From Syntrophaceae bacterium (lineage in GTDB: Bacteria > Desulfobacterota > BSN033 > UBA1163), in contig JACAEX010000007.1 of the NCBI GenBank assembly GCA_013388635.1, positions 1-56,603 on the forward strand: a stretch of DNA of 56,603 bases. The letters run 5' to 3'. Both the position numbers and the translations under genes were made by a program. The notes beneath the pieces are model-generated. The model had not been told where the DNA came from, did no database searches, and worked only from the letters and a program-made list of their open reading frames with translations. Of this stretch, positions 1 through 56,603 are shown piece by piece (within the stretch, counting starts at the first letter, position 1; every line of letters starts with the position of its first letter).

Positions 1-106
1 CTTTTAGTGACCGAACTAGTATGGAACGAATCCTCTTTTCGGTCTTTACGCACGAGAACCTTAAACAACGAACAGCTACCCCATTTCCTTTGCTGACACA
101 AAATAA

Positions 107-136
107 TTGACATTACCAACAGTTTAAGGGTTAGAT
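107..136 (+). promoter_or_regulatory. weak candidate promoter
   Basis: A perfect TTGACA lies at 107-112. With an 18-base spacer the -10 candidate is TTAGAT at 131-136, which matches the consensus poorly (3 of 6). It stands about 35 bases before the first gene, in a region otherwise without recognisable content. Confidence 0.3.
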
Positions 137-170
137 TGAAAATAGATCTTGAAAGTAATAGAATGGCTTG

Positions 171-1058
171 ATGATTCGAATTCCAACGGCCATCTTGGAG
201 GGCAAAAGGATCCCGAGGGCGATCTTCTCTCTTCGAGCCCCTGCGCCCTCCGATCATCAAGAAATCTTTTCTCGCATGAGGAAATGTTATGAAATAGGGA
301 TTGGCTGTTTCGATCTTCCCTCGCTCAAGCATCTCGATGCCTTCAGAGAATTGAGACATCTGACAGATGACGAAAACCTGATCGGAATCTTCCATATAGA
401 AGCAGAGAAGGGAGTCTCCTTTCTCGGAAGACCCCTTCATCAGTTCGAGCCGAAGATCTTCTCCACAATAAAAAAGAATCTCCTACTTCCCGCCGGAATT
501 CGGGATCTCTACCGGGTTCCCCCTTCCTCAGAAGTCCTCACCCAGAAGGAGATCGATCGCATTGCCTTCGATCCCCTCCGCCTCGATAAAAGTTTGGCCC
601 TGCTCAACCCTGAAGAGACCCCGTTCCTTCTGGTCGGAGAAAAGTATGGCGACTGGCTCTTGGCTTTAGCCCGGATCGACCTTCTTAAGGAGATCGTGAG
701 AAGGATCAGGGAGAAAGGGTTTATCCCCATCTTTTCGGGTCAATGGGCAACCTTCGTCCTTCCGAAGGCAAAACCCCTTGATGTGGCAGCCTATGCCGTC
801 CCGATCAATAAGAAATGGGGCTTCTTCGATCTCGCCCGGGCCTCTGATCTGATCAAGAAGTTCGACAGACCTGTGATCAGTCTCAATCCACTGGCCGACG
901 GGAAACTCCTAACAAATGCGGAAAAGGCCTTCTCCTTCCTCTTCGAAGAGTTAAAAATCCAAGCGGCGATTCCAGAGATCTCCACGGAGAAGGAGGCAAG
1001 AAGAATTCTAAACGCTCTGAAGGGATTCCCTTCCCTTATCTCCCACCGAAAAGCATGA
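171..1058 (+). CDS. uncharacterised protein, possibly TIM-barrel (aldo/keto reductase-like)
   Basis: This is a 295-residue soluble protein with no signal peptide or membrane segment. I do not recognise a precise family. The C-terminal third (SLNPLADGKL near residue 240, then a helix and AIPEISTEKEARRI) resembles the last strands of aldo/keto reductase barrels, where a conserved cofactor-binding strand is followed by an arginine-rich helix. I cannot place the family's catalytic Tyr/Lys/His set, so enzymatic activity is not claimed. The ATG at 171 is chosen over the TTG at 168; no strong ribosome-binding site precedes either. It converges with the next gene, and the two 3' ends overlap by 23 bases. 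Confidence 0.55.
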   Translation: MIRIPTAILEGKRIPRAIFSLRAPAPSDHQEIFSRMRKCYEIGIGCFDLPSLKHLDAFRELRHLTDDENLIGIFHIEAEKGVSFLGRPLHQFEPKIFSTIKKNLLLPAGIRDLYRVPPSSEVLTQKEIDRIAFDPLRLDKSLALLNPEETPFLLVGEKYGDWLLALARIDLLKEIVRRIREKGFIPIFSGQWATFVLPKAKPLDVAAYAVPINKKWGFFDLARASDLIKKFDRPVISLNPLADGKLLTNAEKAFSFLFEELKIQAAIPEISTEKEARRILNALKGFPSLISHRKA

Positions 1059-1608
1059 TCCCGCCTGCGACAAGGGGAATGGTGAGGTTGTCGTCCAGGC
1101 CGGTTGGAAGAAGTTCAATCAATGTGGCTCCCAATGCTGCAAGGGTTCCGGAAAAACGGTCCAGATGGGGGTGGAGCCAGACGATCAGGAGCGAGGAGAT
1201 GAGAAAGGCGGCGCTCCCCTCCAGGGTTTTACTGCGGACTCGAACTCTCCCGATCCATCTTCCAACAAGGGCTCCGGCCGTATCCGAGAGGATCAGGATG
1301 AGCAGGCTTGCCATGGCGATCGACTTCGGAAAGAGAAGGATGGTCAATATCGAGGAGAAGAGAAAATAGGTCGAACCCATCAGGTTTTTCTTCTCTCCCT
1401 CTCGGAGAACCCTTCCGAAGAAATGTCTTTCGAAAATGGAGGCCAGCCCGGCGTGAAAGTGGCGAAGGAGATCGACCGTCAGATAGCATAGAAAAAAGGG
1501 GACGAGGAAGAGGAGGACCACCTCTCGGGATGTGAGAAGATACCCAATCGGTATCACGAGAGTGGCCAGATGAACGATCTTCCTCTTAATCTCAATGCCC
1601 GTGATCAT
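1036..1608 (-). CDS. diacylglycerol/polyprenol (dolichol) kinase-like membrane protein
   Basis: A 190-residue protein with about six hydrophobic segments. It carries the signature stretches of the SEC59/DGK1 CTP-dependent lipid kinase and phosphatidate cytidylyltransferase-like family: RKIVHL at the N-terminus, LSDTAGALVGRWIGR in the middle and KTLEGSAAF shortly after. Such proteins phosphorylate a membrane lipid alcohol; the substrate here cannot be read from sequence. It is the last gene of the minus-strand run after rluB, separated from it by a short inverted repeat. The length is typical of bacterial members. Confidence 0.75.
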   Translation of the reverse strand: MITGIEIKRKIVHLATLVIPIGYLLTSREVVLLFLVPFFLCYLTVDLLRHFHAGLASIFERHFFGRVLREGEKKNLMGSTYFLFSSILTILLFPKSIAMASLLILILSDTAGALVGRWIGRVRVRSKTLEGSAAFLISSLLIVWLHPHLDRFSGTLAALGATLIELLPTGLDDNLTIPLVAGGIMLFGGR

Positions 1609-1623
1609 AAATCAGTTTGGAGC

Positions 1624-1700
1624 GTTCAGTTCGGAGTATTTAGTTCAGAGTTATTGGATTTGGGTTCAACTGTTTTGGCTCCGAACTCTGAACTCGTAAC
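1624..1700. repeat. intergenic inverted repeat, GTTCGGAG/CTCCGAAC family, copy 1
   Basis: The left arm (1624-1652) contains AGTTCGGAGT and TTCAGAGTTA. The right arm (1678-1700) reads GGCTCCGAACTCTGAACTCG, close to the reverse complement of the left. The element spans the rluB stop codon, so it supplies roughly the last 20 codons of RluB. Related copies lie at 16675-16721 and 25330-25362. Confidence 0.7.
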
Positions 1701-2410
1701 TTTTTGAGTTTTTCTATCTCTTCAGGGGTGAGATAACGGAACTGACCGACCGGAAGGTTCCCCAGCCGGACCGGACCGAATTCGATCCGTTTCAATTTGA
1801 GAACCGTGTGGCCGATAGCTGAAAAAAGCCTCTTCACCAGCCGGTTTCTCCCCTCGGTGACCACAACCCGAACCCAGCTATTCTTCTCCCCTTGCCGCAA
1901 GATCAACGAGGAGACCACTTTTGCCCTTCCGTCCTCCAGCATGATCCCCTTCTTCAGTCGGACCATCTTCTTCTCATCCGGGACGCCTGCCACCTTCACC
2001 AGATAGGTTCTCGGAATAGAAAACCTTGGATGGGAAAGCTGATAGGCAAGCTCACCGTCATTGGTGAGAAGGAGGAGCCCCTCCGCATCAAAATCGAGAC
2101 GGCCCACCGGATAGATGCGCCATTTCACCTTTGTGAGCAGCTCCATGACAGTCGGCCTGCCTTTCGGATCTTTGACCGTGGAAAGGTATCCTCTGGGCTT
2201 ATTGAGAAGGAGGGTGACCTTTGGTTCGAAACGGGTGAGTCTCTTCCCGTCCACCTTAATAGAATCTCTGGCGAGGTCAGCCTTAAATCCCAACGTGTCA
2301 ACGACCTTACCGTTGACCGTTATCCTGCCTTCGGCCACCATCCTCTCTGCCTCTCTCCTCGAGGCAATCCCGGCTTTTGCCAAAATCTTCTGTATCCGTT
2401 CCAGTGTCAA
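1640..2410 (-). CDS. rluB: 23S rRNA pseudouridine synthase, RluB/RsuA family
   Basis: Isomerises a uridine in large-subunit rRNA. The 256-residue protein has an N-terminal S4 RNA-binding domain (about 3-50, RIQKILAKAGIASRREAE). The pseudouridine synthase domain follows, with the catalytic aspartate in GRLDFDAEGLLLLTNDG (Asp106). The start is TTG, overlapping the scpB stop as TTGA, with a GGAGGAG five bases upstream. The last ~20 residues are low-complexity and are encoded by an intergenic repeat that carries the stop codon, so the natural C-terminus has probably drifted. The scpB-rluB pair is a common bacterial arrangement. RluB rather than RluE/F is an inference from this context. Confidence 0.92.
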   Translation of the reverse strand: MTLERIQKILAKAGIASRREAERMVAEGRITVNGKVVDTLGFKADLARDSIKVDGKRLTRFEPKVTLLLNKPRGYLSTVKDPKGRPTVMELLTKVKWRIYPVGRLDFDAEGLLLLTNDGELAYQLSHPRFSIPRTYLVKVAGVPDEKKMVRLKKGIMLEDGRAKVVSSLILRQGEKNSWVRVVVTEGRNRLVKRLFSAIGHTVLKLKRIEFGPVRLGNLPVGQFRYLTPEEIEKLKKLRVQSSEPKQLNPNPITLN

Positions 2411-2997
2411 GCGGACTCCTCCGTACCGCCGGTTGAGGTCTTCTCAACTTCCTCTTTGGATGATTCCTCCAGCGTGGAAGGAGGTTCGATCTCGTTTGGC
2501 GCTGGGAGATCGGCAAGGCTGTTCAGACCGAAGAGCTCGAGAAAGGCCCGGGTCGTCCCATAAACCATGGGACGTCCTGGCATCTCCTTTCTCCCTGTGA
2601 TCTTGATCAGACCTTTCTCCAGAAGGGATCGAAGGACCCAACCTGAATCCACCCCACGAATCTCCTCGATCGTAGGCCGGATGACTGGCTGACGATACGC
2701 CACGATGGCCAAAGTCTCCAGCGCAGAGCGGCTCAATTTGACAGGCTTGGCCTTCCTCAGACGCTGGACCCACTCAGCCAGCTTCGGCTTCGTCCGAAAC
2801 TGATACCCACCAGCCACCTCCACCAGCTCCAACCCCTTGGACTCCTCCTCGTATTCTCTTTTAATCAGACCGATTGCCTCCAAGATAGCCTCCCTGTTCG
2901 ACTCGGGCAGGATCTCCACGAGTGTCTCAAGACGTATCGGAGAGGCAGAAACGAAGATCAGTCCTTCGAGGATCGGTTTAACCTCAGCAGCATCCAC
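2407..2997 (-). CDS. scpB: segregation and condensation protein B
   Basis: Kleisin-interacting winged-helix subunit of the SMC-ScpAB condensin, which compacts and separates the chromosome. The 196-residue protein shows the two winged-helix domains. The family motif ALETLAIVAYRQPVIRPTIEEIRGV lies near residues 90-115, written here as the two blocks ALETLAIVAYRQPV and IRPTIEEIRGV. RPMVYGTTRAFLELFGL follows. The acidic tail (about 175-196) is variable in the family. It overlaps rluB by four bases and follows hfq by nine. No scpA is adjacent in this window, which differs from the usual scpA-scpB pairing. Confidence 0.93.
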   Translation of the reverse strand: MDAAEVKPILEGLIFVSASPIRLETLVEILPESNREAILEAIGLIKREYEEESKGLELVEVAGGYQFRTKPKLAEWVQRLRKAKPVKLSRSALETLAIVAYRQPVIRPTIEEIRGVDSGWVLRSLLEKGLIKITGRKEMPGRPMVYGTTRAFLELFGLNSLADLPAPNEIEPPSTLEESSKEEVEKTSTGGTEESA

Positions 2998-3006
2998 AGG
3001 CTTATC

Positions 3007-3234
3007 CTATTTCGTCTCTGAAAAATCGAGCTTCCCACCAGGCGAGATGGAGGAGATGGCATGTTTATAGACCAGGTGGTCCGCATCCCCTCGAAGAACG
3101 AGACAGAAGTTATCAAACCCCTGGATGGTCCCCTCGATCCTGCGGCCGGTGGTCAATTCCACAACGACATGGCTTCGATCTCTTCGGATCCGGTTGAGAA
3201 ACTGATCCTGAATGTTGATCTGGGTCTTTGTCAT
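3007..3234 (-). CDS. hfq: RNA chaperone Hfq
   Basis: Hexameric Sm-like protein that helps small RNAs pair with mRNAs. At 75 residues it has the expected short form without a long C-terminal tail. Visible Sm features are the N-terminal helix with Gln9 and Asp10, Phe40-Asp41 in the Sm1 motif, and the diagnostic YKHAIS Sm2 motif (56-61). RIRRDR (15-20) gives the basic rim. It lies six bases downstream of miaA in the classic miaA-hfq order, so the two are probably cotranscribed. A GA-rich ribosome-binding site precedes the ATG. Confidence 0.95.
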   Translation of the reverse strand: MTKTQINIQDQFLNRIRRDRSHVVVELTTGRRIEGTIQGFDNFCLVLRGDADHLVYKHAISSISPGGKLDFSETK

Positions 3235-3240
3235 AGCCCT

Positions 3241-4188
3241 TCACCCTCCTCCCCTCAAAAAAGACTTCACCTCAAGGAATATCCTCTGCCGATCCGCAGA
3301 AACATCCCGCCAGCGGATCTCCGGATCGGCCTTAAACCATGTCCACTGTCGCTTTGCATAGTGGCGGGTATCTCTCTTGATCTGCCTGATCGCCTCCGCC
3401 CACCCGATCTCTTTTGAGAGAAACTGAACCATCTGTCTGTAACCCAATCCCTGCATGGGCTTCAAGTCCGCGCCATACCCCATTTCCATCAAACCTTTCA
3501 CCTCTTCCAAAAGCCCCCTGTCGATCATCTGATCGACCCTCTCCTCGATTCTGCGGTAAAGCACCTGCCGGTCTCTCTCCAGACCGATCTTCAGAGTGAG
3601 ATAGGGTCGTTCCCCAAACCGATGCTGTTCTCGAAAGAACGAGATAGGGATTCCCGTGGAATCGAAGATCTCCAGGGCGCGTAAGGTCCGGAAGAGATCG
3701 CCAGGATGGACAATGGAGGCAGTCTTTGGATCGACTCGTTTTAAACGCTGATAGAGAAAATCTGTTCCCTTCTTCTCCGCCTCCTCTTTCAACCTCTTCC
3801 TCACCATCGGATCGACCTTGGGATGGCTAAAGAGCCCCTGGGTGAGAACCTTGATATAAAGTCCCGTTCCACCGACCACCCAGATCGGTTTCTTGCTCCG
3901 GTGGAGCTGATCAACCTCTTTCCTGGCGAGCGTCCGGTAGAGGCCGGCATGAAAGGGCTGGTCAGGCGTGACCAGATCGATCAGGTGATGTCGAACCCTT
4001 TTCCGTTCCTCGGGGGTTGGCTTGGCAGTGCCGATATCCATATACCGATAGACCTGCATGGAGTCAGCACTGACGATCTCACCTCCCAGCTCCTCCGCCA
4101 ATTCGATGGCCAACCCCGACTTCCCCACTCCTGTCGGCCCCAGCAGGATCACGATCCGAGGCCGTTCGAATTCTGTCGTATCGGCCAT
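3241..4188 (-). CDS. miaA: tRNA dimethylallyltransferase
   Basis: Transfers a dimethylallyl group to N6 of adenosine 37 in tRNAs that read codons starting with U. The 315-residue protein has the P-loop GPTGVGKS (17-24) and the substrate-binding block DSMQVYRYMDIGTAKPT soon after. The DxxxPFHAGLY and GGTGLYIK motifs are present, as is the RDTRHYAKRQWTWF stretch near the C-terminus. The length is normal for the family. It appears to be the first gene of the miaA-hfq-scpB-rluB run and is divergent from the GAF-Fis gene. Confidence 0.95.
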   Translation of the reverse strand: MADTTEFERPRIVILLGPTGVGKSGLAIELAEELGGEIVSADSMQVYRYMDIGTAKPTPEERKRVRHHLIDLVTPDQPFHAGLYRTLARKEVDQLHRSKKPIWVVGGTGLYIKVLTQGLFSHPKVDPMVRKRLKEEAEKKGTDFLYQRLKRVDPKTASIVHPGDLFRTLRALEIFDSTGIPISFFREQHRFGERPYLTLKIGLERDRQVLYRRIEERVDQMIDRGLLEEVKGLMEMGYGADLKPMQGLGYRQMVQFLSKEIGWAEAIRQIKRDTRHYAKRQWTWFKADPEIRWRDVSADRQRIFLEVKSFLRGGG

Positions 4189-4404
4189 ACGGAATGCATT
4201 TTAATGAATTCATCGGCCGACTTCAAGGAAAAAGTGAAAATCTTCTTGAAATCGAGATTCGATTCGGATAAGATGACAGCGGTGGAATGCCTCTGTCTCT
4301 TCATTCTGGAGACAGGCGAACCTGGTCATTCATTTTTTATCCATGTTCCTCAGACACCAGATGCCAACGCCTCATTAGAAATTCCGCTTTCACAGGAGCA
4401 GCCT

Positions 4405-5217
4405 ATGTCTTCCACCTCATCCGCCAATCCCCGATCCAATCCTGAACTGAGGAGTCTTTACGAGGTCTCCTTGCTCCCTCAACCCGATCGGCTCCAAGAC
4501 TACTTCCTCGGCGTGCTCGCCGTGCTTTCTGACTATTTTCCGATCCGCTATGGGGCCCTCGTCCTCCGAGACTTTCGGGACGATTCCCTCAACGTGGAGG
4601 CGATCTACGGCACTGAAAAAGAAATTCACCCCATCGGCTGCACGGGTCGAAAAGGCACGATCAGCAGGGTTCTCGAATGCAGGCAACCCATGGCCATTCA
4701 TGATCTGGACCAGGAGCCCCTCTATGCGGAAACCGGAGGAAAGCGGATCGAAAAGATCCGTTCCCCTTTGCTCTGTGTCCCTCTGATCACAGAGAATGAG
4801 GCCTTCGGCGTGATCAACATCGATCCTCTTTATGGCTCTCGAACCGAATTCGCCGAGGACTTCCAATTCCTCTCCATTCTCTCCGCGATCCTCTCGCCAG
4901 TGATCAAGAGCTACCAGATGAGGAAGGAAGAACCTCTTCCGAGAACCGGCAAGCCGAAGCCGAGATCGCCCCTGCTGGATGAGATCTTGGAGGAGAGGCT
5001 GGCCGAGGCCCTGAATAAGATCGATCCTTATGTTGAGGCAAAGGCCAAATTGAGGCTCCTCGATGACATCGTGACCCTGGTGGAGAAGATCCTGATCAAA
5101 TCTGCACTGAAAAGGGTCGACTATGTTCAGATCGCGGCGGCCCGGCTCTTGGGGATCAATCGGAATACGCTGCGGAAAAAGATGAAGGAGTTAAAGATCA
5201 AAGTTCGGAGCGATTAG
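4405..5217 (+). CDS. GAF domain regulator with C-terminal Fis-type helix-turn-helix
   Basis: A predicted cytosolic sensor-regulator of about 270 residues. The GAF domain occupies roughly residues 12-175 (PIRYGALVLRDFRDDSLNV, then CVPLITENEAFGVINID). The C-terminal ~35 residues form a Fis-like DNA-binding helix-turn-helix (QIAAARLLGINRNTLRKKM). The architecture resembles an NtrC/NifA-type activator from which the central AAA+ sigma54-interacting domain is absent, so it cannot drive sigma54 promoters by ATP hydrolysis itself. The reading frame stays open upstream to 3823, but that part is antisense to miaA. I chose ATG 4405 because AGGAG lies six bases upstream. The ligand and targets are unknown. 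Confidence 0.78.
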   Translation: MSSTSSANPRSNPELRSLYEVSLLPQPDRLQDYFLGVLAVLSDYFPIRYGALVLRDFRDDSLNVEAIYGTEKEIHPIGCTGRKGTISRVLECRQPMAIHDLDQEPLYAETGGKRIEKIRSPLLCVPLITENEAFGVINIDPLYGSRTEFAEDFQFLSILSAILSPVIKSYQMRKEEPLPRTGKPKPRSPLLDEILEERLAEALNKIDPYVEAKAKLRLLDDIVTLVEKILIKSALKRVDYVQIAAARLLGINRNTLRKKMKELKIKVRSD

Positions 5218-5241
5218 TCGGAATGGAGTGACCGTCAGAGC

Positions 5242-5934
5242 ATGTCACAGGGTGAGAATAGAGAAAAGATAAGAACCCTCTGCCATCAATGGGGAGCCTC
5301 TCTGTTCGGTGTGGCTGATCTTCGCCCATTCAAGAAGGACGAAATTCTTCTTCCTCCTGAAATCTTAGGGCAGTTTCCCTTCGGCATCTCCATTGGCTAT
5401 CACCTCTCCGATGCCATTGTCGAAGGGATTGAGAACCAGCCAACCCCCCTCTACTTCCATCATTATCAGAGAGTCAACATCCTGCTGGACACGATCGGAC
5501 TGATGGCCACCTCATTGATCCAGGATCTCGGATACCATGCCATCCCGATCCCTGCTTCTCAGATCGTCGATTGGAAGGTCCAGAGAGGCCATCTCTCCCA
5601 TAAACATGTGGCCAGGGCTGCAGGACTGGGATGGATCGGTCGAAACAATCTTCTTGTCAATGAGAGATTTGGGGCCCGGGTGCGACTGGTCACCGTTCTC
5701 ACAGATCTCCCCCTCGAAGTCAATTTCCCCTCTGAAAAGGACTGCGGTTCATGCCGGGCCTGCCTCCATGTCTGTCCGGCACAAGCGATCGCAGAAAGGC
5801 AGCAGGACTTCGATCACCTTCGGTGTTACGAGCAGTTGAGAACCTTTGCGAAAACCCTCCATTTCAGCCATAATATCTGTGGAATCTGCGTAAAGGCCTG
5901 CCGCGGACAAGATCGCAAAGAGCAAAGCGCATAG
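5242..5934 (+). CDS. QueG-like double [4Fe-4S] cluster protein
   Basis: A 230-residue protein related to epoxyqueuosine reductase. It has the QueG-like block HKHVARAAGLGWIGRNNLL near residues 120-140. A ferredoxin domain follows with CGSCRACLHVCP (about 173-184) and a second cluster motif CGICVKAC (about 214-221). It is much shorter than true QueG (about 350 residues or more), so it is more likely one of the short, unassigned QueG-like reductases than the queuosine enzyme itself. Its last codons and stop lie in an intergenic inverted repeat. Confidence 0.72.
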   Translation: MSQGENREKIRTLCHQWGASLFGVADLRPFKKDEILLPPEILGQFPFGISIGYHLSDAIVEGIENQPTPLYFHHYQRVNILLDTIGLMATSLIQDLGYHAIPIPASQIVDWKVQRGHLSHKHVARAAGLGWIGRNNLLVNERFGARVRLVTVLTDLPLEVNFPSEKDCGSCRACLHVCPAQAIAERQQDFDHLRCYEQLRTFAKTLHFSHNICGICVKACRGQDRKEQSA

Positions 5935-5988
5935 AGTATTGCGAAAAGAAAGAGGATAGTTGCGTTCATAAAAAATACGCTATGCGCT
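5926..5988. repeat. intergenic inverted repeat, AGCGCATAG family, copy 1
   Basis: The left arm AGCGCATAGAGTATT (5926-5940) and right arm AATACGCTATGCGCT (5974-5988) are reverse complements at 14 of 15 positions. The left arm contains the stop codon of the QueG-like gene. A related single arm is seen at 13583-13609. Confidence 0.65.
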
Positions 5989-6033
5989 CTGCGTCAAGCG
6001 ATAGGCTCTCTGTTCTAAAGCAAGGTATCTGCT

Positions 6034-7896
6034 ATGACGGATTACGATGTCATTGTGGTGGGCGGCGGTCATGCTGGCATCGAAGCCTCTCTGGCCTGCG
6101 CGAGAATGGGGCACCCCACTCTCCTGATCACTCAGAACGTCGATCAGATCGGCTATATGTCCTGTAACCCTGCGATCGGCGGCCTGGCCAAAGGCCATCT
6201 GGTCAAAGAGATCGATGCCCTGGGTGGGGAGATGGCAAAGGCCACGGACGAAACAGGGATCCAATTCCGTCAGCTCAACACCGGAAAAGGCCCTGCAGTT
6301 CGAGCCTCAAGGGCTCAGGTGGATCGCCAATCGTATCGGCTCCGGATGAAAAGAGCGCTTGAGAATCAGGAAAACCTCATCATCAAACAGGCGACCGTCG
6401 AAGAGATCCTGATAGAAGGGGATAAGATCGTGGGCGTGAGGACTCACTTAGACGAAATCGTCCGGACCAAAGCCTTGATCCTCGCACCGGGCACGTTCCT
6501 CAATGGCCTGGTCCACATCGGCCTGACCCACTTTCCATCCGGGAGGATGGGTGATCCACCCTCTGTTGGGTTATCGGAGTCGCTTAAGAAATTGGGGTTC
6601 CGGATGGGAAGGCTCAAGACCGGAACCACACCGAGACTTGACGGTCACACCATCGACTTCTCAAAACTGGCTCCTCAATACGGGGATGAAGACCCCATCC
6701 CCTTCTCGTTCTCCACAAAGAAGATCGAAACCGAGCAGGTCCCCTGCTATATTACATACACCAATCCAACCACCCATGAAATCATTAAGGCCGGGCTCGA
6801 CCGATCGCCTCTCTACTGCGGAATCATCAAAGGGATCGGTCCCAGATATTGCCCTTCGATCGAGGATAAGGTCGTCCGTTTTTCGGATAAGAAAAGGCAT
6901 CAGATCTTCCTCGAACCAGAGGGCAGAGATACAGCAGAGGTCTATCCCAATGGCGTTTCAACCAGCCTTCCTCTGGATATCCAGATCAGGATGCTCAGAT
7001 CGATAAAGGGCCTGGAGGAGGTGGAGATCGTCCGTCCGGGTTATGGGATCGAGTACGACTTCGTCGACCCGACCGAGCTGAAACCCTCTCTCGAGACGAA
7101 GAAGGTCCGAGGTCTCTTCCATGCCGGACAGATCAACGGGACATCGGGTTATGAAGAGGCAGCCGGCCAGGGCTTGATCGCAGGGATCAATGCCTCCCTC
7201 TTTGTTCGGGGGGAGGAACCTCTGATCCTGAAACGGTCCGATGCCTATATCGGGGTTTTGATCGATGACCTCGTCACCAAAGGGACAACCGAGCCGTACC
7301 GGATGTTTACCTCTCGGGCGGAATATCGTCTCCATTTGAGAGAGGACAATGCCGACCTCAGGCTGAGGGAGATCGGTTATCGGATCGGATTGGTGAAAGA
7401 GGAGGATTATCAAATATTCCTTGAAAAAAAGAGAGCGATTGAAAAGACCCTCCACATCCTCTCGAGTCGGAAGGTTAATCCGACAAAGGAAAACAATGAA
7501 ATGCTTCATCGTTGGGGGAGCGCGGCGTTGAAGAAGGAGTCTTCTCTACAAGAGATCCTCAAACGGCCGGAGATCCATTTCGAGCACCTCCTCTGCTTCG
7601 ACGGAGATCTCGAAAGGCTCCCAAAAGAGATCCAGGATCAGGTGGAGATCCAGGTGAAGTATGAGGGGTATATGAAGAGGCAGATGGAACAGATCGAGCG
7701 GTTCAAAAAACTGGAGGAGGTCAGATTCCCCGAGGAGTTCGATTTCAGCGCTGTGATCGGACTCTCGCGAGAGGTCATGGAGAAGCTGGTCAAGATCAGG
7801 CCTCTCTCCCTGGGCCAGGCCTCACGGATCTCTGGCGTCACGCCAGCGGCCATCTCCATCTTGATGATCAATTTGAAGAAAGAAGGCTATTTATAA
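6034..7896 (+). CDS. mnmG: tRNA uridine 5-carboxymethylaminomethyl modification enzyme
   Basis: FAD-dependent subunit that works with MnmE to modify the wobble uridine of certain tRNAs. The 620-residue protein is full length. It has the dinucleotide-binding GGGHAGIEAS (10-19), the MSCNPAIGGLAKGHLVKEID block, and LGTFLNG-like and RLKTGTTPRL motifs. AGQINGTSGYEEAAGQGLIAG (given as AGQINGTSGYEEAAGQG) lies near residue 370. The C-terminal helical domain ends with the usual RISGVTPAAISILMINLKK. MnmE is not in the window. AAGG lies upstream of the ATG. Confidence 0.96.
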   Translation: MTDYDVIVVGGGHAGIEASLACARMGHPTLLITQNVDQIGYMSCNPAIGGLAKGHLVKEIDALGGEMAKATDETGIQFRQLNTGKGPAVRASRAQVDRQSYRLRMKRALENQENLIIKQATVEEILIEGDKIVGVRTHLDEIVRTKALILAPGTFLNGLVHIGLTHFPSGRMGDPPSVGLSESLKKLGFRMGRLKTGTTPRLDGHTIDFSKLAPQYGDEDPIPFSFSTKKIETEQVPCYITYTNPTTHEIIKAGLDRSPLYCGIIKGIGPRYCPSIEDKVVRFSDKKRHQIFLEPEGRDTAEVYPNGVSTSLPLDIQIRMLRSIKGLEEVEIVRPGYGIEYDFVDPTELKPSLETKKVRGLFHAGQINGTSGYEEAAGQGLIAGINASLFVRGEEPLILKRSDAYIGVLIDDLVTKGTTEPYRMFTSRAEYRLHLREDNADLRLREIGYRIGLVKEEDYQIFLEKKRAIEKTLHILSSRKVNPTKENNEMLHRWGSAALKKESSLQEILKRPEIHFEHLLCFDGDLERLPKEIQDQVEIQVKYEGYMKRQMEQIERFKKLEEVRFPEEFDFSAVIGLSREVMEKLVKIRPLSLGQASRISGVTPAAISILMINLKKEGYL

Positions 7897-7921
7897 CCGA
7901 ATCCAGAAGGAGAGCAGGAAT

Positions 7922-8830
7922 ATGGGAATTCGACTTTACAGGGAACCTGAACTCGTAGAACCGATCATGTTCGTCGGATGGCCGGGGATCGGAAATATCG
8001 GGATCATCGCGGTCAATACCTTGAAAGATACGCTTCGGGCAGAGGAGTTTGGAGAGATAGAGAGCTGGGATTTCTTCTACCCTAAAAGGGTCGTGATCAA
8101 GGATGGTCTGTTGAAGAGCCTGGACTTTCCCACTAACAAATTCTTTTACCGTAGGCTTGAGAACAGGGATCTGATCTTCTTCATCGGAGAAGAACAGCCA
8201 TCGGACGGAGGAAGGATCTATGCGAGCGGCGAAAAGGCTTATCAGATGGCTAACCTGGTGGTCGATGTGGGTCTAAGGTTTGGATGCCGCCGAGTCTATA
8301 CCTCTGGGGCCTCTGTTTCATTGACCCACCACCAGATGAAACCGAGGGTCTGTGCAGTGGTCAGCTCTGAGGAATTGATCGACCACGTTAAGAGTTATCC
8401 GAACACGGTCCTGATGAGTGAATTGGGAGGAAGAGGAGAAGGCGAAGGCACGATCACCGGTCTTAACGGGCTTCTCCTGGCGGTGGCCAAAAAGCGGGGG
8501 ATCGAAGGGATCTGCCTCATGGGCGAAATCCCAGACTGGCTCTCCGTGGCATCTTTTCCCTATCCCAAGGCCTCAAAATCCGTACTGGAGGTCTTTTCGG
8601 AGATACTGGGAATTGGAATCGATCTCAGTCCCCTCGATAAGATGGCAGAACAGATCGAAGAGGTGGTCGAAAGCATCTATGCAAAATTTCCTCCGGAGAT
8701 GAAGGAGGAGTACGATCAAAGGAGGGTGATGACCCAGCCCGAGCCAGGCCCGATCACCATCCAGGCCCAGATCTACATCGATGAGCATCTGAAAAAGGGA
8801 GGAGAAGAAGGTGGAGAGAGACCGGCTTGA
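7922..8830 (+). CDS. PAC2 family protein (first of a tandem pair)
   Basis: A 302-residue protein of the PAC2 family, the fold of proteasome assembly chaperone 2 and of archaeal ATP-grasp-like homologues. Recognisable stretches are FVGWPGIGNIGIIAVNTL near the N-terminus and YTSGASVSLTHHQMKPRV around residues 125-140. GEGTITGLNGLLLAVAKKRG, then GEIPDWLSVASFPYPKAS complete the signature. Function in bacteria is not established. It has a GGAG ribosome-binding site and overlaps the next PAC2 gene by 20 bases, so the two are probably translated together and may form a heteromer. Confidence 0.82.
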   Translation: MGIRLYREPELVEPIMFVGWPGIGNIGIIAVNTLKDTLRAEEFGEIESWDFFYPKRVVIKDGLLKSLDFPTNKFFYRRLENRDLIFFIGEEQPSDGGRIYASGEKAYQMANLVVDVGLRFGCRRVYTSGASVSLTHHQMKPRVCAVVSSEELIDHVKSYPNTVLMSELGGRGEGEGTITGLNGLLLAVAKKRGIEGICLMGEIPDWLSVASFPYPKASKSVLEVFSEILGIGIDLSPLDKMAEQIEEVVESIYAKFPPEMKEEYDQRRVMTQPEPGPITIQAQIYIDEHLKKGGEEGGERPA

Positions 8831-9620
8831 GATCCACAGGACCGCTCAGCTAAAAAGCCCTTTTCTGATCGTGAGCTGGCAGACCCACGACATCGGAGGC
8901 CTGGGGTCGAGGGTGATAGATTTCTTGAGGAAGAATCTGGGCGGAGAAGAAGTGGCTGAGATCAAGCCCGTGGGCTTTTTCCCGCTGGGAGGCGTGAGGT
9001 TCAGAAATGACCTCGTTCAGGTCCAGGAGAGTAAATTCTGGACCTGCGGAAGGAGGAATCTGCTCCTCTTTCGAAGTGACGAGCCTGCCTTCAACCATTT
9101 CAGATTCCTGAGCACCGTCTTGGATTTTGCTCAGGATTGCATGGGGGTCAGGGAACTCTATACGATCAGCGGAGCCCTCTCCCTGACGGCTCACACCCAA
9201 CCGAGGAGAATACTGACCGTCTTCAATCGGCCGGATCTGAGAGGAGAGCTTCAGGCTCATGGGCTTGAGCCGATGACCTGGGAAGGTCCTCCGGCGATCA
9301 GCAGTTACCTCTTATGGGTGGCGGGGAGAAGGGGTCTCCCCGGAGCGAGCCTGTGGCCTGAGATACCATTCTACCTCGCCGCAAAGGAAGATCCCCTAAC
9401 CATAAAGCTCGTGCTTTCGTTTCTCAGCAGGAGATTTGAGCTGGGTCTGAACTTAGAGGGATTCGATTCAGAGATCGACGATCAGAATGAGAAAATCGCC
9501 CGGCTCAGGGATGAAGATCCTGAAATCCATAGATACATCAGCAGACTGGAGAGCGGGCAGAGCTTGGACGAGGAAGAACAGATCAAACTGACGAGAGAGA
9601 TTTACGACATCCTGAGTTAA
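8811..9620 (+). CDS. PAC2 family protein (second of a tandem pair)
   Basis: A 269-residue paralogue of the preceding protein with the same block order: WQTHDIGGLGSRVIDFL at the N-terminus, YTISGALSLTAHTQPRR in the middle, and ISSYLLWVAGRRGLPGASLW with a following EIPFYLAAKEDP. The start is GTG at 8811 inside the upstream gene, preceded by GGGAGGAGAAG. The helical C-terminus (about 225-269) is rich in charged residues. The pair arose by an old duplication, because identity is confined to the family motifs. Confidence 0.78.
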   Translation: MERDRLEIHRTAQLKSPFLIVSWQTHDIGGLGSRVIDFLRKNLGGEEVAEIKPVGFFPLGGVRFRNDLVQVQESKFWTCGRRNLLLFRSDEPAFNHFRFLSTVLDFAQDCMGVRELYTISGALSLTAHTQPRRILTVFNRPDLRGELQAHGLEPMTWEGPPAISSYLLWVAGRRGLPGASLWPEIPFYLAAKEDPLTIKLVLSFLSRRFELGLNLEGFDSEIDDQNEKIARLRDEDPEIHRYISRLESGQSLDEEEQIKLTREIYDILS

Positions 9621-9691
9621 CCTTACAGTTCCATTGAGCAGACCCACTGAGTCTGTGCGCGTCTTTTACTCCAACGTTAAGCTTACGTCAC

Positions 9692-9708
9692 GGGGTGTCC
9701 CCTTTTTT
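9692..9708 (+). terminator. short candidate terminator after the PAC2 pair
   Basis: GGGG-TGT-CCCC is followed directly by six T residues (9703-9708). The stem is only four pairs, so this is a weak call. It lies in the short gap between two converging genes, where a terminator is expected. Confidence 0.35.
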
Positions 9709-10727
9709 CACGGTTCGATGATCACTTTGATCGATTCCTTAGCTTCAGCCACCAATTGGAACCCAGTGGATGTCTCTGACAGAGGGAGCCGGTGGGTGAT
9801 CATCTCACGAAGGGGCAGACGACGAGCTCTTATTAATTCGATCGCCCTTTCGATATCGAAGGGGCTCCCCCCATAGGTCGGGAGAAGCGTGATCCCATCG
9901 TTCCAGAAGTCGAAAAAAGAGAAAAGGAAGTTGAGACCGGGTTCAAGTGGAGCGAAGCAGAGGACCGTGCCTCCCCTGTCCACACACTTCAATGCCTGGC
10001 TGTAAGCAGAAATCGTCCCTGAACAGACGATCGTGAGATCGACCAGCTGGCCCCTGTTGATCTCACGAATCTTTGCCGGGCTGACCTCCTTGGCATCGAT
10101 CGACTGATCTGCGCCGAACCTCTCTGCCGCCTTCAGACGATACTCGTTGATATCTGAGGCCATGATCCGTCCAGCTCCAGAGGCACGCGCAAGCGCGATA
10201 TGGAGAAGCCCAGAGATTCCGCTCCCGATCACGAAAACGGTCTGGCCCGGCATCAATCTGGCCAGCCTCTGCCCCCGGAGCACGCAGGCCAGCGGCTCAA
10301 TAAAGACCCCTTCCTCAAAGGAGACCTCATCGGGCAGGACGAAGGTGCCCCGATCGACATTGATCCTCGGGACGCGGATGAACTCTGCAAAACCCCCGGG
10401 ATCGAAATTGGTGCTTCGCAGGGTGTCGCAAACCGTGTGGTGGCCGCTCAGACAGTAGCGACACGTATTACACGGGACGTGATGGGAGACGAAGACCCGA
10501 TCCCCCACTTTGTAACGTTCAACTCCGGCTCCGACCTCGACCACCTCTCCCGCGATCTCGTGGCCGAGGACGCGGGGCGCCTTCTTGATCCGGTACCACT
10601 CCATCACATCGCTGCCACAGATGCCGCTGGCCTTCACCTTGACCAATAACTCGCCCGGGCCGATCTCCGGAGTCGGGATCTCCTCCAGTCGGATGTCCTT
10701 ATTGTGATAATACATGGCTACGCGCAC
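9708..10727 (-). CDS. zinc-dependent medium-chain alcohol/polyol dehydrogenase
   Basis: NAD(P)-dependent oxidation of an alcohol or polyol. The 339-residue protein has catalytic-zinc ligands in GICGSD (about 37-42) and GHE (about 55-57). A structural-zinc site is present as CNTCRYCLSGHHTVC, and VIGSGISGLLHIALARASGA forms the Rossmann loop. This pattern is closest to the sorbitol/threonine dehydrogenase branch. The substrate cannot be told from sequence. Minus strand, with the VapBC pair just upstream, so it may be a separate unit. Confidence 0.85.
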   Translation of the reverse strand: MRVAMYYHNKDIRLEEIPTPEIGPGELLVKVKASGICGSDVMEWYRIKKAPRVLGHEIAGEVVEVGAGVERYKVGDRVFVSHHVPCNTCRYCLSGHHTVCDTLRSTNFDPGGFAEFIRVPRINVDRGTFVLPDEVSFEEGVFIEPLACVLRGQRLARLMPGQTVFVIGSGISGLLHIALARASGAGRIMASDINEYRLKAAERFGADQSIDAKEVSPAKIREINRGQLVDLTIVCSGTISAYSQALKCVDRGGTVLCFAPLEPGLNFLFSFFDFWNDGITLLPTYGGSPFDIERAIELIRARRLPLREMITHRLPLSETSTGFQLVAEAKESIKVIIEP

Positions 10728-10747
10728 GGTTGGATTCTCATCCCTTC

Positions 10748-11161
10748 TTAAGGAACATTGACGAAACCCGCTGTCACAAAATGTTTATCAAAGGAAAAAG
10801 CCTTTCTAATCTTTCGCCTCTTCATGATCACAAAACTGACCGCATCTGCATAACTGAAATCCTGATCCATATACTTCACCAATATCCCCTCAGCCTCCAT
10901 TTCAATGTTTTCGTCTGAACAGATTTTCAAAATCCTCGGGCTTGCCTTTATTCTCTCAAGAAAATCGATAGCTGCCCCGTGTCCCAGCTCTTTTAGAATG
11001 ACAATATAGGTTTCGGCTATGACCAGATTGCTTGTAATCAAATTTTTGTGGTTTTTGAAAATGGAGGGATAACCTGAAGCAGCCTCTTTGTGGTGTGAAT
11101 CGTCTTTGTCGGCTAAGGCAATCCAAGCGCTGGTATCTACAAATATATCCTCAACCATCAT
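10748..11161 (-). CDS. PIN-domain toxin (VapC-like)
   Basis: Predicted Mg-dependent endoribonuclease toxin of 137 residues, the usual VapC length. The acidic active-site residues are visible: Asp in FVDTSAWIAL (about residue 8), Glu in VIAETY (about 50), and two Asp in DFSYADAVSF (about 100-105). FSFDKHF near the C-terminus is also typical. It overlaps the small upstream gene by four bases, which is the standard antitoxin-toxin arrangement. The RNA target cannot be predicted. Confidence 0.87.
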   Translation of the reverse strand: MMVEDIFVDTSAWIALADKDDSHHKEAASGYPSIFKNHKNLITSNLVIAETYIVILKELGHGAAIDFLERIKASPRILKICSDENIEMEAEGILVKYMDQDFSYADAVSFVIMKRRKIRKAFSFDKHFVTAGFVNVP

Positions 11162-11418
11162 TGCCTTTTCTTTTGTCTGACATATCGGGCAAGATATTTA
11201 TCATGATTATCAGAAAGGTTCCTCTTGCCGGACTTCCCAAGTCCGATCAGGCCCATTCCAGGATCTTCCTCCAAGGGGATTTCGCTTAGAAACTTATCGA
11301 GACTCTTCCGGATGATCTCTGCTTTGGACATCCCTTTCTTTTTGGCAAGATCTCCCAAGACATAATCCTGCTGGGGCTCAATATAGACCTGAATGGGCTT
11401 CTTCTTTAAGCTTTTCAT
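11158..11418 (-). CDS. ribbon-helix-helix antitoxin (VapB-like)
   Basis: An 86-residue partner of the PIN toxin. The N-terminus (QVYIEPQQDYVLGDLAKKKG then MSKAEIIRKSLDKFL) fits a CopG/Arc-type ribbon-helix-helix: one DNA-binding strand and two helices at about residues 9-43. The basic C-terminus would wrap the toxin. There is no ribosome-binding site. A good promoter places the transcription start within a base or two of the ATG, so the message is probably leaderless. The operator-like inverted repeats upstream fit the autoregulation known for such pairs. Confidence 0.82.
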   Translation of the reverse strand: MKSLKKKPIQVYIEPQQDYVLGDLAKKKGMSKAEIIRKSLDKFLSEIPLEEDPGMGLIGLGKSGKRNLSDNHDKYLARYVRQKKRQ

Positions 11419-11425
11419 GTATAAA

Positions 11426-11454
11426 AATATACATCACCTAAATTGATCTGTCAA
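11426..11454 (-). promoter_or_regulatory. sigma70-type promoter of the toxin-antitoxin pair
   Basis: Read on the minus strand, TTGACA (11454-11449) is followed after exactly 17 bases by TATATT (11431-11426). The predicted start of transcription is near 11419, and the antitoxin ATG occupies 11418-11416. Confidence 0.7.
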
Positions 11455-11469
11455 CAGGTAATTTAGGTG
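11435..11469. promoter_or_regulatory. candidate operator, inverted repeat flanking the -35 box
   Basis: CACCTAAATT (11435-11444) and AATTTAGGTG (11460-11469) are perfect 10-base reverse complements, with the -35 hexamer in the 15-base spacer. A second small repeat, TGTATA-AAAA-TATACA (11418-11433), covers the -10 and start codon. Both are plausible binding sites for the antitoxin. Confidence 0.6.
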
Positions 11470-11478
11470 TTGTCCATA

Positions 11479-12285
11479 TTAATCACCCCGAACTTTACCC
11501 TTGCCCTTCTCCTGTTCAAATATATCGTTCGCTTCCTTGACCGTAGCTTTTTCATGGATAATGGCGCGCAACGCCTTGATCATGGCCACGGGGTGGTCGT
11601 TCTGCCAGATGTTTCTTCCAAGATTGACACCGATCGCACCCTTCTGCATCCCGTCGTGGACGAACTCAAAGACCTGGAGCTCCGTATCGACTTTGGGCCC
11701 CCCTGCCATCACCACTGGAACAGGGCAGCCATTGACCACCCTTTCAAAGTTTTCGCACCAGTAGGTCTTGACAATCCTGGCACCCAACTCCGCTGCGATC
11801 CGACAGCAGAGCGAGAGGTAACGGGCATCCCTCTTCTCCAACTCCTTTCCCACAGCGGTCACCGCCATCACGGGGATACCGTATTTCTCCCCCTCGTCCA
11901 CCAGTTTTGAAAGATTCATCAACGAATCGTGCTCATAGTCGCTCCCCACAAAGATCGAGATGCCGACCGCTGACGCATTGAGACGGATCGCCTCCTCCAT
12001 GGAGGTGGTGATCCCTTCATGGGATAGGTCTTTCCCCACCATGCTGGTTCCGCCGGAAACCCGAAGGATGATCGGCTTGGTATTCTCAGGATCGACGGAT
12101 GATCGCAATACCCCCCTGGTCACAAAGATCGCATCGCAGTAAGGAAGGAGCGGTCGGATGGTCTCCCCGGGCCTTTCTAACTTCCGGGTCGGCCCCTGGA
12201 AATAACCGTGATCGATGGGCAGAAAAAGGCAATGCCCATCAGATTTAACCAATTGTGCAATCCGGTTCTTCATTCCCCACTCCAT
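11479..12285 (-). CDS. class I aldolase/thiolase of the LsrF/DhnA family
   Basis: A 268-residue TIM-barrel enzyme very like Escherichia coli LsrF. It has the diagnostic DHGYFQGPT near residue 25 and RLNASAVGISIFVGSDYEH. MAVTAVGKELEKRDARY is also present, and IVKTYWCENFERVVNGCPV carries the Schiff-base lysine. GRNIWQNDHPVAMIKALRA is near the C-terminus. LsrF ends autoinducer-2 phosphate breakdown, but no other lsr gene is present, so the substrate is open. I start at ATG 12285, which has GGAGG five bases upstream, rather than ATG 12297, which has none. Confidence 0.8.
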   Translation of the reverse strand: MEWGMKNRIAQLVKSDGHCLFLPIDHGYFQGPTRKLERPGETIRPLLPYCDAIFVTRGVLRSSVDPENTKPIILRVSGGTSMVGKDLSHEGITTSMEEAIRLNASAVGISIFVGSDYEHDSLMNLSKLVDEGEKYGIPVMAVTAVGKELEKRDARYLSLCCRIAAELGARIVKTYWCENFERVVNGCPVPVVMAGGPKVDTELQVFEFVHDGMQKGAIGVNLGRNIWQNDHPVAMIKALRAIIHEKATVKEANDIFEQEKGKGKVRGD

Positions 12286-12356
12286 GGTTTCCTCCATCTC
12301 ATTTTTTAGCTGAAATTTCCTGTCTAATTCTTATTAAAACACAGTATGATTGAAAT

Positions 12357-12515
12357 CCCAATAACCAAATTCCAAACTCCAAATAAATTCCAATTTTCAA
12401 ATAACCAAACCAGATCACCAAACAAACATTTGGTAAAGGATGTTTAAAATTTTGGTTATTGAGACATTGGTTATTATTTGATTATTGGTGCTTGGATATT
12501 GGTGATTATTTGATT
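12357..12515. repeat. intergenic inverted repeat built from CCAATAACCAAAT words
   Basis: The left arm (12357-12425) is an iteration of words such as CCAATAACCAAATTCCAA. The right arm (12450-12515) repeats the reverse complement (TTTGGTTATTGAGACATTGG and similar). The element is AT-rich, imperfect, and fills most of the gap between the LsrF-like gene and the LeuB-type gene. Its right arm runs into the latter's last codons (VVKYIIK). Confidence 0.7.
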
Positions 12516-13564
12516 ATATATTTCACCACCAGATCCCCTACTTCCGAGGTGCTGTATCCCATCTTTCCCGCGGTCAGGCTCTTCACATCCCGCGCCACCA
12601 CCTTCATGATCGCATTTTCGATCTCCCTCGCTGCCTCCTTCTCTCCTAAGTGGTCGAGCATCATCTGGCATGCAGAGATGGCGGCCAGTGGGCTGACCAC
12701 TCCCTTGCCTGCATATTTCGGTGCAGAACCTCCCATGGGCTCAAACATCGAAACGCCTTTGGGATTGATATTCCCTCCGGCTGCAATCCCCAGGCCTCCC
12801 TGAATCATCGCAGCTAAATCGGTGATGATGTCGCCAAACATGTTATCGGTCACGATCACATCGAACCATTCCGGATTCTTCACCATCCACATACAGATCG
12901 CATCCACATGGGCGTAGTCAGCCTCAATCCCTTTGTACTCCCTCGCCACCTCGTAGAAGGTCCTCTCCCAGAGATCAAAGGCATAGGTGAGAACATTCGT
13001 CTTGCCACAAAGCGTCACCTTCTTCTTCCGATTCCTCTTGCTGCAGTATTCAAAAGCAAACCTGATGCAACGCTCCACGCCCCTTCGGGTATGAACGGCC
13101 TCCTGGATCGCCACCTCATCAGGGGTTCCCTTCTTCAGAAATCCCCCTGCCCCAAGATAGGCACCCTCTGTATTCTCTCTGACGACGACGAAGTCGATAT
13201 CCTCTGGCCCTTTATCCTTCAGAGGCGTCTCAACCCCCGGGTAAAGCTTTACAGGCCTCAGGTTGATGTACTGATCCAGTTCGAATCGAATCCGCAGGAG
13301 AATCCCCTTTTCCAAAACCCCACTCTTGACCCCGGGGTGGCCGATCGCGCCGAGGTAGATCGCATCCATCCCCTTCAATTCCTCAAAGACTGAATCCGGA
13401 AGGATCTCCTGAGTTCTCAGGTAGCGTTCCCCTCCTAAATCATACTGTTTCAGCTCATACTTAAACCCGCACTTTTCTGAAACTGCCTTCAGAACTTTTA
13501 GCCCTTCGGCAATCACCTCAGGCCCGGTTCCATCACCGGGGATCACTGCTATCTTATATGCCAT
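12506..13564 (-). CDS. leuB: 3-isopropylmalate dehydrogenase-type decarboxylating dehydrogenase
   Basis: NAD-dependent oxidative decarboxylation of a 2-hydroxy-3-carboxy acid. The family blocks are present: [18 protein letters not shown] at the N-terminus, [15 protein letters not shown] (about 123-137), and the metal-binding [19 protein letters not shown]. The nucleotide loop is [14 protein letters not shown], where the usual H of HGSAP is replaced by G. At 352 residues it has the length of leucine-pathway enzymes. Isocitrate or homoisocitrate dehydrogenase activity is an alternative, because no other leu gene is nearby. A GGTGGAGAG lies upstream of the ATG. Confidence 0.75.
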
Positions 13565-13582
13565 CTCTCCACCCCTTGCTTC

Positions 13583-13609
13583 TTACGCTATGCGCTTAGC
13601 GCTCAGCGC
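13583..13609. repeat. intergenic repeat, AGCGCATAG family, single arm
   Basis: TTACGCTATGCGCTTAGCGC and the following CTCAGCGC repeat the right-arm word found at 5974-5988. It lies between purD and the LeuB-type gene. No clear partner arm is visible. Confidence 0.45.
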
Positions 13610-13623
13610 TGATCGTCATCCTC

Positions 13624-14898
13624 TTAAAGCCAGCACAATGCTTTCCGTCCTATATCCGTCCGATAATGCACTCCCTCCCAATAAATCTTTCTAACGGCCT
13701 CATAGGTCCTTTCAATCGCCCTTGGAATGTCCTCTCCCAACCCTGTCACTCCCAAGACCCTTCCTCCGTTTGTGACCACCTGGCCATCCTTCATCGCGGT
13801 CCCCGCATGAAAGACAAAGACATCCCTCATCTGAGAAACTTCCTTCAAGCCCTGAATCGCCTTTCCCTTCTCATAATCCCCGGGGTACCCTCTCGAGGCC
13901 ATCACCACGCAGACCGAGGCTCGACGATCCCACTCAATCGCGCGTCGAGCCAGATCTCCATTGATGCACGCCTCCAGGATAGGAACGATATCCCCTTTCA
14001 TCCGCATCAAAACGGGCTGGGTCTCCGGATCTCCGAAGCGAGCATTGAATTCCAATACCTTAGGATGGCCTTCATGGATCATCAACCCGGCATAGAGAAC
14101 ACCCTTGTAAGGCCTTCCCTCCTCCCCCATCCCGTGGATAATCGGTCTCAAGATCTTCTCTATGATCTTTTGATGAACCTCATCCGTCACCACCGGTGCA
14201 GGGGAGTAGGCTCCCATTCCTCCTGTGTTCGGGCCTTCATCCCCATCAAAAATCGGCTTGTGATCCTGCGAGGAGGCCAGAGGAAGAATCGACTTTCCAT
14301 CGGTAAAAGCGATGTAAGACGCTTCCTCTCCCACAAGACACTCCTCGATCACCACCCTTCTTCCTGCCTCCCCAAATACCCTTTGTACCATGATTCGTTC
14401 AACCGATTGAACAGCCTCCTCCACTGTCCTGCAGACCGCGACCCCCTTCCCCGCTGCCAGGCCATCGGCCTTGACCACGAGGGGAGCACCCTGTTTCCGG
14501 ATATAGGCCACGGCCTCTTCATATCGGTCAAAGAGCTCCCAGGAGGCTGTCGGGATACGGTATTTCCTCATCATCTCCTTGGCAAAGGCTTTGCTTCCCT
14601 CCAGCTCGGCAGCCTTCTGGTTCGATCCAAAAATGCAAAGGCCCCTCGATTCAAAAAGATCGACAATGCCTTTTGTCAGTGGCTCCTCGGGTCCGACCAC
14701 CGTGAGATCGATCTTCTCCTTCAAAGCAAAATCGAGGAGGCCGTCGAGATCGTTGGCTCTGATCGGGATGATCGCTGCCTGTTCAGAGATCCCTGCATTT
14801 CCCGGAGCACAGTATACCTTCGAGACCTTTGGGCTCTGTGCGATCTTCCAGACCAGGGCATGCTCTCTGCCCCCGCCACCGACCACCAGTACCTTCAT
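13624..14898 (-). CDS. purD: phosphoribosylamine--glycine ligase
   Basis: ATP-grasp enzyme that makes glycinamide ribonucleotide, the second step of purine synthesis. From ATG 14898 the protein is 424 residues, the normal length. It shows VGGGGREHALVWKIAQSP at the N-terminus, VGPEEPLTKGIVDLFE, and LVVKADGLAAGKGVAV for ATP binding. DHKPIFDGDEGPNTGGMGAY and FNARFGDPETQPVLMRM are also present. The frame stays open to 14994, but that extension is intergenic repeat sequence. GGGGAG stands just before ATG 14898. It is followed upstream by purH on the same strand. Confidence 0.95.
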   Translation of the reverse strand: MKVLVVGGGGREHALVWKIAQSPKVSKVYCAPGNAGISEQAAIIPIRANDLDGLLDFALKEKIDLTVVGPEEPLTKGIVDLFESRGLCIFGSNQKAAELEGSKAFAKEMMRKYRIPTASWELFDRYEEAVAYIRKQGAPLVVKADGLAAGKGVAVCRTVEEAVQSVERIMVQRVFGEAGRRVVIEECLVGEEASYIAFTDGKSILPLASSQDHKPIFDGDEGPNTGGMGAYSPAPVVTDEVHQKIIEKILRPIIHGMGEEGRPYKGVLYAGLMIHEGHPKVLEFNARFGDPETQPVLMRMKGDIVPILEACINGDLARRAIEWDRRASVCVVMASRGYPGDYEKGKAIQGLKEVSQMRDVFVFHAGTAMKDGQVVTNGGRVLGVTGLGEDIPRAIERTYEAVRKIYWEGVHYRTDIGRKALCWL

Positions 14899-14937
14899 GT
14901 CACATCTCCCCACCGGGCATAGCTGAAACAGGGCCGA

Positions 14938-15078
14938 AGAATCCGAAATTCGAATATCGAAATCCGAAACAAATCCTAAATCCAAATGAACCAATTCTCA
15001 AAACATATTGGTTTAGAATTTTCTATTTTGATCAGTCGAAATTGTTTCGAGCTTCGAATTTCGTGCTTCGGATTTCTT
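14938..15078. repeat. intergenic inverted repeat built from CGAAATTCGAAA words, copy 1
   Basis: The left arm (about 14938-14975) reads ATCCGAAATTCGAATATCGA and similar. The right arm (about 15036-15078) is CGAAATTGTTTCGAGCTTCG and similar, nearly its reverse complement. It fills the purD-purH gap. A second copy is at 24705-24846. Beside it, CTTCCGG (15076-15082) and CCGGAAG (15094-15100) form a hairpin whose loop holds the purH stop codon. Confidence 0.7.
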
Positions 15079-15087
15079 CCGGTATTA

Positions 15088-16650
15088 TTAATGCCGGAAG
15101 TGTCTCATCCCTGTGAAGACCATGGCGATGTCATATTCGTCGGCTGCCCGGATCACCTCGTCGTCCCGGATTGATCCGCCGGGTTGGATGATCGCCCGGG
15201 CACCGGCCTCAGCACCGGCATCGACTCCGTCCCTGAACGGAAACATGGCATCAGAGGCCAACACCGTTCCCTTTGTCGAGGACTGGGCCTTCATCACAGC
15301 CAGTCGGGTCGAATCGACCCGGCTCATCTGACCCGCGCCGATCCCTACGGTTCGATCCTCATGGACCAGGACAATCGCATTCGATTTGACATGTTTGGCC
15401 ACCTTCCAGCCGAAGGCCATGGCCCTCTTTTCTTCGTCAGTCGGCTTCCGCCGGGTCACCACCTTCCACTGATCCATTGGTACTCTGCCCAGATCCCGAT
15501 CCTGGATCAAAAGACCTCCAACCACCTTTCTCAGATCGAGTCCACCTTGAGGATAAGAAGCACTGAGAGGCGGGGATTGAAGGATCCGGAGATCCTTCTT
15601 CGTCTTAAGGATCTCCAATGCCTTTGGGTCAAAACCCGGGGCGATGATCACCTCAAGAAAGATCTGGACCATCTCCCTTGCCGTCTCTTCGTCCACCACT
15701 CGATTAAAACCCACCACCCCACCGAATGCTGAGACCGGATCGCAATCCCTTGCCTTCCGGTAGGCATCTGCCAGACTCTTTTCAGAGATGGCCACGCCAC
15801 AGGGGTTATTATGTTTGATGATGACCGCTGCAGTCTCCTCAAACTCTTTGACCGTCTCAAAGGCTGAATCGACATCTAAGATGTTATTAAACGATAGCTC
15901 CTTCCCATGGATCTGGGCCGCATTCGATACGGATGGCTCGGCCAATCCATATTCTTTGTAAAATGCCGCCCTCTGATGGGGATTTTCCCCATACCGGAGC
16001 TCCTGGGCCTTCTTCACCTGAAACGTAAACGTCTCCGGAAACTCATAAACCTTCTTTCCCTTTTCGATCTGGCCCAGGTAGTTTGAAATTGCGCCATCAT
16101 AACGGGCTGTGTGTTGAAAGACCTTCTTCGCCAGCCGGAAGTTGGTCTCTACAGAAACCTCTCCCTTCTCCTTCAACTCAGAGATGACCCCATCGTAATC
16201 GCCTGGATCGACCACTACCGTGACATCCGCGTAGTTCTTTGCAGCGGATCGAAGCATGGTCGGTCCACCGATGTCGATGTTCTCGATCGCCTCTTCAAGG
16301 CTGCAATTCTCCCTGGCCACGGTCGCTTCAAAAGGATAGAGATTGACCACCACAAGGTCAATGGGAAGGATGCCATGCTCCTTCATCTTCTGAACATGCT
16401 CTGGCCTGGATCGCTGTCCTAAGAGACCGCCATGGACCTTTGGATGGAGGGTCTTGACCCTTCCATCCAGCATCTCCGGAAATCCGGTATATTCCGAAAT
16501 ATCTTTGACGGAAACCCCCTGTTCTCTCAATGCCTTTGCAGTCCCTCCTGTGGAGAGGATCTCAACCCCCATCCGGGCCAGCTCCTTTCCGAGAGAGACC
16601 ACCCCGGTCTTGTCCGAGACGCTGATAATTGCCCTCCTGATCTTACCCAT
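15088..16650 (-). CDS. purH: bifunctional AICAR transformylase/IMP cyclohydrolase
   Basis: Catalyses the last two steps of IMP synthesis. The 520-residue protein is full length. The N-terminal IMP cyclohydrolase domain (about 1-200) has [24 protein letters not shown] and [15 protein letters not shown]. The C-terminal transformylase domain has [15 protein letters not shown], the active-site block [12 protein letters not shown] and [12 protein letters not shown], and ends in [18 protein letters not shown] precedes the ATG. purD and purH are adjacent and probably form one unit interrupted by a repeat. Confidence 0.96.
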
Positions 16651-16674
16651 GAATCCTCCTCCGACGAAAGTTTT

Positions 16675-16721
16675 GAGTTCGGAGTTCAGGGTTCGGGGTT
16701 AAATAAAACCCCTTGAACTCC
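16675..16721. repeat. intergenic inverted repeat, GTTCGGAG family, copy 2
   Basis: The left arm GAGTTCGGAGTTCAGGGTTC (from 16675), extended by GGGG, pairs imperfectly with AACCCCTTGAACTCC (16707-16721). It lies between purH and glnA in a 172-base gap that holds no gene. Confidence 0.6.
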
Positions 16722-16822
16722 ATGACACAAGTCCTGGCCGCAGCATGGTACTCGACACGCGCACAAATAGCTCTGACCTTTCACCTTTGAGCTTTCTACC
16801 CTATGCCCTATGGGTCTTTTCC

Positions 16823-18154
16823 TTAAAGGATCGAAAAGTACTGCTCCAGTTCGTAGTCGGTCACCTGGGCCCGGTACCGTTCCCATTCAATCTTTTTGTT
16901 CTCAATAAATTTGAAGAAGACATGGTCCCCCAATGCCCGCCTGACCAGATCGCTCTTCTCCGTAATCTGGATGGCCTCATAGAGGTCCTCGGGCAAGGAA
17001 TCGATCTTATGTCTCTTCCTCTCTTTCTCGGTCATCTCATAAACATTTCGCTCCACCGGATCTCTGAGGGGATACTTCTTTTCAATCCCCTCCAGTCCTG
17101 CTGCCAACATCACAGAAAAGGCGAGATAGGGATTGCAGGCAGGATCAGGAGACCGGTACTCCACCCTCGTGGCCACCTCTTTTCCAGGCTTATAGAGAGG
17201 AATCCGGATCAGATCCGATCGATTTCTCTGTGCCCACGAGATGTAGACCGGTGCCTCATAACCGGGGACCAATCGCTTATAGGAGTTCACCCACTGGTTG
17301 GTAACCAGGGTGATCTCCTTCGCATGTCTCATCAGCCCGGCGATATAATGCTTGGCAACATCGGAAAGATGGTACCTGTCATCAGGATCGAAAAAGGCAT
17401 TCTTCTCCCCTCTGAAGAGGGATTGATGGGTATGCATTCCGCTTCCGTTGACGCCAAAAATCGGCTTCGGCATGAAGCTTGCGTAAACATTGTTCTTCAG
17501 CGCAACCTCCTTGACCACCAGGCGATAAATCATCGTGCTGTCAGCCATGGTCAGCCCGTCGGTATATTTGAGATCGATCTCATGCTGACTGGGTGCGACC
17601 TCGTGATGGCTGTACTCCACGGGGATTCCCAGCTCCTCCAAGACCACCACGGTCTCCTTCCGAAGATCGCTTGCCACATCGAGGGGGGTCAGATCAAAGT
17701 AACCTCCTGAGTCAAGGGTCTCGGGCTTGCCTGTCGGCCTCCGGAAATAGAAGTACTCCAGCTCAGGCCCTACATAGAAGGTGTATCCCATATCAGCCGC
17801 CCTTTTCAGATTCTTCTTCAGAACCCAGCGAGGATCTCCCTGGTGAGGCTTTCCATCCGGTTCCAGGATATCGCAGAACATCACAGCCACCACCTGCTCG
17901 TTCGTCTTCCAGGGGAGGACCCTGAATGTAGAGGGGTCTGGCATGGCGACCATGTCACTCTCGTCAATTCGGACAAAACCAAGAATAGAGGACCCGTCAA
18001 AACCCATGCCTTCCTCCAGGGCGCCTTCCAGCTCACGAACTGTAATGGCGAAGCTTTTTAAGAATCCGAGGATATCGGTGAACCAAAGACGGACGAACCT
18101 TACGCCCTTCTCCTTTGAAATCCGAAGGACGTCCTTCTTCTCCAACCTGGCCAT
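16823..18154 (-). CDS. glnA: glutamine synthetase, type I (alpha subgroup)
   Basis: Makes glutamine from glutamate, ammonia and ATP; dodecameric in the family. At 443 residues it matches the shorter GSI-alpha subgroup. Visible motifs are MGFDGSSILGF (about 49-59) and VGPELEYFYF with metal-binding Glu. VNGSGMHTHQSLF is the ammonia/ATP site, and RNRSDLIRIP and RVEYRSPDPACNPYLAFS follow. The region where GSI-beta carries the adenylylated tyrosine reads IDSLPEDLYEAI and lacks the beta-type insert, so adenylylation control is unlikely. GGAG precedes the start. It is divergent from a GAF-ANTAR antiterminator. Confidence 0.95.
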   Translation of the reverse strand: MARLEKKDVLRISKEKGVRFVRLWFTDILGFLKSFAITVRELEGALEEGMGFDGSSILGFVRIDESDMVAMPDPSTFRVLPWKTNEQVVAVMFCDILEPDGKPHQGDPRWVLKKNLKRAADMGYTFYVGPELEYFYFRRPTGKPETLDSGGYFDLTPLDVASDLRKETVVVLEELGIPVEYSHHEVAPSQHEIDLKYTDGLTMADSTMIYRLVVKEVALKNNVYASFMPKPIFGVNGSGMHTHQSLFRGEKNAFFDPDDRYHLSDVAKHYIAGLMRHAKEITLVTNQWVNSYKRLVPGYEAPVYISWAQRNRSDLIRIPLYKPGKEVATRVEYRSPDPACNPYLAFSVMLAAGLEGIEKKYPLRDPVERNVYEMTEKERKRHKIDSLPEDLYEAIQITEKSDLVRRALGDHVFFKFIENKKIEWERYRAQVTDYELEQYFSIL

Positions 18155-18250
18155 GCCTTCTTTCTCCTTTCATCATGAGAATCCGATCACGGTTCTCATT
18201 TATCATAATCTGCTGCTCCGGTCAACCCTCACAAGAGAGATGACTGCAAT

Positions 18251-18420
18251 TCAGACACTGGACTCCAGACCTTAGACGCCAGACTTTTCTGTATGACCTC
18301 GTAGCCCTATTACCAATAGTACGAATTCATCAACACCTTTGCATACCTCTATTCTTGTGGAATCTCTGGCTATCTCCTTCTGGTTGGTCTAATGTCTGAG
18401 GTCTGTGGTCTACTGTCTGA
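18251..18420. repeat. intergenic inverted repeat built from CAGAC words
   Basis: The left arm TCAGACACTGGACTCCAGAC with CTTAGACGCCAGAC (18251-18284) matches the reverse complement of the right arm (18379-18420, e.g. GGTCTAATGTCTGAGGTCTG) at about three positions in four. The ~95 bases between the arms show nothing recognisable. It fills most of the 529-base divergent region between glnA and the GAF-ANTAR gene. Confidence 0.65.
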
Positions 18421-18435
18421 ATCATACTCTTTATG

Positions 18436-18464
18436 TTGACAACCCCTGCCCTTTTGTGTAAATT
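18436..18464 (+). promoter_or_regulatory. candidate promoter of the GAF-ANTAR gene
   Basis: TTGACA (18436-18441), a 17-base spacer and TAAATT (18459-18464, 4 of 6). Transcription would start near 18471, giving a leader of about 210 bases before the TTG start. Confidence 0.5.
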
Positions 18465-18490
18465 TACTCAGAAAATAAAGGTCACGGTTG

Positions 18491-18596
18491 TTAAGGTTAT
18501 GGTAAAGATGCCAGTTTAGTAGGATGGGTTAGGTCATAGGTGTTAAAGCTTTCACTTAACCCTCTAACTTTGCCCAAACTGGCTTCCTAACCTTAA
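18491..18596 (+). ncRNA. nested stem-loop in the GAF-ANTAR leader
   Basis: Three nested pairings can be read: TTAAGGTTA (18491-18499) with TAACCTTAA (18588-18596); CCAGTTT (18511-18517) with AAACTGG (18576-18582); GGGTTA (18526-18531) with TAACCC (18557-18562). All lie between the candidate promoter and the gene. This could be a cis-acting RNA element, for instance a target of the ANTAR protein itself, but the pairing has not been tested by folding software. Confidence 0.45.
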
Positions 18597-18683
18597 CCCT
18601 AACCCTGACGAGAAGGGCCATTTTCATGGTTCGCGGGTCGCGCTCCGCTATGAAGGATTAATAAAAACAAAGAGGTACGCCTT

Positions 18684-19388
18684 TTGCTATACAAGAAGAT
18701 TTCTTACAAAAAACAGATCGAGGCCCTCTCTGAGATCGGCAAGGCGATCTCATCCGATCAATACCTGGACGACATCCTCAAACTGATCGTGACCGTGACA
18801 GCCAATGTGATGGATTCAAAGATCTGCAGCCTCTGGATTCTCGACGAAAAAGAGAAGGTCTTGAGAATCCGTGCCACGCAGGCGATCAGCGAAGAGTATT
18901 TGAAGGAGCGGAGTTTGAAATTGGGGGAGGGAGTGGTCGGTTATGTGGCCCAGCAGAAGAAGCCTCTGACCATTTTAGATGTGCTGAAGGATCCCCGCTA
19001 TAAGGAGAAAGAGCTGGCAAAGAAAGAGGGCCTGGTCTCCATGATCAGCGTCCCCATGGCAGTGAAGGACAGGGTGATCGGTGTGATCAACTGCTATACC
19101 TCCTATCCTCACGAGTTCAGCGACACCGAACTCGCTGTCCTAACAACGGTTGCCAGCCAGGCAGCCATCTGTATCGAGAACACAGAGCTGATGGTCCAGA
19201 CCAAGGTGATTCAGGAGGAGCTGGAAACCCGGAAACTGGTCGAAAGGGCCAAAGGCGTATTGATGAAACATCAGGGCCTAACCGAAGAGGATGCCTTTAA
19301 GCGGATTCGGAAGGCGAGCATGGACAGCCGCAAAACGATGCGGGAGATTGCCGAGGCCATCCTCCTCACAGAAAAGATGAGAGGATAA
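18684..19388 (+). CDS. GAF-ANTAR transcription antitermination regulator
   Basis: A 234-residue cytosolic sensor with an N-terminal GAF domain (about 18-165: ICSLWILDEKEKVLRIRATQ, GVVGYVAQQKKPLTI, SVPMAVKDRVIGVINCY). The C-terminal ANTAR domain (about 172-232) has RKLVERAKGVLMKHQGLTEE with DAFKRIRKASMD. ANTAR domains bind tandem hairpins in nascent RNA and prevent termination, often for nitrogen metabolism genes, which fits the neighbouring glnA. The start is TTG at 18684 with AGAGG eight bases before. No histidine kinase partner is nearby; GAF sensing replaces the receiver found in NasT/EutV. Confidence 0.88.
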   Translation: MLYKKISYKKQIEALSEIGKAISSDQYLDDILKLIVTVTANVMDSKICSLWILDEKEKVLRIRATQAISEEYLKERSLKLGEGVVGYVAQQKKPLTILDVLKDPRYKEKELAKKEGLVSMISVPMAVKDRVIGVINCYTSYPHEFSDTELAVLTTVASQAAICIENTELMVQTKVIQEELETRKLVERAKGVLMKHQGLTEEDAFKRIRKASMDSRKTMREIAEAILLTEKMRG

Positions 19389-19667
19389 AGGGCTTCGTCT
19401 CCCGGCAGGGGGTAAGGGTGCCCGTATCGTCCAAAAAAATCAATAAGGAAATGAGGGGTTGAGGAGACAGGGAGAAAAAGATTTTTTCTCCTCATCACCT
19501 CATCTCGGATGCTCCTCATCAGAACTTACGAAAGGGGCTTCGTAGCCGCAACCTTAACCTAAGTCAATTTTCATGCTTTGACGCTGACCGACCCAGTAAA
19601 TAAAGCCATACGAAATCCCGGGAATTGGGGTGCCTTATCATTTTTTGGAACCGCCCCAAAAAAATAC
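19389..19667. other. intergenic region with one hairpin
   Basis: This gap holds no convincing gene. GGAGAAAA (19471-19478) and TTTTCTCC (19484-19491) form an eight-pair stem, with weaker outer pairing ATGAG (19451-19455) to CTCAT (19499-19503). It may end transcription of the GAF-ANTAR gene. Nothing else is recognised. Confidence 0.4.
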
Positions 19668-19696
19668 TTGACATCTTTTTTAAGGGGTGGTATAGG
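19668..19696 (+). promoter_or_regulatory. strong promoter of the porin gene
   Basis: TTGACA (19668-19673), spacer of 17 bases, TATAGG (19691-19696). The leader of about 165 bases contains two AGGAGG-like purine tracts (19749-19756 and 19770-19775) upstream of the real site before ATG 19870. They are not linked to a convincing leader peptide. Confidence 0.7.
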
Positions 19697-19869
19697 ATTA
19701 AAAAATTCTAATCTTTTTGTATTTTCTCTTCACAAATATCGAAAAAGAAAGGAGGTGAAGATCAGGGTTAAGGAGGTTGATTTCAGGAAGTGGTAGTGAA
19801 TTCTGTTAGTGGGTCAGGAAACACAAAACACGATTCACCAATCACGAAATTAACTGAGGAGGAAAAGAG

Positions 19870-21465
19870 ATGAGAAAGTTCATTCTTCTAAGTTTGATCG
19901 GGTTATTGATTCTCGCATTTGGGGCTACTGTATATGCCCAGAAGAAAGAAGAACCCAAGCTTGATTTTAAGGCATCGGGGTTTGCAGAGATGTGTTCGTT
20001 CTGGAACAGAAATGTTCCGGGCCTCAACGCTGCGCAAACTATTTTTGGGGCGAGCAGTAGCTATACAACCCCTAAGGAAACCGGAGTAGACAGCAAGGCA
20101 TACAATCGGTCGGTTGGCTACTTAGATTACCGTGGCCACCTCAAATTTGACGCTGTGATGGGAAAGGAGTTGAGCGGAACGATCTACTTCGAGATGGACT
20201 CCACCCGTTGGGGCGATACTCCTGGAGGCCAGGGTGGAAAATTAAGTGAAAGAGGAACGCTTGGTTACTGGAACACTGACCGGGCAGCCATAGAGATCAA
20301 AAACCTTTATTTTGATGTGGCTATCCCCTACTTCGGGATTCCAGCTCCCATGACCGCAAGGATCGGTGCGCATGCCCTCTCCATCAGACCTCAACTGTTT
20401 GTCTACACCGACGCTATGGGTATATCCGGCGGTATCAAAGCCGATCCAGTGATGATTCAACCGATGTGGTTCAAGGCCCTGGAAGGTACAGACTACACTG
20501 CGGATGATGTGGATGTCTATGGTCTTCATCTGAATGCCAAAATCGATGCAATCACCATAGGGACCTACGGCCTCTATTACAACCTGAACACCTATCCAAT
20601 CTTCGTTTCAGAAACCCAAACAGATAGCGGAGGAGACACACTTCCTACCGCTTTGAACAAGCTCAGCCAGGGAACTCAGAGGGCAGAGATGTTCTGGTGG
20701 GGTTTCTATGCAGATGGAAAAGTGGGTCCGGTCAATATCAACTTCGACTTCATCCTTGACGATGGAAAGGTTGAGAGTAGAAAGACCCCAACTGCAAAGG
20801 ATGTTGATTATAGCGGCTGGGCATCCCGGCTCAAAGTTGACTATCCGTGGGAGAAGTTCAACTTTGGAGTGGTTGGAATGTATGCAACAGGCGCTGACAT
20901 GAAGAAGACCGATGCTACAGGTCTGCCTGGAAAGACTGTTGCGTATGGTTCAGCATATGGCGAAAGCAGGAAGGTGGGCTCCTATGTCGTTCCGCCTGGA
21001 TCAGAGGCAGGACCAGTTTTTGCGGGTTACTTTGACTCTGTAGTCTTCTATGCAATTAACGCATCATCTTCAGGAGGAACTGGCTGGGCAAACGGTGTCA
21101 ATGGCAATACAATGAATAGAGGCCCGGTTGGTGGAACCTGGTATGCTAAACTCTATGGAAGCTACAAGCTGACACCCGATTACAAAGTCACCCTCCAGGG
21201 ACTCTATATTGGCGACACCACCAAGAACGGAAATACGTTTGGTACTGCTGTGAAGCCCTCTGGAGTCAAAAGGGATGACAAAGACATCGGCTGGGAGCTC
21301 GACCTGATCAATGAGATTCAGCTTTATAAGAACCTCAAATGGGTGATCGGTGCAGGCATTCTCTTTGCTGGCGATGCCCTCGATATGAAAAAGTCGAGCG
21401 GCAATGTCAACGACTCACCTGACAATCCCTGGCAGATCACCACAAGGCTGACCTACAGCTTCTAA
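19870..21465 (+). CDS. outer-membrane beta-barrel porin
   Basis: A 531-residue protein with a signal peptide (about 1-24: FILLSLIGLLILAFGATVYA, cleaved after the A in VYAQ). It then has many alternating hydrophobic/aromatic strands, Gly/Tyr/Asp-rich turns, and a C-terminal strand ending TRLTYSF, the terminal aromatic signature for outer-membrane assembly. It is likely a general or substrate-specific diffusion channel. It has its own strong promoter and terminator, which suggests a single-gene, highly expressed unit. GAGGAGG lies just before the ATG. The precise porin family cannot be named. Confidence 0.82.
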   Translation: MRKFILLSLIGLLILAFGATVYAQKKEEPKLDFKASGFAEMCSFWNRNVPGLNAAQTIFGASSSYTTPKETGVDSKAYNRSVGYLDYRGHLKFDAVMGKELSGTIYFEMDSTRWGDTPGGQGGKLSERGTLGYWNTDRAAIEIKNLYFDVAIPYFGIPAPMTARIGAHALSIRPQLFVYTDAMGISGGIKADPVMIQPMWFKALEGTDYTADDVDVYGLHLNAKIDAITIGTYGLYYNLNTYPIFVSETQTDSGGDTLPTALNKLSQGTQRAEMFWWGFYADGKVGPVNINFDFILDDGKVESRKTPTAKDVDYSGWASRLKVDYPWEKFNFGVVGMYATGADMKKTDATGLPGKTVAYGSAYGESRKVGSYVVPPGSEAGPVFAGYFDSVVFYAINASSSGGTGWANGVNGNTMNRGPVGGTWYAKLYGSYKLTPDYKVTLQGLYIGDTTKNGNTFGTAVKPSGVKRDDKDIGWELDLINEIQLYKNLKWVIGAGILFAGDALDMKKSSGNVNDSPDNPWQITTRLTYSF

Positions 21466-21483
21466 GGCGTAGCGCCTTACAAA

Positions 21484-21523
21484 AAGGCGGCCCTGAGCAG
21501 AGTCGAAGGGTCGCCTTTTTTTT
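21484..21523 (+). terminator. intrinsic terminator of the porin gene
   Basis: AAGGCGGCCC (21484-21493) pairs with GGGTCGCCTT (21508-21517) with one G-U pair, followed by a run of T to 21523. The loop side contains CCCTGAGCAGAGTCGAAGGG (21491-21510), itself an imperfect palindrome of a kind widely scattered in environmental bacterial genomes. Confidence 0.85.
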
Positions 21524-21623
21524 ACCCTGATTCCGGTCAGGTCCGGTCCGAGTTTGACAGGATAGGGAACGTTTTGCTATGTTAAATAAAGATGAGCATT
21601 TATCGGACGGTGAAGAAGTTTAG

Positions 21624-22067
21624 ATGAAAAGAGATGAGCTGGCAGACATTTTAAAAAAACAGGAGGTCAAGCTTGCTTATCTATTCGGTTCACAGAGAGA
21701 GGCCGGCGTCTCCTTTCTAAAGGGGATAACCCCGGTAATAGCCGATGAGGCTGATCTCGATATCGGCGTGGTTTTTAAAGAATTTCCTCAGGATGCTTTC
21801 AAGACCTACGGAGAGCTTTACGCTGACCTCTCTCTCTTTTTTGAACCCTTCAGGATAGACCTCGTATTTCTCCAGGAAACAGGCATCCTTTTCCAATACG
21901 AAGCCATCCTTGGAGAACTTATCTATCACGATGACGAATCATTCCTCGAAGCCTATGAGGAGAAGGTCTTGAAAAAGGCCTCGGATCTCTCTTTTAAAAA
22001 GGACGCCTTCGAAAGCGATTTCTTAGAGGCGATCAGAGATGGTTATTTCGAAGTTGCACATCGATAA
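21624..22067 (+). CDS. MntA-like minimal nucleotidyltransferase antitoxin
   Basis: A 147-residue protein with the nucleotidyltransferase signature LFGSQREAG (about 20-28) followed by DLDIGV (about 49-54), and a third acidic strand RIDLVFL. In known HepT/MntA pairs this protein inactivates the toxin by adding AMP to a tyrosine. The spacing between GS and DxD is 20 residues instead of the usual ~10, because KGITPVIADEA-like sequence is inserted. It overlaps the HEPN gene by 29 bases. Confidence 0.82.
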   Translation: MKRDELADILKKQEVKLAYLFGSQREAGVSFLKGITPVIADEADLDIGVVFKEFPQDAFKTYGELYADLSLFFEPFRIDLVFLQETGILFQYEAILGELIYHDDESFLEAYEEKVLKKASDLSFKKDAFESDFLEAIRDGYFEVAHR

Positions 22068-22500
22068 GATAGAGAGGAATCTCTCTTTGATGCAGGAATT
22101 TCTCTCCGAATTGAGAGCGCTCTCGATGATGGGGGAGAAGGATTTCCTCTCGGACAAGAGAAATCCTGCTGCGGCAGAGAGTTACCTCAGGCGCTCACTG
22201 GAATCGATCTTTGACATCGGGAGACATATCCTGGCAAAGACTTATGGGTTCAAGGAGCTCGAATTTAAAAAGATCGCATTGGAACTTGGCGAAAAAGGGG
22301 TGGTGGAGAAAGAATATTCGAGGACTCTTCTAAAGATGGCGGGCTATCGGAACAGAATGGTTCATCTTTACCATGAGGTTAGTTCTCCGGAGATTTACAG
22401 CATACTGAAAAACCATCTCTCAGATATCGAGCAATTTATTTTTCAGATCTCCCTCTTTATAGAGAATTACAAAAAGGCCACTGCCCCAAAGAACATCTGA
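22039..22500 (+). CDS. HepT-like HEPN ribonuclease toxin
   Basis: A 153-residue all-helical HEPN (DUF86) protein. The catalytic RX4HXY motif appears exactly as RNRMVHLY (about 115-122), giving Arg and His for RNA cleavage and the Tyr that MntA modifies in characterised systems. ESYLRRSLESIFDIGRHIL is the usual central helix. It starts inside the MntA gene in another frame, so its translation depends on the antitoxin's. The pair is a mobile defence-type module rather than part of the neighbouring pathways. Confidence 0.85.
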   Translation: MVISKLHIDKIERNLSLMQEFLSELRALSMMGEKDFLSDKRNPAAAESYLRRSLESIFDIGRHILAKTYGFKELEFKKIALELGEKGVVEKEYSRTLLKMAGYRNRMVHLYHEVSSPEIYSILKNHLSDIEQFIFQISLFIENYKKATAPKNI

Positions 22501-22528
22501 AGAATATCTTGCTGTACACGCTCTCTTG

Positions 22529-22556
22529 TTGACTTCTTTAAAAAAATCGTTAATAT
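22529..22556 (+). promoter_or_regulatory. candidate promoter of the CsgG-like gene
   Basis: TTGACT (22529-22534), a 16-base spacer and TAATAT (22551-22556). The predicted leader is about 20 bases and carries GAGGGG before ATG 22583. Confidence 0.5.
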
Positions 22557-22582
22557 AAAGGCACGTATGAAGAGGGGTTTTC

Positions 22583-23674
22583 ATGATTCAGAATAAACTG
22601 GGACTATTCAAAATTATTACCCTCCTTATCGGTCTTTTGGCTTTCTCCCTGACCTCCTGTTCCAATATCCCTCTGATCGGAAAGAAAAAAGGTGAGAAGG
22701 TCGATCAGTTCCCTGAGGCGAAGACCGTGAGTGTGGAAGGGATGGAAACAATCAAAGGGGCCAATCCTCCAAAGCGAGAAACCCAGAAGCCTTCTACCCA
22801 CACACCCCTACCCAAAAAGGAGACGGAGACAAAGGTGGCTTCCACTCCACCCAGGCCTTTTTATAGCCCTCCCCTTCCCTTTTTCCAGCTTGGATTCCGG
22901 AGAAAAGTGGTCATCCTGGATTTTGAGAATAAGACCACTTACCAAGATGAAAAGATCGGAGAGGCCGCAGCCAAAAAGCTTTCAGATAAGTTGGAGGCCA
23001 CCCAGCGGGTGGTGGTGCTGGATCGAGCGGTCGTCTCGGAGAGGCTCGACCGGGAAGGCCTCAAATTCGAAAGTCTGACAGATCCTTCGGTGATGAAACA
23101 TGCCTACCGCTCCTTAGGTATCCAGGCATTTGTCTCAGGTACTGTGACAGATGTGAGCATCCTCTCCTCCAAGGCATCCGAAACCTCGGAAGAGGAGGTC
23201 GCCTTTGCCACAGCAAAGGTGGAGATCCGGCTGATGGATGCCTCCACTGGAAACCTGCTGAAATCCTTTATAGGAAGAAGTCCTCTCTTCGGAACGAAGG
23301 AGAGCGGAGAATACAGTCGAAGCAAAGCCGTTCTCAAGGCGATCGATCTGGGCCTGGATGAGATCCTTGAAGGATTTATCAACCAGCTCGATCTCTTGGA
23401 CTGGACAACGACAATCGCCAAGATCGAAGGCGACCAGGTCTACGTCAACGCAGGCAAGCTCTCCGGTCTGCGGATCGGAGACATGCTGGAGGTCTTTGAA
23501 CCCGGAAAAGAGATCATCCACCCCACGGCTAAGTTCTCCCTCGGATGGACCAGAGGTCAACTGAAGGGAACGATCAGGGTGAGCGAACTCTTTGGCGTGG
23601 ATGCAGCCATCGGAAAGATCGTTCAGGGTCAGGGGTTTAACCTGAGCGATGTGGTGAGATACACGGTCAAATAA
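22583..23674 (+). CDS. CsgG/LpoB-like outer-membrane lipoprotein
   Basis: A 363-residue lipoprotein. The signal peptide ends in the lipobox LTSC (Cys about 26). A proline- and charge-rich linker (about 30-100) follows. The CsgG-like domain (about 105-250) begins KVVILDFENKTTYQDEKIGE and has VVVLDRAVVSERLDREGL and AFVSGTVTDV. The C-terminal part (DQVYVNAGKLSGLRIGDMLE) looks like the beta domain found after CsgG/FlgT-type modules. No curli or secretion genes are adjacent, so a role in envelope assembly or export is only inferred. Confidence 0.78.
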   Translation: MIQNKLGLFKIITLLIGLLAFSLTSCSNIPLIGKKKGEKVDQFPEAKTVSVEGMETIKGANPPKRETQKPSTHTPLPKKETETKVASTPPRPFYSPPLPFFQLGFRRKVVILDFENKTTYQDEKIGEAAAKKLSDKLEATQRVVVLDRAVVSERLDREGLKFESLTDPSVMKHAYRSLGIQAFVSGTVTDVSILSSKASETSEEEVAFATAKVEIRLMDASTGNLLKSFIGRSPLFGTKESGEYSRSKAVLKAIDLGLDEILEGFINQLDLLDWTTTIAKIEGDQVYVNAGKLSGLRIGDMLEVFEPGKEIIHPTAKFSLGWTRGQLKGTIRVSELFGVDAAIGKIVQGQGFNLSDVVRYTVK

Positions 23675-23727
23675 TCTTTCAACTCACCTGCTATCATTGT
23701 ACCACTGTTTCATGACGGCTACGTCTG

Positions 23728-24705
23728 ATGCGTCTTCCCCGATTTGAATACATCGAACCAAGAACTCTCAAAGAGGCAGCCAATGCCCTTGCTGCTGATT
23801 CCAAGGGAAGCGTCCTTCTTGCAGGAGGAACAGACCTTCTGGTCAGTATGAAACAGAGGGTGATTCAGCCGAAAAGGGTGATCAACCTGAAAACCATCCC
23901 GAGATTGGCCTATATCTCAAATGGGAAGGAGGGCTTGAGGATCGGAGCCCTGACCACGCTCCATGATCTCTCTCTATCTCGAACAATCCGTGAACAGTAC
24001 CCTGCCCTTACAGAGGCAGCTAAGGAAGTGGGAGCTTATGCGCATCAGGTGATGGGCACGATCGGTGGAAATCTCTGCCAGGGAAATCGCTGCCGCTTTT
24101 ACAATCAATCCGCTTTCTGGAGGGGTGTAAGGCGTCTCTGCTTCAAGGCAGGAGGCGAGATCTGCCATGTGGTCAGAAAGCCGAAGGAATGCCACTCGAC
24201 CTACTGCGGTGATCTCGCGCCGGTGCTCATGGCCCTGGACTCCAGGATCAAAATCCTCGGCCCCCATGGAGAAAGGGCTCTTCCTTTAAAAAGGCTTTTT
24301 ACCAGGGACGGGAAGAGGCCTCTTTCCTTAAAGAAGGGGGAGGTCCTGAAAGAGATCCTCATTCCAGAACCCTCCGGAAAAACCCTCTACCTGAAATGGA
24401 GGCTAAGAGGTTCTCTCGAATTTCCTGTTGTGTCGCTGGCCCTCCATATCGAGAAAGGAACGAACGGAGCGATCGAAGGGGCAAGGATCATCTTCAGCGG
24501 GGTTGGTCCTGGACCGGTGGAGGCTCTGGAAGCAGAGAAGATGATGGTCAATGGCCTGCTCGACGAGGAGATGATCGAAAAGGTTTCAGACCAGGCAGTC
24601 AGAGAGATCTCTCCGATGCGGACCTCGATCCATTCCCCTGCTTTTAAGAGAAAGATCGCAGGCATTTTGTTGAGACAAGCATTGGAGCAGATGATGAAAT
24701 CCTAA
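23728..24705 (+). CDS. hcrB: 4-hydroxybenzoyl-CoA reductase-type beta subunit (FAD, [4Fe-4S])
   Basis: FAD-binding subunit of a xanthine dehydrogenase-family enzyme. The 325-residue protein has the FAD loops LLAGGTDLLVSMKQ (about 30-43) and GTIGGNLCQGNRC (110-122). An insertion follows that is typical of 4-hydroxybenzoyl-CoA reductase, with cysteines at 117, 122, 138, 146, 155 and 160 (NRCRFYNQS, CHVV, CHSTYCGD) that can hold the extra [4Fe-4S] cluster. That enzyme reductively removes the phenolic hydroxyl to give benzoyl-CoA. Related CoA-ester reductases cannot be excluded. A repeat separates it from the next subunit gene. Confidence 0.85.
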   Translation: MRLPRFEYIEPRTLKEAANALAADSKGSVLLAGGTDLLVSMKQRVIQPKRVINLKTIPRLAYISNGKEGLRIGALTTLHDLSLSRTIREQYPALTEAAKEVGAYAHQVMGTIGGNLCQGNRCRFYNQSAFWRGVRRLCFKAGGEICHVVRKPKECHSTYCGDLAPVLMALDSRIKILGPHGERALPLKRLFTRDGKRPLSLKKGEVLKEILIPEPSGKTLYLKWRLRGSLEFPVVSLALHIEKGTNGAIEGARIIFSGVGPGPVEALEAEKMMVNGLLDEEMIEKVSDQAVREISPMRTSIHSPAFKRKIAGILLRQALEQMMKS

Positions 24706-24846
24706 ATTCGAAGCACGAAATTCGAAACAAGCACGAATGATCAAGACCAAATTGATCCAAACAGTGGCTTTGAATTTCGGTACTTGAATTTTCCGTCTGT
24801 TTCGAGTTTCGATATTCGCCTGCCTGCCGGTAGGCAGGGATTTCGA
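24705..24846. repeat. intergenic inverted repeat built from CGAAATTCGAAA words, copy 2
   Basis: The left arm (from 24705, TTCGAAGCACGAAATTCGAA) and right arm (to 24846, TTTCGAGTTTCGATATTCG) are imperfect reverse complements. It fills the space between hcrB and hcrC. The palindrome at 24819-24838 is inserted in its right arm. Confidence 0.7.
24819..24838. repeat. REP-like palindrome
   Basis: CCTGCCTGCCGGTAGGCAGG is palindromic except for one G-T wobble pair. It shares its core with 34222-34235. Confidence 0.65.
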
Positions 24847-24870
24847 ATTCATCTCTCGAAGAGGCACTTT

Positions 24871-25344
24871 ATGAAACGTATCCTCAAACTCCATGTCAAC
24901 GGTGAGGATTTTGAGATCCTGACAGAGATTCACAAGACCCTCCTTGAGGTCCTGAGAGAGGACCTCGGCCTGACCGGAACGAAGAGGGGCTGTGATTTGG
25001 GAACCTGCGGCGCATGCACGGTCCTGATTGATGGAAAGCCTCATCTCTCATGCCTCACCCTAACTGCTGACGTCCAGGGGAAGAAGATCACCACGATCGA
25101 AGGGCTTGCGCAGGATGGGCAGCTTCACCCTCTCCAGAAGGCCTTCGCTGAAAAAGGGGCGATCCAGTGCGGGTTCTGCACACCTGGAATGATCTTGACA
25201 GCCAAGGCCTTGCTCGATGAAGATCCCCATCCTTCAGAAGAGAAGGTGAAGAAGGCGATTTCCGGGAATCTCTGCCGTTGCACCGGCTACGTGAAGATCG
25301 TGGATGCGATTTTGTCGGTGACGGATAAGAGTTCGGAGTCTTAA
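24871..25344 (+). CDS. hcrC: 4-hydroxybenzoyl-CoA reductase-type gamma subunit, two [2Fe-2S]
   Basis: Electron-transfer subunit with two [2Fe-2S] clusters. From ATG 24871 (GAAGAGG upstream) it is 157 residues. The plant-type cluster uses GCDLGTCGACTVLIDG (Cys41, 46, 49) and Cys61. The second cluster uses CGFCTPGM and LCRCTGY in the C-terminal helical domain. The frame is open to 24784, but that segment is repeat DNA. The stop codon lies inside an inverted repeat, and the last residues (SSES) come from it. Confidence 0.9.
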   Translation: MKRILKLHVNGEDFEILTEIHKTLLEVLREDLGLTGTKRGCDLGTCGACTVLIDGKPHLSCLTLTADVQGKKITTIEGLAQDGQLHPLQKAFAEKGAIQCGFCTPGMILTAKALLDEDPHPSEEKVKKAISGNLCRCTGYVKIVDAILSVTDKSSES

Positions 25345-25362
25345 AGAGAAATTCTCCGAACT
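25330..25362. repeat. short inverted repeat, GTTCGGAG family, copy 3
   Basis: AGTTCGGAG (25330-25338) and CTCCGAACT (25354-25362) are perfect reverse complements. The left arm encodes the hcrC C-terminus and the right arm lies 12 bases before the hcrA start, so a hairpin could modulate translation between the two genes. Confidence 0.7.
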
Positions 25363-25374
25363 GAGGGGTGATCA

Positions 25375-27654
25375 ATGAACAAATTCAATGTCGTGGGGAA
25401 AAGGGAGCCGATGCTGGATGCCCTGGACAAGGCCACAGGCAGGGCCAGATTCACAGACGACCTTTCTCTGCCAGGGATGCTTTATGGAAAGATCCTGAGA
25501 AGCCCTCTGCCCCATGCCAAAATTCTTTACGTCGACCTCTCCGGAGCAGAAAAGGCAACAGGGGTGAAGGCCGCGATCAGCGGAAAGGACATCCCGAAGA
25601 AGAAATATGGGATCGTTCCCATGGCCAAGGATGAGTATGCCCTGGCGATTGACAAGGTTCGCTACATCGGCGACGAGGTGGCTGCTGTCGTGGCTACTTC
25701 CCTTGATGCAGCAGAAGAAGCGATCTCCAAGATCCATGTCGATTACGAAGAACTTCCCGCGGTCTTCGACCCCCTTGAGGCGATGAAGCCTGGAGCTCCC
25801 ATCATCCACGACGAGGTCCCGAACAACGTGAGCGCCACCATCCGAAAGGAATTCGGGGATGTGGAGAAGGCATTCGCTCAATCGGACTTTATTTTCGAAG
25901 ATACCTTCGAGACCCAGGCGGTCAATCACTGTCCGCTTGAACCCCAGGCTGCTTTAGCAATGGTCGACCACTCCGGCAAGGTAACCCTCTGGTCCTCCAC
26001 CCAGATCCCCTTCTTCCTCCGGAGAAACCTGGCCACCACCCTCGACATTCCAGAAAGTATGGTTCGAATCATCAAACCCAAAGTGGGAGGAGGGTTCGGT
26101 CAGAAGATCGACCTCTATGCCAAGGACTTCTGTGCAGCCTTCTTTGCCATGAAGACGAAAAGGCCGGTAAAGTTTGTTTATGAACGGGAGGAGGTCTTCA
26201 CCTCAACCAGACAGCGACACCCGATGCACATCCAACTGAAAACTGGCATGAAGAAGGATGGAACGATCTTAGCCCAGCAGTTCAAGGTGGTCGCAGACGG
26301 AGGTGCGTATAACAGCACTGCTCCTTTGATGATCACCTTAGCCTGTTTTTTCATCATGCTTCCTTACCGTATCGAGAACCTTCTTTTTGAAGGTTTTCAT
26401 GTCTACACCAATAAGCCTGTGGGAGGAGCGATGAGAGGCCATGGCATCCCCCAGGTTCGATTCGCGGTCGAAGCCCAGCTCGATACAATTGCCGAAAAGA
26501 TGGGGATCGATCCGCTGGATCTCCGGCTTAAGAATGCCTTTCAGGCAGGAGAGCCCCACCCTGCCAAATTACTGGTTCAGAGCTGTGGTTTCAGTGACAC
26601 ATTAATTAAAGCTGCAGAGGAGATCGGCTGGAAGGAGAAGAGAGGGAAGCTTCCCTTTGGCAGGGGAGTCGGATTGGCTGGCGCCAGTTTTCCAAGCGGG
26701 GTGAGCAATATGAGCCACATCTCCTCAGGTGCAGTTGTAAAGATTGAACGGGATGGTGCGATCACCCTTCTCACAGGGGCAGCAGACATCGGCCAGGGCG
26801 CTGAGACTGTGATCTCCCAGATCGTTGCCGAGGAACTGGGCGTCTCATTAAAAGAGATTCGGATTACCGCCGCAGATACAGAGATCACCCCCCTCGATCC
26901 TGGGACCTTTGGAAGCGGGGTGACGCTGAGGGCGGGCAACGCTGCAAGAATCGCTGCTCAAGTGGCCAAAGAGAAACTCTTCGAGGCTGTTGCAGAGAAG
27001 ATGGAGGTGGAGGCCAGAGACCTCGAGGCCAAAGACCACCGGATCTTTGTCAAGGCAAACCCTGAAAAGGGGATGAGCCTTGAAGAGGCGATTAAGGTCT
27101 ATCAGTATTCCGATCGTCCCATGCCCATTATCGGCCGGGGTTCCTATCAACCTCCTGCAAAAGAACCAACCACCCTTCTCAAAGAGGATGGAAATTTTTC
27201 TCCTGCCTACTCCTTCATGACCCAGGCCGCTGAGGTCGAGGTCGATACCCGCACCGGGAAGGTGAAGGTGTTGAAGATGGTGACCGCACATGACTGCGGA
27301 AGGGCGATCAATCCGATGCTTGTGGAGGGACAGTTAGAGGGATCGGTGGTCGGTGGGATGGGCCAGGCCCTCTATGAAGAGGTGATCACAGAGAAGGGGC
27401 AGGTTCTAAACCCCTCTTTTCTCGATTATGGAATCCCGACCGCCATGGAAGTGCCCCCGATCACCTCTGTAGAAGTTGAGACCAACGATCCTGAAGGCCC
27501 TTTCGGTGCAAAAGAATCGGGTGAGGGAACCCAGCTGTCCCCTGCTCCTGCCATTATCAATGCAATTTACGATGCGATCGGAGTGAGCTTCAATAGCCTT
27601 CCAGTTACGCCGGAAAGGGTCCTGGAAGCTCTTCAGAAAAAAGATAAGAGATGA
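25375..27654 (+). CDS. hcrA: 4-hydroxybenzoyl-CoA reductase-type alpha subunit (molybdopterin)
   Basis: Catalytic subunit binding molybdenum cofactor, 759 residues. Motifs in order: ARFTDDLSLPGMLYGKILRS near residue 23, KVGGGFGQKIDLY (about 240) for cofactor contact, and GGAMRGHGIPQVRFAVEAQ. TGAADIGQGAETVISQIVAEEL follows (given as GAADIGQGAETVISQ), then VKMVTAHDCGRAINP-like and GPFGAKESGEGTQLSP, whose second Glu is the family's active-site base. Gene order is B-C-A with short spacers. The CoA ligase needed upstream and benzoyl-CoA reductase downstream are not in this window. Confidence 0.87.
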   Translation: MNKFNVVGKREPMLDALDKATGRARFTDDLSLPGMLYGKILRSPLPHAKILYVDLSGAEKATGVKAAISGKDIPKKKYGIVPMAKDEYALAIDKVRYIGDEVAAVVATSLDAAEEAISKIHVDYEELPAVFDPLEAMKPGAPIIHDEVPNNVSATIRKEFGDVEKAFAQSDFIFEDTFETQAVNHCPLEPQAALAMVDHSGKVTLWSSTQIPFFLRRNLATTLDIPESMVRIIKPKVGGGFGQKIDLYAKDFCAAFFAMKTKRPVKFVYEREEVFTSTRQRHPMHIQLKTGMKKDGTILAQQFKVVADGGAYNSTAPLMITLACFFIMLPYRIENLLFEGFHVYTNKPVGGAMRGHGIPQVRFAVEAQLDTIAEKMGIDPLDLRLKNAFQAGEPHPAKLLVQSCGFSDTLIKAAEEIGWKEKRGKLPFGRGVGLAGASFPSGVSNMSHISSGAVVKIERDGAITLLTGAADIGQGAETVISQIVAEELGVSLKEIRITAADTEITPLDPGTFGSGVTLRAGNAARIAAQVAKEKLFEAVAEKMEVEARDLEAKDHRIFVKANPEKGMSLEEAIKVYQYSDRPMPIIGRGSYQPPAKEPTTLLKEDGNFSPAYSFMTQAAEVEVDTRTGKVKVLKMVTAHDCGRAINPMLVEGQLEGSVVGGMGQALYEEVITEKGQVLNPSFLDYGIPTAMEVPPITSVEVETNDPEGPFGAKESGEGTQLSPAPAIINAIYDAIGVSFNSLPVTPERVLEALQKKDKR

Positions 27655-27699
27655 TCGTCACCAAATTCCAGGCACCAATTGAAGAGAGGTATGGAAACG

Positions 27700-28083
27700 A
27701 TGGATAAGAAACGTTATGAAGAGGGATTAGCCGTCAGAAGGGCTGTTTTGGGATCGGAATACGTCGACAAGTCGCTTCGTTCAGCCGATGACTTTACCCG
27801 TCCAATGCAGGAACTGGTGACCGAATACTGCTGGGGAGAAATCTGGACCCGGCCAGGCCTCGACCGCAGGATCCGAAGCTTTCTCAACCTTGCCATGCTT
27901 ACAGCCCTGAACCGTCCTCACGAAATCAGGTTGCATGTGCGCGGGGCTCTGAACAACGGTGTGACCAAGGAGGAGTTGATGGAGGTCTTTCTGCAGTGCG
28001 CTATCTATTGCGGAGTTCCAGCCGCGCTCGACGCCATGCGCGTTGCCAAAGAGGTACTTGCAGAGATCGAAAGTGAAAAATGA
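27700..28083 (+). CDS. carboxymuconolactone decarboxylase (AhpD/CMD) family protein
   Basis: A 127-residue all-helical protein of the gamma-carboxymuconolactone decarboxylase type. YEEGLAVRRAVLGSEYVDKS, TEYCWGEIWTRPGLDRR and RSFLNLAMLTALNRPHEIRL are close to PcaC proteins. It lacks the CxxC pair of peroxidase-type AhpD. In anaerobes such proteins are often found beside aromatic or dicarboxylate pathways with unknown roles. ATG 27700 is preferred over ATG 27691 and TTG 27679 because GAGAGG stands ten bases before it. It overlaps the next gene as ATGA. Confidence 0.82.
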   Translation: MDKKRYEEGLAVRRAVLGSEYVDKSLRSADDFTRPMQELVTEYCWGEIWTRPGLDRRIRSFLNLAMLTALNRPHEIRLHVRGALNNGVTKEELMEVFLQCAIYCGVPAALDAMRVAKEVLAEIESEK

Positions 28084-28976
28084 CCACCGGCAAACGTAAA
28101 TACACGGTCGGATTTATCGGGATCGGAAAAATGGGGCTGCCCATGGCGACCCGGATAGCCGCAGCCGGATACCCGTTGCATGCCTATGACATCTCGGCAG
28201 CAGCGATCAAGGAGTTCTGCGACCAGGTCGCTCAAGCCCAGGCCGCAAAAAGGCTGGCTGACATCGGACGAAGCTGCGAGGTCATAATCCTGATGCTCCC
28301 CGACAGCGATGCCGTGAACCGGGTACTGTTCGGCGAGAAGGACAGTCTATCTGCCCACCTCTCTCGAGGCTCGATCGTCATTGACATGAGTTCGTCCAAC
28401 CCGTCGGTGACCCGCAAAATTGGCCCGCGCCTCAAGGAGCTGGGTGTGGACTTTATCGATGCACCGGTCTCCGGAGGTGTAAGGCGGGCCAGAGACGGTT
28501 CTCTGTCCATCATGGTCGGCGGAGAGGGCGCGGTCATCGCCAGGGTCCGACCACTGCTGCTGACCATGGGGAAGGTGATCATTGAGACCGGTGTATTAGG
28601 ATCGGGACATGCGATGAAGGCGCTTAACAACTATGTCTCGGCAGCAGGCCTGCTTGCAGCGTGCGAGGCACTGAAGGTGGGCACCGATTTCGGCATTGCA
28701 CCGGAGAAGATCATTGCGGTTCTAAACGCCTCGACAGGAAAGAATAACAGCACGGAGAAGAAGATGATGCAGTACATAGTATCGCGGCTTTTCAACTCCG
28801 GGTTCAGCCTGGGATTGATGCGCAAGGACATCGCCATCGCTGCGGATCTGGCGAAGGGCCTGGGTTCGAAGACCTTGCTGGCTGAAACCCTGGTCAAATC
28901 CTGGGTGGATGCCGAAGCAAAACTTGGCGCTGCCGCGGATCACACCGAGATATACCGCCTGCTCGAGGAGTTGTAG
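28080..28976 (+). CDS. beta-hydroxyacid dehydrogenase (3-hydroxyisobutyrate/tartronate semialdehyde type)
   Basis: NAD(P)-dependent oxidation of a 3-hydroxyacid or reduction of a semialdehyde, 298 residues. The nucleotide-binding motif GFIGIGKMGLPMATRIAAAG is at about 10-29. The substrate-binding DAPVSGGVRRARDGSLSIMV is near 123-142. The catalytic lysine is in GHAMKALNNYVSAAGLLA (about 176-193). Codon choice is GC-leaning compared with the hcr genes. It overlaps the carboxymuconolactone decarboxylase-like gene by four bases, so they form one unit with the following gene. Confidence 0.85.
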   Translation: MTTGKRKYTVGFIGIGKMGLPMATRIAAAGYPLHAYDISAAAIKEFCDQVAQAQAAKRLADIGRSCEVIILMLPDSDAVNRVLFGEKDSLSAHLSRGSIVIDMSSSNPSVTRKIGPRLKELGVDFIDAPVSGGVRRARDGSLSIMVGGEGAVIARVRPLLLTMGKVIIETGVLGSGHAMKALNNYVSAAGLLAACEALKVGTDFGIAPEKIIAVLNASTGKNNSTEKKMMQYIVSRLFNSGFSLGLMRKDIAIAADLAKGLGSKTLLAETLVKSWVDAEAKLGAAADHTEIYRLLEEL

Positions 28977-28982
28977 CTTGCG

Positions 28983-29597
28983 ATGAAGACCGCTTTCGTG
29001 ATCTTCGACCGGATGACCGCTTTGGACCTGATCGGCATTTATGATCCGCTGACGCGTCTCAAGTCGATGAACTTCGTCCCGGATTTCAACTGGCAGTTCT
29101 GCGCCTTCACAGAAAAGGTCTCTGATGATAGAGGCCTCCGCTTCGCCCCGGATACCGTTGCCGAGCCGCTGAGCGCGTACGATATCATCGTCGTCCCAGG
29201 TGGCTTCGGAACGCGTGCCCTTCAACATGACAGGGCGTTCATCCAATGGTTACGGTCGGCTGCCCCGGTGAAATTGAAAACGTCTGTTTGCACCGGCTCG
29301 CTTCTCTTGGGCTCGGCAGGCTTCCTGACAGGAAAACGCGCCACCACGCATCCAAACGCTTTCGAGGAATTGAAACCCTACTGCGAGACCGTTGTCGTTG
29401 ACCATCGTATCGTTGATGAAGGGGAGGTGGTAACGGCGCAAGGGGTCACGTCGTCCATTGATCTGGGACTTTATTTGGTTGAACGGATTTCAGGTCGCGA
29501 AGCAAGGGCCCGCATCGCCAAACAGATGGATTATCCATACAACGAAATTGCTCGCTCAATGTCCCCTGGCGAACCAATCCCTTCCTCCAGGCTCTGA
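28983..29597 (+). CDS. DJ-1/PfpI family protein (isonitrile hydratase-like)
   Basis: A 204-residue single-domain class I glutamine amidotransferase-like protein. VVPGGFGTRALQHD and the nucleophile elbow SVCTGSLLLGSAGFL (Cys near residue 102), followed by GKRATTHPNAFEEL, closely resemble bacterial isonitrile hydratase and ThiJ-type proteins. The actual substrate is unknown. It is the third gene of a plus-strand unit and converges with the TRAP permease. Confidence 0.78.
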   Translation: MKTAFVIFDRMTALDLIGIYDPLTRLKSMNFVPDFNWQFCAFTEKVSDDRGLRFAPDTVAEPLSAYDIIVVPGGFGTRALQHDRAFIQWLRSAAPVKLKTSVCTGSLLLGSAGFLTGKRATTHPNAFEELKPYCETVVVDHRIVDEGEVVTAQGVTSSIDLGLYLVERISGREARARIAKQMDYPYNEIARSMSPGEPIPSSRL

Positions 29598-29664
29598 GGC
29601 AAGAACATCCTGTCCGTTATTCCGTTGGTTGCACTGGCGCGCGCGGGATGTGTTCCGCCGTTCG

Positions 29665-31692
29665 TCAGCCGATGTCGCGTCGCGCTTCGGCGACCACACC
29701 AGCCAAGTCCTCCGGCAGCGGCGGTGCACCCTCTTTCGTTTCGGGCGCGGGTGCCACTTTCGGCGAAGCAATCAGGTTGTGACGCCTGATGGCCCAGATC
29801 AGGGCAATGAGGGTCATCGCAGCGGTCGCCCAGACCAGCTTGTCGTTTGGATGGAACAATGTGACGGAGGAGACCACCGCAAATAGAATGCGCGCCAGGA
29901 TATTCCCCCACAAATTCCTGAAACAATGCCCGAACATCGCGAAAGCGAACCCGCAGGTGCCAGTGGTCACCAGCAGGATGTCGCCAATCTGCCTCCAGCC
30001 GGGTTTCACGACCAGATCCGAGCGGGTGAAGAGTGCAAACGTTATGATCGTAATCGGCAGGCAGATTTTCAGCGCCTCCCACATGGTTTGCATGAACGAT
30101 GCGTTCGCAATTCGAGAGCAGACCGCGGCAGCGAGCGACGTCGGCGGCGAAAGCTCGCCCCAGACCGACAGAAAGAACACAAAGAAGTGGGCAACCCACG
30201 GATTAATTCCGAGTTTCGTCATCGGCGGCACGATGATCACTGCGCCAATGATGTAAGTTGCGGTCGGTGGCAGGCCGGTGCCAAGGAGCCATCCGAAAAC
30301 CCATGCCAGCAGGATCATCGCAACGATGTTCCAGGTGCCGACCTCGAGCATCATCGCTCCCATCCGGAGGATGAAGCCTGTGATCGTGAACAAGCCGATC
30401 ATGATGCCGAGCGTGGCGAGCAGTTCCGTAAGGTAGGAGGTCATCTCGGCATGCGTTTCGAACCCGCGTCGGATGCAGGCGAACAGCGTCTCGCCCGCGA
30501 GGAAGGGGTCCTTGCGCACGTATTTGAAATAGAGGAAAACCGCGACCAGCACCCCGAACATCCAACTCGCGGTATTGACCGCGGCAAGCAGTTCGCCCTT
30601 GCCGAGGAACCCCATCAGAACCACGAGATAGGCCACGGAGCCAAAGAAAATGCTGGTCGTCACCTTCTGGTAGAGAGGCACCTTCGGCTTGTCGATGGGT
30701 TCGCGCGGCAACAGGCGAACGGAAAAGAGATAGATCGCCATGCCAATCGAAATGTAGTAGATGAAGGAGAACCCGAAGCCCCGCAGCACGACGTCCCAGT
30801 AGGGCACACCGAGCATTTCCGCCATAATAAACGCGGCCGCTCCCATCATCGGGGGGTCGATCAGCGAGCCCATCGACGCCGAGGTCTCGACTGCGGCGGC
30901 GACGACCCGCGGTAAACCGTAGCGAATCATCAAGGGAATGGTGATGGTGCCGACCACAGCGGCGCTGGCCGATCCGCTGCCGCTGATCAGTCCGATCGCG
31001 CTCGACCCCAGCACCGAGGTCTGCGGGATCAACCGCCTCGACCCGGTGAGCAGGCGCACGACTTTGATCATCGCGTCTTGCGCGTTGAAGCCGTTAGCGA
31101 CGCCGGCCAGCAGCAGGAAGGCAGCAATCAACGTGAGGGCGAGCTGGCCGTAGAGGCCGTAAATGCCGGTGGAAAACTCGACCGTGGAGGACGTAATCAC
31201 GCGATAGAAGGTCGTCCCCGGATGCCAGAAGAAGTCGAGCGAGCGCGGAAATACGTATCCGTAGAGCGTATAGACGATCATCACGACATTGGTCCAGAAC
31301 AGGATCGAATGGTCAAGACGCGTCAGCTCCATCACCAGCAGGAACATCAGCAGGCCAACGATGAAATCTTGTGTCGTGTACGTGCCCTGGCTGTAGATCG
31401 CGATCCTATCGTATTCGAACAGTAAGTACACGAACGCATAGGCGGCGATCGCGAGGTAGAACGCGACGAAGGCACGGTTGACTGCTGGCGGCAGCCGCTT
31501 GTACAGGTAGCCCTGCTTGTAGTGAAATAGGACTTGCAGCGCCAGGGCGACCGGAATCAGGCGCGCGGCAAGCAACAGCGCGCCGCCGAGACCCGTGTAA
31601 AAGTAATAGACCAGCCAGACGGAGAAGACAAACGAAACCACGAATATCAGATTACTGATATTGAAGTGACTTCTGATCCGGTTAACCCACAT
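29665..31692 (-). CDS. fused TRAP transporter permease (TAXI type)
   Basis: Secondary transporter combining the small (DctQ-like) and large (DctM-like) membrane components in 675 residues. There are about 17 hydrophobic segments. Signature blocks include IGLISGSGSASAAVVGTITI and GSLIDPPMMGAAAFIMAEML in the first DctM half, and GWLLGTGLPPTATYIIGAVI in the second. The substrate is probably a carboxylate, as in the family. The gene is visibly GC-rich with strong GC bias at third positions, unlike the 20-27 kb region. GGGGGAG precedes the ATG. It is downstream of its binding protein on the same strand. Confidence 0.9.
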   Translation of the reverse strand: MWVNRIRSHFNISNLIFVVSFVFSVWLVYYFYTGLGGALLLAARLIPVALALQVLFHYKQGYLYKRLPPAVNRAFVAFYLAIAAYAFVYLLFEYDRIAIYSQGTYTTQDFIVGLLMFLLVMELTRLDHSILFWTNVVMIVYTLYGYVFPRSLDFFWHPGTTFYRVITSSTVEFSTGIYGLYGQLALTLIAAFLLLAGVANGFNAQDAMIKVVRLLTGSRRLIPQTSVLGSSAIGLISGSGSASAAVVGTITIPLMIRYGLPRVVAAAVETSASMGSLIDPPMMGAAAFIMAEMLGVPYWDVVLRGFGFSFIYYISIGMAIYLFSVRLLPREPIDKPKVPLYQKVTTSIFFGSVAYLVVLMGFLGKGELLAAVNTASWMFGVLVAVFLYFKYVRKDPFLAGETLFACIRRGFETHAEMTSYLTELLATLGIMIGLFTITGFILRMGAMMLEVGTWNIVAMILLAWVFGWLLGTGLPPTATYIIGAVIIVPPMTKLGINPWVAHFFVFFLSVWGELSPPTSLAAAVCSRIANASFMQTMWEALKICLPITIITFALFTRSDLVVKPGWRQIGDILLVTTGTCGFAFAMFGHCFRNLWGNILARILFAVVSSVTLFHPNDKLVWATAAMTLIALIWAIRRHNLIASPKVAPAPETKEGAPPLPEDLAGVVAEARRDIG

Positions 31693-31763
31693 AGACTCCC
31701 CCCTGCCGCGGCCTGCGCCGGATCGGCGCCAACTGCTGCCCGAACGTATCGTTTATGCGCTTA

Positions 31764-31877
31764 CCCCGTTAGAAAACCCCGCTGCCTGCAGCAGGGATGA
31801 GTTGGTATCCTCATGAGTGAACACGGGGTGTAAAAACCTTTGTGAGCCATTGGAACGGCAAAGATCTTCTAACGGGG
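31764..31877. repeat. 11-base inverted repeat between the two TAXI-TRAP genes
   Basis: CCCCGTTAGAA (31764-31774) and TTCTAACGGGG (31867-31877) are perfect reverse complements separated by 92 bases. They almost exactly bound the spacer between the binding-protein stop and the permease leader. This could fold in the transcript or be a remnant of an insertion. Confidence 0.5.
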
Positions 31878-31878
31878 C

Positions 31879-32925
31879 TTACTTGCTGCCCGCGACCTTC
31901 CACTTGACGTTCCAGGCATTGTTCTCCTTCAGGAACCTGACCAAGCCCGGATGTACCGGAATGTCCGGATTGGCGTTGATGCCCTGCACCTGCATGCCGA
32001 CGAAGTCCTTCGCCAACGGCGTGAATCCCGGGTCGCTCTTCACGAGATCGTCCTTGTTCTTGTAGAACGCGGTGATCATCTTGTAGACGACGCTCTCGGG
32101 CATATCCGCACGCACGTTGTGGCCAAACAGGATACCAACGCCCAATAACGTGGGCGGGCCGACGCTCTTGCTGAAAGCGTTCTTCGGGTCGACCTCGATG
32201 ACCGCGAGGCCGGCCGCCTTGAGCTTCGCGACCTCGTCGGGGCAGGGATTCACAACCCGGATGTCTATGCGGATCTCAGTCTCTTTCCAGTAGGCGGGCA
32301 GCGAGCGGCCAGCGGTGGTGTAGGTGGCTGACCCCACTATGGAGCCAGACTCCAACGCGTCAGCATTCGACTTGAGGTCGATCTGGACGTGCTTGAACTC
32401 GTAGCCGAGCACCTTGTAGATGCGTACCCAGTTCAGCCAGTTCATGAAGCCAGCGTTGGTATAGAAGACTGGCTTGCCGCTGAAGTCGCGCCAGCATTTG
32501 AACTTATCGGCATGCTTTGCCGCAACGGCCATCATCGACTCCATCGGATAGGAGTACCAAGTGTGCACGATCTCCGGCATCTTGGGCTTGTAATCCTTGA
32601 ACCCACCAACGCGCTGATGAAACTCGCCCATGCCGATGTCTGCCGTGTAGCTGATCTCCGCCTCCCCATTCATCAGTGCCTTCATGGCAACGGTGGGAGA
32701 GGTATACGGTTGGACGGTGACAGTGTATTCGCCGCCTAGTGCCCCCTCGATGACCTTTGCCAAAAAAGCGGCGATCGTGTAGCCGTATGATCCTACCGCG
32801 GAGGTCGCCAACCGCATCGGCTTTCGCTGTTGCGCATAGGCTGGATCGATCGCCGAAAAAGCGAAGACTGCTACAAACGCCACAACCAATAATGAAAAAA
32901 CATAACCTGGTCTTGTTCTTGACAT
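31879..32925 (-). CDS. TAXI family TRAP transporter solute-binding protein
   Basis: Periplasmic receptor for the adjacent permease, 348 residues. A signal peptide ends at about AYAQ (residue 31). MRLATSAVGSYGYTIAAFLA begins the mature protein, in the position of the TAXI family's substrate-binding glycine loop. ATYTTAGRSLPAYWKETEI and HPGLVRFLKENNAW are typical of the second lobe. AAAGGAGG lies before the ATG. Base composition matches the GC-rich permease, so the pair travelled together. Confidence 0.88.
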   Translation of the reverse strand: MSRTRPGYVFSLLVVAFVAVFAFSAIDPAYAQQRKPMRLATSAVGSYGYTIAAFLAKVIEGALGGEYTVTVQPYTSPTVAMKALMNGEAEISYTADIGMGEFHQRVGGFKDYKPKMPEIVHTWYSYPMESMMAVAAKHADKFKCWRDFSGKPVFYTNAGFMNWLNWVRIYKVLGYEFKHVQIDLKSNADALESGSIVGSATYTTAGRSLPAYWKETEIRIDIRVVNPCPDEVAKLKAAGLAVIEVDPKNAFSKSVGPPTLLGVGILFGHNVRADMPESVVYKMITAFYKNKDDLVKSDPGFTPLAKDFVGMQVQGINANPDIPVHPGLVRFLKENNAWNVKWKVAGSK

Positions 32926-33126
32926 GGCTTTCCTCCTTTGAGTGTAATTTGGCGCAGCGGGGTATCGCCACGCGATTCCGGCAAGCGGCCTTAACGGTCC
33001 TCACCGGCGGTTCATCGACGCATACTGATAGTAAGCTCGAACCGGCCGACCAGGTGTTTTGAACCAGCAATGCCAGGCATTCCTGCGACCGATTCCCCGA
33101 CCGCTATGCTCGGCGTTAATGCAATG

Positions 33127-33375
33127 ATAAGTGAAAAAGATTCGATTGTCTTATTGGTTACGGAGGATAATCAAAATCTGTTTATATGTCAACTACAAAA
33201 ATATATACCCTCTTCGCGTCTTGATATTTGTCATCCAATCTGGTATAGCATGACCATCGCTGATTCGCTCTTTGGGGTGCTCACCGAAACAGAAGGTCTG
33301 GAGCAGGTGATCCGGAAACGCCTGCCCCAGATCGCCTTGACGGATATCCGGAGGGAAGGCACCTATGAGGCTTGA
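33127..33375 (+). other. small open frame of unknown status, possibly a gene remnant
   Basis: The frame gives 82 residues (from ATG 33127) with no recognised family. Its last 25 codons (EQVIRKRLPQIALTDIRREG) look coding in composition, while the first 40 are AT-rich. It overlaps the start of the cytochrome subunit gene by 11 bases and contains that gene's ribosome-binding site. It may be a translational-coupling leader, the truncated end of a lost gene at the island border, or chance. The rest of 32926-33364 holds nothing recognisable. Confidence 0.3.
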
Positions 33376-34192
33376 AGAAGAGAGTCAAGGGATCAGCGCC
33401 CCTTTGTGGCCGATCCTCGAGAAAATGCCTTTTCTTTCGCGTTATGCAAAGACCCGCGGCTGGTATTACGTGATCAGCTGGCTCCACAGGTTCTCAGGGA
33501 TCTGGCTCTTCATCGCTCTGTTGGTCCATCTATATACCCTCTCATCATTGCAGACGCCAGACGTCTTCCTTAGCGACATGAAAATTTCGATCCAGCCGAC
33601 CTTTCTTTTCCTCGCCTGGGCCTCATCTCTGGTTGTGGGCTTTCATGGCCTCAACGGCTGCCGTCTCATCCTGTATGAATTATTCGGAAGGCGCAACGAT
33701 GCGGAGATGACTCGTTGGGTCTTCGGTCTCAGCACTGGGTATGCGGCGATGGTCGGACTGATGATGATCATGGAAAATCAGCAGGCGTCGGCGTTCTTTT
33801 TTTGGCTGATCGCGTTTTTTACAGGTGCGATCCTTGCTTATGTCGTGGCCTCCCGAATATGGAAAAGACGCCACTCGCTTCTCTGGAAGCTCCAGAGGAT
33901 CAGCGGAGCCTTTTTATTGATTACCGTTCCGGCATACCTTTTATTCTGGTTCCTGAATCCAGGTGAAGCCAATGGGACTCATGAGACTATCTTATGGATA
34001 GAGAACGTCTTCACCCGTCTGGTCTTTCTATCGGTGGCGATATCGGCGATCTATCATGCAGGGTACGGCCTCTTTTCAATCGCGGCCGACTATCTCCCTT
34101 CAAGGATAACAAAGACCGGCATGACAGCGCTGATCACAGTAGTCATGACCGTGGTTGCTGTTTTCGCCTTCAGGCTCATCCTGTGTGTTTGA
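33365..34192 (+). CDS. fused SdhC-SdhD-like cytochrome b subunit of a succinate dehydrogenase/fumarate reductase
   Basis: A 275-residue membrane anchor with about seven hydrophobic helices (roughly 38-60, 77-98, 118-137, 142-163, 178-196, 215-236, 253-272). The N-terminal half has SdhC features: SWLHRFSGIW and, later, GFHGLNGCRLILYELFG. The C-terminal half repeats the theme with LQRISGAFLL and YHAGYGLFSIAADY, which look like SdhD. This suggests two three-helix subunits joined by an extra helix. His residues in LHRF, VHLY, GFHG and YHAG are possible haem ligands. It is followed by the flavoprotein and iron-sulfur subunits. Confidence 0.82.
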   Translation: MRLEEESQGISAPLWPILEKMPFLSRYAKTRGWYYVISWLHRFSGIWLFIALLVHLYTLSSLQTPDVFLSDMKISIQPTFLFLAWASSLVVGFHGLNGCRLILYELFGRRNDAEMTRWVFGLSTGYAAMVGLMMIMENQQASAFFFWLIAFFTGAILAYVVASRIWKRRHSLLWKLQRISGAFLLITVPAYLLFWFLNPGEANGTHETILWIENVFTRLVFLSVAISAIYHAGYGLFSIAADYLPSRITKTGMTALITVVMTVVAVFAFRLILCV

Positions 34193-34221
34193 TCGGGAGT
34201 GGAACCCATGGCCCAGGCCCT

Positions 34222-34235
34222 GCCTACCGGTAGGC
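34222..34235. repeat. REP-like palindrome
   Basis: GCCTACCGGTAGGC is a perfect 14-base palindrome between the cytochrome and flavoprotein genes, sharing its core with 24819-24838. Confidence 0.6.
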
Positions 34236-34275
34236 GGTAGTTAGGGCAAGAGGAGTTTTACAAGGGGGAATCACA

Positions 34276-36072
34276 ATGGGGAAAAAGCTACGGATCCACT
34301 CTACATTAGCCTGTGATGTTTTGATTATCGGGGCCGGAGGAGCTGGTCTGCGATGTGCAGCACTGCTCCACGAGCGAAGACCCGATCTCTCGATCATCGC
34401 AGTAACCAAGGTGGCTCACCCGCAAAAATCCCACACCAGCACGGCCCAGGGAGGGATGGCCGCTGTTGATCCGAAGGATAAGGTGGATAAGCCGATCTAT
34501 CATATGTTCGATACCTGGAAAGGGGGCGACTGTTCCTCTGACCAGAACGTCATCAAGAAGATCATCGAGGGCGGCTGGGAAGAGGTCCAATGGCTGGAGC
34601 AGAAGGGAATACACTTCAGCCGGGATGAGGAGGGAAACATCGCCAAACGGCAGTTTGGCGGTCACACTCTTGAGTTCGGCAAAGGAGACGCCTTAAGGGC
34701 TGTATTCGTAGCCGATCGTACAGGCAAAGGGATGATGGATACGGTATGGGGGGAAGCACTCAAAGGGGGCTCCCTCTTTCTCAATTCGACTGTGATCACG
34801 GAACTCCTCTTCAACCAGGGCTGCTGCGTGGGCGCTGTACTCTTCAAAATCAAGCAAGGGGAGTTCATCACTGTCCTGGCCAAGGCAACCGTCTTGGCCA
34901 CCGGCGGCTCAGGCCAGGTGTTCCGGATCACGACAAACTGCCGTAACAATACGGGCGACGGGCTGGCGGTGATTTTGAGGGCCGGATTGCCGGTGATGGA
35001 TCCAGAGGCTGTACAGTTCCATCCTACTGGGATCGTCGGACCAGGCATCCTGGCCAGCGAGGCCCTGCGGAGCGAGGGGGGAATCTTGCGCAACAGAGAA
35101 TTGGAACCATTCATGGAGCGATATGCCCCCAAGATGAAAGACCTTGCTCCCCGGGATATCGTTGCCCGAGCGATCGAGACAGAGATCCGGGAAGGAAGGG
35201 GGATCATGAACCCCGACCATCAGATCGAGCATGTCTGGATCGATCTCCGCCACCTGCCCGACTATGTCCACGAGGTCAAGCTGAAGGAGGTGGCAAGCTT
35301 TTTTAAGACCTATGTCAATCTGGACTCGCGCACGCAGCTCTGCCCTGTCCGGCCGAGCAACCACTACCATATGGGAGGGATCCCGACCAATGAGCATGGC
35401 GAGGTGCAAGATGCCGCGAACAGGGTCGTCCCTGGGCTTTTCGCCGTGGGGGAGTGCGCCTGTGCGAGTCTTCATGGCTTCAATCGCCTTGGCACCAACT
35501 CCTTGCTGGAGCTGTTGGTGATGGGCCGATATGTGGGAGAACGGGTCCTTTCCTACCTCAGGGAAAAGCAGGTGTCCGGACCAAAGGGAGCGGGAGAGGC
35601 CTCGCTTGCCCTTTTCGCAAATTATCTTGAGGCCCAGGGAAGGGAAAATCTCGGCATGATCCGTCAGGAGATGAGGGAGGTGATGACCCGAAGGGTGGGC
35701 GTCTTTCGGATCGAAAAGGGGATCGAGGAGGCGATCGCCTCTCTGATCGCTTTCAAACAGCGAACTGCCAGAATCGCCATCTCCACGAAGGACATGAGGA
35801 TGAATCAGGAATTATTAGAGCGGTGGGAGCTGGACAATCTCCTCGATAATGCGATGACCATCGCCCAGGCCGCCCTGATGAGAAAGGAATCCCGGGGGGC
35901 CCATTTCCGGGAGGATTACCCGGAACGAAGCGACGAGTTTCAGTTCCACACACTCGTTTCCATGACGGAATTCGGCAAGGTCAGCTTCGGAAAACGACCG
36001 ATCGATATGAGCATCTATGAATCCAAAGGAGAACACCACGAACAATTTAGGGTCATGCCGAGGAGATATTGA
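34276..36072 (+). CDS. succinate dehydrogenase/fumarate reductase-type flavoprotein subunit
   Basis: A 598-residue FAD subunit. GAGGAG (19-24) binds FAD. KSHTSTAQGG carries the histidine (about 53) that attaches FAD covalently in the family. The active site includes QFHPTGIVGPG, SEALRSEGG with the catalytic Arg, and HYHMGGIPTN. HGFNRLGTNSLLELLVMGR completes the signature. Covalent FAD, the full active site and a membrane anchor argue against L-aspartate oxidase. The linked PrpD, aldolase and dehydrogenase genes suggest the substrate may be a substituted succinate rather than succinate itself; this is inference. Confidence 0.88.
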   Translation: MGKKLRIHSTLACDVLIIGAGGAGLRCAALLHERRPDLSIIAVTKVAHPQKSHTSTAQGGMAAVDPKDKVDKPIYHMFDTWKGGDCSSDQNVIKKIIEGGWEEVQWLEQKGIHFSRDEEGNIAKRQFGGHTLEFGKGDALRAVFVADRTGKGMMDTVWGEALKGGSLFLNSTVITELLFNQGCCVGAVLFKIKQGEFITVLAKATVLATGGSGQVFRITTNCRNNTGDGLAVILRAGLPVMDPEAVQFHPTGIVGPGILASEALRSEGGILRNRELEPFMERYAPKMKDLAPRDIVARAIETEIREGRGIMNPDHQIEHVWIDLRHLPDYVHEVKLKEVASFFKTYVNLDSRTQLCPVRPSNHYHMGGIPTNEHGEVQDAANRVVPGLFAVGECACASLHGFNRLGTNSLLELLVMGRYVGERVLSYLREKQVSGPKGAGEASLALFANYLEAQGRENLGMIRQEMREVMTRRVGVFRIEKGIEEAIASLIAFKQRTARIAISTKDMRMNQELLERWELDNLLDNAMTIAQAALMRKESRGAHFREDYPERSDEFQFHTLVSMTEFGKVSFGKRPIDMSIYESKGEHHEQFRVMPRRY

Positions 36073-36105
36073 GCACTCGATCCCGGCTATCAAAAGGAAG
36101 GGACA

Positions 36106-36816
36106 ATGTCGAAGACCTATTCTTTGACCCTCACGATCAAGCGCTACGATCCGGAAAGATCTGTTAGCTGGTTTCAGACCTACAGGCTTGAGGCTGGCCC
36201 GATCCTCCGCTTCGTCGATCTGTTCCGGAAAATTAATGTGGAACTGGACGCTACGCTGGCCTGGGCGTCCTCCTGCGAACATGCCCAATGCGGCAGTTGC
36301 TCGGTAAATATCAACGGAAGGCCGATGCTTGCCTGTGAGCTGCTTGTGGAAAATGCCGTTGCCCTGTTCGGCGTGACGGAATTTAAGATCACGCCGGTCT
36401 CAGTCGCCCCGGTCGTCCGCGATCTCGTCGTGGACTGGGAGAAGGCCTATGAACGTGTTCACCGGTCAAAACCCTACCTCATCAAGCCCAAAAAACTTCC
36501 TCCTGGTATGACGGGATTTCGAATCTCTCCCGCGGAGCTTAGCCGGTATGAAGAGGCGACGCGGTGTATTAACTGCTTCTGCTGCGCCGAGGCCTGTATC
36601 AGCGGAAACCGGAACTTCATCGGCCCCAATGCAGCGATGGCCAGCATCGTCCGGATGATGGATCCGAGGGAAGAGGGAAAGGATGAGCGGCTGAATCTCC
36701 TCTACAGCGAAGAAGGGATCTATCGTTGCCACACCTCCAAGGCCTGTTCCCATGTCTGTCCGAAGAAGATCGACGTGGCCCACTTTCTTGCGCTGGCCAA
36801 GGAGGGGGCTTTTTAA
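36106..36816 (+). CDS. succinate dehydrogenase/fumarate reductase-type iron-sulfur subunit
   Basis: A 236-residue electron-transfer subunit. The [2Fe-2S] site is SCEHAQCGSCSVNINGRPML followed by AC. The [4Fe-4S] motif is CINCFCCAEAC (about 150-160), where the usual CP after the fourth cysteine is CI. The third cluster uses CHTSKACSHVCPKKIDV near the C-terminus. Three clusters in this order are diagnostic of SdhB/FrdB. It lies 33 bases after the flavoprotein gene and 12 bases before the PrpD-like gene, so one operon is likely. Confidence 0.9.
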   Translation: MSKTYSLTLTIKRYDPERSVSWFQTYRLEAGPILRFVDLFRKINVELDATLAWASSCEHAQCGSCSVNINGRPMLACELLVENAVALFGVTEFKITPVSVAPVVRDLVVDWEKAYERVHRSKPYLIKPKKLPPGMTGFRISPAELSRYEEATRCINCFCCAEACISGNRNFIGPNAAMASIVRMMDPREEGKDERLNLLYSEEGIYRCHTSKACSHVCPKKIDVAHFLALAKEGAF

Positions 36817-36828
36817 GAGAGGAACGTG

Positions 36829-38178
36829 ATGTCCGGAGAAACCCTGTCGAACCGATTGGCCGAGTATTTCTGTCATGTGACCTTCGACGACTTGAAACCG
36901 GGCCTTGTCGCGAAGATGAAGTTTTTTTTACTCGACTGGCTGGGCTCTGCCTACGCAGGTAAGGGCCTCCCTCCGGTCCAGATGATGCGAAAGGTGGTTC
37001 GGAGTCTGGGCGGCACGCCCGAAGCCACATCCATTCCAGACGGTGTCAGGACCAGCTGCCTTTTGGCCTCGTTGGTCAACGGTGCGTCCTCACACATCGT
37101 CGAGATGGACGATCTGCACCGTGAATCGATCCTCCACCCCGCGGCCGCAATCCTCCCGGCTGTGCTTGCGGCCGGTGAACGGGAGAGGGTTTCGGGAAAA
37201 GATCTGATCGTTGCGATTTCGGTCGGCTACGAGGTGGGTATTCGGGTGGCACTGGGAGTTGGACCAAGCCATTACCGTTTCTGGCACACCACAGCCACCT
37301 GCGGGACATTCGGAGCGGCGGCCGGAGCGGCCAAGGTGATGCAACTTAACGAGGACCAGTTCGCCTGGGCGATCGGATCGGCTGGGACCCAGGCGGCTGG
37401 CCTCTGGGAATTTCTCAAGGAAAGCGCGATGAGTAAGCAGCTGCATCCGGGCAAGGCTGCCATGAATGGTCTGCTGGCAGCACTGCTCGCAAAAGAAGGT
37501 TTTACCGGTGCGAGGAGAATCCTGGAGGGGGAGAAAGGTTTTTTCCGTGCCACCTCGCAGGATTTCGACGAAAAGAAGTGTATCGCAGACCTGGGAAAGG
37601 TCTTCCACTCCGAGCGCAATTCAATCAAGTATCACGCCTCCTGCGGCCATACACATTCCGCCATCGACGCAGCACTTCTGGCGACCGGAGGCAAACCGTT
37701 GCTGCCGGACGATGTGGAGACGGTCGATCTTTGGATCTACCAGGCTGCGGTTGACCTTCTGGGAAAGATCGAACCTAAGACACCTTACCTTGCGAAATTC
37801 AGCCTGCCTTTTTGCGTGGCCACAGCGCTGCGCTATGGCCATGTCCAGCCGGGAGATTTTACATCAGCGAAGCTCGAAGACAAGGATCTGAGACGGCTGA
37901 TGGAAAAGATCAAAGTGGCCAGCGATCCCGATCTCAGCCGGACCTATCCTGGCAAATGGCCGGCGCATGTGAGAATCACCCTGAAGGATGGGAAAAGGCT
38001 CGATGGGGTAAATGAGTATCCAAAAGGAGATCCTGAAAATCCCTTATCGGAGCAGGAGCTGATCACGAAATTCAAGAGCCTTACCCAGGGAGCACTTCCC
38101 TCCTCACAGGGCGATGTGATCATCGATCGCGTGCTGGGTTTGGAGTCGATGGTCGACGTCAATGAACTTCTGAGATGA
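36829..38178 (+). CDS. MmgE/PrpD family protein (2-methylcitrate dehydratase-like)
   Basis: A 449-residue member of the MmgE/PrpD family, which includes 2-methylcitrate dehydratase, cis-aconitate decarboxylase and iminodisuccinate epimerase. Typical blocks are FFLLDWLGSAYAGKG, HIVEMDDLHRESILHPAAAI with the family's D-D-H motif, and ISVGYEVGIRVALGVGP. TATCGTFGAAAGAAKVMQL and KYHASCGHTHSAIDA are also present. The exact reaction (hydration, dehydration or decarboxylation of a branched dicarboxylate) cannot be read. ATG 36829 is chosen over GTG 36826. Confidence 0.85.
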   Translation: MSGETLSNRLAEYFCHVTFDDLKPGLVAKMKFFLLDWLGSAYAGKGLPPVQMMRKVVRSLGGTPEATSIPDGVRTSCLLASLVNGASSHIVEMDDLHRESILHPAAAILPAVLAAGERERVSGKDLIVAISVGYEVGIRVALGVGPSHYRFWHTTATCGTFGAAAGAAKVMQLNEDQFAWAIGSAGTQAAGLWEFLKESAMSKQLHPGKAAMNGLLAALLAKEGFTGARRILEGEKGFFRATSQDFDEKKCIADLGKVFHSERNSIKYHASCGHTHSAIDAALLATGGKPLLPDDVETVDLWIYQAAVDLLGKIEPKTPYLAKFSLPFCVATALRYGHVQPGDFTSAKLEDKDLRRLMEKIKVASDPDLSRTYPGKWPAHVRITLKDGKRLDGVNEYPKGDPENPLSEQELITKFKSLTQGALPSSQGDVIIDRVLGLESMVDVNELLR

Positions 38179-38227
38179 CAAAGTTGGCATGGCCCTTCCC
38201 TTTTTTTCTCAAAAGAAGGAGGACACG

Positions 38228-39115
38228 ATGGAGAGGAATGAATTTCGTGGAATCTTCCCGTATCTGGTCACACCTCTGGACGAAAAGGGCCGGCTCAAGG
38301 AGCAGGTCCTGGCCGATCTCGTCGATCATCTGATCCGCAAGGGTGTCCACGGCCTCACACCTCTGGGCAGCACCGGCGAGGCACCCTACCTGGATTGGGA
38401 CACGAAACGGCGCACCATTGAGGTGGTCGTGAAGTCAGCGGCGGGACGCGTGCCGGTGGTGGCTGGGGTTTGCAATACCTCCACGCACGGCGCTATCCGC
38501 GAAGCGGCGGAGACCGAAAAACTGGGGGTCGACGGTATCCTGACAATGATGCCTGGATACTTTCCACTGAGCGACCAACAGGTCGTGGCCCACTTTCGCG
38601 CGGTCGCCAAGGCCGTCTCCTGTCCGATCACCCTTTACACGAATCCCAAGTTCCAGACCTGGGACTTCACGGTGGAGGCGCTCAAGCAGCTGACCGACGA
38701 ACCGAACATCTTGTATTTGAAATACGCCTCTGGCGACGTAGGGAAGATCATGTCCATCGTGACAACCCTCGGTCACCGCCTCAGGATCTTCAGCGATACC
38801 TCTTCGGTGCCCCTGTTCATGTTTCTGATCGGCGCCGTCGGCTGGATGTCCGGTCCGGCCTGCGTGATCCCTGTACAGAGTATCGAGCTGTACGAGGCGG
38901 CGAGCCGAAAACGGTGGGACGAAGCGGCTGAGCTGCAGAAGAAGCAATGGCCGCTCAACGACGCTTTTCAGCGTTTTTCTCTCTCGGCATGCATCAAGGC
39001 AGGGCTGGAAATGCAGGGCTTTCCCGTCGGTCCTCCCCTGCCCCCACAGAAGCAGCTGGACGCCGAAGGGAGGCGCGTGCTGGAGAGCATTCTCAGGAAC
39101 ATTGGGGCGCTGTGA
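38228..39115 (+). CDS. dihydrodipicolinate synthase/N-acetylneuraminate lyase family aldolase
   Basis: A 295-residue Schiff-base aldolase. RGIFPYLVTPLDEKGRL starts the barrel, LGSTGEAPYLDWDTKRR is the carboxylate-binding loop, TLYTNPKFQTWD contains the catalytic Tyr position, and ILYLKYASGD has the Schiff-base lysine (about residue 166). True DapA is unlikely, given the catabolic context and divergent loops. Cleavage or formation of a 2-oxo acid such as pyruvate plus an aldehyde or keto acid is the family role. ATG 38228 has AAGGAGG just upstream, so the earlier in-frame starts are not used. Confidence 0.85.
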   Translation: MERNEFRGIFPYLVTPLDEKGRLKEQVLADLVDHLIRKGVHGLTPLGSTGEAPYLDWDTKRRTIEVVVKSAAGRVPVVAGVCNTSTHGAIREAAETEKLGVDGILTMMPGYFPLSDQQVVAHFRAVAKAVSCPITLYTNPKFQTWDFTVEALKQLTDEPNILYLKYASGDVGKIMSIVTTLGHRLRIFSDTSSVPLFMFLIGAVGWMSGPACVIPVQSIELYEAASRKRWDEAAELQKKQWPLNDAFQRFSLSACIKAGLEMQGFPVGPPLPPQKQLDAEGRRVLESILRNIGAL

Positions 39116-39165
39116 GAGGCGGGGTCCAGAAGGAGGAAGATGGAATCCATTCAGTTGCGGTTACC

Positions 39166-39261
39166 TGCTTAATAAAGGCCCTCTGGATAACGGACTTAAT
39201 CGGATACGGGTTACTTGCAATCATTGCCACTTATCAATATACCCGTGTCAAAAAGAAATAA
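39166..39261 (+). pseudogene. remnant of a TRAP permease C-terminus
   Basis: The frame ending TAA at 39259-39261 encodes LIKALWITDLIGYGLLAIIA then TYQYTRVKKK. This aligns without gaps to the last 30 residues of the intact permease downstream (LIKPGWRTDLIGLGLLVIVF then VYQYTKMKK), with many identities. Nothing upstream in this frame resembles the rest of a permease, and the frame has no start codon of its own. It is therefore the surviving tail of a deleted or recombined paralogue. Confidence 0.75.
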
Positions 39262-39309
39262 TTCATGTCTATCGTAAAATCCCCCTGCCCCGCCTTTTTT
39301 GAGTTTGTA

Positions 39310-39338
39310 TTGACAAAAAAATCGTAAAGTGGTAGGGG
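39310..39338 (+). promoter_or_regulatory. possible promoter of the TAXI-TRAP genes
   Basis: TTGACA (39310-39315), 17-base spacer, then TAGGGG (39333-39338), a poor -10. A hairpin GGTTTTT (39370-39376) with AAAAACC (39390-39396) follows in the leader. This would allow separate control of the transporter part of the gene run. Between 39262 and 39432 nothing else is recognised. Confidence 0.35.
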
Positions 39339-39432
39339 AAAGACAAACATATGGGAGGGGAGGTGGTCTGGTTTTTGCGCCTACGGGTAAAAAACCCTTT
39401 ACATCAGCCTAAAAATACTTAGGAGGTGGGAG

Positions 39433-40416
39433 ATGAAACGGTTCTTAATCGTCCTTGCTGTTGTGATGATGTGCGTTCCTTTCTTGCTGGCCACGGGTGA
39501 GGCCCAGGTCAAGCCCGGTTGGCCAAAATCGGTGACCATCGGGGCAGCCCCCGTAGGAGGGACTTACTACATCTGGATGGGTGGATTCGCAAAACTGCTC
39601 CACGACAAGATGGGGATCCCCGGCAATGTGGAGGTGACTGGAGGTCCTGTCCACAATACCCAATTGGTCGATGCCAAGAAAATAGATTTTGGCCCTGTGA
39701 CGGCTGGACCGGTATGGGAGGGATGGACCGGAGAAGGCTGGGCGAAAGGGAAGAAGCATCAGAACCCGAGGGTGATCTTTCCCATGTACGCCACTTACTT
39801 CCAGATGTACGCCCTGAAGAAAACCGGCATCAAGAGCATTCATGATCTCAATGGCAAGAGTGTAGGGGTCGGCCCTGTCGGTGGGACACCTGCGACCTAT
39901 TGGCCCAAGATCCTTGAGGCAGCAGGCGTAAAACCTGCAAGGATTGTGAATGCCGGATCGGCAGATCTCAATTCCCAATTGAAAGACGGGATGCTCGATG
40001 CCAATGGCCAATCAGTGGGCCTGCCCTGGGTCATCATCTCGGAGATCGAGGTTACTCATGAGATCAATATCCTGCCTATCCCCAAGGCCGACGCAGAAAA
40101 GTTCATTGCCAAATATCCTCTCTTTGCCACAGGGGTCATCCCTAAGGGATTTTACAAGAGCAACAAAGACTTTGATGTGGAGACGATCACCGTCTGGAAC
40201 TACATGACCGTTCACAAAGACGCCCCGGACGATTTTGTCTACGAGGTTGTCAAGAAGAGCTTCGAGAACGTCGGCATCTTAATCGCTGCCCATGCATCAG
40301 CAAAAGAGATGAAGCCGGAGGCTATTGTCACCAGTCCCATCCCCCTCCATCCCGGAGCAGTCAAATATTATAGAGAGAAGGGGATTAAAATTCCGGATAA
40401 GTTGATTCCCAGATAA
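39433..40416 (+). CDS. TAXI family TRAP transporter solute-binding protein
   Basis: A 327-residue periplasmic receptor with a signal peptide (about 1-24, ending ATGEAQ). TIGAAPVGGTYYIWMGGFAK is the ligand-binding loop. GVGPVGGTPATYWPKILEAA, then DANGQSVGLPWVIISEIE, and HPGAVKYYREKGIKIP complete the TAXI signature. TAGGAGGTGGGAG precedes the ATG. It serves the fused permease 120 bases downstream. A terminator-like hairpin between the two should make the receptor more abundant than the permease. Confidence 0.9.
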   Translation: MKRFLIVLAVVMMCVPFLLATGEAQVKPGWPKSVTIGAAPVGGTYYIWMGGFAKLLHDKMGIPGNVEVTGGPVHNTQLVDAKKIDFGPVTAGPVWEGWTGEGWAKGKKHQNPRVIFPMYATYFQMYALKKTGIKSIHDLNGKSVGVGPVGGTPATYWPKILEAAGVKPARIVNAGSADLNSQLKDGMLDANGQSVGLPWVIISEIEVTHEINILPIPKADAEKFIAKYPLFATGVIPKGFYKSNKDFDVETITVWNYMTVHKDAPDDFVYEVVKKSFENVGILIAAHASAKEMKPEAIVTSPIPLHPGAVKYYREKGIKIPDKLIPR

Positions 40417-40456
40417 GAGCCTCACCCAAATCAAGATGACGGCATGAAAAAAGGAC

Positions 40457-40502
40457 GTGCGGGCGAGCCATTTCTCACGATGACCGCCCGCACAGATTTT
40501 TT
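40457..40502 (+). terminator. intercistronic terminator/attenuator
   Basis: GTGCGGGCG (40457-40465) and CGCCCGCAC (40485-40493) form a perfect nine-pair stem followed by AGATTTTTT. Placed between binding-protein and permease genes, it probably gives partial termination. Confidence 0.8.
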
Positions 40503-40541
40503 AACCCTTACCACCCGATTGGAAAAAACGGAGAACCTGTG

Positions 40542-42476
40542 ATGAAGGATGAGAAGGTAGCTGATATTAAAGAGGTTGAGCAGAAACTTCAGGAGCTTCA
40601 TATCAAGGACGTTGAGGTTTCTCCGGGGAGAGAATTGAAAGGCCCTCTTTACGTCGCTGTCTTCATGGTGGGCCTTGCCATGAGTTTTTTTCATATCTAT
40701 GTACTGACGATCCGTGCGATCGACCCATGGTATTTCAGAACCATGCATGTCGTCTTTGCCGCTGTCCTGATCTTCGCCTTGATCCCGGGCTGGAAAAAGG
40801 CTCCTCGCAACCGGATCCACTATATCGATTATCTCTTTATCCTGTTGATTGTTGCGCCGACCGTATATATCTTCATCGAATTCGACGAATGGATCTATCG
40901 GGTCGGCGTGGTTCCGAATCAATGGGATTTCTTCTTTTCCTTGCTCTTTGTCATTTCTGTGGTTGAAATGACCAGGCGGACGACAGGCCTGCCCCTGGCT
41001 ATCTTAAGCGGAATTTTCATCCTCTATGGCCATTTTGGCAACTATATGCCCGGCCTCTTTTATCACAAGGGGTATGCCTGGGATCGGATGATGACCTATC
41101 TCTTCAGCCTGGATGGGATATTGAGCCTTCCCATCCTGGCCTCTGCCCACTACATCTTTCTCTTCGTCCTCTTCGGAGCCTTCATAGAATCATCTGGAGC
41201 AGGGAAGTTCTTTGTCGACCTGGCCAGGTGTGCGGCAGGCCGTTTCAGAGGAGGACCTGGCAAGGTTTCCATCATATCGAGTGCCTTTATCGGAACGGCC
41301 TCAGGGTCATCCGTGGCCAATGTGGTGGTCGACGGGGTCTTCAATATTCCTATGATGAAACATGCGGGGTTCAAAGCCCACATTGCAGGAGCGATCGAGG
41401 CGATGAATTCCGCCGGTGGTCAAATCGTCCCGCCGGTGATGGGTGCCGGGGCCTTTCTCATGGCAGAGATCTTAGGAATACCCTACGCAAAAGTGGCTTT
41501 GGCTGCGGTCATCCCAGCTGCCTTATACTACTTCGCGGCTTACTGGATGATAGACTTCTATTCTGCCTCGGCTGGGTTGTGGGGAATGAAACGGGAGGAC
41601 ATCCCCGTCTTCAGGAAGATCATGGTTGAGAAAGGGTATCTCCTCGTCTCCCTTGTTGTGCTCGGAGTCGCCCTGATGGTCTTTATGTATTCTCCCTATC
41701 GATCAGCAATCTTAGCCATTATCACCTTGATCATCGTAAGCTGGATCAGGAAGGAGACCCGGCTCGGCCCGAAGAGCATCGTTGAGACGCTTGCAAAAGG
41801 AGCGAGAGGCTCGATTGAGATTGCGGCGACCTGTGCGGCCGCAGGGATTATCGTAGGGGTCCTCACTCAGACCGGATTGGGGATGAAATTTGCGATGATC
41901 ATCATCAACTATTCAGGGGGAAGCCTCATCCTGGCCCTGATCTTCACCATGCTGATCGCGATTATTCTTGGGATGGGTATGCCGACCACCGCGGCCTATG
42001 CCATCTCTGCCTCTGTTCTCGCACCCGCACTGATCCAGCTTAAGGTCCCGGCCATCGCCGCCCATCTTTTCATCTTCTACTTTGCCTGCCTCTCGGCATT
42101 AACTCCGCCCGTTGCCTTAGCTGCTTTTGCTGCGGCTGCAATTGCCAATGCAAAGACCTGGGATGTGGGATGGCAGTCGATGAGATTCGCCATAGCCGGA
42201 TTTATCATTCCCTTTATGTTCGTATATGGTCCGGCGATGGTCCTCATAGGCAGTGCAACGGAGGTTACCATCGCCATCATCACAGGCCTGATCGGAACCA
42301 TGGCGCTCTCCGGTGCCGTACAGGGGTGGTTGTTAACCAGGACCACGTGGCTGGATCGAGCCCTTCTATTGGCCGCTGCTCTCTTTCTAATCAAACCGGG
42401 CTGGAGGACAGATTTGATCGGGTTAGGATTGCTTGTCATCGTTTTCGTTTATCAATATACCAAAATGAAGAAGTAA
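40542..42476 (+). CDS. fused TRAP transporter permease (TAXI type)
   Basis: A 644-residue membrane protein fusing the DctQ- and DctM-like parts, with about 16-18 hydrophobic segments. An unusual polar N-terminus of about 45 residues (KEVEQKLQELHIKDVEVSPG) precedes the first helix. AFIGTASGSSVANVVVDGVF, GGQIVPPVMGAGAFLMAEIL and LGMGMPTTAAYAISASVLAP are the DctM signatures. ATG 40542 is used because GGAG lies eight bases before it. Native-looking composition distinguishes it from the GC-rich paralogue at 29.7-31.7 kb. Confidence 0.92.
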   Translation: MKDEKVADIKEVEQKLQELHIKDVEVSPGRELKGPLYVAVFMVGLAMSFFHIYVLTIRAIDPWYFRTMHVVFAAVLIFALIPGWKKAPRNRIHYIDYLFILLIVAPTVYIFIEFDEWIYRVGVVPNQWDFFFSLLFVISVVEMTRRTTGLPLAILSGIFILYGHFGNYMPGLFYHKGYAWDRMMTYLFSLDGILSLPILASAHYIFLFVLFGAFIESSGAGKFFVDLARCAAGRFRGGPGKVSIISSAFIGTASGSSVANVVVDGVFNIPMMKHAGFKAHIAGAIEAMNSAGGQIVPPVMGAGAFLMAEILGIPYAKVALAAVIPAALYYFAAYWMIDFYSASAGLWGMKREDIPVFRKIMVEKGYLLVSLVVLGVALMVFMYSPYRSAILAIITLIIVSWIRKETRLGPKSIVETLAKGARGSIEIAATCAAAGIIVGVLTQTGLGMKFAMIIINYSGGSLILALIFTMLIAIILGMGMPTTAAYAISASVLAPALIQLKVPAIAAHLFIFYFACLSALTPPVALAAFAAAAIANAKTWDVGWQSMRFAIAGFIIPFMFVYGPAMVLIGSATEVTIAIITGLIGTMALSGAVQGWLLTRTTWLDRALLLAAALFLIKPGWRTDLIGLGLLVIVFVYQYTKMKK

Positions 42477-42488
42477 GCGAGCAGGAAT

Positions 42489-43562
42489 ATGAAAAGATAT
42501 CATCGCATCGCTGTCATCCCAGGGGATGGGATCGGAACAGAGGTGATCTCCGAAGGGGTCAAATGCCTCAAGGCCCTTTCCGAGATCATGGAGGACCTCC
42601 GATTCGAATTTCAATACTTTCCCTGGGGGAGTGAGTTCTATCTGAACAATGGGAGGATGATGCCCGAAGACGGGCTGGAGATTCTGAAAGGTTTCGATGC
42701 CATCTATCTTGGAGCCGTGGGGGATCCGAGAATCCCTGACGATGTCACCCTTCATGGCCTTCTTCTCCCCATCAAGATGGGGTTTGACCTCTATGTCGGC
42801 CTCCGGCCAGTCTACCTCTTCCCGGGCGTGAAGTCTCCCTTATCAGGCTATTCCGGAGGAGAGATCGACATTGTGGTTATCCGGGAAAACACAGAGGGAG
42901 AATATTCGAACGTAGGCGGCATCGTCGGGATCGATGAGCGAAACCTGGCCATCCAGGGTGCTCTCTTCACCCGTAAAGGGATCGAAAGGATCATCACCTT
43001 TGCCTTCGAATACGCAAAAGAGAATGGAAGAAGGAAGGTCACCTCGGTCACAAAATCGAATGCCCAGCGCTACGGGATGGTCCTCTGGGATCGAGTTTTT
43101 AGAGAGGTGGCCTCTCGATTTCCTGAGATTCAAATCGAATCCAAACTGATCGATGCGGCATGTATGGATGTCGTCAGGAATCCAAAAGGTTATGATGTGA
43201 TCGTGGGGTCCAACCTCTTTGCCGATATCCTTTCAGACCTCACGGCCTCTGTTATAGGAGGCCTGGGCCTGGCACCGGGCGCAAGTTTTAACCCCAGGGA
43301 TAGGAGGTACCCGGGGTTCTTTGACCCAGTCCATGGATCTGCTCCAGATATTGCAGGAAAAGGTCTGGCCAATCCCATCGCCGCGATCCTCACGGCCAAG
43401 ATGATGCTCGACTATTTGGGTGAGAAGGAGGCTGCGGATCTGCTGTACCGGGCAGTCAAAAAGAACCTCTCCGAGAAGAAGGTGAGGACGATCGATCTCG
43501 GCGGTCGGTCAAGAACGGATGAGGTCGGAAACGATATCGTCAGGATACTCCGATCACTGTAA
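42489..43562 (+). CDS. D-malate/tartrate dehydrogenase-type decarboxylating dehydrogenase
   Basis: A 357-residue enzyme of the isocitrate/isopropylmalate dehydrogenase superfamily. [70 protein letters not shown] and FDPVHGSAPDIAGKGLANPI are closest to D-malate and tartrate dehydrogenases (DmlA/TtuC). These oxidise and decarboxylate 2-hydroxy dicarboxylates, including alkylated malates. It follows the permease by 12 bases and ends the operon. 3-Isopropylmalate dehydrogenase is an alternative, but the upstream LeuB-type gene at 12.5 kb fits that role better. Confidence 0.83.
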   Translation: MKRYHRIAVIPGDGIGTEVISEGVKCLKALSEIMEDLRFEFQYFPWGSEFYLNNGRMMPEDGLEILKGFDAIYLGAVGDPRIPDDVTLHGLLLPIKMGFDLYVGLRPVYLFPGVKSPLSGYSGGEIDIVVIRENTEGEYSNVGGIVGIDERNLAIQGALFTRKGIERIITFAFEYAKENGRRKVTSVTKSNAQRYGMVLWDRVFREVASRFPEIQIESKLIDAACMDVVRNPKGYDVIVGSNLFADILSDLTASVIGGLGLAPGASFNPRDRRYPGFFDPVHGSAPDIAGKGLANPIAAILTAKMMLDYLGEKEAADLLYRAVKKNLSEKKVRTIDLGGRSRTDEVGNDIVRILRSL

Positions 43563-43625
43563 ACCCCGTTATTCGGATTTTTTCGACTCCAATAACCTGT
43601 TTGGTTCCGGCCATGCCAGGGTGGG

Positions 43626-44408
43626 TCAGCCTTTCTTCAATCCTGCTCCGGGGCTCATAGCCCGGCTGATTTCGCGGCTCGTCTTCTGAATCTCGACAAT
43701 CACCCTTTCCATCTTCGAATCATTGAGGCTCGAAGTAAACCCGACTACCCAGATGGCAGCCGGAGCAATGGAAGAAGTGTGAATCGGTGCGGCAACCGCT
43801 CTCACCCCCAGCATGTACTCTTCATTGTCGATCGCATACCCCCTCTTCCTCACCTCTTGGACCTCTGCAAGAAACCTCTTTGAATCGACGACCGATCTCG
43901 GGGTGTACCGGACCAGCCCCATCTTCTGAACGATCTCTTTAACCTTGCTCTCTTCGAGTTGAGAGAGGAAAGCCCTGGCTGTGGCTCCGGCCAGCAGGGG
44001 AAGCCTTGTCCCCGGAGGTGAGGTGATCTTCAGCTCGTTATGGGATTCCACGACGTCGAGGATGGTGATATGATCTCCGTTCATGATACCCAGAAAAACG
44101 GCCTCTTCGACCCTCTCCATCAGCCTCTCCATAGGAGGTCTGGCCACATCCCTCAATTCAATCCTCGTATAGGCTCTCCTTCCAAGCTCCAGCAGGGTAT
44201 ACCCTGCCCCGTACTTCTTATTAATGGGATCCCTCACCAGCACACCCAGCTCCTCCAAGGCCGATGTGATCCCGTGGACCGTACTTTTTCCGATATTTAA
44301 ACTCTTCGACAACTCACTCACCCCAAGACCGGTTGAGGAGCTGGTCACGGCCTGAAGGATCCTGAAGGCCTTCTTAACCGATGGCGCTGAATAGACAACC
44401 TTCTTCAT
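43626..44408 (-). CDS. IclR family transcriptional regulator
   Basis: A 260-residue regulator. An N-terminal winged helix-turn-helix (about 12-65: VSELSKSLNIGKSTVHGITS) is followed by the IclR effector domain (about 80-250: VFLGIMNGDHITILDVVES, LPLLAGATARAFLSQL, GYAIDNEEYMLGVRAVAAPI). These proteins usually sense small organic acids and control the adjacent catabolic genes. It converges with the D-malate dehydrogenase-like gene and diverges from the oxidoreductase operon, with two matching palindromes between, so it probably controls the latter and itself. Confidence 0.92.
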   Translation of the reverse strand: MKKVVYSAPSVKKAFRILQAVTSSSTGLGVSELSKSLNIGKSTVHGITSALEELGVLVRDPINKKYGAGYTLLELGRRAYTRIELRDVARPPMERLMERVEEAVFLGIMNGDHITILDVVESHNELKITSPPGTRLPLLAGATARAFLSQLEESKVKEIVQKMGLVRYTPRSVVDSKRFLAEVQEVRKRGYAIDNEEYMLGVRAVAAPIHTSSIAPAAIWVVGFTSSLNDSKMERVIVEIQKTSREISRAMSPGAGLKKG

Positions 44409-44412
44409 ATTT

Positions 44413-44428
44413 GTTCATTATACTGAAC
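44413..44428. promoter_or_regulatory. candidate IclR-type operator O1
   Basis: GTTCATTATACTGAAC is palindromic in its outer GTTCA/TGAAC and lies four bases upstream of the regulator's start codon. On the minus strand it contains TATAAT. It shares GTTCATTAT and GAAC with O2 in the same spacing. Confidence 0.65.
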
Positions 44429-44440
44429 TTATTTACGCTA

Positions 44441-44470
44441 AAGATAGCAGAACGAGGAAGGCCCTGTCAA
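44441..44470 (-). promoter_or_regulatory. candidate promoter of the IclR gene
   Basis: On the minus strand TTGACA (44470-44465), an 18-base spacer and TATCTT (44446-44441). The start would fall near 44434, with O1 immediately downstream. Confidence 0.45.
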
Positions 44471-44499
44471 GGAAATTTCAAGAAATATCGAAAAAAGGC

Positions 44500-44527
44500 T
44501 TGACAAAGTCAGTTGATATGCTATCAT
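44500..44527 (+). promoter_or_regulatory. promoter of the aldehyde oxidoreductase operon
   Basis: TTGACA (44500-44505), a 16-base spacer and TATCAT (44522-44527, 5 of 6). The start would be near 44534, ten bases before O2. Confidence 0.65.
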
Positions 44528-44543
44528 TTTCATTAATTTGACT

Positions 44544-44559
44544 GTTCATTATGAAGAAC
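44544..44559. promoter_or_regulatory. candidate IclR-type operator O2
   Basis: GTTCATTATGAAGAAC has outer GTTC/GAAC symmetry and matches O1 in its first nine and last four positions. It lies just downstream of the plus-strand promoter, where a bound repressor would block elongation or initiation. Confidence 0.65.
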
Positions 44560-44626
44560 TTTCCTGACTTAGAAGGGTGAGAGCTGAGAGACACTCATCC
44601 TGATCTTGAAAAGGAGGGAGGGCCTT

Positions 44627-44908
44627 ATGGGAAGCGAGAAGGAGGGACTTTCAACAGCCGAGAGTCTGCGCAAGACACGTACCTATGGCCAGTTCAGGTG
44701 TCATAATCCCAGTTGCATGGGAAGGCTTCAGCCGCAACCCGGGGTGAACCATGTGAAATGTCCTGCCTGCGGTATGGAGTTCCGCGTGGCCTGGATCAAA
44801 CCCAACTTCCCACGGATCAGAGGTCCGGTCTGGGATGTGAACCAGAAGTTAGCAGAAGAGGCGTTCGAAAGAAAGATGAAGGAGGAGAAGAGAGATGGCG
44901 TTAAATAG
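44627..44908 (+). CDS. small zinc-ribbon protein linked to aldehyde oxidoreductase
   Basis: A 93-residue protein. A zinc ribbon is formed by FRCHNPSC (about 23-30) and VKCPACGMEF (about 44-53), the two cysteine pairs being CX4C and CX2C. The rest is basic and probably helical (EEAFERKMKEEKRDGVK). ATG 44627 has AAGGAGGG upstream. It overlaps the oxidoreductase gene by 14 bases, so translation is coupled. I do not know a characterised homologue. A structural or nucleic-acid/protein-binding role for the oxidoreductase complex is possible. Confidence 0.7.
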   Translation: MGSEKEGLSTAESLRKTRTYGQFRCHNPSCMGRLQPQPGVNHVKCPACGMEFRVAWIKPNFPRIRGPVWDVNQKLAEEAFERKMKEEKRDGVK

Positions 44909-46835
44909 AAAGATCGCATATATTGACCTCTCCACAGGTAAGATTGAAATCAAGCCAATTCCTCTCAATATCCGCAGGAAATTCTTAGGAGGCCGGGGAC
45001 TGGATGCCTATCTGCTCTATAATCATACGGAGAAAGGATGCGACCCGCTCGGTCCCAAGAATACGCTCATGGTGAGCGGTGGAATCCTGACCGCCACCCT
45101 GGCTTCAGCCACTGCCAGAACTCATGTGATGGCTAAATCTCCCTTAGGAGGCATGATCGGCAGCGCGAACATGGGAGGCTTCTTTGCTCCGGAATTGGCC
45201 TGGGCAGGTTTCCACCACCTGGTCATCAAGGGTAAGGCGGACAGACCAGTCTACCTCTGGATAAACAATGGGAAAATCGAAATTCGCGATGCCCGCCACC
45301 TCTGGGGAAAGACGACCACAGAGACCCAGTGGGCGATCCGAGAAGAACTCGGAGATGACGATATCAAGTGCATGGTGATCGGTCCGGCAGGTGAAAATCT
45401 GGTCCGGTTCGCCAATGTCATGACCGGCATTAAGAATTCCGGTGGAAGGACCGGAATGGGAGCGGTCATGGGTTCGAAAAACCTGAAGGCGATTGCTGCT
45501 CGGGGCACCATGGATATAAAGATTGCCCATCCGAAAGAGGCCCTTGAGTACAACAAGCGGTTTATCGACCAGATCACAAGCGCCAAAGTAAACCAGACCC
45601 AGGGGACCCTCGGTACTCCGTTTATCTGGGGGGCTACCAACTCATGGGGCGGTGTGCGCTGCCGGAATTTTCAATATAACCAGGAGCTCTATTGCGATGA
45701 GATTGAACCGGAGGCGATCGATGAGGTCTGCACGGAGACGATCGGCCCTTACCACATGGCCGGTTGTTTTGCCTGCCAGGTCCATTGCCGGGCCAAATAT
45801 AGAATTCCTACTGGACCCTATGCCGGGGCCTACGACGAGGGCCCGGAGTACACGTCTCAGGGCGCATTCTGCGGAGAGCCGGATTGCCGGAGCATGGAAA
45901 CGCTCTTAACCGGCAATCACCTGGTCGATCAGTGGGGCATGGACAATCTCGAAACCGGAAGCCTCATCTCCTGGGCCATGGAGCTCTACGAACTCGGAAT
46001 TCTAACGGATAAAGAGACCGACGGCCTCGATCTCCGTTTTGGCAATGACGAGGCGCTCCTGGAGATGGTCAGACGCATCTGCTTCAGGGAGGGCTGGTTG
46101 GGCGATACCTTGGCTGAGGGTGGAATCATCGCTTCGGAGAGGATCGGAAAGGACTCCTTCAACTACCTGATTCAGGTCAAGGGGGTGAGCAATCTCCATT
46201 CCGATGAGCGGGCCACACCTGCCCTGGCGCTCAATGTGGCCACTGCCTCCCGCGGTTCAGACCATTTGAGAAGCCGGCCCGCGATCGATCTCTACCACCT
46301 GCCAGAAGAGGTACTGAGAAAGATCTATAGTACCCCTGTCCCTTACAACGGGCCATTGAGCTCTGAGCATACCGAATACATCGGCAAGCCGTGGCAGGTC
46401 TTCTGGCAGGAGAACTGCTATATGGCAGTCGACTGCCTCGGCATCTGTAAGTACCACACGGTCTTCTTAGGTGCCACACTTCCCAATTTTGAGGATTGGC
46501 CCAAAGTGCTCTATTACAACACCGGACTGGAATTTACACCCCGGGAGATCTGGGACATTGCAGAGCGATGTAATATGATCGAGAGGCTTTTCAACCTCCG
46601 GGAGGGTTTAACGAGAGAGGACCTCGTCAGGGGCGATATGCTCAATCACCGCTATTTTGATGAGCCGACCCGAAGGGGTGCACCCGATGTGGTCGGCAGG
46701 GTCATCGATCGAGAAAAATTCAGGAAGATGATCGATGAATTTTACGAATATAAAGGTCTGGACCGAAACGGCGTACCAAAGCCGGAGACGCTGAAGAGGC
46801 TTGGCCTAGAAGATGAACCCTCGCACCTGCTTTAA
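44895..46835 (+). CDS. aldehyde ferredoxin oxidoreductase family tungsten/molybdenum enzyme
   Basis: A 646-residue enzyme with the three-domain AOR architecture. The N-terminal tungstopterin domain has FLGGRGLDAYLLYNH, SPLGGMIGSANMGGFFAPEL and NSGGRTGMGAVMGSKNLKAI. The [4Fe-4S] cysteines are CFACQVHC (about 291-298) with CLGIC further on (about 515). It oxidises aldehydes to acids, or the reverse, with ferredoxin as partner. It also shares the fold of BamB, the active subunit of class II benzoyl-CoA reductase, but its neighbours do not include other bam genes. It is cotranscribed with a zinc-ribbon and a polyferredoxin protein. Confidence 0.9.
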   Translation: MALNRKIAYIDLSTGKIEIKPIPLNIRRKFLGGRGLDAYLLYNHTEKGCDPLGPKNTLMVSGGILTATLASATARTHVMAKSPLGGMIGSANMGGFFAPELAWAGFHHLVIKGKADRPVYLWINNGKIEIRDARHLWGKTTTETQWAIREELGDDDIKCMVIGPAGENLVRFANVMTGIKNSGGRTGMGAVMGSKNLKAIAARGTMDIKIAHPKEALEYNKRFIDQITSAKVNQTQGTLGTPFIWGATNSWGGVRCRNFQYNQELYCDEIEPEAIDEVCTETIGPYHMAGCFACQVHCRAKYRIPTGPYAGAYDEGPEYTSQGAFCGEPDCRSMETLLTGNHLVDQWGMDNLETGSLISWAMELYELGILTDKETDGLDLRFGNDEALLEMVRRICFREGWLGDTLAEGGIIASERIGKDSFNYLIQVKGVSNLHSDERATPALALNVATASRGSDHLRSRPAIDLYHLPEEVLRKIYSTPVPYNGPLSSEHTEYIGKPWQVFWQENCYMAVDCLGICKYHTVFLGATLPNFEDWPKVLYYNTGLEFTPREIWDIAERCNMIERLFNLREGLTREDLVRGDMLNHRYFDEPTRRGAPDVVGRVIDREKFRKMIDEFYEYKGLDRNGVPKPETLKRLGLEDEPSHLL

Positions 46836-46915
46836 AGAAAAATAGCCTGGCGCGAAGGGCATCGCGCATGGCTAAAGGTAGAAAAGAACACGCATCGAGA
46901 CGAAGGAGAGAGTCA

Positions 46916-47425
46916 ATGGAACCCATGGGTAAAGTACTTGCGATCGATCACGAAAAGTGCACCGGCTGCAGGCTCTGTGAGATCGTCTGCTCGGTCTTCC
47001 ACGATGGCGTTTCCAATGCAGCCCGGAGCAGGATAAAGATTGTGAAATGGGAGTCGGAGGGAGTCTATATTCCGATCTCCTGTCAGCAGTGCCAGGATGC
47101 TCCCTGCAAGATCATCTGTCCGGTCAAGGCGATCTCCAGGGATGAGAAACTGAGCCGCGTGATGGTGGATCAGAATAGATGTATCGGTTGCCGTGCCTGC
47201 GTGGCGGTCTGCCCGTTCGGTGCAATGAATTTCAATGTCATCGATCGAAAGGTCTTTAAGTGCGATCTCTGTGATGGAGATCCCCAGTGTGTTCGTTTCT
47301 GTGAGGTGAAGGCCGTGGACTATGTCCCTGCGGACAGGGTGAGCAGCTCAAAGAAGAGAGCAGCCGCGGAGAAGATATCCACCGCTCAAAGGCAGGCTGT
47401 TGCATTGGAAGCAGAGTCGCGCTAA
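46916..47425 (+). CDS. four-cluster [4Fe-4S] ferredoxin-like electron transfer subunit
   Basis: A 169-residue HycB/DmsB-type protein, the likely electron acceptor of the preceding enzyme. Four cysteine clusters are seen in order: CTGCRLCEIVC, CQQCQDAPCKIIC, CIGCRACVAVC and CDLCDGDPQCVRFC, giving 16 ligands for four [4Fe-4S] centres. No signal peptide is present, so it acts in the cytoplasm. ATG 46916 has AAGGAGAG upstream; the earlier in-frame ATG 46868 gives an implausibly basic leader. The C-terminal 30 residues are basic and probably disordered. Confidence 0.87.
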   Translation: MEPMGKVLAIDHEKCTGCRLCEIVCSVFHDGVSNAARSRIKIVKWESEGVYIPISCQQCQDAPCKIICPVKAISRDEKLSRVMVDQNRCIGCRACVAVCPFGAMNFNVIDRKVFKCDLCDGDPQCVRFCEVKAVDYVPADRVSSSKKRAAAEKISTAQRQAVALEAESR

Positions 47426-47821
47426 TGCTCTGTGGCCTCGCTTCATCGAACCTAAAAGAATAACCTCGGTTTGGGCCCTGAAAAAGTATAAAACCCTGGT
47501 CAAATATTGGCCATTGCAGGCCCTCCCCTAACAAGGAATTCAGCAGGGTAATTCCCCTATATTCCGACCCTTTTAGCGAGGTTCTCCTCTATCTTCACTT
47601 AATGTCGAATTAAGCTGATCTCACAAGAGTTGTTCGGTTTTGTGCAGAATTGCTCAGTTTTGTGCAGACATTTCACCAGCGGTCGAGATCAGGTTTCTTC
47701 TCTCGACCGACCATCTCCCCAGGGAGAAAGTCTCCTCCCTAAGACTCAGCTCAGTTCGGCATACCATTTGCACAACGAACTTAATTCCGGAAACGATTCT
47801 CCATTAAAACAGCGTACCCCC
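47426..47821. other. intergenic region upstream of the HD-GYP regulator
   Basis: The frame of the HD-GYP gene is open back to 47630, but that part has no family resemblance and contains a 20-base tandem repeat. I therefore treat it as non-coding control sequence. No good sigma70 or sigma54 promoter was recognised. Confidence 0.4.
47630..47669. repeat. 20-base tandem repeat, two copies
   Basis: TTGTTCGGTTTTGTGCAGAA (47630-47649) is followed directly by TTGCTCAGTTTTGTGCAGAC (47650-47669), identical at 17 of 20 positions. A 20-base period puts both copies on nearly the same DNA face, as for adjacent regulator binding sites. Confidence 0.65.
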
Positions 47822-49060
47822 GTGAGCGAAAAGGTCGAAATCCTTATCGTCGAGGATAGCCCAACCCAGGCCCTGCGACTCAAGAACATTTTGCACGAGC
47901 AGGGTTATAGGGTTCAAATGGCCATGCATGGCCAAGAGGCCCTCGACATCATTCTCGACCACGAGCCCGATCTGATCATCAGCGATATCGTCATGCCTGA
48001 GATAGACGGCTTCGAGCTCTGCCAGAGGATTAAGAAGAATGAGAAGTGGAGGCGCATACCCGTTATCCTCCTGACCTCTCTGACCGACTCAAAAAATGTG
48101 ATCAAAGGGTTGGCATGCGGGGCCGATAATTTCATCACCAAGCCCTACGAGCCGAAGTATCTTCTCTCCCGGATTGAAACCATCCTGAACAATTTGAAAT
48201 TACGCCAGGCGAGGAAAGAGTCTCAGGGGTTGCAGATCATTTTTGGAGGGAAGCAATATCTGATTCCTTCAGAACCCCAACAGATCCTCGACTTTCTCTT
48301 CTCCACTTATGAAACGGCCCTCCACCAGAATAGAGAGCTGGTCAAGACAAAAGAGGAGTTGAAACGGCTGAACCTACAATTAGAAGGCATGGTTGCCCAG
48401 AGGACGGCAGCTCTTACCGCCGAGGTCGACGAGCGGAAAAAGGCCCAGACAGAACTGCAGGAGAGCCTGAACAAACTGCACAAAACCATGGAGGGAACGA
48501 TCCATACCATCTCTCTGATGAGTGAAATTCGGGACCCTTATACAGCCGGCCATGAGCGCAGGGTCTCCCAATTGGCTTGCGCCATTGCCCATGAGCTCAG
48601 GCTGTCGAAGGATCAGGTTGAGGGAATCCGGGTCGCCGGCCTCTTGCACGACATCGGAAAGATCTCCGTACCGATTGAAATATTGAGCAGGCCTGGCCAG
48701 ATCCGGGACTTCGAATTCAATATGATCAAGATCCATCCACAGGAGGGTTTTGATATTCTAAAAAAGATCGAGTTTCCCTGGCCGGTGGCCCAGGCCGTTC
48801 TGCAGCATCATGAGCGCATGGACGGTTCCGGTTATCCCAAAGGACTGTCGGGTTCGGAGATCATTCTCGAAGCGAGGATCTTAGCTGTAGCGGATGTGGT
48901 GGAGGCCATGTCCACACACCGCCCCTACAGACCGGCGATCGGCATGGAGAGGGCTTTGAACGAAATCAGCCAGAACCGGGGAGTCCAGTACGATCCCAGG
49001 GTGGTAGATGCCTGTCTTCTCCTGGTGAAAGAAAAAGGGTTTGACTTCGAGTCGGTTTGA
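47822..49060 (+). CDS. response regulator with HD-GYP cyclic di-GMP phosphodiesterase domain
   Basis: A 412-residue two-domain regulator. The receiver (about 4-122) has VEDS for Mg binding, SDIVMPEIDGF with the phosphorylated Asp, LLTSLTD and ITKPYEP. A coiled coil (about 170-215) links it to the HD-GYP domain (about 225-400), which has HDIGKISVP (276-284) and HHERMDGSGYPKGL (about 330), an intact catalytic set for hydrolysing cyclic di-GMP. The GTG at 47822 begins two codons before the receiver. The upstream TTG at 47630 would add 64 residues unlike any domain. No adjacent kinase. Confidence 0.85.
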   Translation: MSEKVEILIVEDSPTQALRLKNILHEQGYRVQMAMHGQEALDIILDHEPDLIISDIVMPEIDGFELCQRIKKNEKWRRIPVILLTSLTDSKNVIKGLACGADNFITKPYEPKYLLSRIETILNNLKLRQARKESQGLQIIFGGKQYLIPSEPQQILDFLFSTYETALHQNRELVKTKEELKRLNLQLEGMVAQRTAALTAEVDERKKAQTELQESLNKLHKTMEGTIHTISLMSEIRDPYTAGHERRVSQLACAIAHELRLSKDQVEGIRVAGLLHDIGKISVPIEILSRPGQIRDFEFNMIKIHPQEGFDILKKIEFPWPVAQAVLQHHERMDGSGYPKGLSGSEIILEARILAVADVVEAMSTHRPYRPAIGMERALNEISQNRGVQYDPRVVDACLLLVKEKGFDFESV

Positions 49061-49092
49061 CTCAAACCCTCCTTTGGTTCGTCACAAAAGGA

Positions 49093-50073
49093 TCACTTCA
49101 CCATGCCAAAAGTCTTCATAAAGTTTCGCATGGTCTCCATCTCCGAAGCAACCCATTCCGAAAGCTTATCCGGCCCCATGTAACTCTCCGGATCAAGATA
49201 TTGATCATCGGCAAATCTCTTCCACTCCGGGGTCTCCATTCCCTTACGAAAGGCCTCGGCCAGTATTTTAACCCGGTCGGCCGGAGTGCCTGCCTTGGCC
49301 ACGATGGATCGAAACTGGGGCAGTGTCAGATCAAATCCCATTTCGGTTGAAGAAGGAACTTCGGGGAAATCGCGATGGCGCTTGCGGGCGAAGATGACCA
49401 CGGGACGAAGCTGTTTGGAAACCAGATATTGTTTGATATCTCCGGCCTGTTCATAGAGCACATCCGATTGGCCAGACAGAGTGGAGGCGTACCTCTCCTC
49501 CGGTTTCGGCAGAGGGATGAGTAGCATCTTATACCCTTTTGAGGCCAAGTAACGAACGGTGATGTCATCAACCGTTCCAAGACCTGTGGCCCCCACTCTC
49601 AACTTTCCCGGGTTATCCTTCGCATATTTGAGAAGGTCCTGGACTGTCTTAAATGGACCGCCCTCTTTGACAAAGAGAAAGGAAGGGGCAACCTGCGTCC
49701 GGATGATCCACTCGAAGTGGCTGACGCGGTAAGGCGAAGTGTCCGCCGAAATGGTGGCCAGGGTATCTGCAATGTAGGTGGCCACCGTGTGGCCATCGGC
49801 TTTACCGGAAACCAGATCCGCCAACCCTCTGTTTCCCGAATACCCCGAAACATTTGAAACCCGGATGGGGACACCCAGGAATTTTTCAGACACGCGGCTG
49901 AGCGTTCTCGCCATCTGATCAGCCCCACCTCCCGCTCCCCATGTGCAAATGAACTCGATGGGGCGTTCGGGGAATTTTTCTGCAGCCCAGAGGACTGTGC
50001 TGCCCGTGCTTAATATGAAGATGAACATGAGAACCATCAACAATCGTCGTACCTTATAATATTTCTGATCCAT
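49093..50073 (-). CDS. Bug-type (TctC family) tripartite tricarboxylate transporter binding protein
   Basis: A 326-residue periplasmic binding protein. A signal peptide covers about 1-30 (LLMVLMFIFILSTGSTVLWA). The mature start ERPIEFICTWGAGGGADQMA is the family's carboxylate-binding loop. ATGLGTVDDITVRYLASKG and PLPKPEERYASTLSGQSDV follow the usual order. ATG 50073 has GGGAGGG upstream; the earlier in-frame start is not supported. No TctA/TctB membrane genes are near, so it is an orphan that may work with a distant permease or as an extracytoplasmic sensor component. Confidence 0.85.
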   Translation of the reverse strand: MDQKYYKVRRLLMVLMFIFILSTGSTVLWAAEKFPERPIEFICTWGAGGGADQMARTLSRVSEKFLGVPIRVSNVSGYSGNRGLADLVSGKADGHTVATYIADTLATISADTSPYRVSHFEWIIRTQVAPSFLFVKEGGPFKTVQDLLKYAKDNPGKLRVGATGLGTVDDITVRYLASKGYKMLLIPLPKPEERYASTLSGQSDVLYEQAGDIKQYLVSKQLRPVVIFARKRHRDFPEVPSSTEMGFDLTLPQFRSIVAKAGTPADRVKILAEAFRKGMETPEWKRFADDQYLDPESYMGPDKLSEWVASEMETMRNFMKTFGMVK

Positions 50074-50157
50074 AAAAGCCCTCCCTTCCGAATGTGATGG
50101 ATTGCTGAACCCCTCGGGCCTCAGCATCTTTTCATATCATCCTCTTCAAATACGTCT

Positions 50158-50667
50158 TCAAATTCCTGTTTGGCCTTCCACAATCGCCTCCTCTGGACCC
50201 GGAACCTTTCTGGAAATTCCGGTATCCTCTGATCTTCTCCCGTCCCCCCTTTCTAAAAAGCGACGGCCGTATTTTTCCTGAGGCCTTCCTCTGCTTTGGG
50301 CCGTCGTTTTTCGATCACGGAGAATTTCAGAAGAATCGTGGTTTGTCCTGAACATGGCCATAATCGACGCTAACTCCTCGGCTGCCGCTGCATTCTGCTG
50401 GGTGACGTTGTTCATCTCTGCCGAAACCTTGCTGATCTGTTCGATCCCTTGAGCCTGTTCGCTGGAGGCCGCGGAGATCTCACCCACCAGCTCGCTCACC
50501 TTCCTAAAGAAGGGATGGTCGCCCGTTTGTCCATTTCGGCTTGTTTTGCGGGAATGAGGAGCATATTTCGTGCCAAAAAGGCTGTTGTAGGATGCCCACA
50601 TCCTTATCTCTTTTGAGGGAGTGACCCCGGTTGACGTTAGCTGAAGCCATCGCTCAAAAATGGGCAT
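50158..50667 (-). pseudogene. fragment of a methyl-accepting chemotaxis protein tail
   Basis: About 46 residues encoded at 50365-50505 (ELVGEISAASSEQAQGIEQI, then VSAEMNNVTQQNAAAAEELA) match the end of the chemoreceptor signalling domain. The sequence upstream in the frame (SYNSLFGTKYAPHSRKTS) is unrelated, and the sequence downstream looks frame-shifted: ordinary receptor tails end in an acidic peptide, and another frame gives QEFEDVFEEDD. This is a truncated, decayed receptor on the minus strand, opposite to the intact chemotaxis genes. Confidence 0.7.
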
Positions 50668-51187
50668 GAAATGGCTGAGGAGCGCTCAATCGAGCGGTCA
50701 GAAACTTACCAGTTAAGACCTCAAGATGATTAGAAAAGGGCTCTTTTTTAACCAGGGTCTCCTGCAACCAGGGTACCTCTCAGGAATGCCCCCCTTTCTT
50801 ACTTATCACAGAGCATTGCTTATCTTGTTAATGGATATTCCACCACTATTTCAATTAAACCCTCCTTAAGAGAAGATTGAAAAAAACCTCCTAAGTGATC
50901 GATCCTTCAGTGACAATTTTCGCTCCCTTTGCCCCACTACCCCCTCTTTGGATCCCTTGTGTCCCTGGATTTCCCAATGAGGTTGGATGGATCATCGGAA
51001 TTAATGAAACATAGGTAAATCACGAGCTTTGAGTGGAGAACTTGGAGATAAGTGCCTGTTTGATCGGGACATATGGAGTAAAGGGCGATTAAGAAGTACG
51101 CCTCTGGAATGAAAATTGCAGCTAAGCCTTCGTATCTAAGTACGACCACAAGGGATGAATCCAGTAGAGGAAAGGAGGGGTTAACCT
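50668..51187. other. intergenic region before the chemotaxis genes
   Basis: No convincing gene, promoter or repeat was recognised in these 520 bases beyond purine-rich AGGAAAGGAGGGG at 51168-51180, the ribosome-binding site for the receiver gene. AT-rich stretches with frequent stops suggest non-coding or decayed DNA next to the broken receptor. Confidence 0.4.
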
Positions 51188-51562
51188 GTGGAAAACATAC
51201 TGATTATTCAGGATAGTCCTTCGGTGAACGCAATGCTCAAGTTCAGACTTGAGTCAGCAGGATTCTCCGTGGAGACAGCTGAGACGGGCGAAGAGGGCAT
51301 TGAAAAGACAAAAAGTCGTCAGTACCACCTTATTCTGCTCGATTACAACCTGCCTGGAATGAATGGAAGCCAGGTATGCCGTATGCTCAGGGAAAAAGAG
51401 AAGACCAAAAATATCCCTATCGTTTTCATGTCCGCCAAAGATGAGGAGAAACTATCTCAGCTCACAAAGGAAGCCGGTGCCAACGGTTACATCGGGTTAC
51501 CCTTTGAGGGAAAGAAGTTTATCGAGAAGATAACGGGCTTCTTGAAGACAGGGGGATCGTAG
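51188..51562 (+). CDS. single-domain response regulator (atypical receiver)
   Basis: A 124-residue CheY-like receiver that opens the chemotaxis run. The phosphorylated Asp is in LILLDYNLPGMNG (about residue 53). The first acidic pair is IIQDSPS instead of DD, and the conserved lysine before the last proline is replaced: YIGLPFEGKK instead of the usual KP. FMSAKD keeps the Ser/Thr position. Loss of the lysine usually weakens phosphorylation or its signal, so this may be a poorly switchable or differently gated receiver. Start GTG 51188, strong GGAGGGG upstream. Confidence 0.82.
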   Translation: MENILIIQDSPSVNAMLKFRLESAGFSVETAETGEEGIEKTKSRQYHLILLDYNLPGMNGSQVCRMLREKEKTKNIPIVFMSAKDEEKLSQLTKEAGANGYIGLPFEGKKFIEKITGFLKTGGS

Positions 51563-51604
51563 GTAATGGCTCGTAGCAAAACGGTCTGAGGAATACGTGA
51601 GAAT

Positions 51605-52156
51605 ATGAGAAACGACTTGGCGTCTTTGAGAATGGAGGAAGTGGCGGGCCCCACAGAGGAAATGGTCCACCATGAAGAGGATCTCTACGAGAGAGAGAGT
51701 GCGAGGGAGGAGACTCTCCAGTTCATAGTCTTTCGGCTGGCTCAAGAATGGTATGGAGTGGAAATCACAAAGGTGAAGGAGATCATCAAGGCGGGCAGGA
51801 TCACCTATCTACCTTCGAGCCCGGAATACATTGCTGGAATTGTAAACCTGAGAGGGAATATCCTATCCGTTACGGATCTCAAAACGATTTTTGGTCTGCC
51901 TCAAGAGGAGCAGACCGAGAAGACAAGAATCATCGCCGTTGAGTCCGGGACTCTGGAGACAGGGCTCCTCGTAGACGAAGTGGTTGAGTCGATTGAAGTG
52001 CCGGTCAGAAAGATCGAGCCTTCACTCCTGACGCTGCTGGCCGATGGAGCGAGATATATAGAGGGGCAGTGCAAGGTGGGTGATCGGCTGATTGCCCTTA
52101 TAAGAGTGGAGGAGATCTTCGGTAAAGAGGGTGGAGATGACGGAAATGAGCGATGA
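51605..52156 (+). CDS. cheW: CheW-like chemotaxis coupling protein
   Basis: A 183-residue coupling protein joining receptors to CheA. A variable acidic N-terminal tail (about 1-36) precedes the CheW beta-barrel: QFIVFRLAQEWYGVEITKVK, LPSSPEYIAGIVNLRGNILS and VTDLKTIFGLP. LLVDEVVESIEVPVRKIEPS is near the end. Order in the run is receiver, CheW, CheA, CheW, sensor protein, receptor, all on one strand with short gaps. Confidence 0.9.
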   Translation: MRNDLASLRMEEVAGPTEEMVHHEEDLYERESAREETLQFIVFRLAQEWYGVEITKVKEIIKAGRITYLPSSPEYIAGIVNLRGNILSVTDLKTIFGLPQEEQTEKTRIIAVESGTLETGLLVDEVVESIEVPVRKIEPSLLTLLADGARYIEGQCKVGDRLIALIRVEEIFGKEGGDDGNER

Positions 52157-52174
52157 ACAACCATACCCAATACC

Positions 52175-54370
52175 ATGGAAGGTGACATGAGCCAAGACGA
52201 ACTTACTCTCAACGATATTGCGGCGCTTATTGTTCAAATCGAACCGACCGACCTGACCGATCTGGCGCAGGTGAGAAAGGCGCTCCATGCCATTGCGGAA
52301 TCCTCCTCTGCCCCTGTCCAGAGGCTGGCGATGGAGGCGATAAAAAGGATCGATGAGATGATGGGAGGAAAGGCCTCTGACCCATCCGGCCTTCTTGCCG
52401 AAATAGGTGCTCTCATAGAAAAAGCGATGGACGAAATGGAGAAACCTGATCACGAGGAAATCTCCTCATCGAGTTCCAAGTCCGGAGGAGGAGCGCTCGC
52501 CGCCTCCAGAGATGAAACTCGGCCATCCAGCAATCTTCCAGCCGAGGCCGACCCGGCTCTCCTGGCCGAGTTCATCACCGAGAGCCGAGACCTGATTGCA
52601 AATGCAGAGGCCGCGCTTCTAAGACTCGAAGGTGACCCGGAAAACACCGAAACGGTCAACACCATCTTTCGTGCCTTTCACACCATCAAGGGGACCTCTG
52701 CCTTCCTTGGGCTCGAATCGATCTCAGAGCTTTGTCACAGGGCCGAGTCTCTCCTCACCCGCATCCGGGATAAAGAGATCCGCTGTACCGGAGGCTATGC
52801 CGACCTCGCATTTCGCTCTGTCGATATGCTCAAGGACTTCCTGAAGATCGTCCAGGATGCCTTAGGTGGAGAGCCTATGGTGACTCCTGACGGGTTTGAT
52901 GATCTGATGGCTCTGCTTGCTGAGCCGGAAGCAGCAGCCACTCTTGAAGAACCCGGCGAGGCCCCAACTGTATCACTCCGGTTGGGTGACATCCTCGTGT
53001 CCCAGGGCAAGGCGAATCGCGAAGAGGTCGAGGCTGCTGCTATTGACCAGGGGAATGAAACGATTGGCCTAGCCCTTGTCAGGTCAGAGGCTGCATCCCT
53101 CACAGAGGTTGGTAGAGCCCTGAGAGAGCAACGTCGCATGGCGTCCGGTGAATTTGCCGCGGATTCATCTGTCAGGGTTCGGACGGACCGTCTGGACCGC
53201 CTGGTCGAGATGGTCGGAGAGCTGGTGATCGGCCACTCCATGGTCGCACAGGATGAGACGGTCACATCGGGCAACCACCCTGAGCTTCAGCGCAAGGTCA
53301 ACCACACGGACAAAATCGTTCGCCAGATCCAGGACCTCTGCATGTCCATACGGATGGTCCCGCTCAGATCCACCATTCATAAGATCGCCAGGCTGGTCCG
53401 CGATTTGGCCCGCAGGAAGGAGCTCATGGTCAACTTCATTTCGATCGGCGAGGATACTGAGATCGACCGCAACATGGTCGATCTGATCAACGATCCCCTG
53501 GTTCATCTGGTCCGAAATGCCCTGGACCACGGGATCGAGCCACCCGACGAAAGGGAAAGAAATGGAAAACCAAGGGCAGGAACACTTCAGCTCAAAGCCT
53601 ACCATTCTGGCGGAAACGTGGTGGTCGAGATATCCGATGATGGCAGGGGCCTGGACCGAGAGAAGATCATTCAGAAGGCGATCGCAAAAGGCTTGATCCA
53701 GTCTGAAAAAGGGATGTCTGACAGCGAGATCACCAGCCTGATATTCCAGCCTGGCTTCTCCACAGCGGATAAGGTAACCGACATCTCAGGCAGGGGAGTG
53801 GGGTTGGATGTCGTAAGAAAAGCGGTCGAGACCCTCAGAGGTCGGGTTGAGGTTTCATCAGAGCTCGGCAAGGGATCCACCTTCTGTGTCCGTCTTCCTC
53901 TGACCATGGCTGTCACCGATGGCATGCTGGTCAGGGTGGGCAAGCAGCGGTATATCCTGCCAACGATCAACATCGATATGAGTTTTCGGCCTTCTCCAGA
54001 GGCCTTGTCCACGATCATCGGCCAGGGAGAAACCGTGCTCTTTAAAGGAAAGGTGATGCCGATCTTCAGGCTTCACCGTCTCTTCAACATCAAGGATGCG
54101 GTCGAGGACCCCACCCGAGGATTGCTGATCATTATCGGTGAGGGGACCGAGCGCTGTGCACTCCTGGTCGATGAATTGGTGGGCCAGCAACAGGTGGTGG
54201 CGAAGTCCTTGGGAAATGGGATCGGCAATGTCCAGGGGATCGCTGGCGGAGCCATTCTCGGCGATGGCCGGGTGGGGCTGATCCTCGATCCCCAGGGAAT
54301 CATCGCTTTGGCCAGGCAGACCCCGGAGCCTCGGGCTGCAAAGGAGGTGGTGTGCCGGCAGGAAACTTAA
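52175..54370 (+). CDS. cheA: chemotaxis sensor histidine kinase CheA
   Basis: A 731-residue kinase. The phosphotransfer domain (about 125-230) has HTIKGTSAFLGL with His169. Then comes a segment (about 285-340) with two repeats of the form LGDILVSQGKANREEVE and IGLALVRSEAASLTEVG. The dimerisation domain follows, then the ATPase (HLVRNALDHGI, DDGRGLD, GRGVGLDVV) and a CheW-like regulatory domain (LPLTMAVTDGMLVRVGKQRY to the C-terminus). No separate P2 response-regulator-binding domain is obvious. ATG 52187 is a possible alternative start. CheR, CheB and flagellar genes are not in the window. Confidence 0.93.
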   Translation: MEGDMSQDELTLNDIAALIVQIEPTDLTDLAQVRKALHAIAESSSAPVQRLAMEAIKRIDEMMGGKASDPSGLLAEIGALIEKAMDEMEKPDHEEISSSSSKSGGGALAASRDETRPSSNLPAEADPALLAEFITESRDLIANAEAALLRLEGDPENTETVNTIFRAFHTIKGTSAFLGLESISELCHRAESLLTRIRDKEIRCTGGYADLAFRSVDMLKDFLKIVQDALGGEPMVTPDGFDDLMALLAEPEAAATLEEPGEAPTVSLRLGDILVSQGKANREEVEAAAIDQGNETIGLALVRSEAASLTEVGRALREQRRMASGEFAADSSVRVRTDRLDRLVEMVGELVIGHSMVAQDETVTSGNHPELQRKVNHTDKIVRQIQDLCMSIRMVPLRSTIHKIARLVRDLARRKELMVNFISIGEDTEIDRNMVDLINDPLVHLVRNALDHGIEPPDERERNGKPRAGTLQLKAYHSGGNVVVEISDDGRGLDREKIIQKAIAKGLIQSEKGMSDSEITSLIFQPGFSTADKVTDISGRGVGLDVVRKAVETLRGRVEVSSELGKGSTFCVRLPLTMAVTDGMLVRVGKQRYILPTINIDMSFRPSPEALSTIIGQGETVLFKGKVMPIFRLHRLFNIKDAVEDPTRGLLIIIGEGTERCALLVDELVGQQQVVAKSLGNGIGNVQGIAGGAILGDGRVGLILDPQGIIALARQTPEPRAAKEVVCRQET

Positions 54371-54418
54371 CCGAACAGGTGAATTCGTCTTGAAAACATC
54401 TATCCAAGGAGAGTGGCG

Positions 54419-54994
54419 ATGAATAATCAAATGGCGGCAACCGTATCAAAGACCGGACAGGAAGAGAGAGCGACGAATCGGGTCAGGACTCTGAAGGGAG
54501 GAAAGTTCTTAACCTTTCTCATGGCCAATGAGAAGTACGGCCTCGAAATCTTAAAGGTGCGAGAGATCATCGGGATGATGGACGTGACCTCTGTTCCCAC
54601 AACCCCGGCCTTTGTCCGGGGCGTGATCAACCTGCGAGGAAAGGTCATTCCGGTCATCGACCTCCGTCTCAAGTTTGGAATGGAGGCCAAAGAGAATACG
54701 GAGAGGACCTGCATCATCGTGGTACACCTTGCCCACCTCGACCAGGAGATGACCATGGGGATCATTGTGGATGAGGTTTCCGATGTGCTCGACATCAGCC
54801 AGGACCAGATTGAGCCTCCGCCTTCCTTCGGGGCAAACATCAGGACCGACTTCATCCTCGGGATGGGCAAGGTTGAGCAGAAGGTGATCACGATGCTCGA
54901 TATCGATCGGGTCCTCACCGAGCAGGAGATTTCGCTTGTCGAAAGCTCAGCGGAGAAGGCAGGATCTGAACCGGATAAGCCGATCAACGGCTAA
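54419..54994 (+). CDS. cheW: CheW-like chemotaxis coupling protein (second)
   Basis: A 191-residue paralogue. KFLTFLMANEKYGLEILKVR, VPTTPAFVRGVINLRGKVIP and VIDLRLKFGM are canonical CheW blocks and closer to the consensus than in the first CheW. MGIIVDEVSDVLDISQDQIE, then GMGKVEQKVITMLDIDRVL end the domain. ATG 54419 is used because AAGGAGAG stands five bases before it. Two different CheW proteins flanking CheA suggest mixed arrays or different receptor partners. Confidence 0.92.
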   Translation: MNNQMAATVSKTGQEERATNRVRTLKGGKFLTFLMANEKYGLEILKVREIIGMMDVTSVPTTPAFVRGVINLRGKVIPVIDLRLKFGMEAKENTERTCIIVVHLAHLDQEMTMGIIVDEVSDVLDISQDQIEPPPSFGANIRTDFILGMGKVEQKVITMLDIDRVLTEQEISLVESSAEKAGSEPDKPING

Positions 54995-55098
54995 GCCGCA
55001 GCTTCAAGTTGAGGTCGGGGCTCGCGCCTCAATTTATGATTACGATCCAATAAACCGAGTTGCAAAAGTTCCAAGGATAAAGAAAGGAGGAGCGAAGA

Positions 55099-55665
55099 AT
55101 GAAAAAGATATCGATATTCCTAACCATTGGGCTTTTTTTGGTCTGGGGTGTCTCAATCACCTATGGTGGTGAGAAAGCCCCCCAGAAGATAATCGATTTT
55201 GCTCACTCAACCCTGGCAAAATACGGGACCGATCCGATCATCGTGAAAGCGGTGAAGGCAGAAAATGCAAAAGGAAAGACCCTCCCTCAGATCAAAGAAC
55301 TGGACAAGAAATGGATGGCCACCCCTGGCATCACAGACTATATGAAAGCGCTGATGGAGAACGAATGTGGCAGGTACCTGCGCCAGATTCAGGCATCGGC
55401 CCCATTCTACGCAGAGATCTTTGTCATGGACAACCTGGGTGCCAACGTGGCCATGAGCGATAAGACTTCGGACTACTGGCAGGGCGATGAGGCCAAGTTC
55501 ATCAAATCTTATAACGATGGGAAAGGGGCGGTTTTCGTCGACGATGTCAAGTTTGACGATAGCACCCAGGCCTACCTGGTTCAGGTCTCGGTTCCGGTGA
55601 AGGATGGCAACAAGGTTATCGGAGCCATCACCTTTGGAATCAACGTCGATAAGTTTGGGAAGTAG
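55099..55665 (+). CDS. secreted Cache/PDC-like sensor domain protein
   Basis: A 188-residue protein with a signal peptide (about 1-24, IFLTIGLFLVWGVSITYGG) and no further membrane segment, so it is predicted periplasmic. The mature part looks like a single Cache (PAS-like) extracytoplasmic domain: FYAEIFVMDNLGANVAMSDK, SDYWQGDEAKFIKSYNDGKG, then VSVPVKDGNKVIGAITFGIN. Such domains normally sit inside receptors. Here the domain is a separate protein directly upstream of a chemoreceptor gene, and probably presents a ligand to it. AAAGGAGGAG lies before the ATG. Confidence 0.78.
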   Translation: MKKISIFLTIGLFLVWGVSITYGGEKAPQKIIDFAHSTLAKYGTDPIIVKAVKAENAKGKTLPQIKELDKKWMATPGITDYMKALMENECGRYLRQIQASAPFYAEIFVMDNLGANVAMSDKTSDYWQGDEAKFIKSYNDGKGAVFVDDVKFDDSTQAYLVQVSVPVKDGNKVIGAITFGINVDKFGK

Positions 55666-55731
55666 TGAGAAGGGGTTGGCCTTCTTCAGGGCTTGCCCCT
55701 CTAATCTCTTAAGAAAGGAGTACGAATCGAA

Positions 55732-56603
55732 ATGAAATGGATCACAAATCTTAAGATTGGGGCAAGGCTTCTTCTCGGCTTCTCCATCATGATCCTGCTG
55801 ATGGTGGTCATCAGCCTATCAGGGCTGAGGAGCACGAGAAATATCCAGCGAAACCTCGATGAAATCTTCAGGCTCCGATTGCCCAGCATCGACTATCTGA
55901 TCGAAGCAGATCGAGACCTGCAGCAGTTGCTCGTGGCAGAACGGTCGATGATCTTTTCGGACGCCCAGTCGGATGTATTCAAGGAATTGGTCCAGGAGTA
56001 TGAAACCAAATTGAAGCGATCCGAAGAGTGTTGGGAAAAATACAGGGCCCTTGCCAGCACTTCTGAAGAGAGGGCGGTCATCCCCAAGTACGAAAAGGCC
56101 AGAGAAGAGTGGAAGGCCATATCGAGAAAACTGGTGGAAGGCCGAAAAGAAGATACAAGAGAGGGAAGACGGCTGGCGATCGACCTGAGCCTGGGAGCTG
56201 CCAAGAAGGCCTTTGAGGAGATGCGGTCCTATCTCAATGAGTTGCAAGGGATCAACTTGAATAATGCTCGACAGGCCCACCTCGCAGCATCGGCCACTTA
56301 CAGGGCGACGGTCTCCACGCTCCTCACCATCGCAGGGATTGGTCTCTTGGTCGGACTCTTTCTGATGTGGACGATCGGCCGGGGAGTGACGAAACCCCTC
56401 CGTACAGTGATCCAGGGTCTGACCCAGGGTGCGGGTCAGGTCTCTTCTGCATCGGGTCAGATCTCTCAGGCCAGCCAACAGGTGGCCCAGGGCGCAAGCC
56501 AGCAGGCCTCAGGCATTGAGGAGGCCTCCTCCTCCCTCGAAGAGATCGCCTCCATGACCAAACAGAACGCCAACAACGCCGAACAGGCCAACACCCTGAT
56601 GTC
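55732..56603 (+). CDS. methyl-accepting chemotaxis protein (cut by window end)
   Basis: The first 290 residues of a transmembrane chemoreceptor. TM1 is about 10-32 (LLLGFSIMILLMVVISLSGL). A four-helix-bundle ligand domain without an obvious PAS fold follows (about 35-190), then TM2 (about 195-216), a short HAMP-like region (WTIGRGVTKPLRTVIQGL) and the start of the signalling domain (VAQGASQQASGIEEASSSLE, then EIASMTKQNANNAEQAN). The frame is open to the last base, so the gene continues beyond the window. AAAGGAG lies 11 bases before ATG 55732. Confidence 0.92.
   Translation, partial: MKWITNLKIGARLLLGFSIMILLMVVISLSGLRSTRNIQRNLDEIFRLRLPSIDYLIEADRDLQQLLVAERSMIFSDAQSDVFKELVQEYETKLKRSEECWEKYRALASTSEERAVIPKYEKAREEWKAISRKLVEGRKEDTREGRRLAIDLSLGAAKKAFEEMRSYLNELQGINLNNARQAHLAASATYRATVSTLLTIAGIGLLVGLFLMWTIGRGVTKPLRTVIQGLTQGAGQVSSASGQISQASQQVAQGASQQASGIEEASSSLEEIASMTKQNANNAEQANTLM

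Follow-up and report, generated by a model that had tools for sequence, protein, structure and literature searches.

The 56,603-nt stretch of a Syntrophaceae bacterium analysed here (the window) carries, on its forward strand between 33365 and 43562, eight open reading frames that set a membrane complex of the succinate dehydrogenase/fumarate reductase (SDH/FRD) type beside an MmgE/PrpD protein, an aldolase, a TRAP transporter and a dehydrogenase. What might such a combination metabolise? The first-pass annotation read it as a possible dicarboxylate catabolic operon. ORF and Pfam/NCBIfam profile checks confirm the eight genes with the order, strand and families then proposed (Table 1), and a substituted succinate is still the best substrate class for the SDH-type complex, so that the central idea is supported, but its chemistry has to be corrected. 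As judged from sequence comparison, sdhCD-sdhA-sdhB-mmgE would be a module that oxidises a short, branched dicarboxylate anaerobically in its free-acid form, with methylsuccinate the likeliest substrate, a reading to which we give about an even chance.

Table 1. Features of the sdh-mmgE region of the window
Feature	Position	Strand	Basis or remark
sdhCD, fused cytochrome b membrane anchor	33365..34192	+	275 aa; two Sdh_cyt stretches in one chain
sdhA-like flavoprotein, HG-Phe-NRL subtype, proposed branched-succinate (methylsuccinate-type) dehydrogenase	34276..36072	+	TIGR01812, HGFNRLG, clade, linkage
sdhB-like iron-sulfur subunit	36106..36816	+	Fer2_3 and 4Fe-4S dicluster; TIGR00384 180.6 bits, cutoff 88
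mmgE, MmgE/PrpD protein, proposed (S)/(R) isomerase of substituted succinate	36826..38178	+	Pfam MmgE_PrpD N and C
dapA-like class I (Schiff-base) aldolase	38189..39115	+	DHDPS Pfam 187.9 bits
TAXI-family TRAP solute-binding receptor	39433..40416	+	TIGR02122 226.1 bits, cutoff 84.35
Fused TRAP permease (TRAP_fused)	40539..42476	+	TIGR02123 666 bits, cutoff 321
ttc, D-malate/tartrate-type beta-decarboxylating dehydrogenase (Iso_dh)	42489..43562	+	TIGR02089 456.4 bits, cutoff 470.4
IclR-family regulator, convergent	43626..44408	-	IclR_C 137 bits, HTH_IclR 48 bits; adjoins ttc across family
sdhCDAB-mmgE block, 4.9 kb	33277..38201	.	Missing from collinear G009 locus

The gaps from sdhCD through to ttc are 83, 33, 9, 10, 317, 122 and 12 nt. 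Because of the 317-nt gap before the TAXI gene, the genes may form two transcription units, sdhCD-sdhA-sdhB-mmgE-dapA and TAXI-TRAP-ttc, and base composition agrees with this division (51% G+C in sdhCD, 56-59% from sdhA to dapA and 52-53% from TAXI to ttc). Downstream of ttc lie the convergent IclR gene, an aldehyde ferredoxin oxidoreductase gene (AFOR family) and a ferredoxin gene. The host genome, 3.4 Mb in 106 contigs, is 95% complete.

The flavoprotein scores 595.6 bits on the general SDH/FRD flavoprotein model TIGR01812 (cutoff 567.3) and keeps the covalent-flavin motif SHTxxAQGG together with the FHPT, RD, HYxMGG and NRLG motifs, but it falls well below the housekeeping sdhA_forward equivalog TIGR01816 (580.6 bits against a cutoff of 727.35). 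The canonical SDH/FRD sequences seen read HG-Ala-NRLG beside the active-site arginine, which we take to be a substrate-binding residue (Arg399 of SdhA and Arg390 of FrdA in Escherichia coli). HGANRLG is absent from this region of the window protein, which, like 36 others in the tree, has HG-Phe-NRLG instead. Most of these Phe-type relatives also have RSVGG where the canonical enzymes have RGEGG, the window protein having RSEGG.

A genome scan with the window SdhA gave 64 relatives, the majority being 59-89% identical and coming from Desulfobacterota metagenome-assembled genomes, the nearest one found (89% identical, locus L007) being labelled Syntrophus sp. The 37 HGFNRL proteins form a single clade (SH-aLRT 96) whose sister group has HGHNRL or HGYNRL, and the two are jointly split, by a branch of 2.07 substitutions per site with support of 100, from the canonical HGANRL side of the tree, which includes SDH from the same family, 40-46% identical to the window SdhA. 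The long, fully supported branch and the altered motif bear out the earlier view that the flavoprotein is not a housekeeping SDH. Nesting inside the organism's only housekeeping SDH had been named as the outcome that would speak against this. In part the locus resembles that case, since the search of the 95%-complete genome gave a single close SdhA, with 35% identity for the match after it; but by tree and motif the protein is not of the housekeeping type of its family, and a housekeeping identity is rejected on those grounds despite the lack of a second close SdhA in that search. Amongst the same-family genomes listed, most have another SDH, 40-46% identical, and none has the HGFNRL type. Genome G041 has an HGFNRL-type SdhA alongside two canonical SDHs. 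The lineage is rare, with 7 of 394 genomes in a phylum sample.

The two halves of the fused anchor match TIGR02970 and TIGR02968. Each half contributes a conserved histidine (His94 and His231, kept by 98-100% of 59 relatives), and these are presumably the heme b ligands, as in SdhC and SdhD. The complex thus resembles succinate:quinone oxidoreductase (complex II) in its sdhCD-sdhA-sdhB layout, covalent-flavin motif, active-site His/Arg motifs and heme-ligand-type histidines, whilst it differs in the fusion of SdhC to SdhD, in HGFNRL for HGANRL, in its separate clade and in its score below the sdhA_forward cutoff.

The MmgE/PrpD protein had been assigned a hydration step. The MmgE protein of the Pseudomonas aeruginosa itaconate cluster is an (S)-(R)-methylsuccinate isomerase that works on the free acid (PMC12290011). 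The window protein is 41% identical to the orthologue of that isomerase in locus L124 and has the full isomerase set of catalytic residues, His, Glu, His, Tyr, His, Lys and Lys (HEHYHKK), as given in PMC12290011. The second of these positions is Asp in IDS epimerase, Bacillus subtilis IRG1 and cis-aconitate decarboxylase, the last of which also lacks the Tyr. In the MmgE tree the (S)/(R)-methylsuccinate isomerases are the sister group of the window clade (support 93/89). By profile score the window protein lies outside the isomerase clade, with 417 bits on the methylsuccinate-isomerase model against at least 639 for members of that clade left out of model training and at most 326 for other MmgE proteins; its own clade ranges from 346 to 448 bits, between the isomerases and the rest. 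On 2-methylcitrate dehydratase PrpD models it reaches 25-49 bits, against cutoffs of 458-950. Since the window MmgE is sister to the true isomerases and shares their catalytic residues, isomerisation is a more probable role for it than hydration, and PrpD/2-methylcitrate and cis-aconitate decarboxylase roles are rejected on scores and residues. The proposed hydration is not upheld by these features, and, in those relatives that have a linked hydratase, this is a separate class I fumarase. Compared with the PA0881-type isomerase, the window protein has the same seven catalytic residues and sister-group position, but differs in its 41% identity, its intermediate HMM score and its SDH neighbour in place of an acyl-CoA dehydrogenase. 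Amongst the 693 plasmid records that match it, rank 2 is the itaconate cluster on a P. aeruginosa megaplasmid (L124), and other top matches sit in ict-ich-ccl-mcd-type clusters.

The pairing of this SDH with mmgE is not peculiar to the window. An mmgE gene lies within 9.5 kb of the HGFNRL-type sdhA in 29 of the 31 loci with enough context, whereas none of 18 non-Phe flavoproteins with flanks above 4 kb has one nearby, aside from a divergent exception, a 27% identical flavoprotein that is itself within a Phe-type cluster. When the flank requirement is tightened, 13 of 14 Phe-type loci have the gene against that one exception in 13, the association being formally a single clade-level contrast. 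Two held-out genomes (L143 and L144), which had no part in framing the rule, also conform to it, the row in L144 being sucC-sucD-citE-mmgE-gntR-sdhCDAB-dapA. In L010 and L023 an HGFNRL SdhA is present with mmgE not in view, and L010 has fatty-acid-type dehydrogenases instead. The position of mmgE varies from upstream to downstream to the opposite strand, and the SdhA tree shows four or more switches between two MmgE clades. Because order, strand and MmgE clade all vary, proximity appears to have been kept through rearrangement. The pairing of sdhCDAB with mmgE exceeds chance and recurs across Desulfobacterota. Of the linkage expected in relatives, then, the SdhA-MmgE pair is conserved, but the exact eight-gene set was found only in the window.

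The remaining genes have a different history. A collinear locus in a genome of the same family, G009 (blastn, L105), runs from the upstream receptor straight into dapA and ttc; the 33277-38201 block is missing there, with 25 bp between its flanks, as is the TAXI-TRAP block. The blastn match of locus L007 to the window extends through mmgE, and beyond that gene the sequences diverge. In eight further genomes of the family TAXI-TRAP-ttc-IclR occurs where neither sdh nor mmgE is present, often close to AOR and Mo-hydroxylase genes. On these alignments the window operon is a mosaic, in which the sdhCDAB-mmgE block has an upstream transporter on one side and a dapA/TAXI-TRAP/ttc module on the other. 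Because G009 lacks the block and family genomes keep TAXI-TRAP-ttc-IclR without sdh or mmgE, ttc is read as the older family component, part of a TAXI-TRAP-ttc-IclR-AOR module, and the sdh-mmgE block as either gained in the window lineage or lost by others. The idea of one conserved catabolic chain has to be given up, ttc belonging to a family-level module that exists without sdh and mmgE.

Ttc falls 14 bits short of TIGR02089 (456.4 against 470.4), yet this is the best of all NCBIfam models for it, and its best PDB match is the tartrate dehydrogenase/decarboxylase 3flk; it is therefore like the TTC tartrate/D-malate dehydrogenases in both best matches and unlike them in its score below the cutoff. 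Orthologues 81-83% identical occur in 12 same-family genomes without the HGFNRL SDH. Linkage of ttc to this SDH was seen in the window alone, and for that reason Ttc is rejected as a conserved member of the SDH-MmgE pathway. The DapA-like protein has the GSTGE, Tyr (YTNP) and Lys (YLK) motifs, and its best PDB match is 3eb2, a structure of unknown function (324.6 bits, full length). It is rejected as the DapA of the lysine pathway because it falls below the cutoff of dihydrodipicolinate synthase TIGR00674 (170.4 against 206.15 bits) and is missing the PSRT arginine motif (YTNPKFQ against Y-x-x-PSRT). A dapA gene follows sdhB in L030, L043, L068, L143 and L144, L017 and L018 have TAXI copies, 56-58% identical, downstream of sdhB, and a TRAP permease 71% identical is found in L018 beside the same SDH type. 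Because they recur in this way, the DapA-like aldolase and TAXI-TRAP are plausible partners of the HGFNRL SDH. DapA and Ttc are without a firm place in the scheme proposed below.

Other neighbours of the HGFNRL SDH in relatives say more about a possible pathway. A SucCD-like CoA ligase, a CitE/Ccl-like lyase, a GntR-type regulator, a class I fumarase, DapA and TRAP are recurrent. In the Pseudomonas itaconate/methylsuccinate cluster the 2-hydroxyparaconate lactonase is PA0880 (PMC9875883), and four loci (L014, L020, L022 and L026) encode a VOC protein that is 59-63% identical to it. Class I fumarases, which hydrate mesaconate (PMC4682846), are encoded along with mmgE in L018, L030, L143 and L118. 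The window lacks the ligase, lyase, fumarase and VOC genes of these loci, and the P. aeruginosa CaiB-type CoA transferase, MaoC-type hydratase, acyl-CoA dehydrogenase and Ccl proteins gave no match in it; of that cluster's partner proteins, the relatives have just a Ccl-like lyase and the VOC protein. Elsewhere in its genome are a class I fumarase and, on contig C93, a SucCD/CitE pair. The pair is only 35-37% identical to the SDH-linked proteins and occurs together with glycolate-oxidase genes; orthology is rejected on both counts, and the pair may serve malyl-CoA.

Set against the Pseudomonas/Cupriavidus itaconate-methylsuccinate cluster (ict, ich, ccl, mcd, MmgE isomerase, rdo, TRAP; PA0878-PA0886), the window shares an MmgE of the sister clade with an identical catalytic set, as well as TRAP uptake, and its relatives share a Ccl-like lyase (28-38% identity) and the PA0880-type VOC protein. 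The proposed membrane SDH-type complex, working on free acids, would stand in place of the acyl-CoA dehydrogenase; further differences are a SucCD-type ligase for the CaiB-type CoA transferase, a TAXI rather than a DctP receptor and, in the window itself, the lack of lyase, ligase and VOC genes.

We infer the substrate, the direction, the MmgE reaction and all steps after mesaconate as follows. A branched C5 dicarboxylate would enter through TAXI-TRAP, and MmgE would interchange its (S) and (R) forms by exchange of the alpha proton. The SDH-type complex would then remove two hydrogens, converting methylsuccinate to mesaconate, with electrons passing through the Fe-S clusters and the heme b anchor to quinone. 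In relatives, the class I fumarase, acting as a mesaconase, would turn mesaconate into citramalate, from which the SucCD-type ligase would make citramalyl-CoA and the CitE/Ccl-like lyase acetyl-CoA and pyruvate. In the window organism mesaconate might be drained by its own class I fumarase and then by the C93 SucCD/CitE pair. An alternative ending would have mesaconate hydrated the other way and Ttc act as a 3-methylmalate dehydrogenase, giving 2-oxobutyrate.

The chain nearest to the first-pass annotation would have the complex form an alkylfumarate, MmgE/PrpD add water to this to give an alkylmalate, and the tartrate/malate-type dehydrogenase decarboxylate the product oxidatively, all from one operon. 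Gene order and short gaps would suit it, the MmgE/PrpD family includes a hydro-lyase, 2-methylcitrate dehydratase, and at several loci mmgE is present but no fumarase is in view, but this chain is made unlikely by an MmgE that has isomerase residues, is sister to isomerases and hardly registers on PrpD models, by the fumarase genes beside mmgE in four loci, and by a ttc that is linked to the SDH in the window only and kept in the family without it. We think it similarly improbable that the same isomerase and dehydrogenase logic serves a different 2-substituted succinate (a longer alkyl-, a benzyl- or a carboxymethyl-succinate such as tricarballylate). The PA0880-type VOC protein and Ccl-like lyases indicate C5 acids, and no fumarate-adding radical enzyme is amongst the identified neighbours, even though the pocket changes of SdhA (HGFNRL, and RSVGG for RGEGG in most relatives) suit a non-succinate substrate, acyl-CoA-dehydrogenase genes occur in L010 and L015, and the isomerase pocket could fit larger C3 substituents (PMC12290011).

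Two further readings seem very unlikely. SDH/FRD enzymes are reversible, and this general property would allow the complex to run backwards in anaerobic respiration, as a quinol:mesaconate or itaconate-type reductase. An anaerobic gut bacterium does reduce itaconate to methylsuccinate (PMC12290011), but the linked uptake, isomerase, CoA-ligase and lyase genes fit consumption of methylsuccinate, and the anchor has heme ligands of the SQR type. There is just as slim a chance that this is an ordinary succinate dehydrogenase, the TCA-cycle enzyme of its genome, placed beside catabolic genes by chance. That the genome has yielded no other close SdhA, and that the catalytic residues for succinate are retained, would be expected of such an enzyme; its separate clade, altered motifs and scarcity in the phylum would not, nor would its absence from the listed same-family genomes, most of which have a canonical SDH, nor its presence in G041 next to two canonical SDHs.

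Methylsuccinate oxidation by a membrane complex is thus the reading that we prefer. Somewhat more tentatively, the HG-Phe-NRL-marked proteins may constitute a distinct complex-II-like class in Desulfobacterota, a free-acid methylsuccinate (branched succinate):quinone oxidoreductase paired with an MmgE-type isomerase. Within the open-access library searched, no description turned up of an anaerobic methylsuccinate pathway or of an SDH-like alkylsuccinate pathway. Anaerobes that reduce itaconate form methylsuccinate, and no itaconate-fermenting bacteria are known (PMC12290011). The set of dehydrogenase, isomerase and uptake genes in lineages of sulfate reducers and syntrophs is a testable candidate for an anaerobic methylsuccinate sink. 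If the proposal is true, complex II would gain a new substrate class, and in anoxic habitats an anaerobic methylsuccinate pathway would close the carbon loop that follows the reduction of itaconate. HG-Phe-NRL also provides a sequence marker with which to re-examine ‘succinate dehydrogenase’ annotations in Desulfobacterota.

Several other features of the window lie around the operon (see table). The second TRAP permease and TAXI-like receptor pair recurs beside clusters encoding the Phe-type SDH (HG-Phe-NRLG at the active-site arginine of SdhA) at L013, L014 and L025. The 4-carboxymuconolactone decarboxylase, whose host is an anaerobe, is also adjoined by a HIBADH-type dehydrogenase and a DJ-1 protein; at L013, the same small decarboxylase-type protein adjoins dapA and DJ-1. 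No family match was found for the 101-aa ORF; G010 carries a 59% match to it adjoining ttc (L104 10231-10398).

Features of the window around the operon
Feature	Position	Strand	Remark
Mo-hydroxylase subunits, 4-hydroxybenzoyl-CoA-reductase-like	23728-27654		adjoin the decarboxylase gene
4-carboxymuconolactone decarboxylase	27679-28083	+	TIGR02425, 161.8 bits (cutoff 155.7)
Second fused TRAP permease and divergent TAXI-like receptor	29665-32925	-	divergent from operon
101-aa ORF	33070-33375	+	overlaps sdhCD start
TctC-type tricarboxylate receptor, stand-alone	49093-50127	-	downstream of island

Elsewhere in the same genome, one cluster on contig C93 (L130 5401-16569) combines GntR, a SucCD-like ligase, a CitE-like lyase, a formyltransferase-like gene, glycolate-oxidase subunits and a DctP receptor, a possible malyl-CoA/glycolate pathway.

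At L010 (3657-12294), the genes after the Phe-type SDH encode a 3-hydroxyacyl-CoA dehydrogenase, one short-chain dehydrogenase and a pair of acyl-CoA dehydrogenases, and no MmgE is visible; the substrate of this SDH is possibly a different substituted succinate. The same SdhA motif reads HG-Leu-NRLG in L145 and L146, and HG-His-NRLG in a sister lineage (L034-L040, L046, L048, L050, L064, L067 and L070), none of whose loci has MmgE nearby. In this HG-His-NRLG lineage, the Desulfobacterota hold a second, unrecognised SDH-like group.
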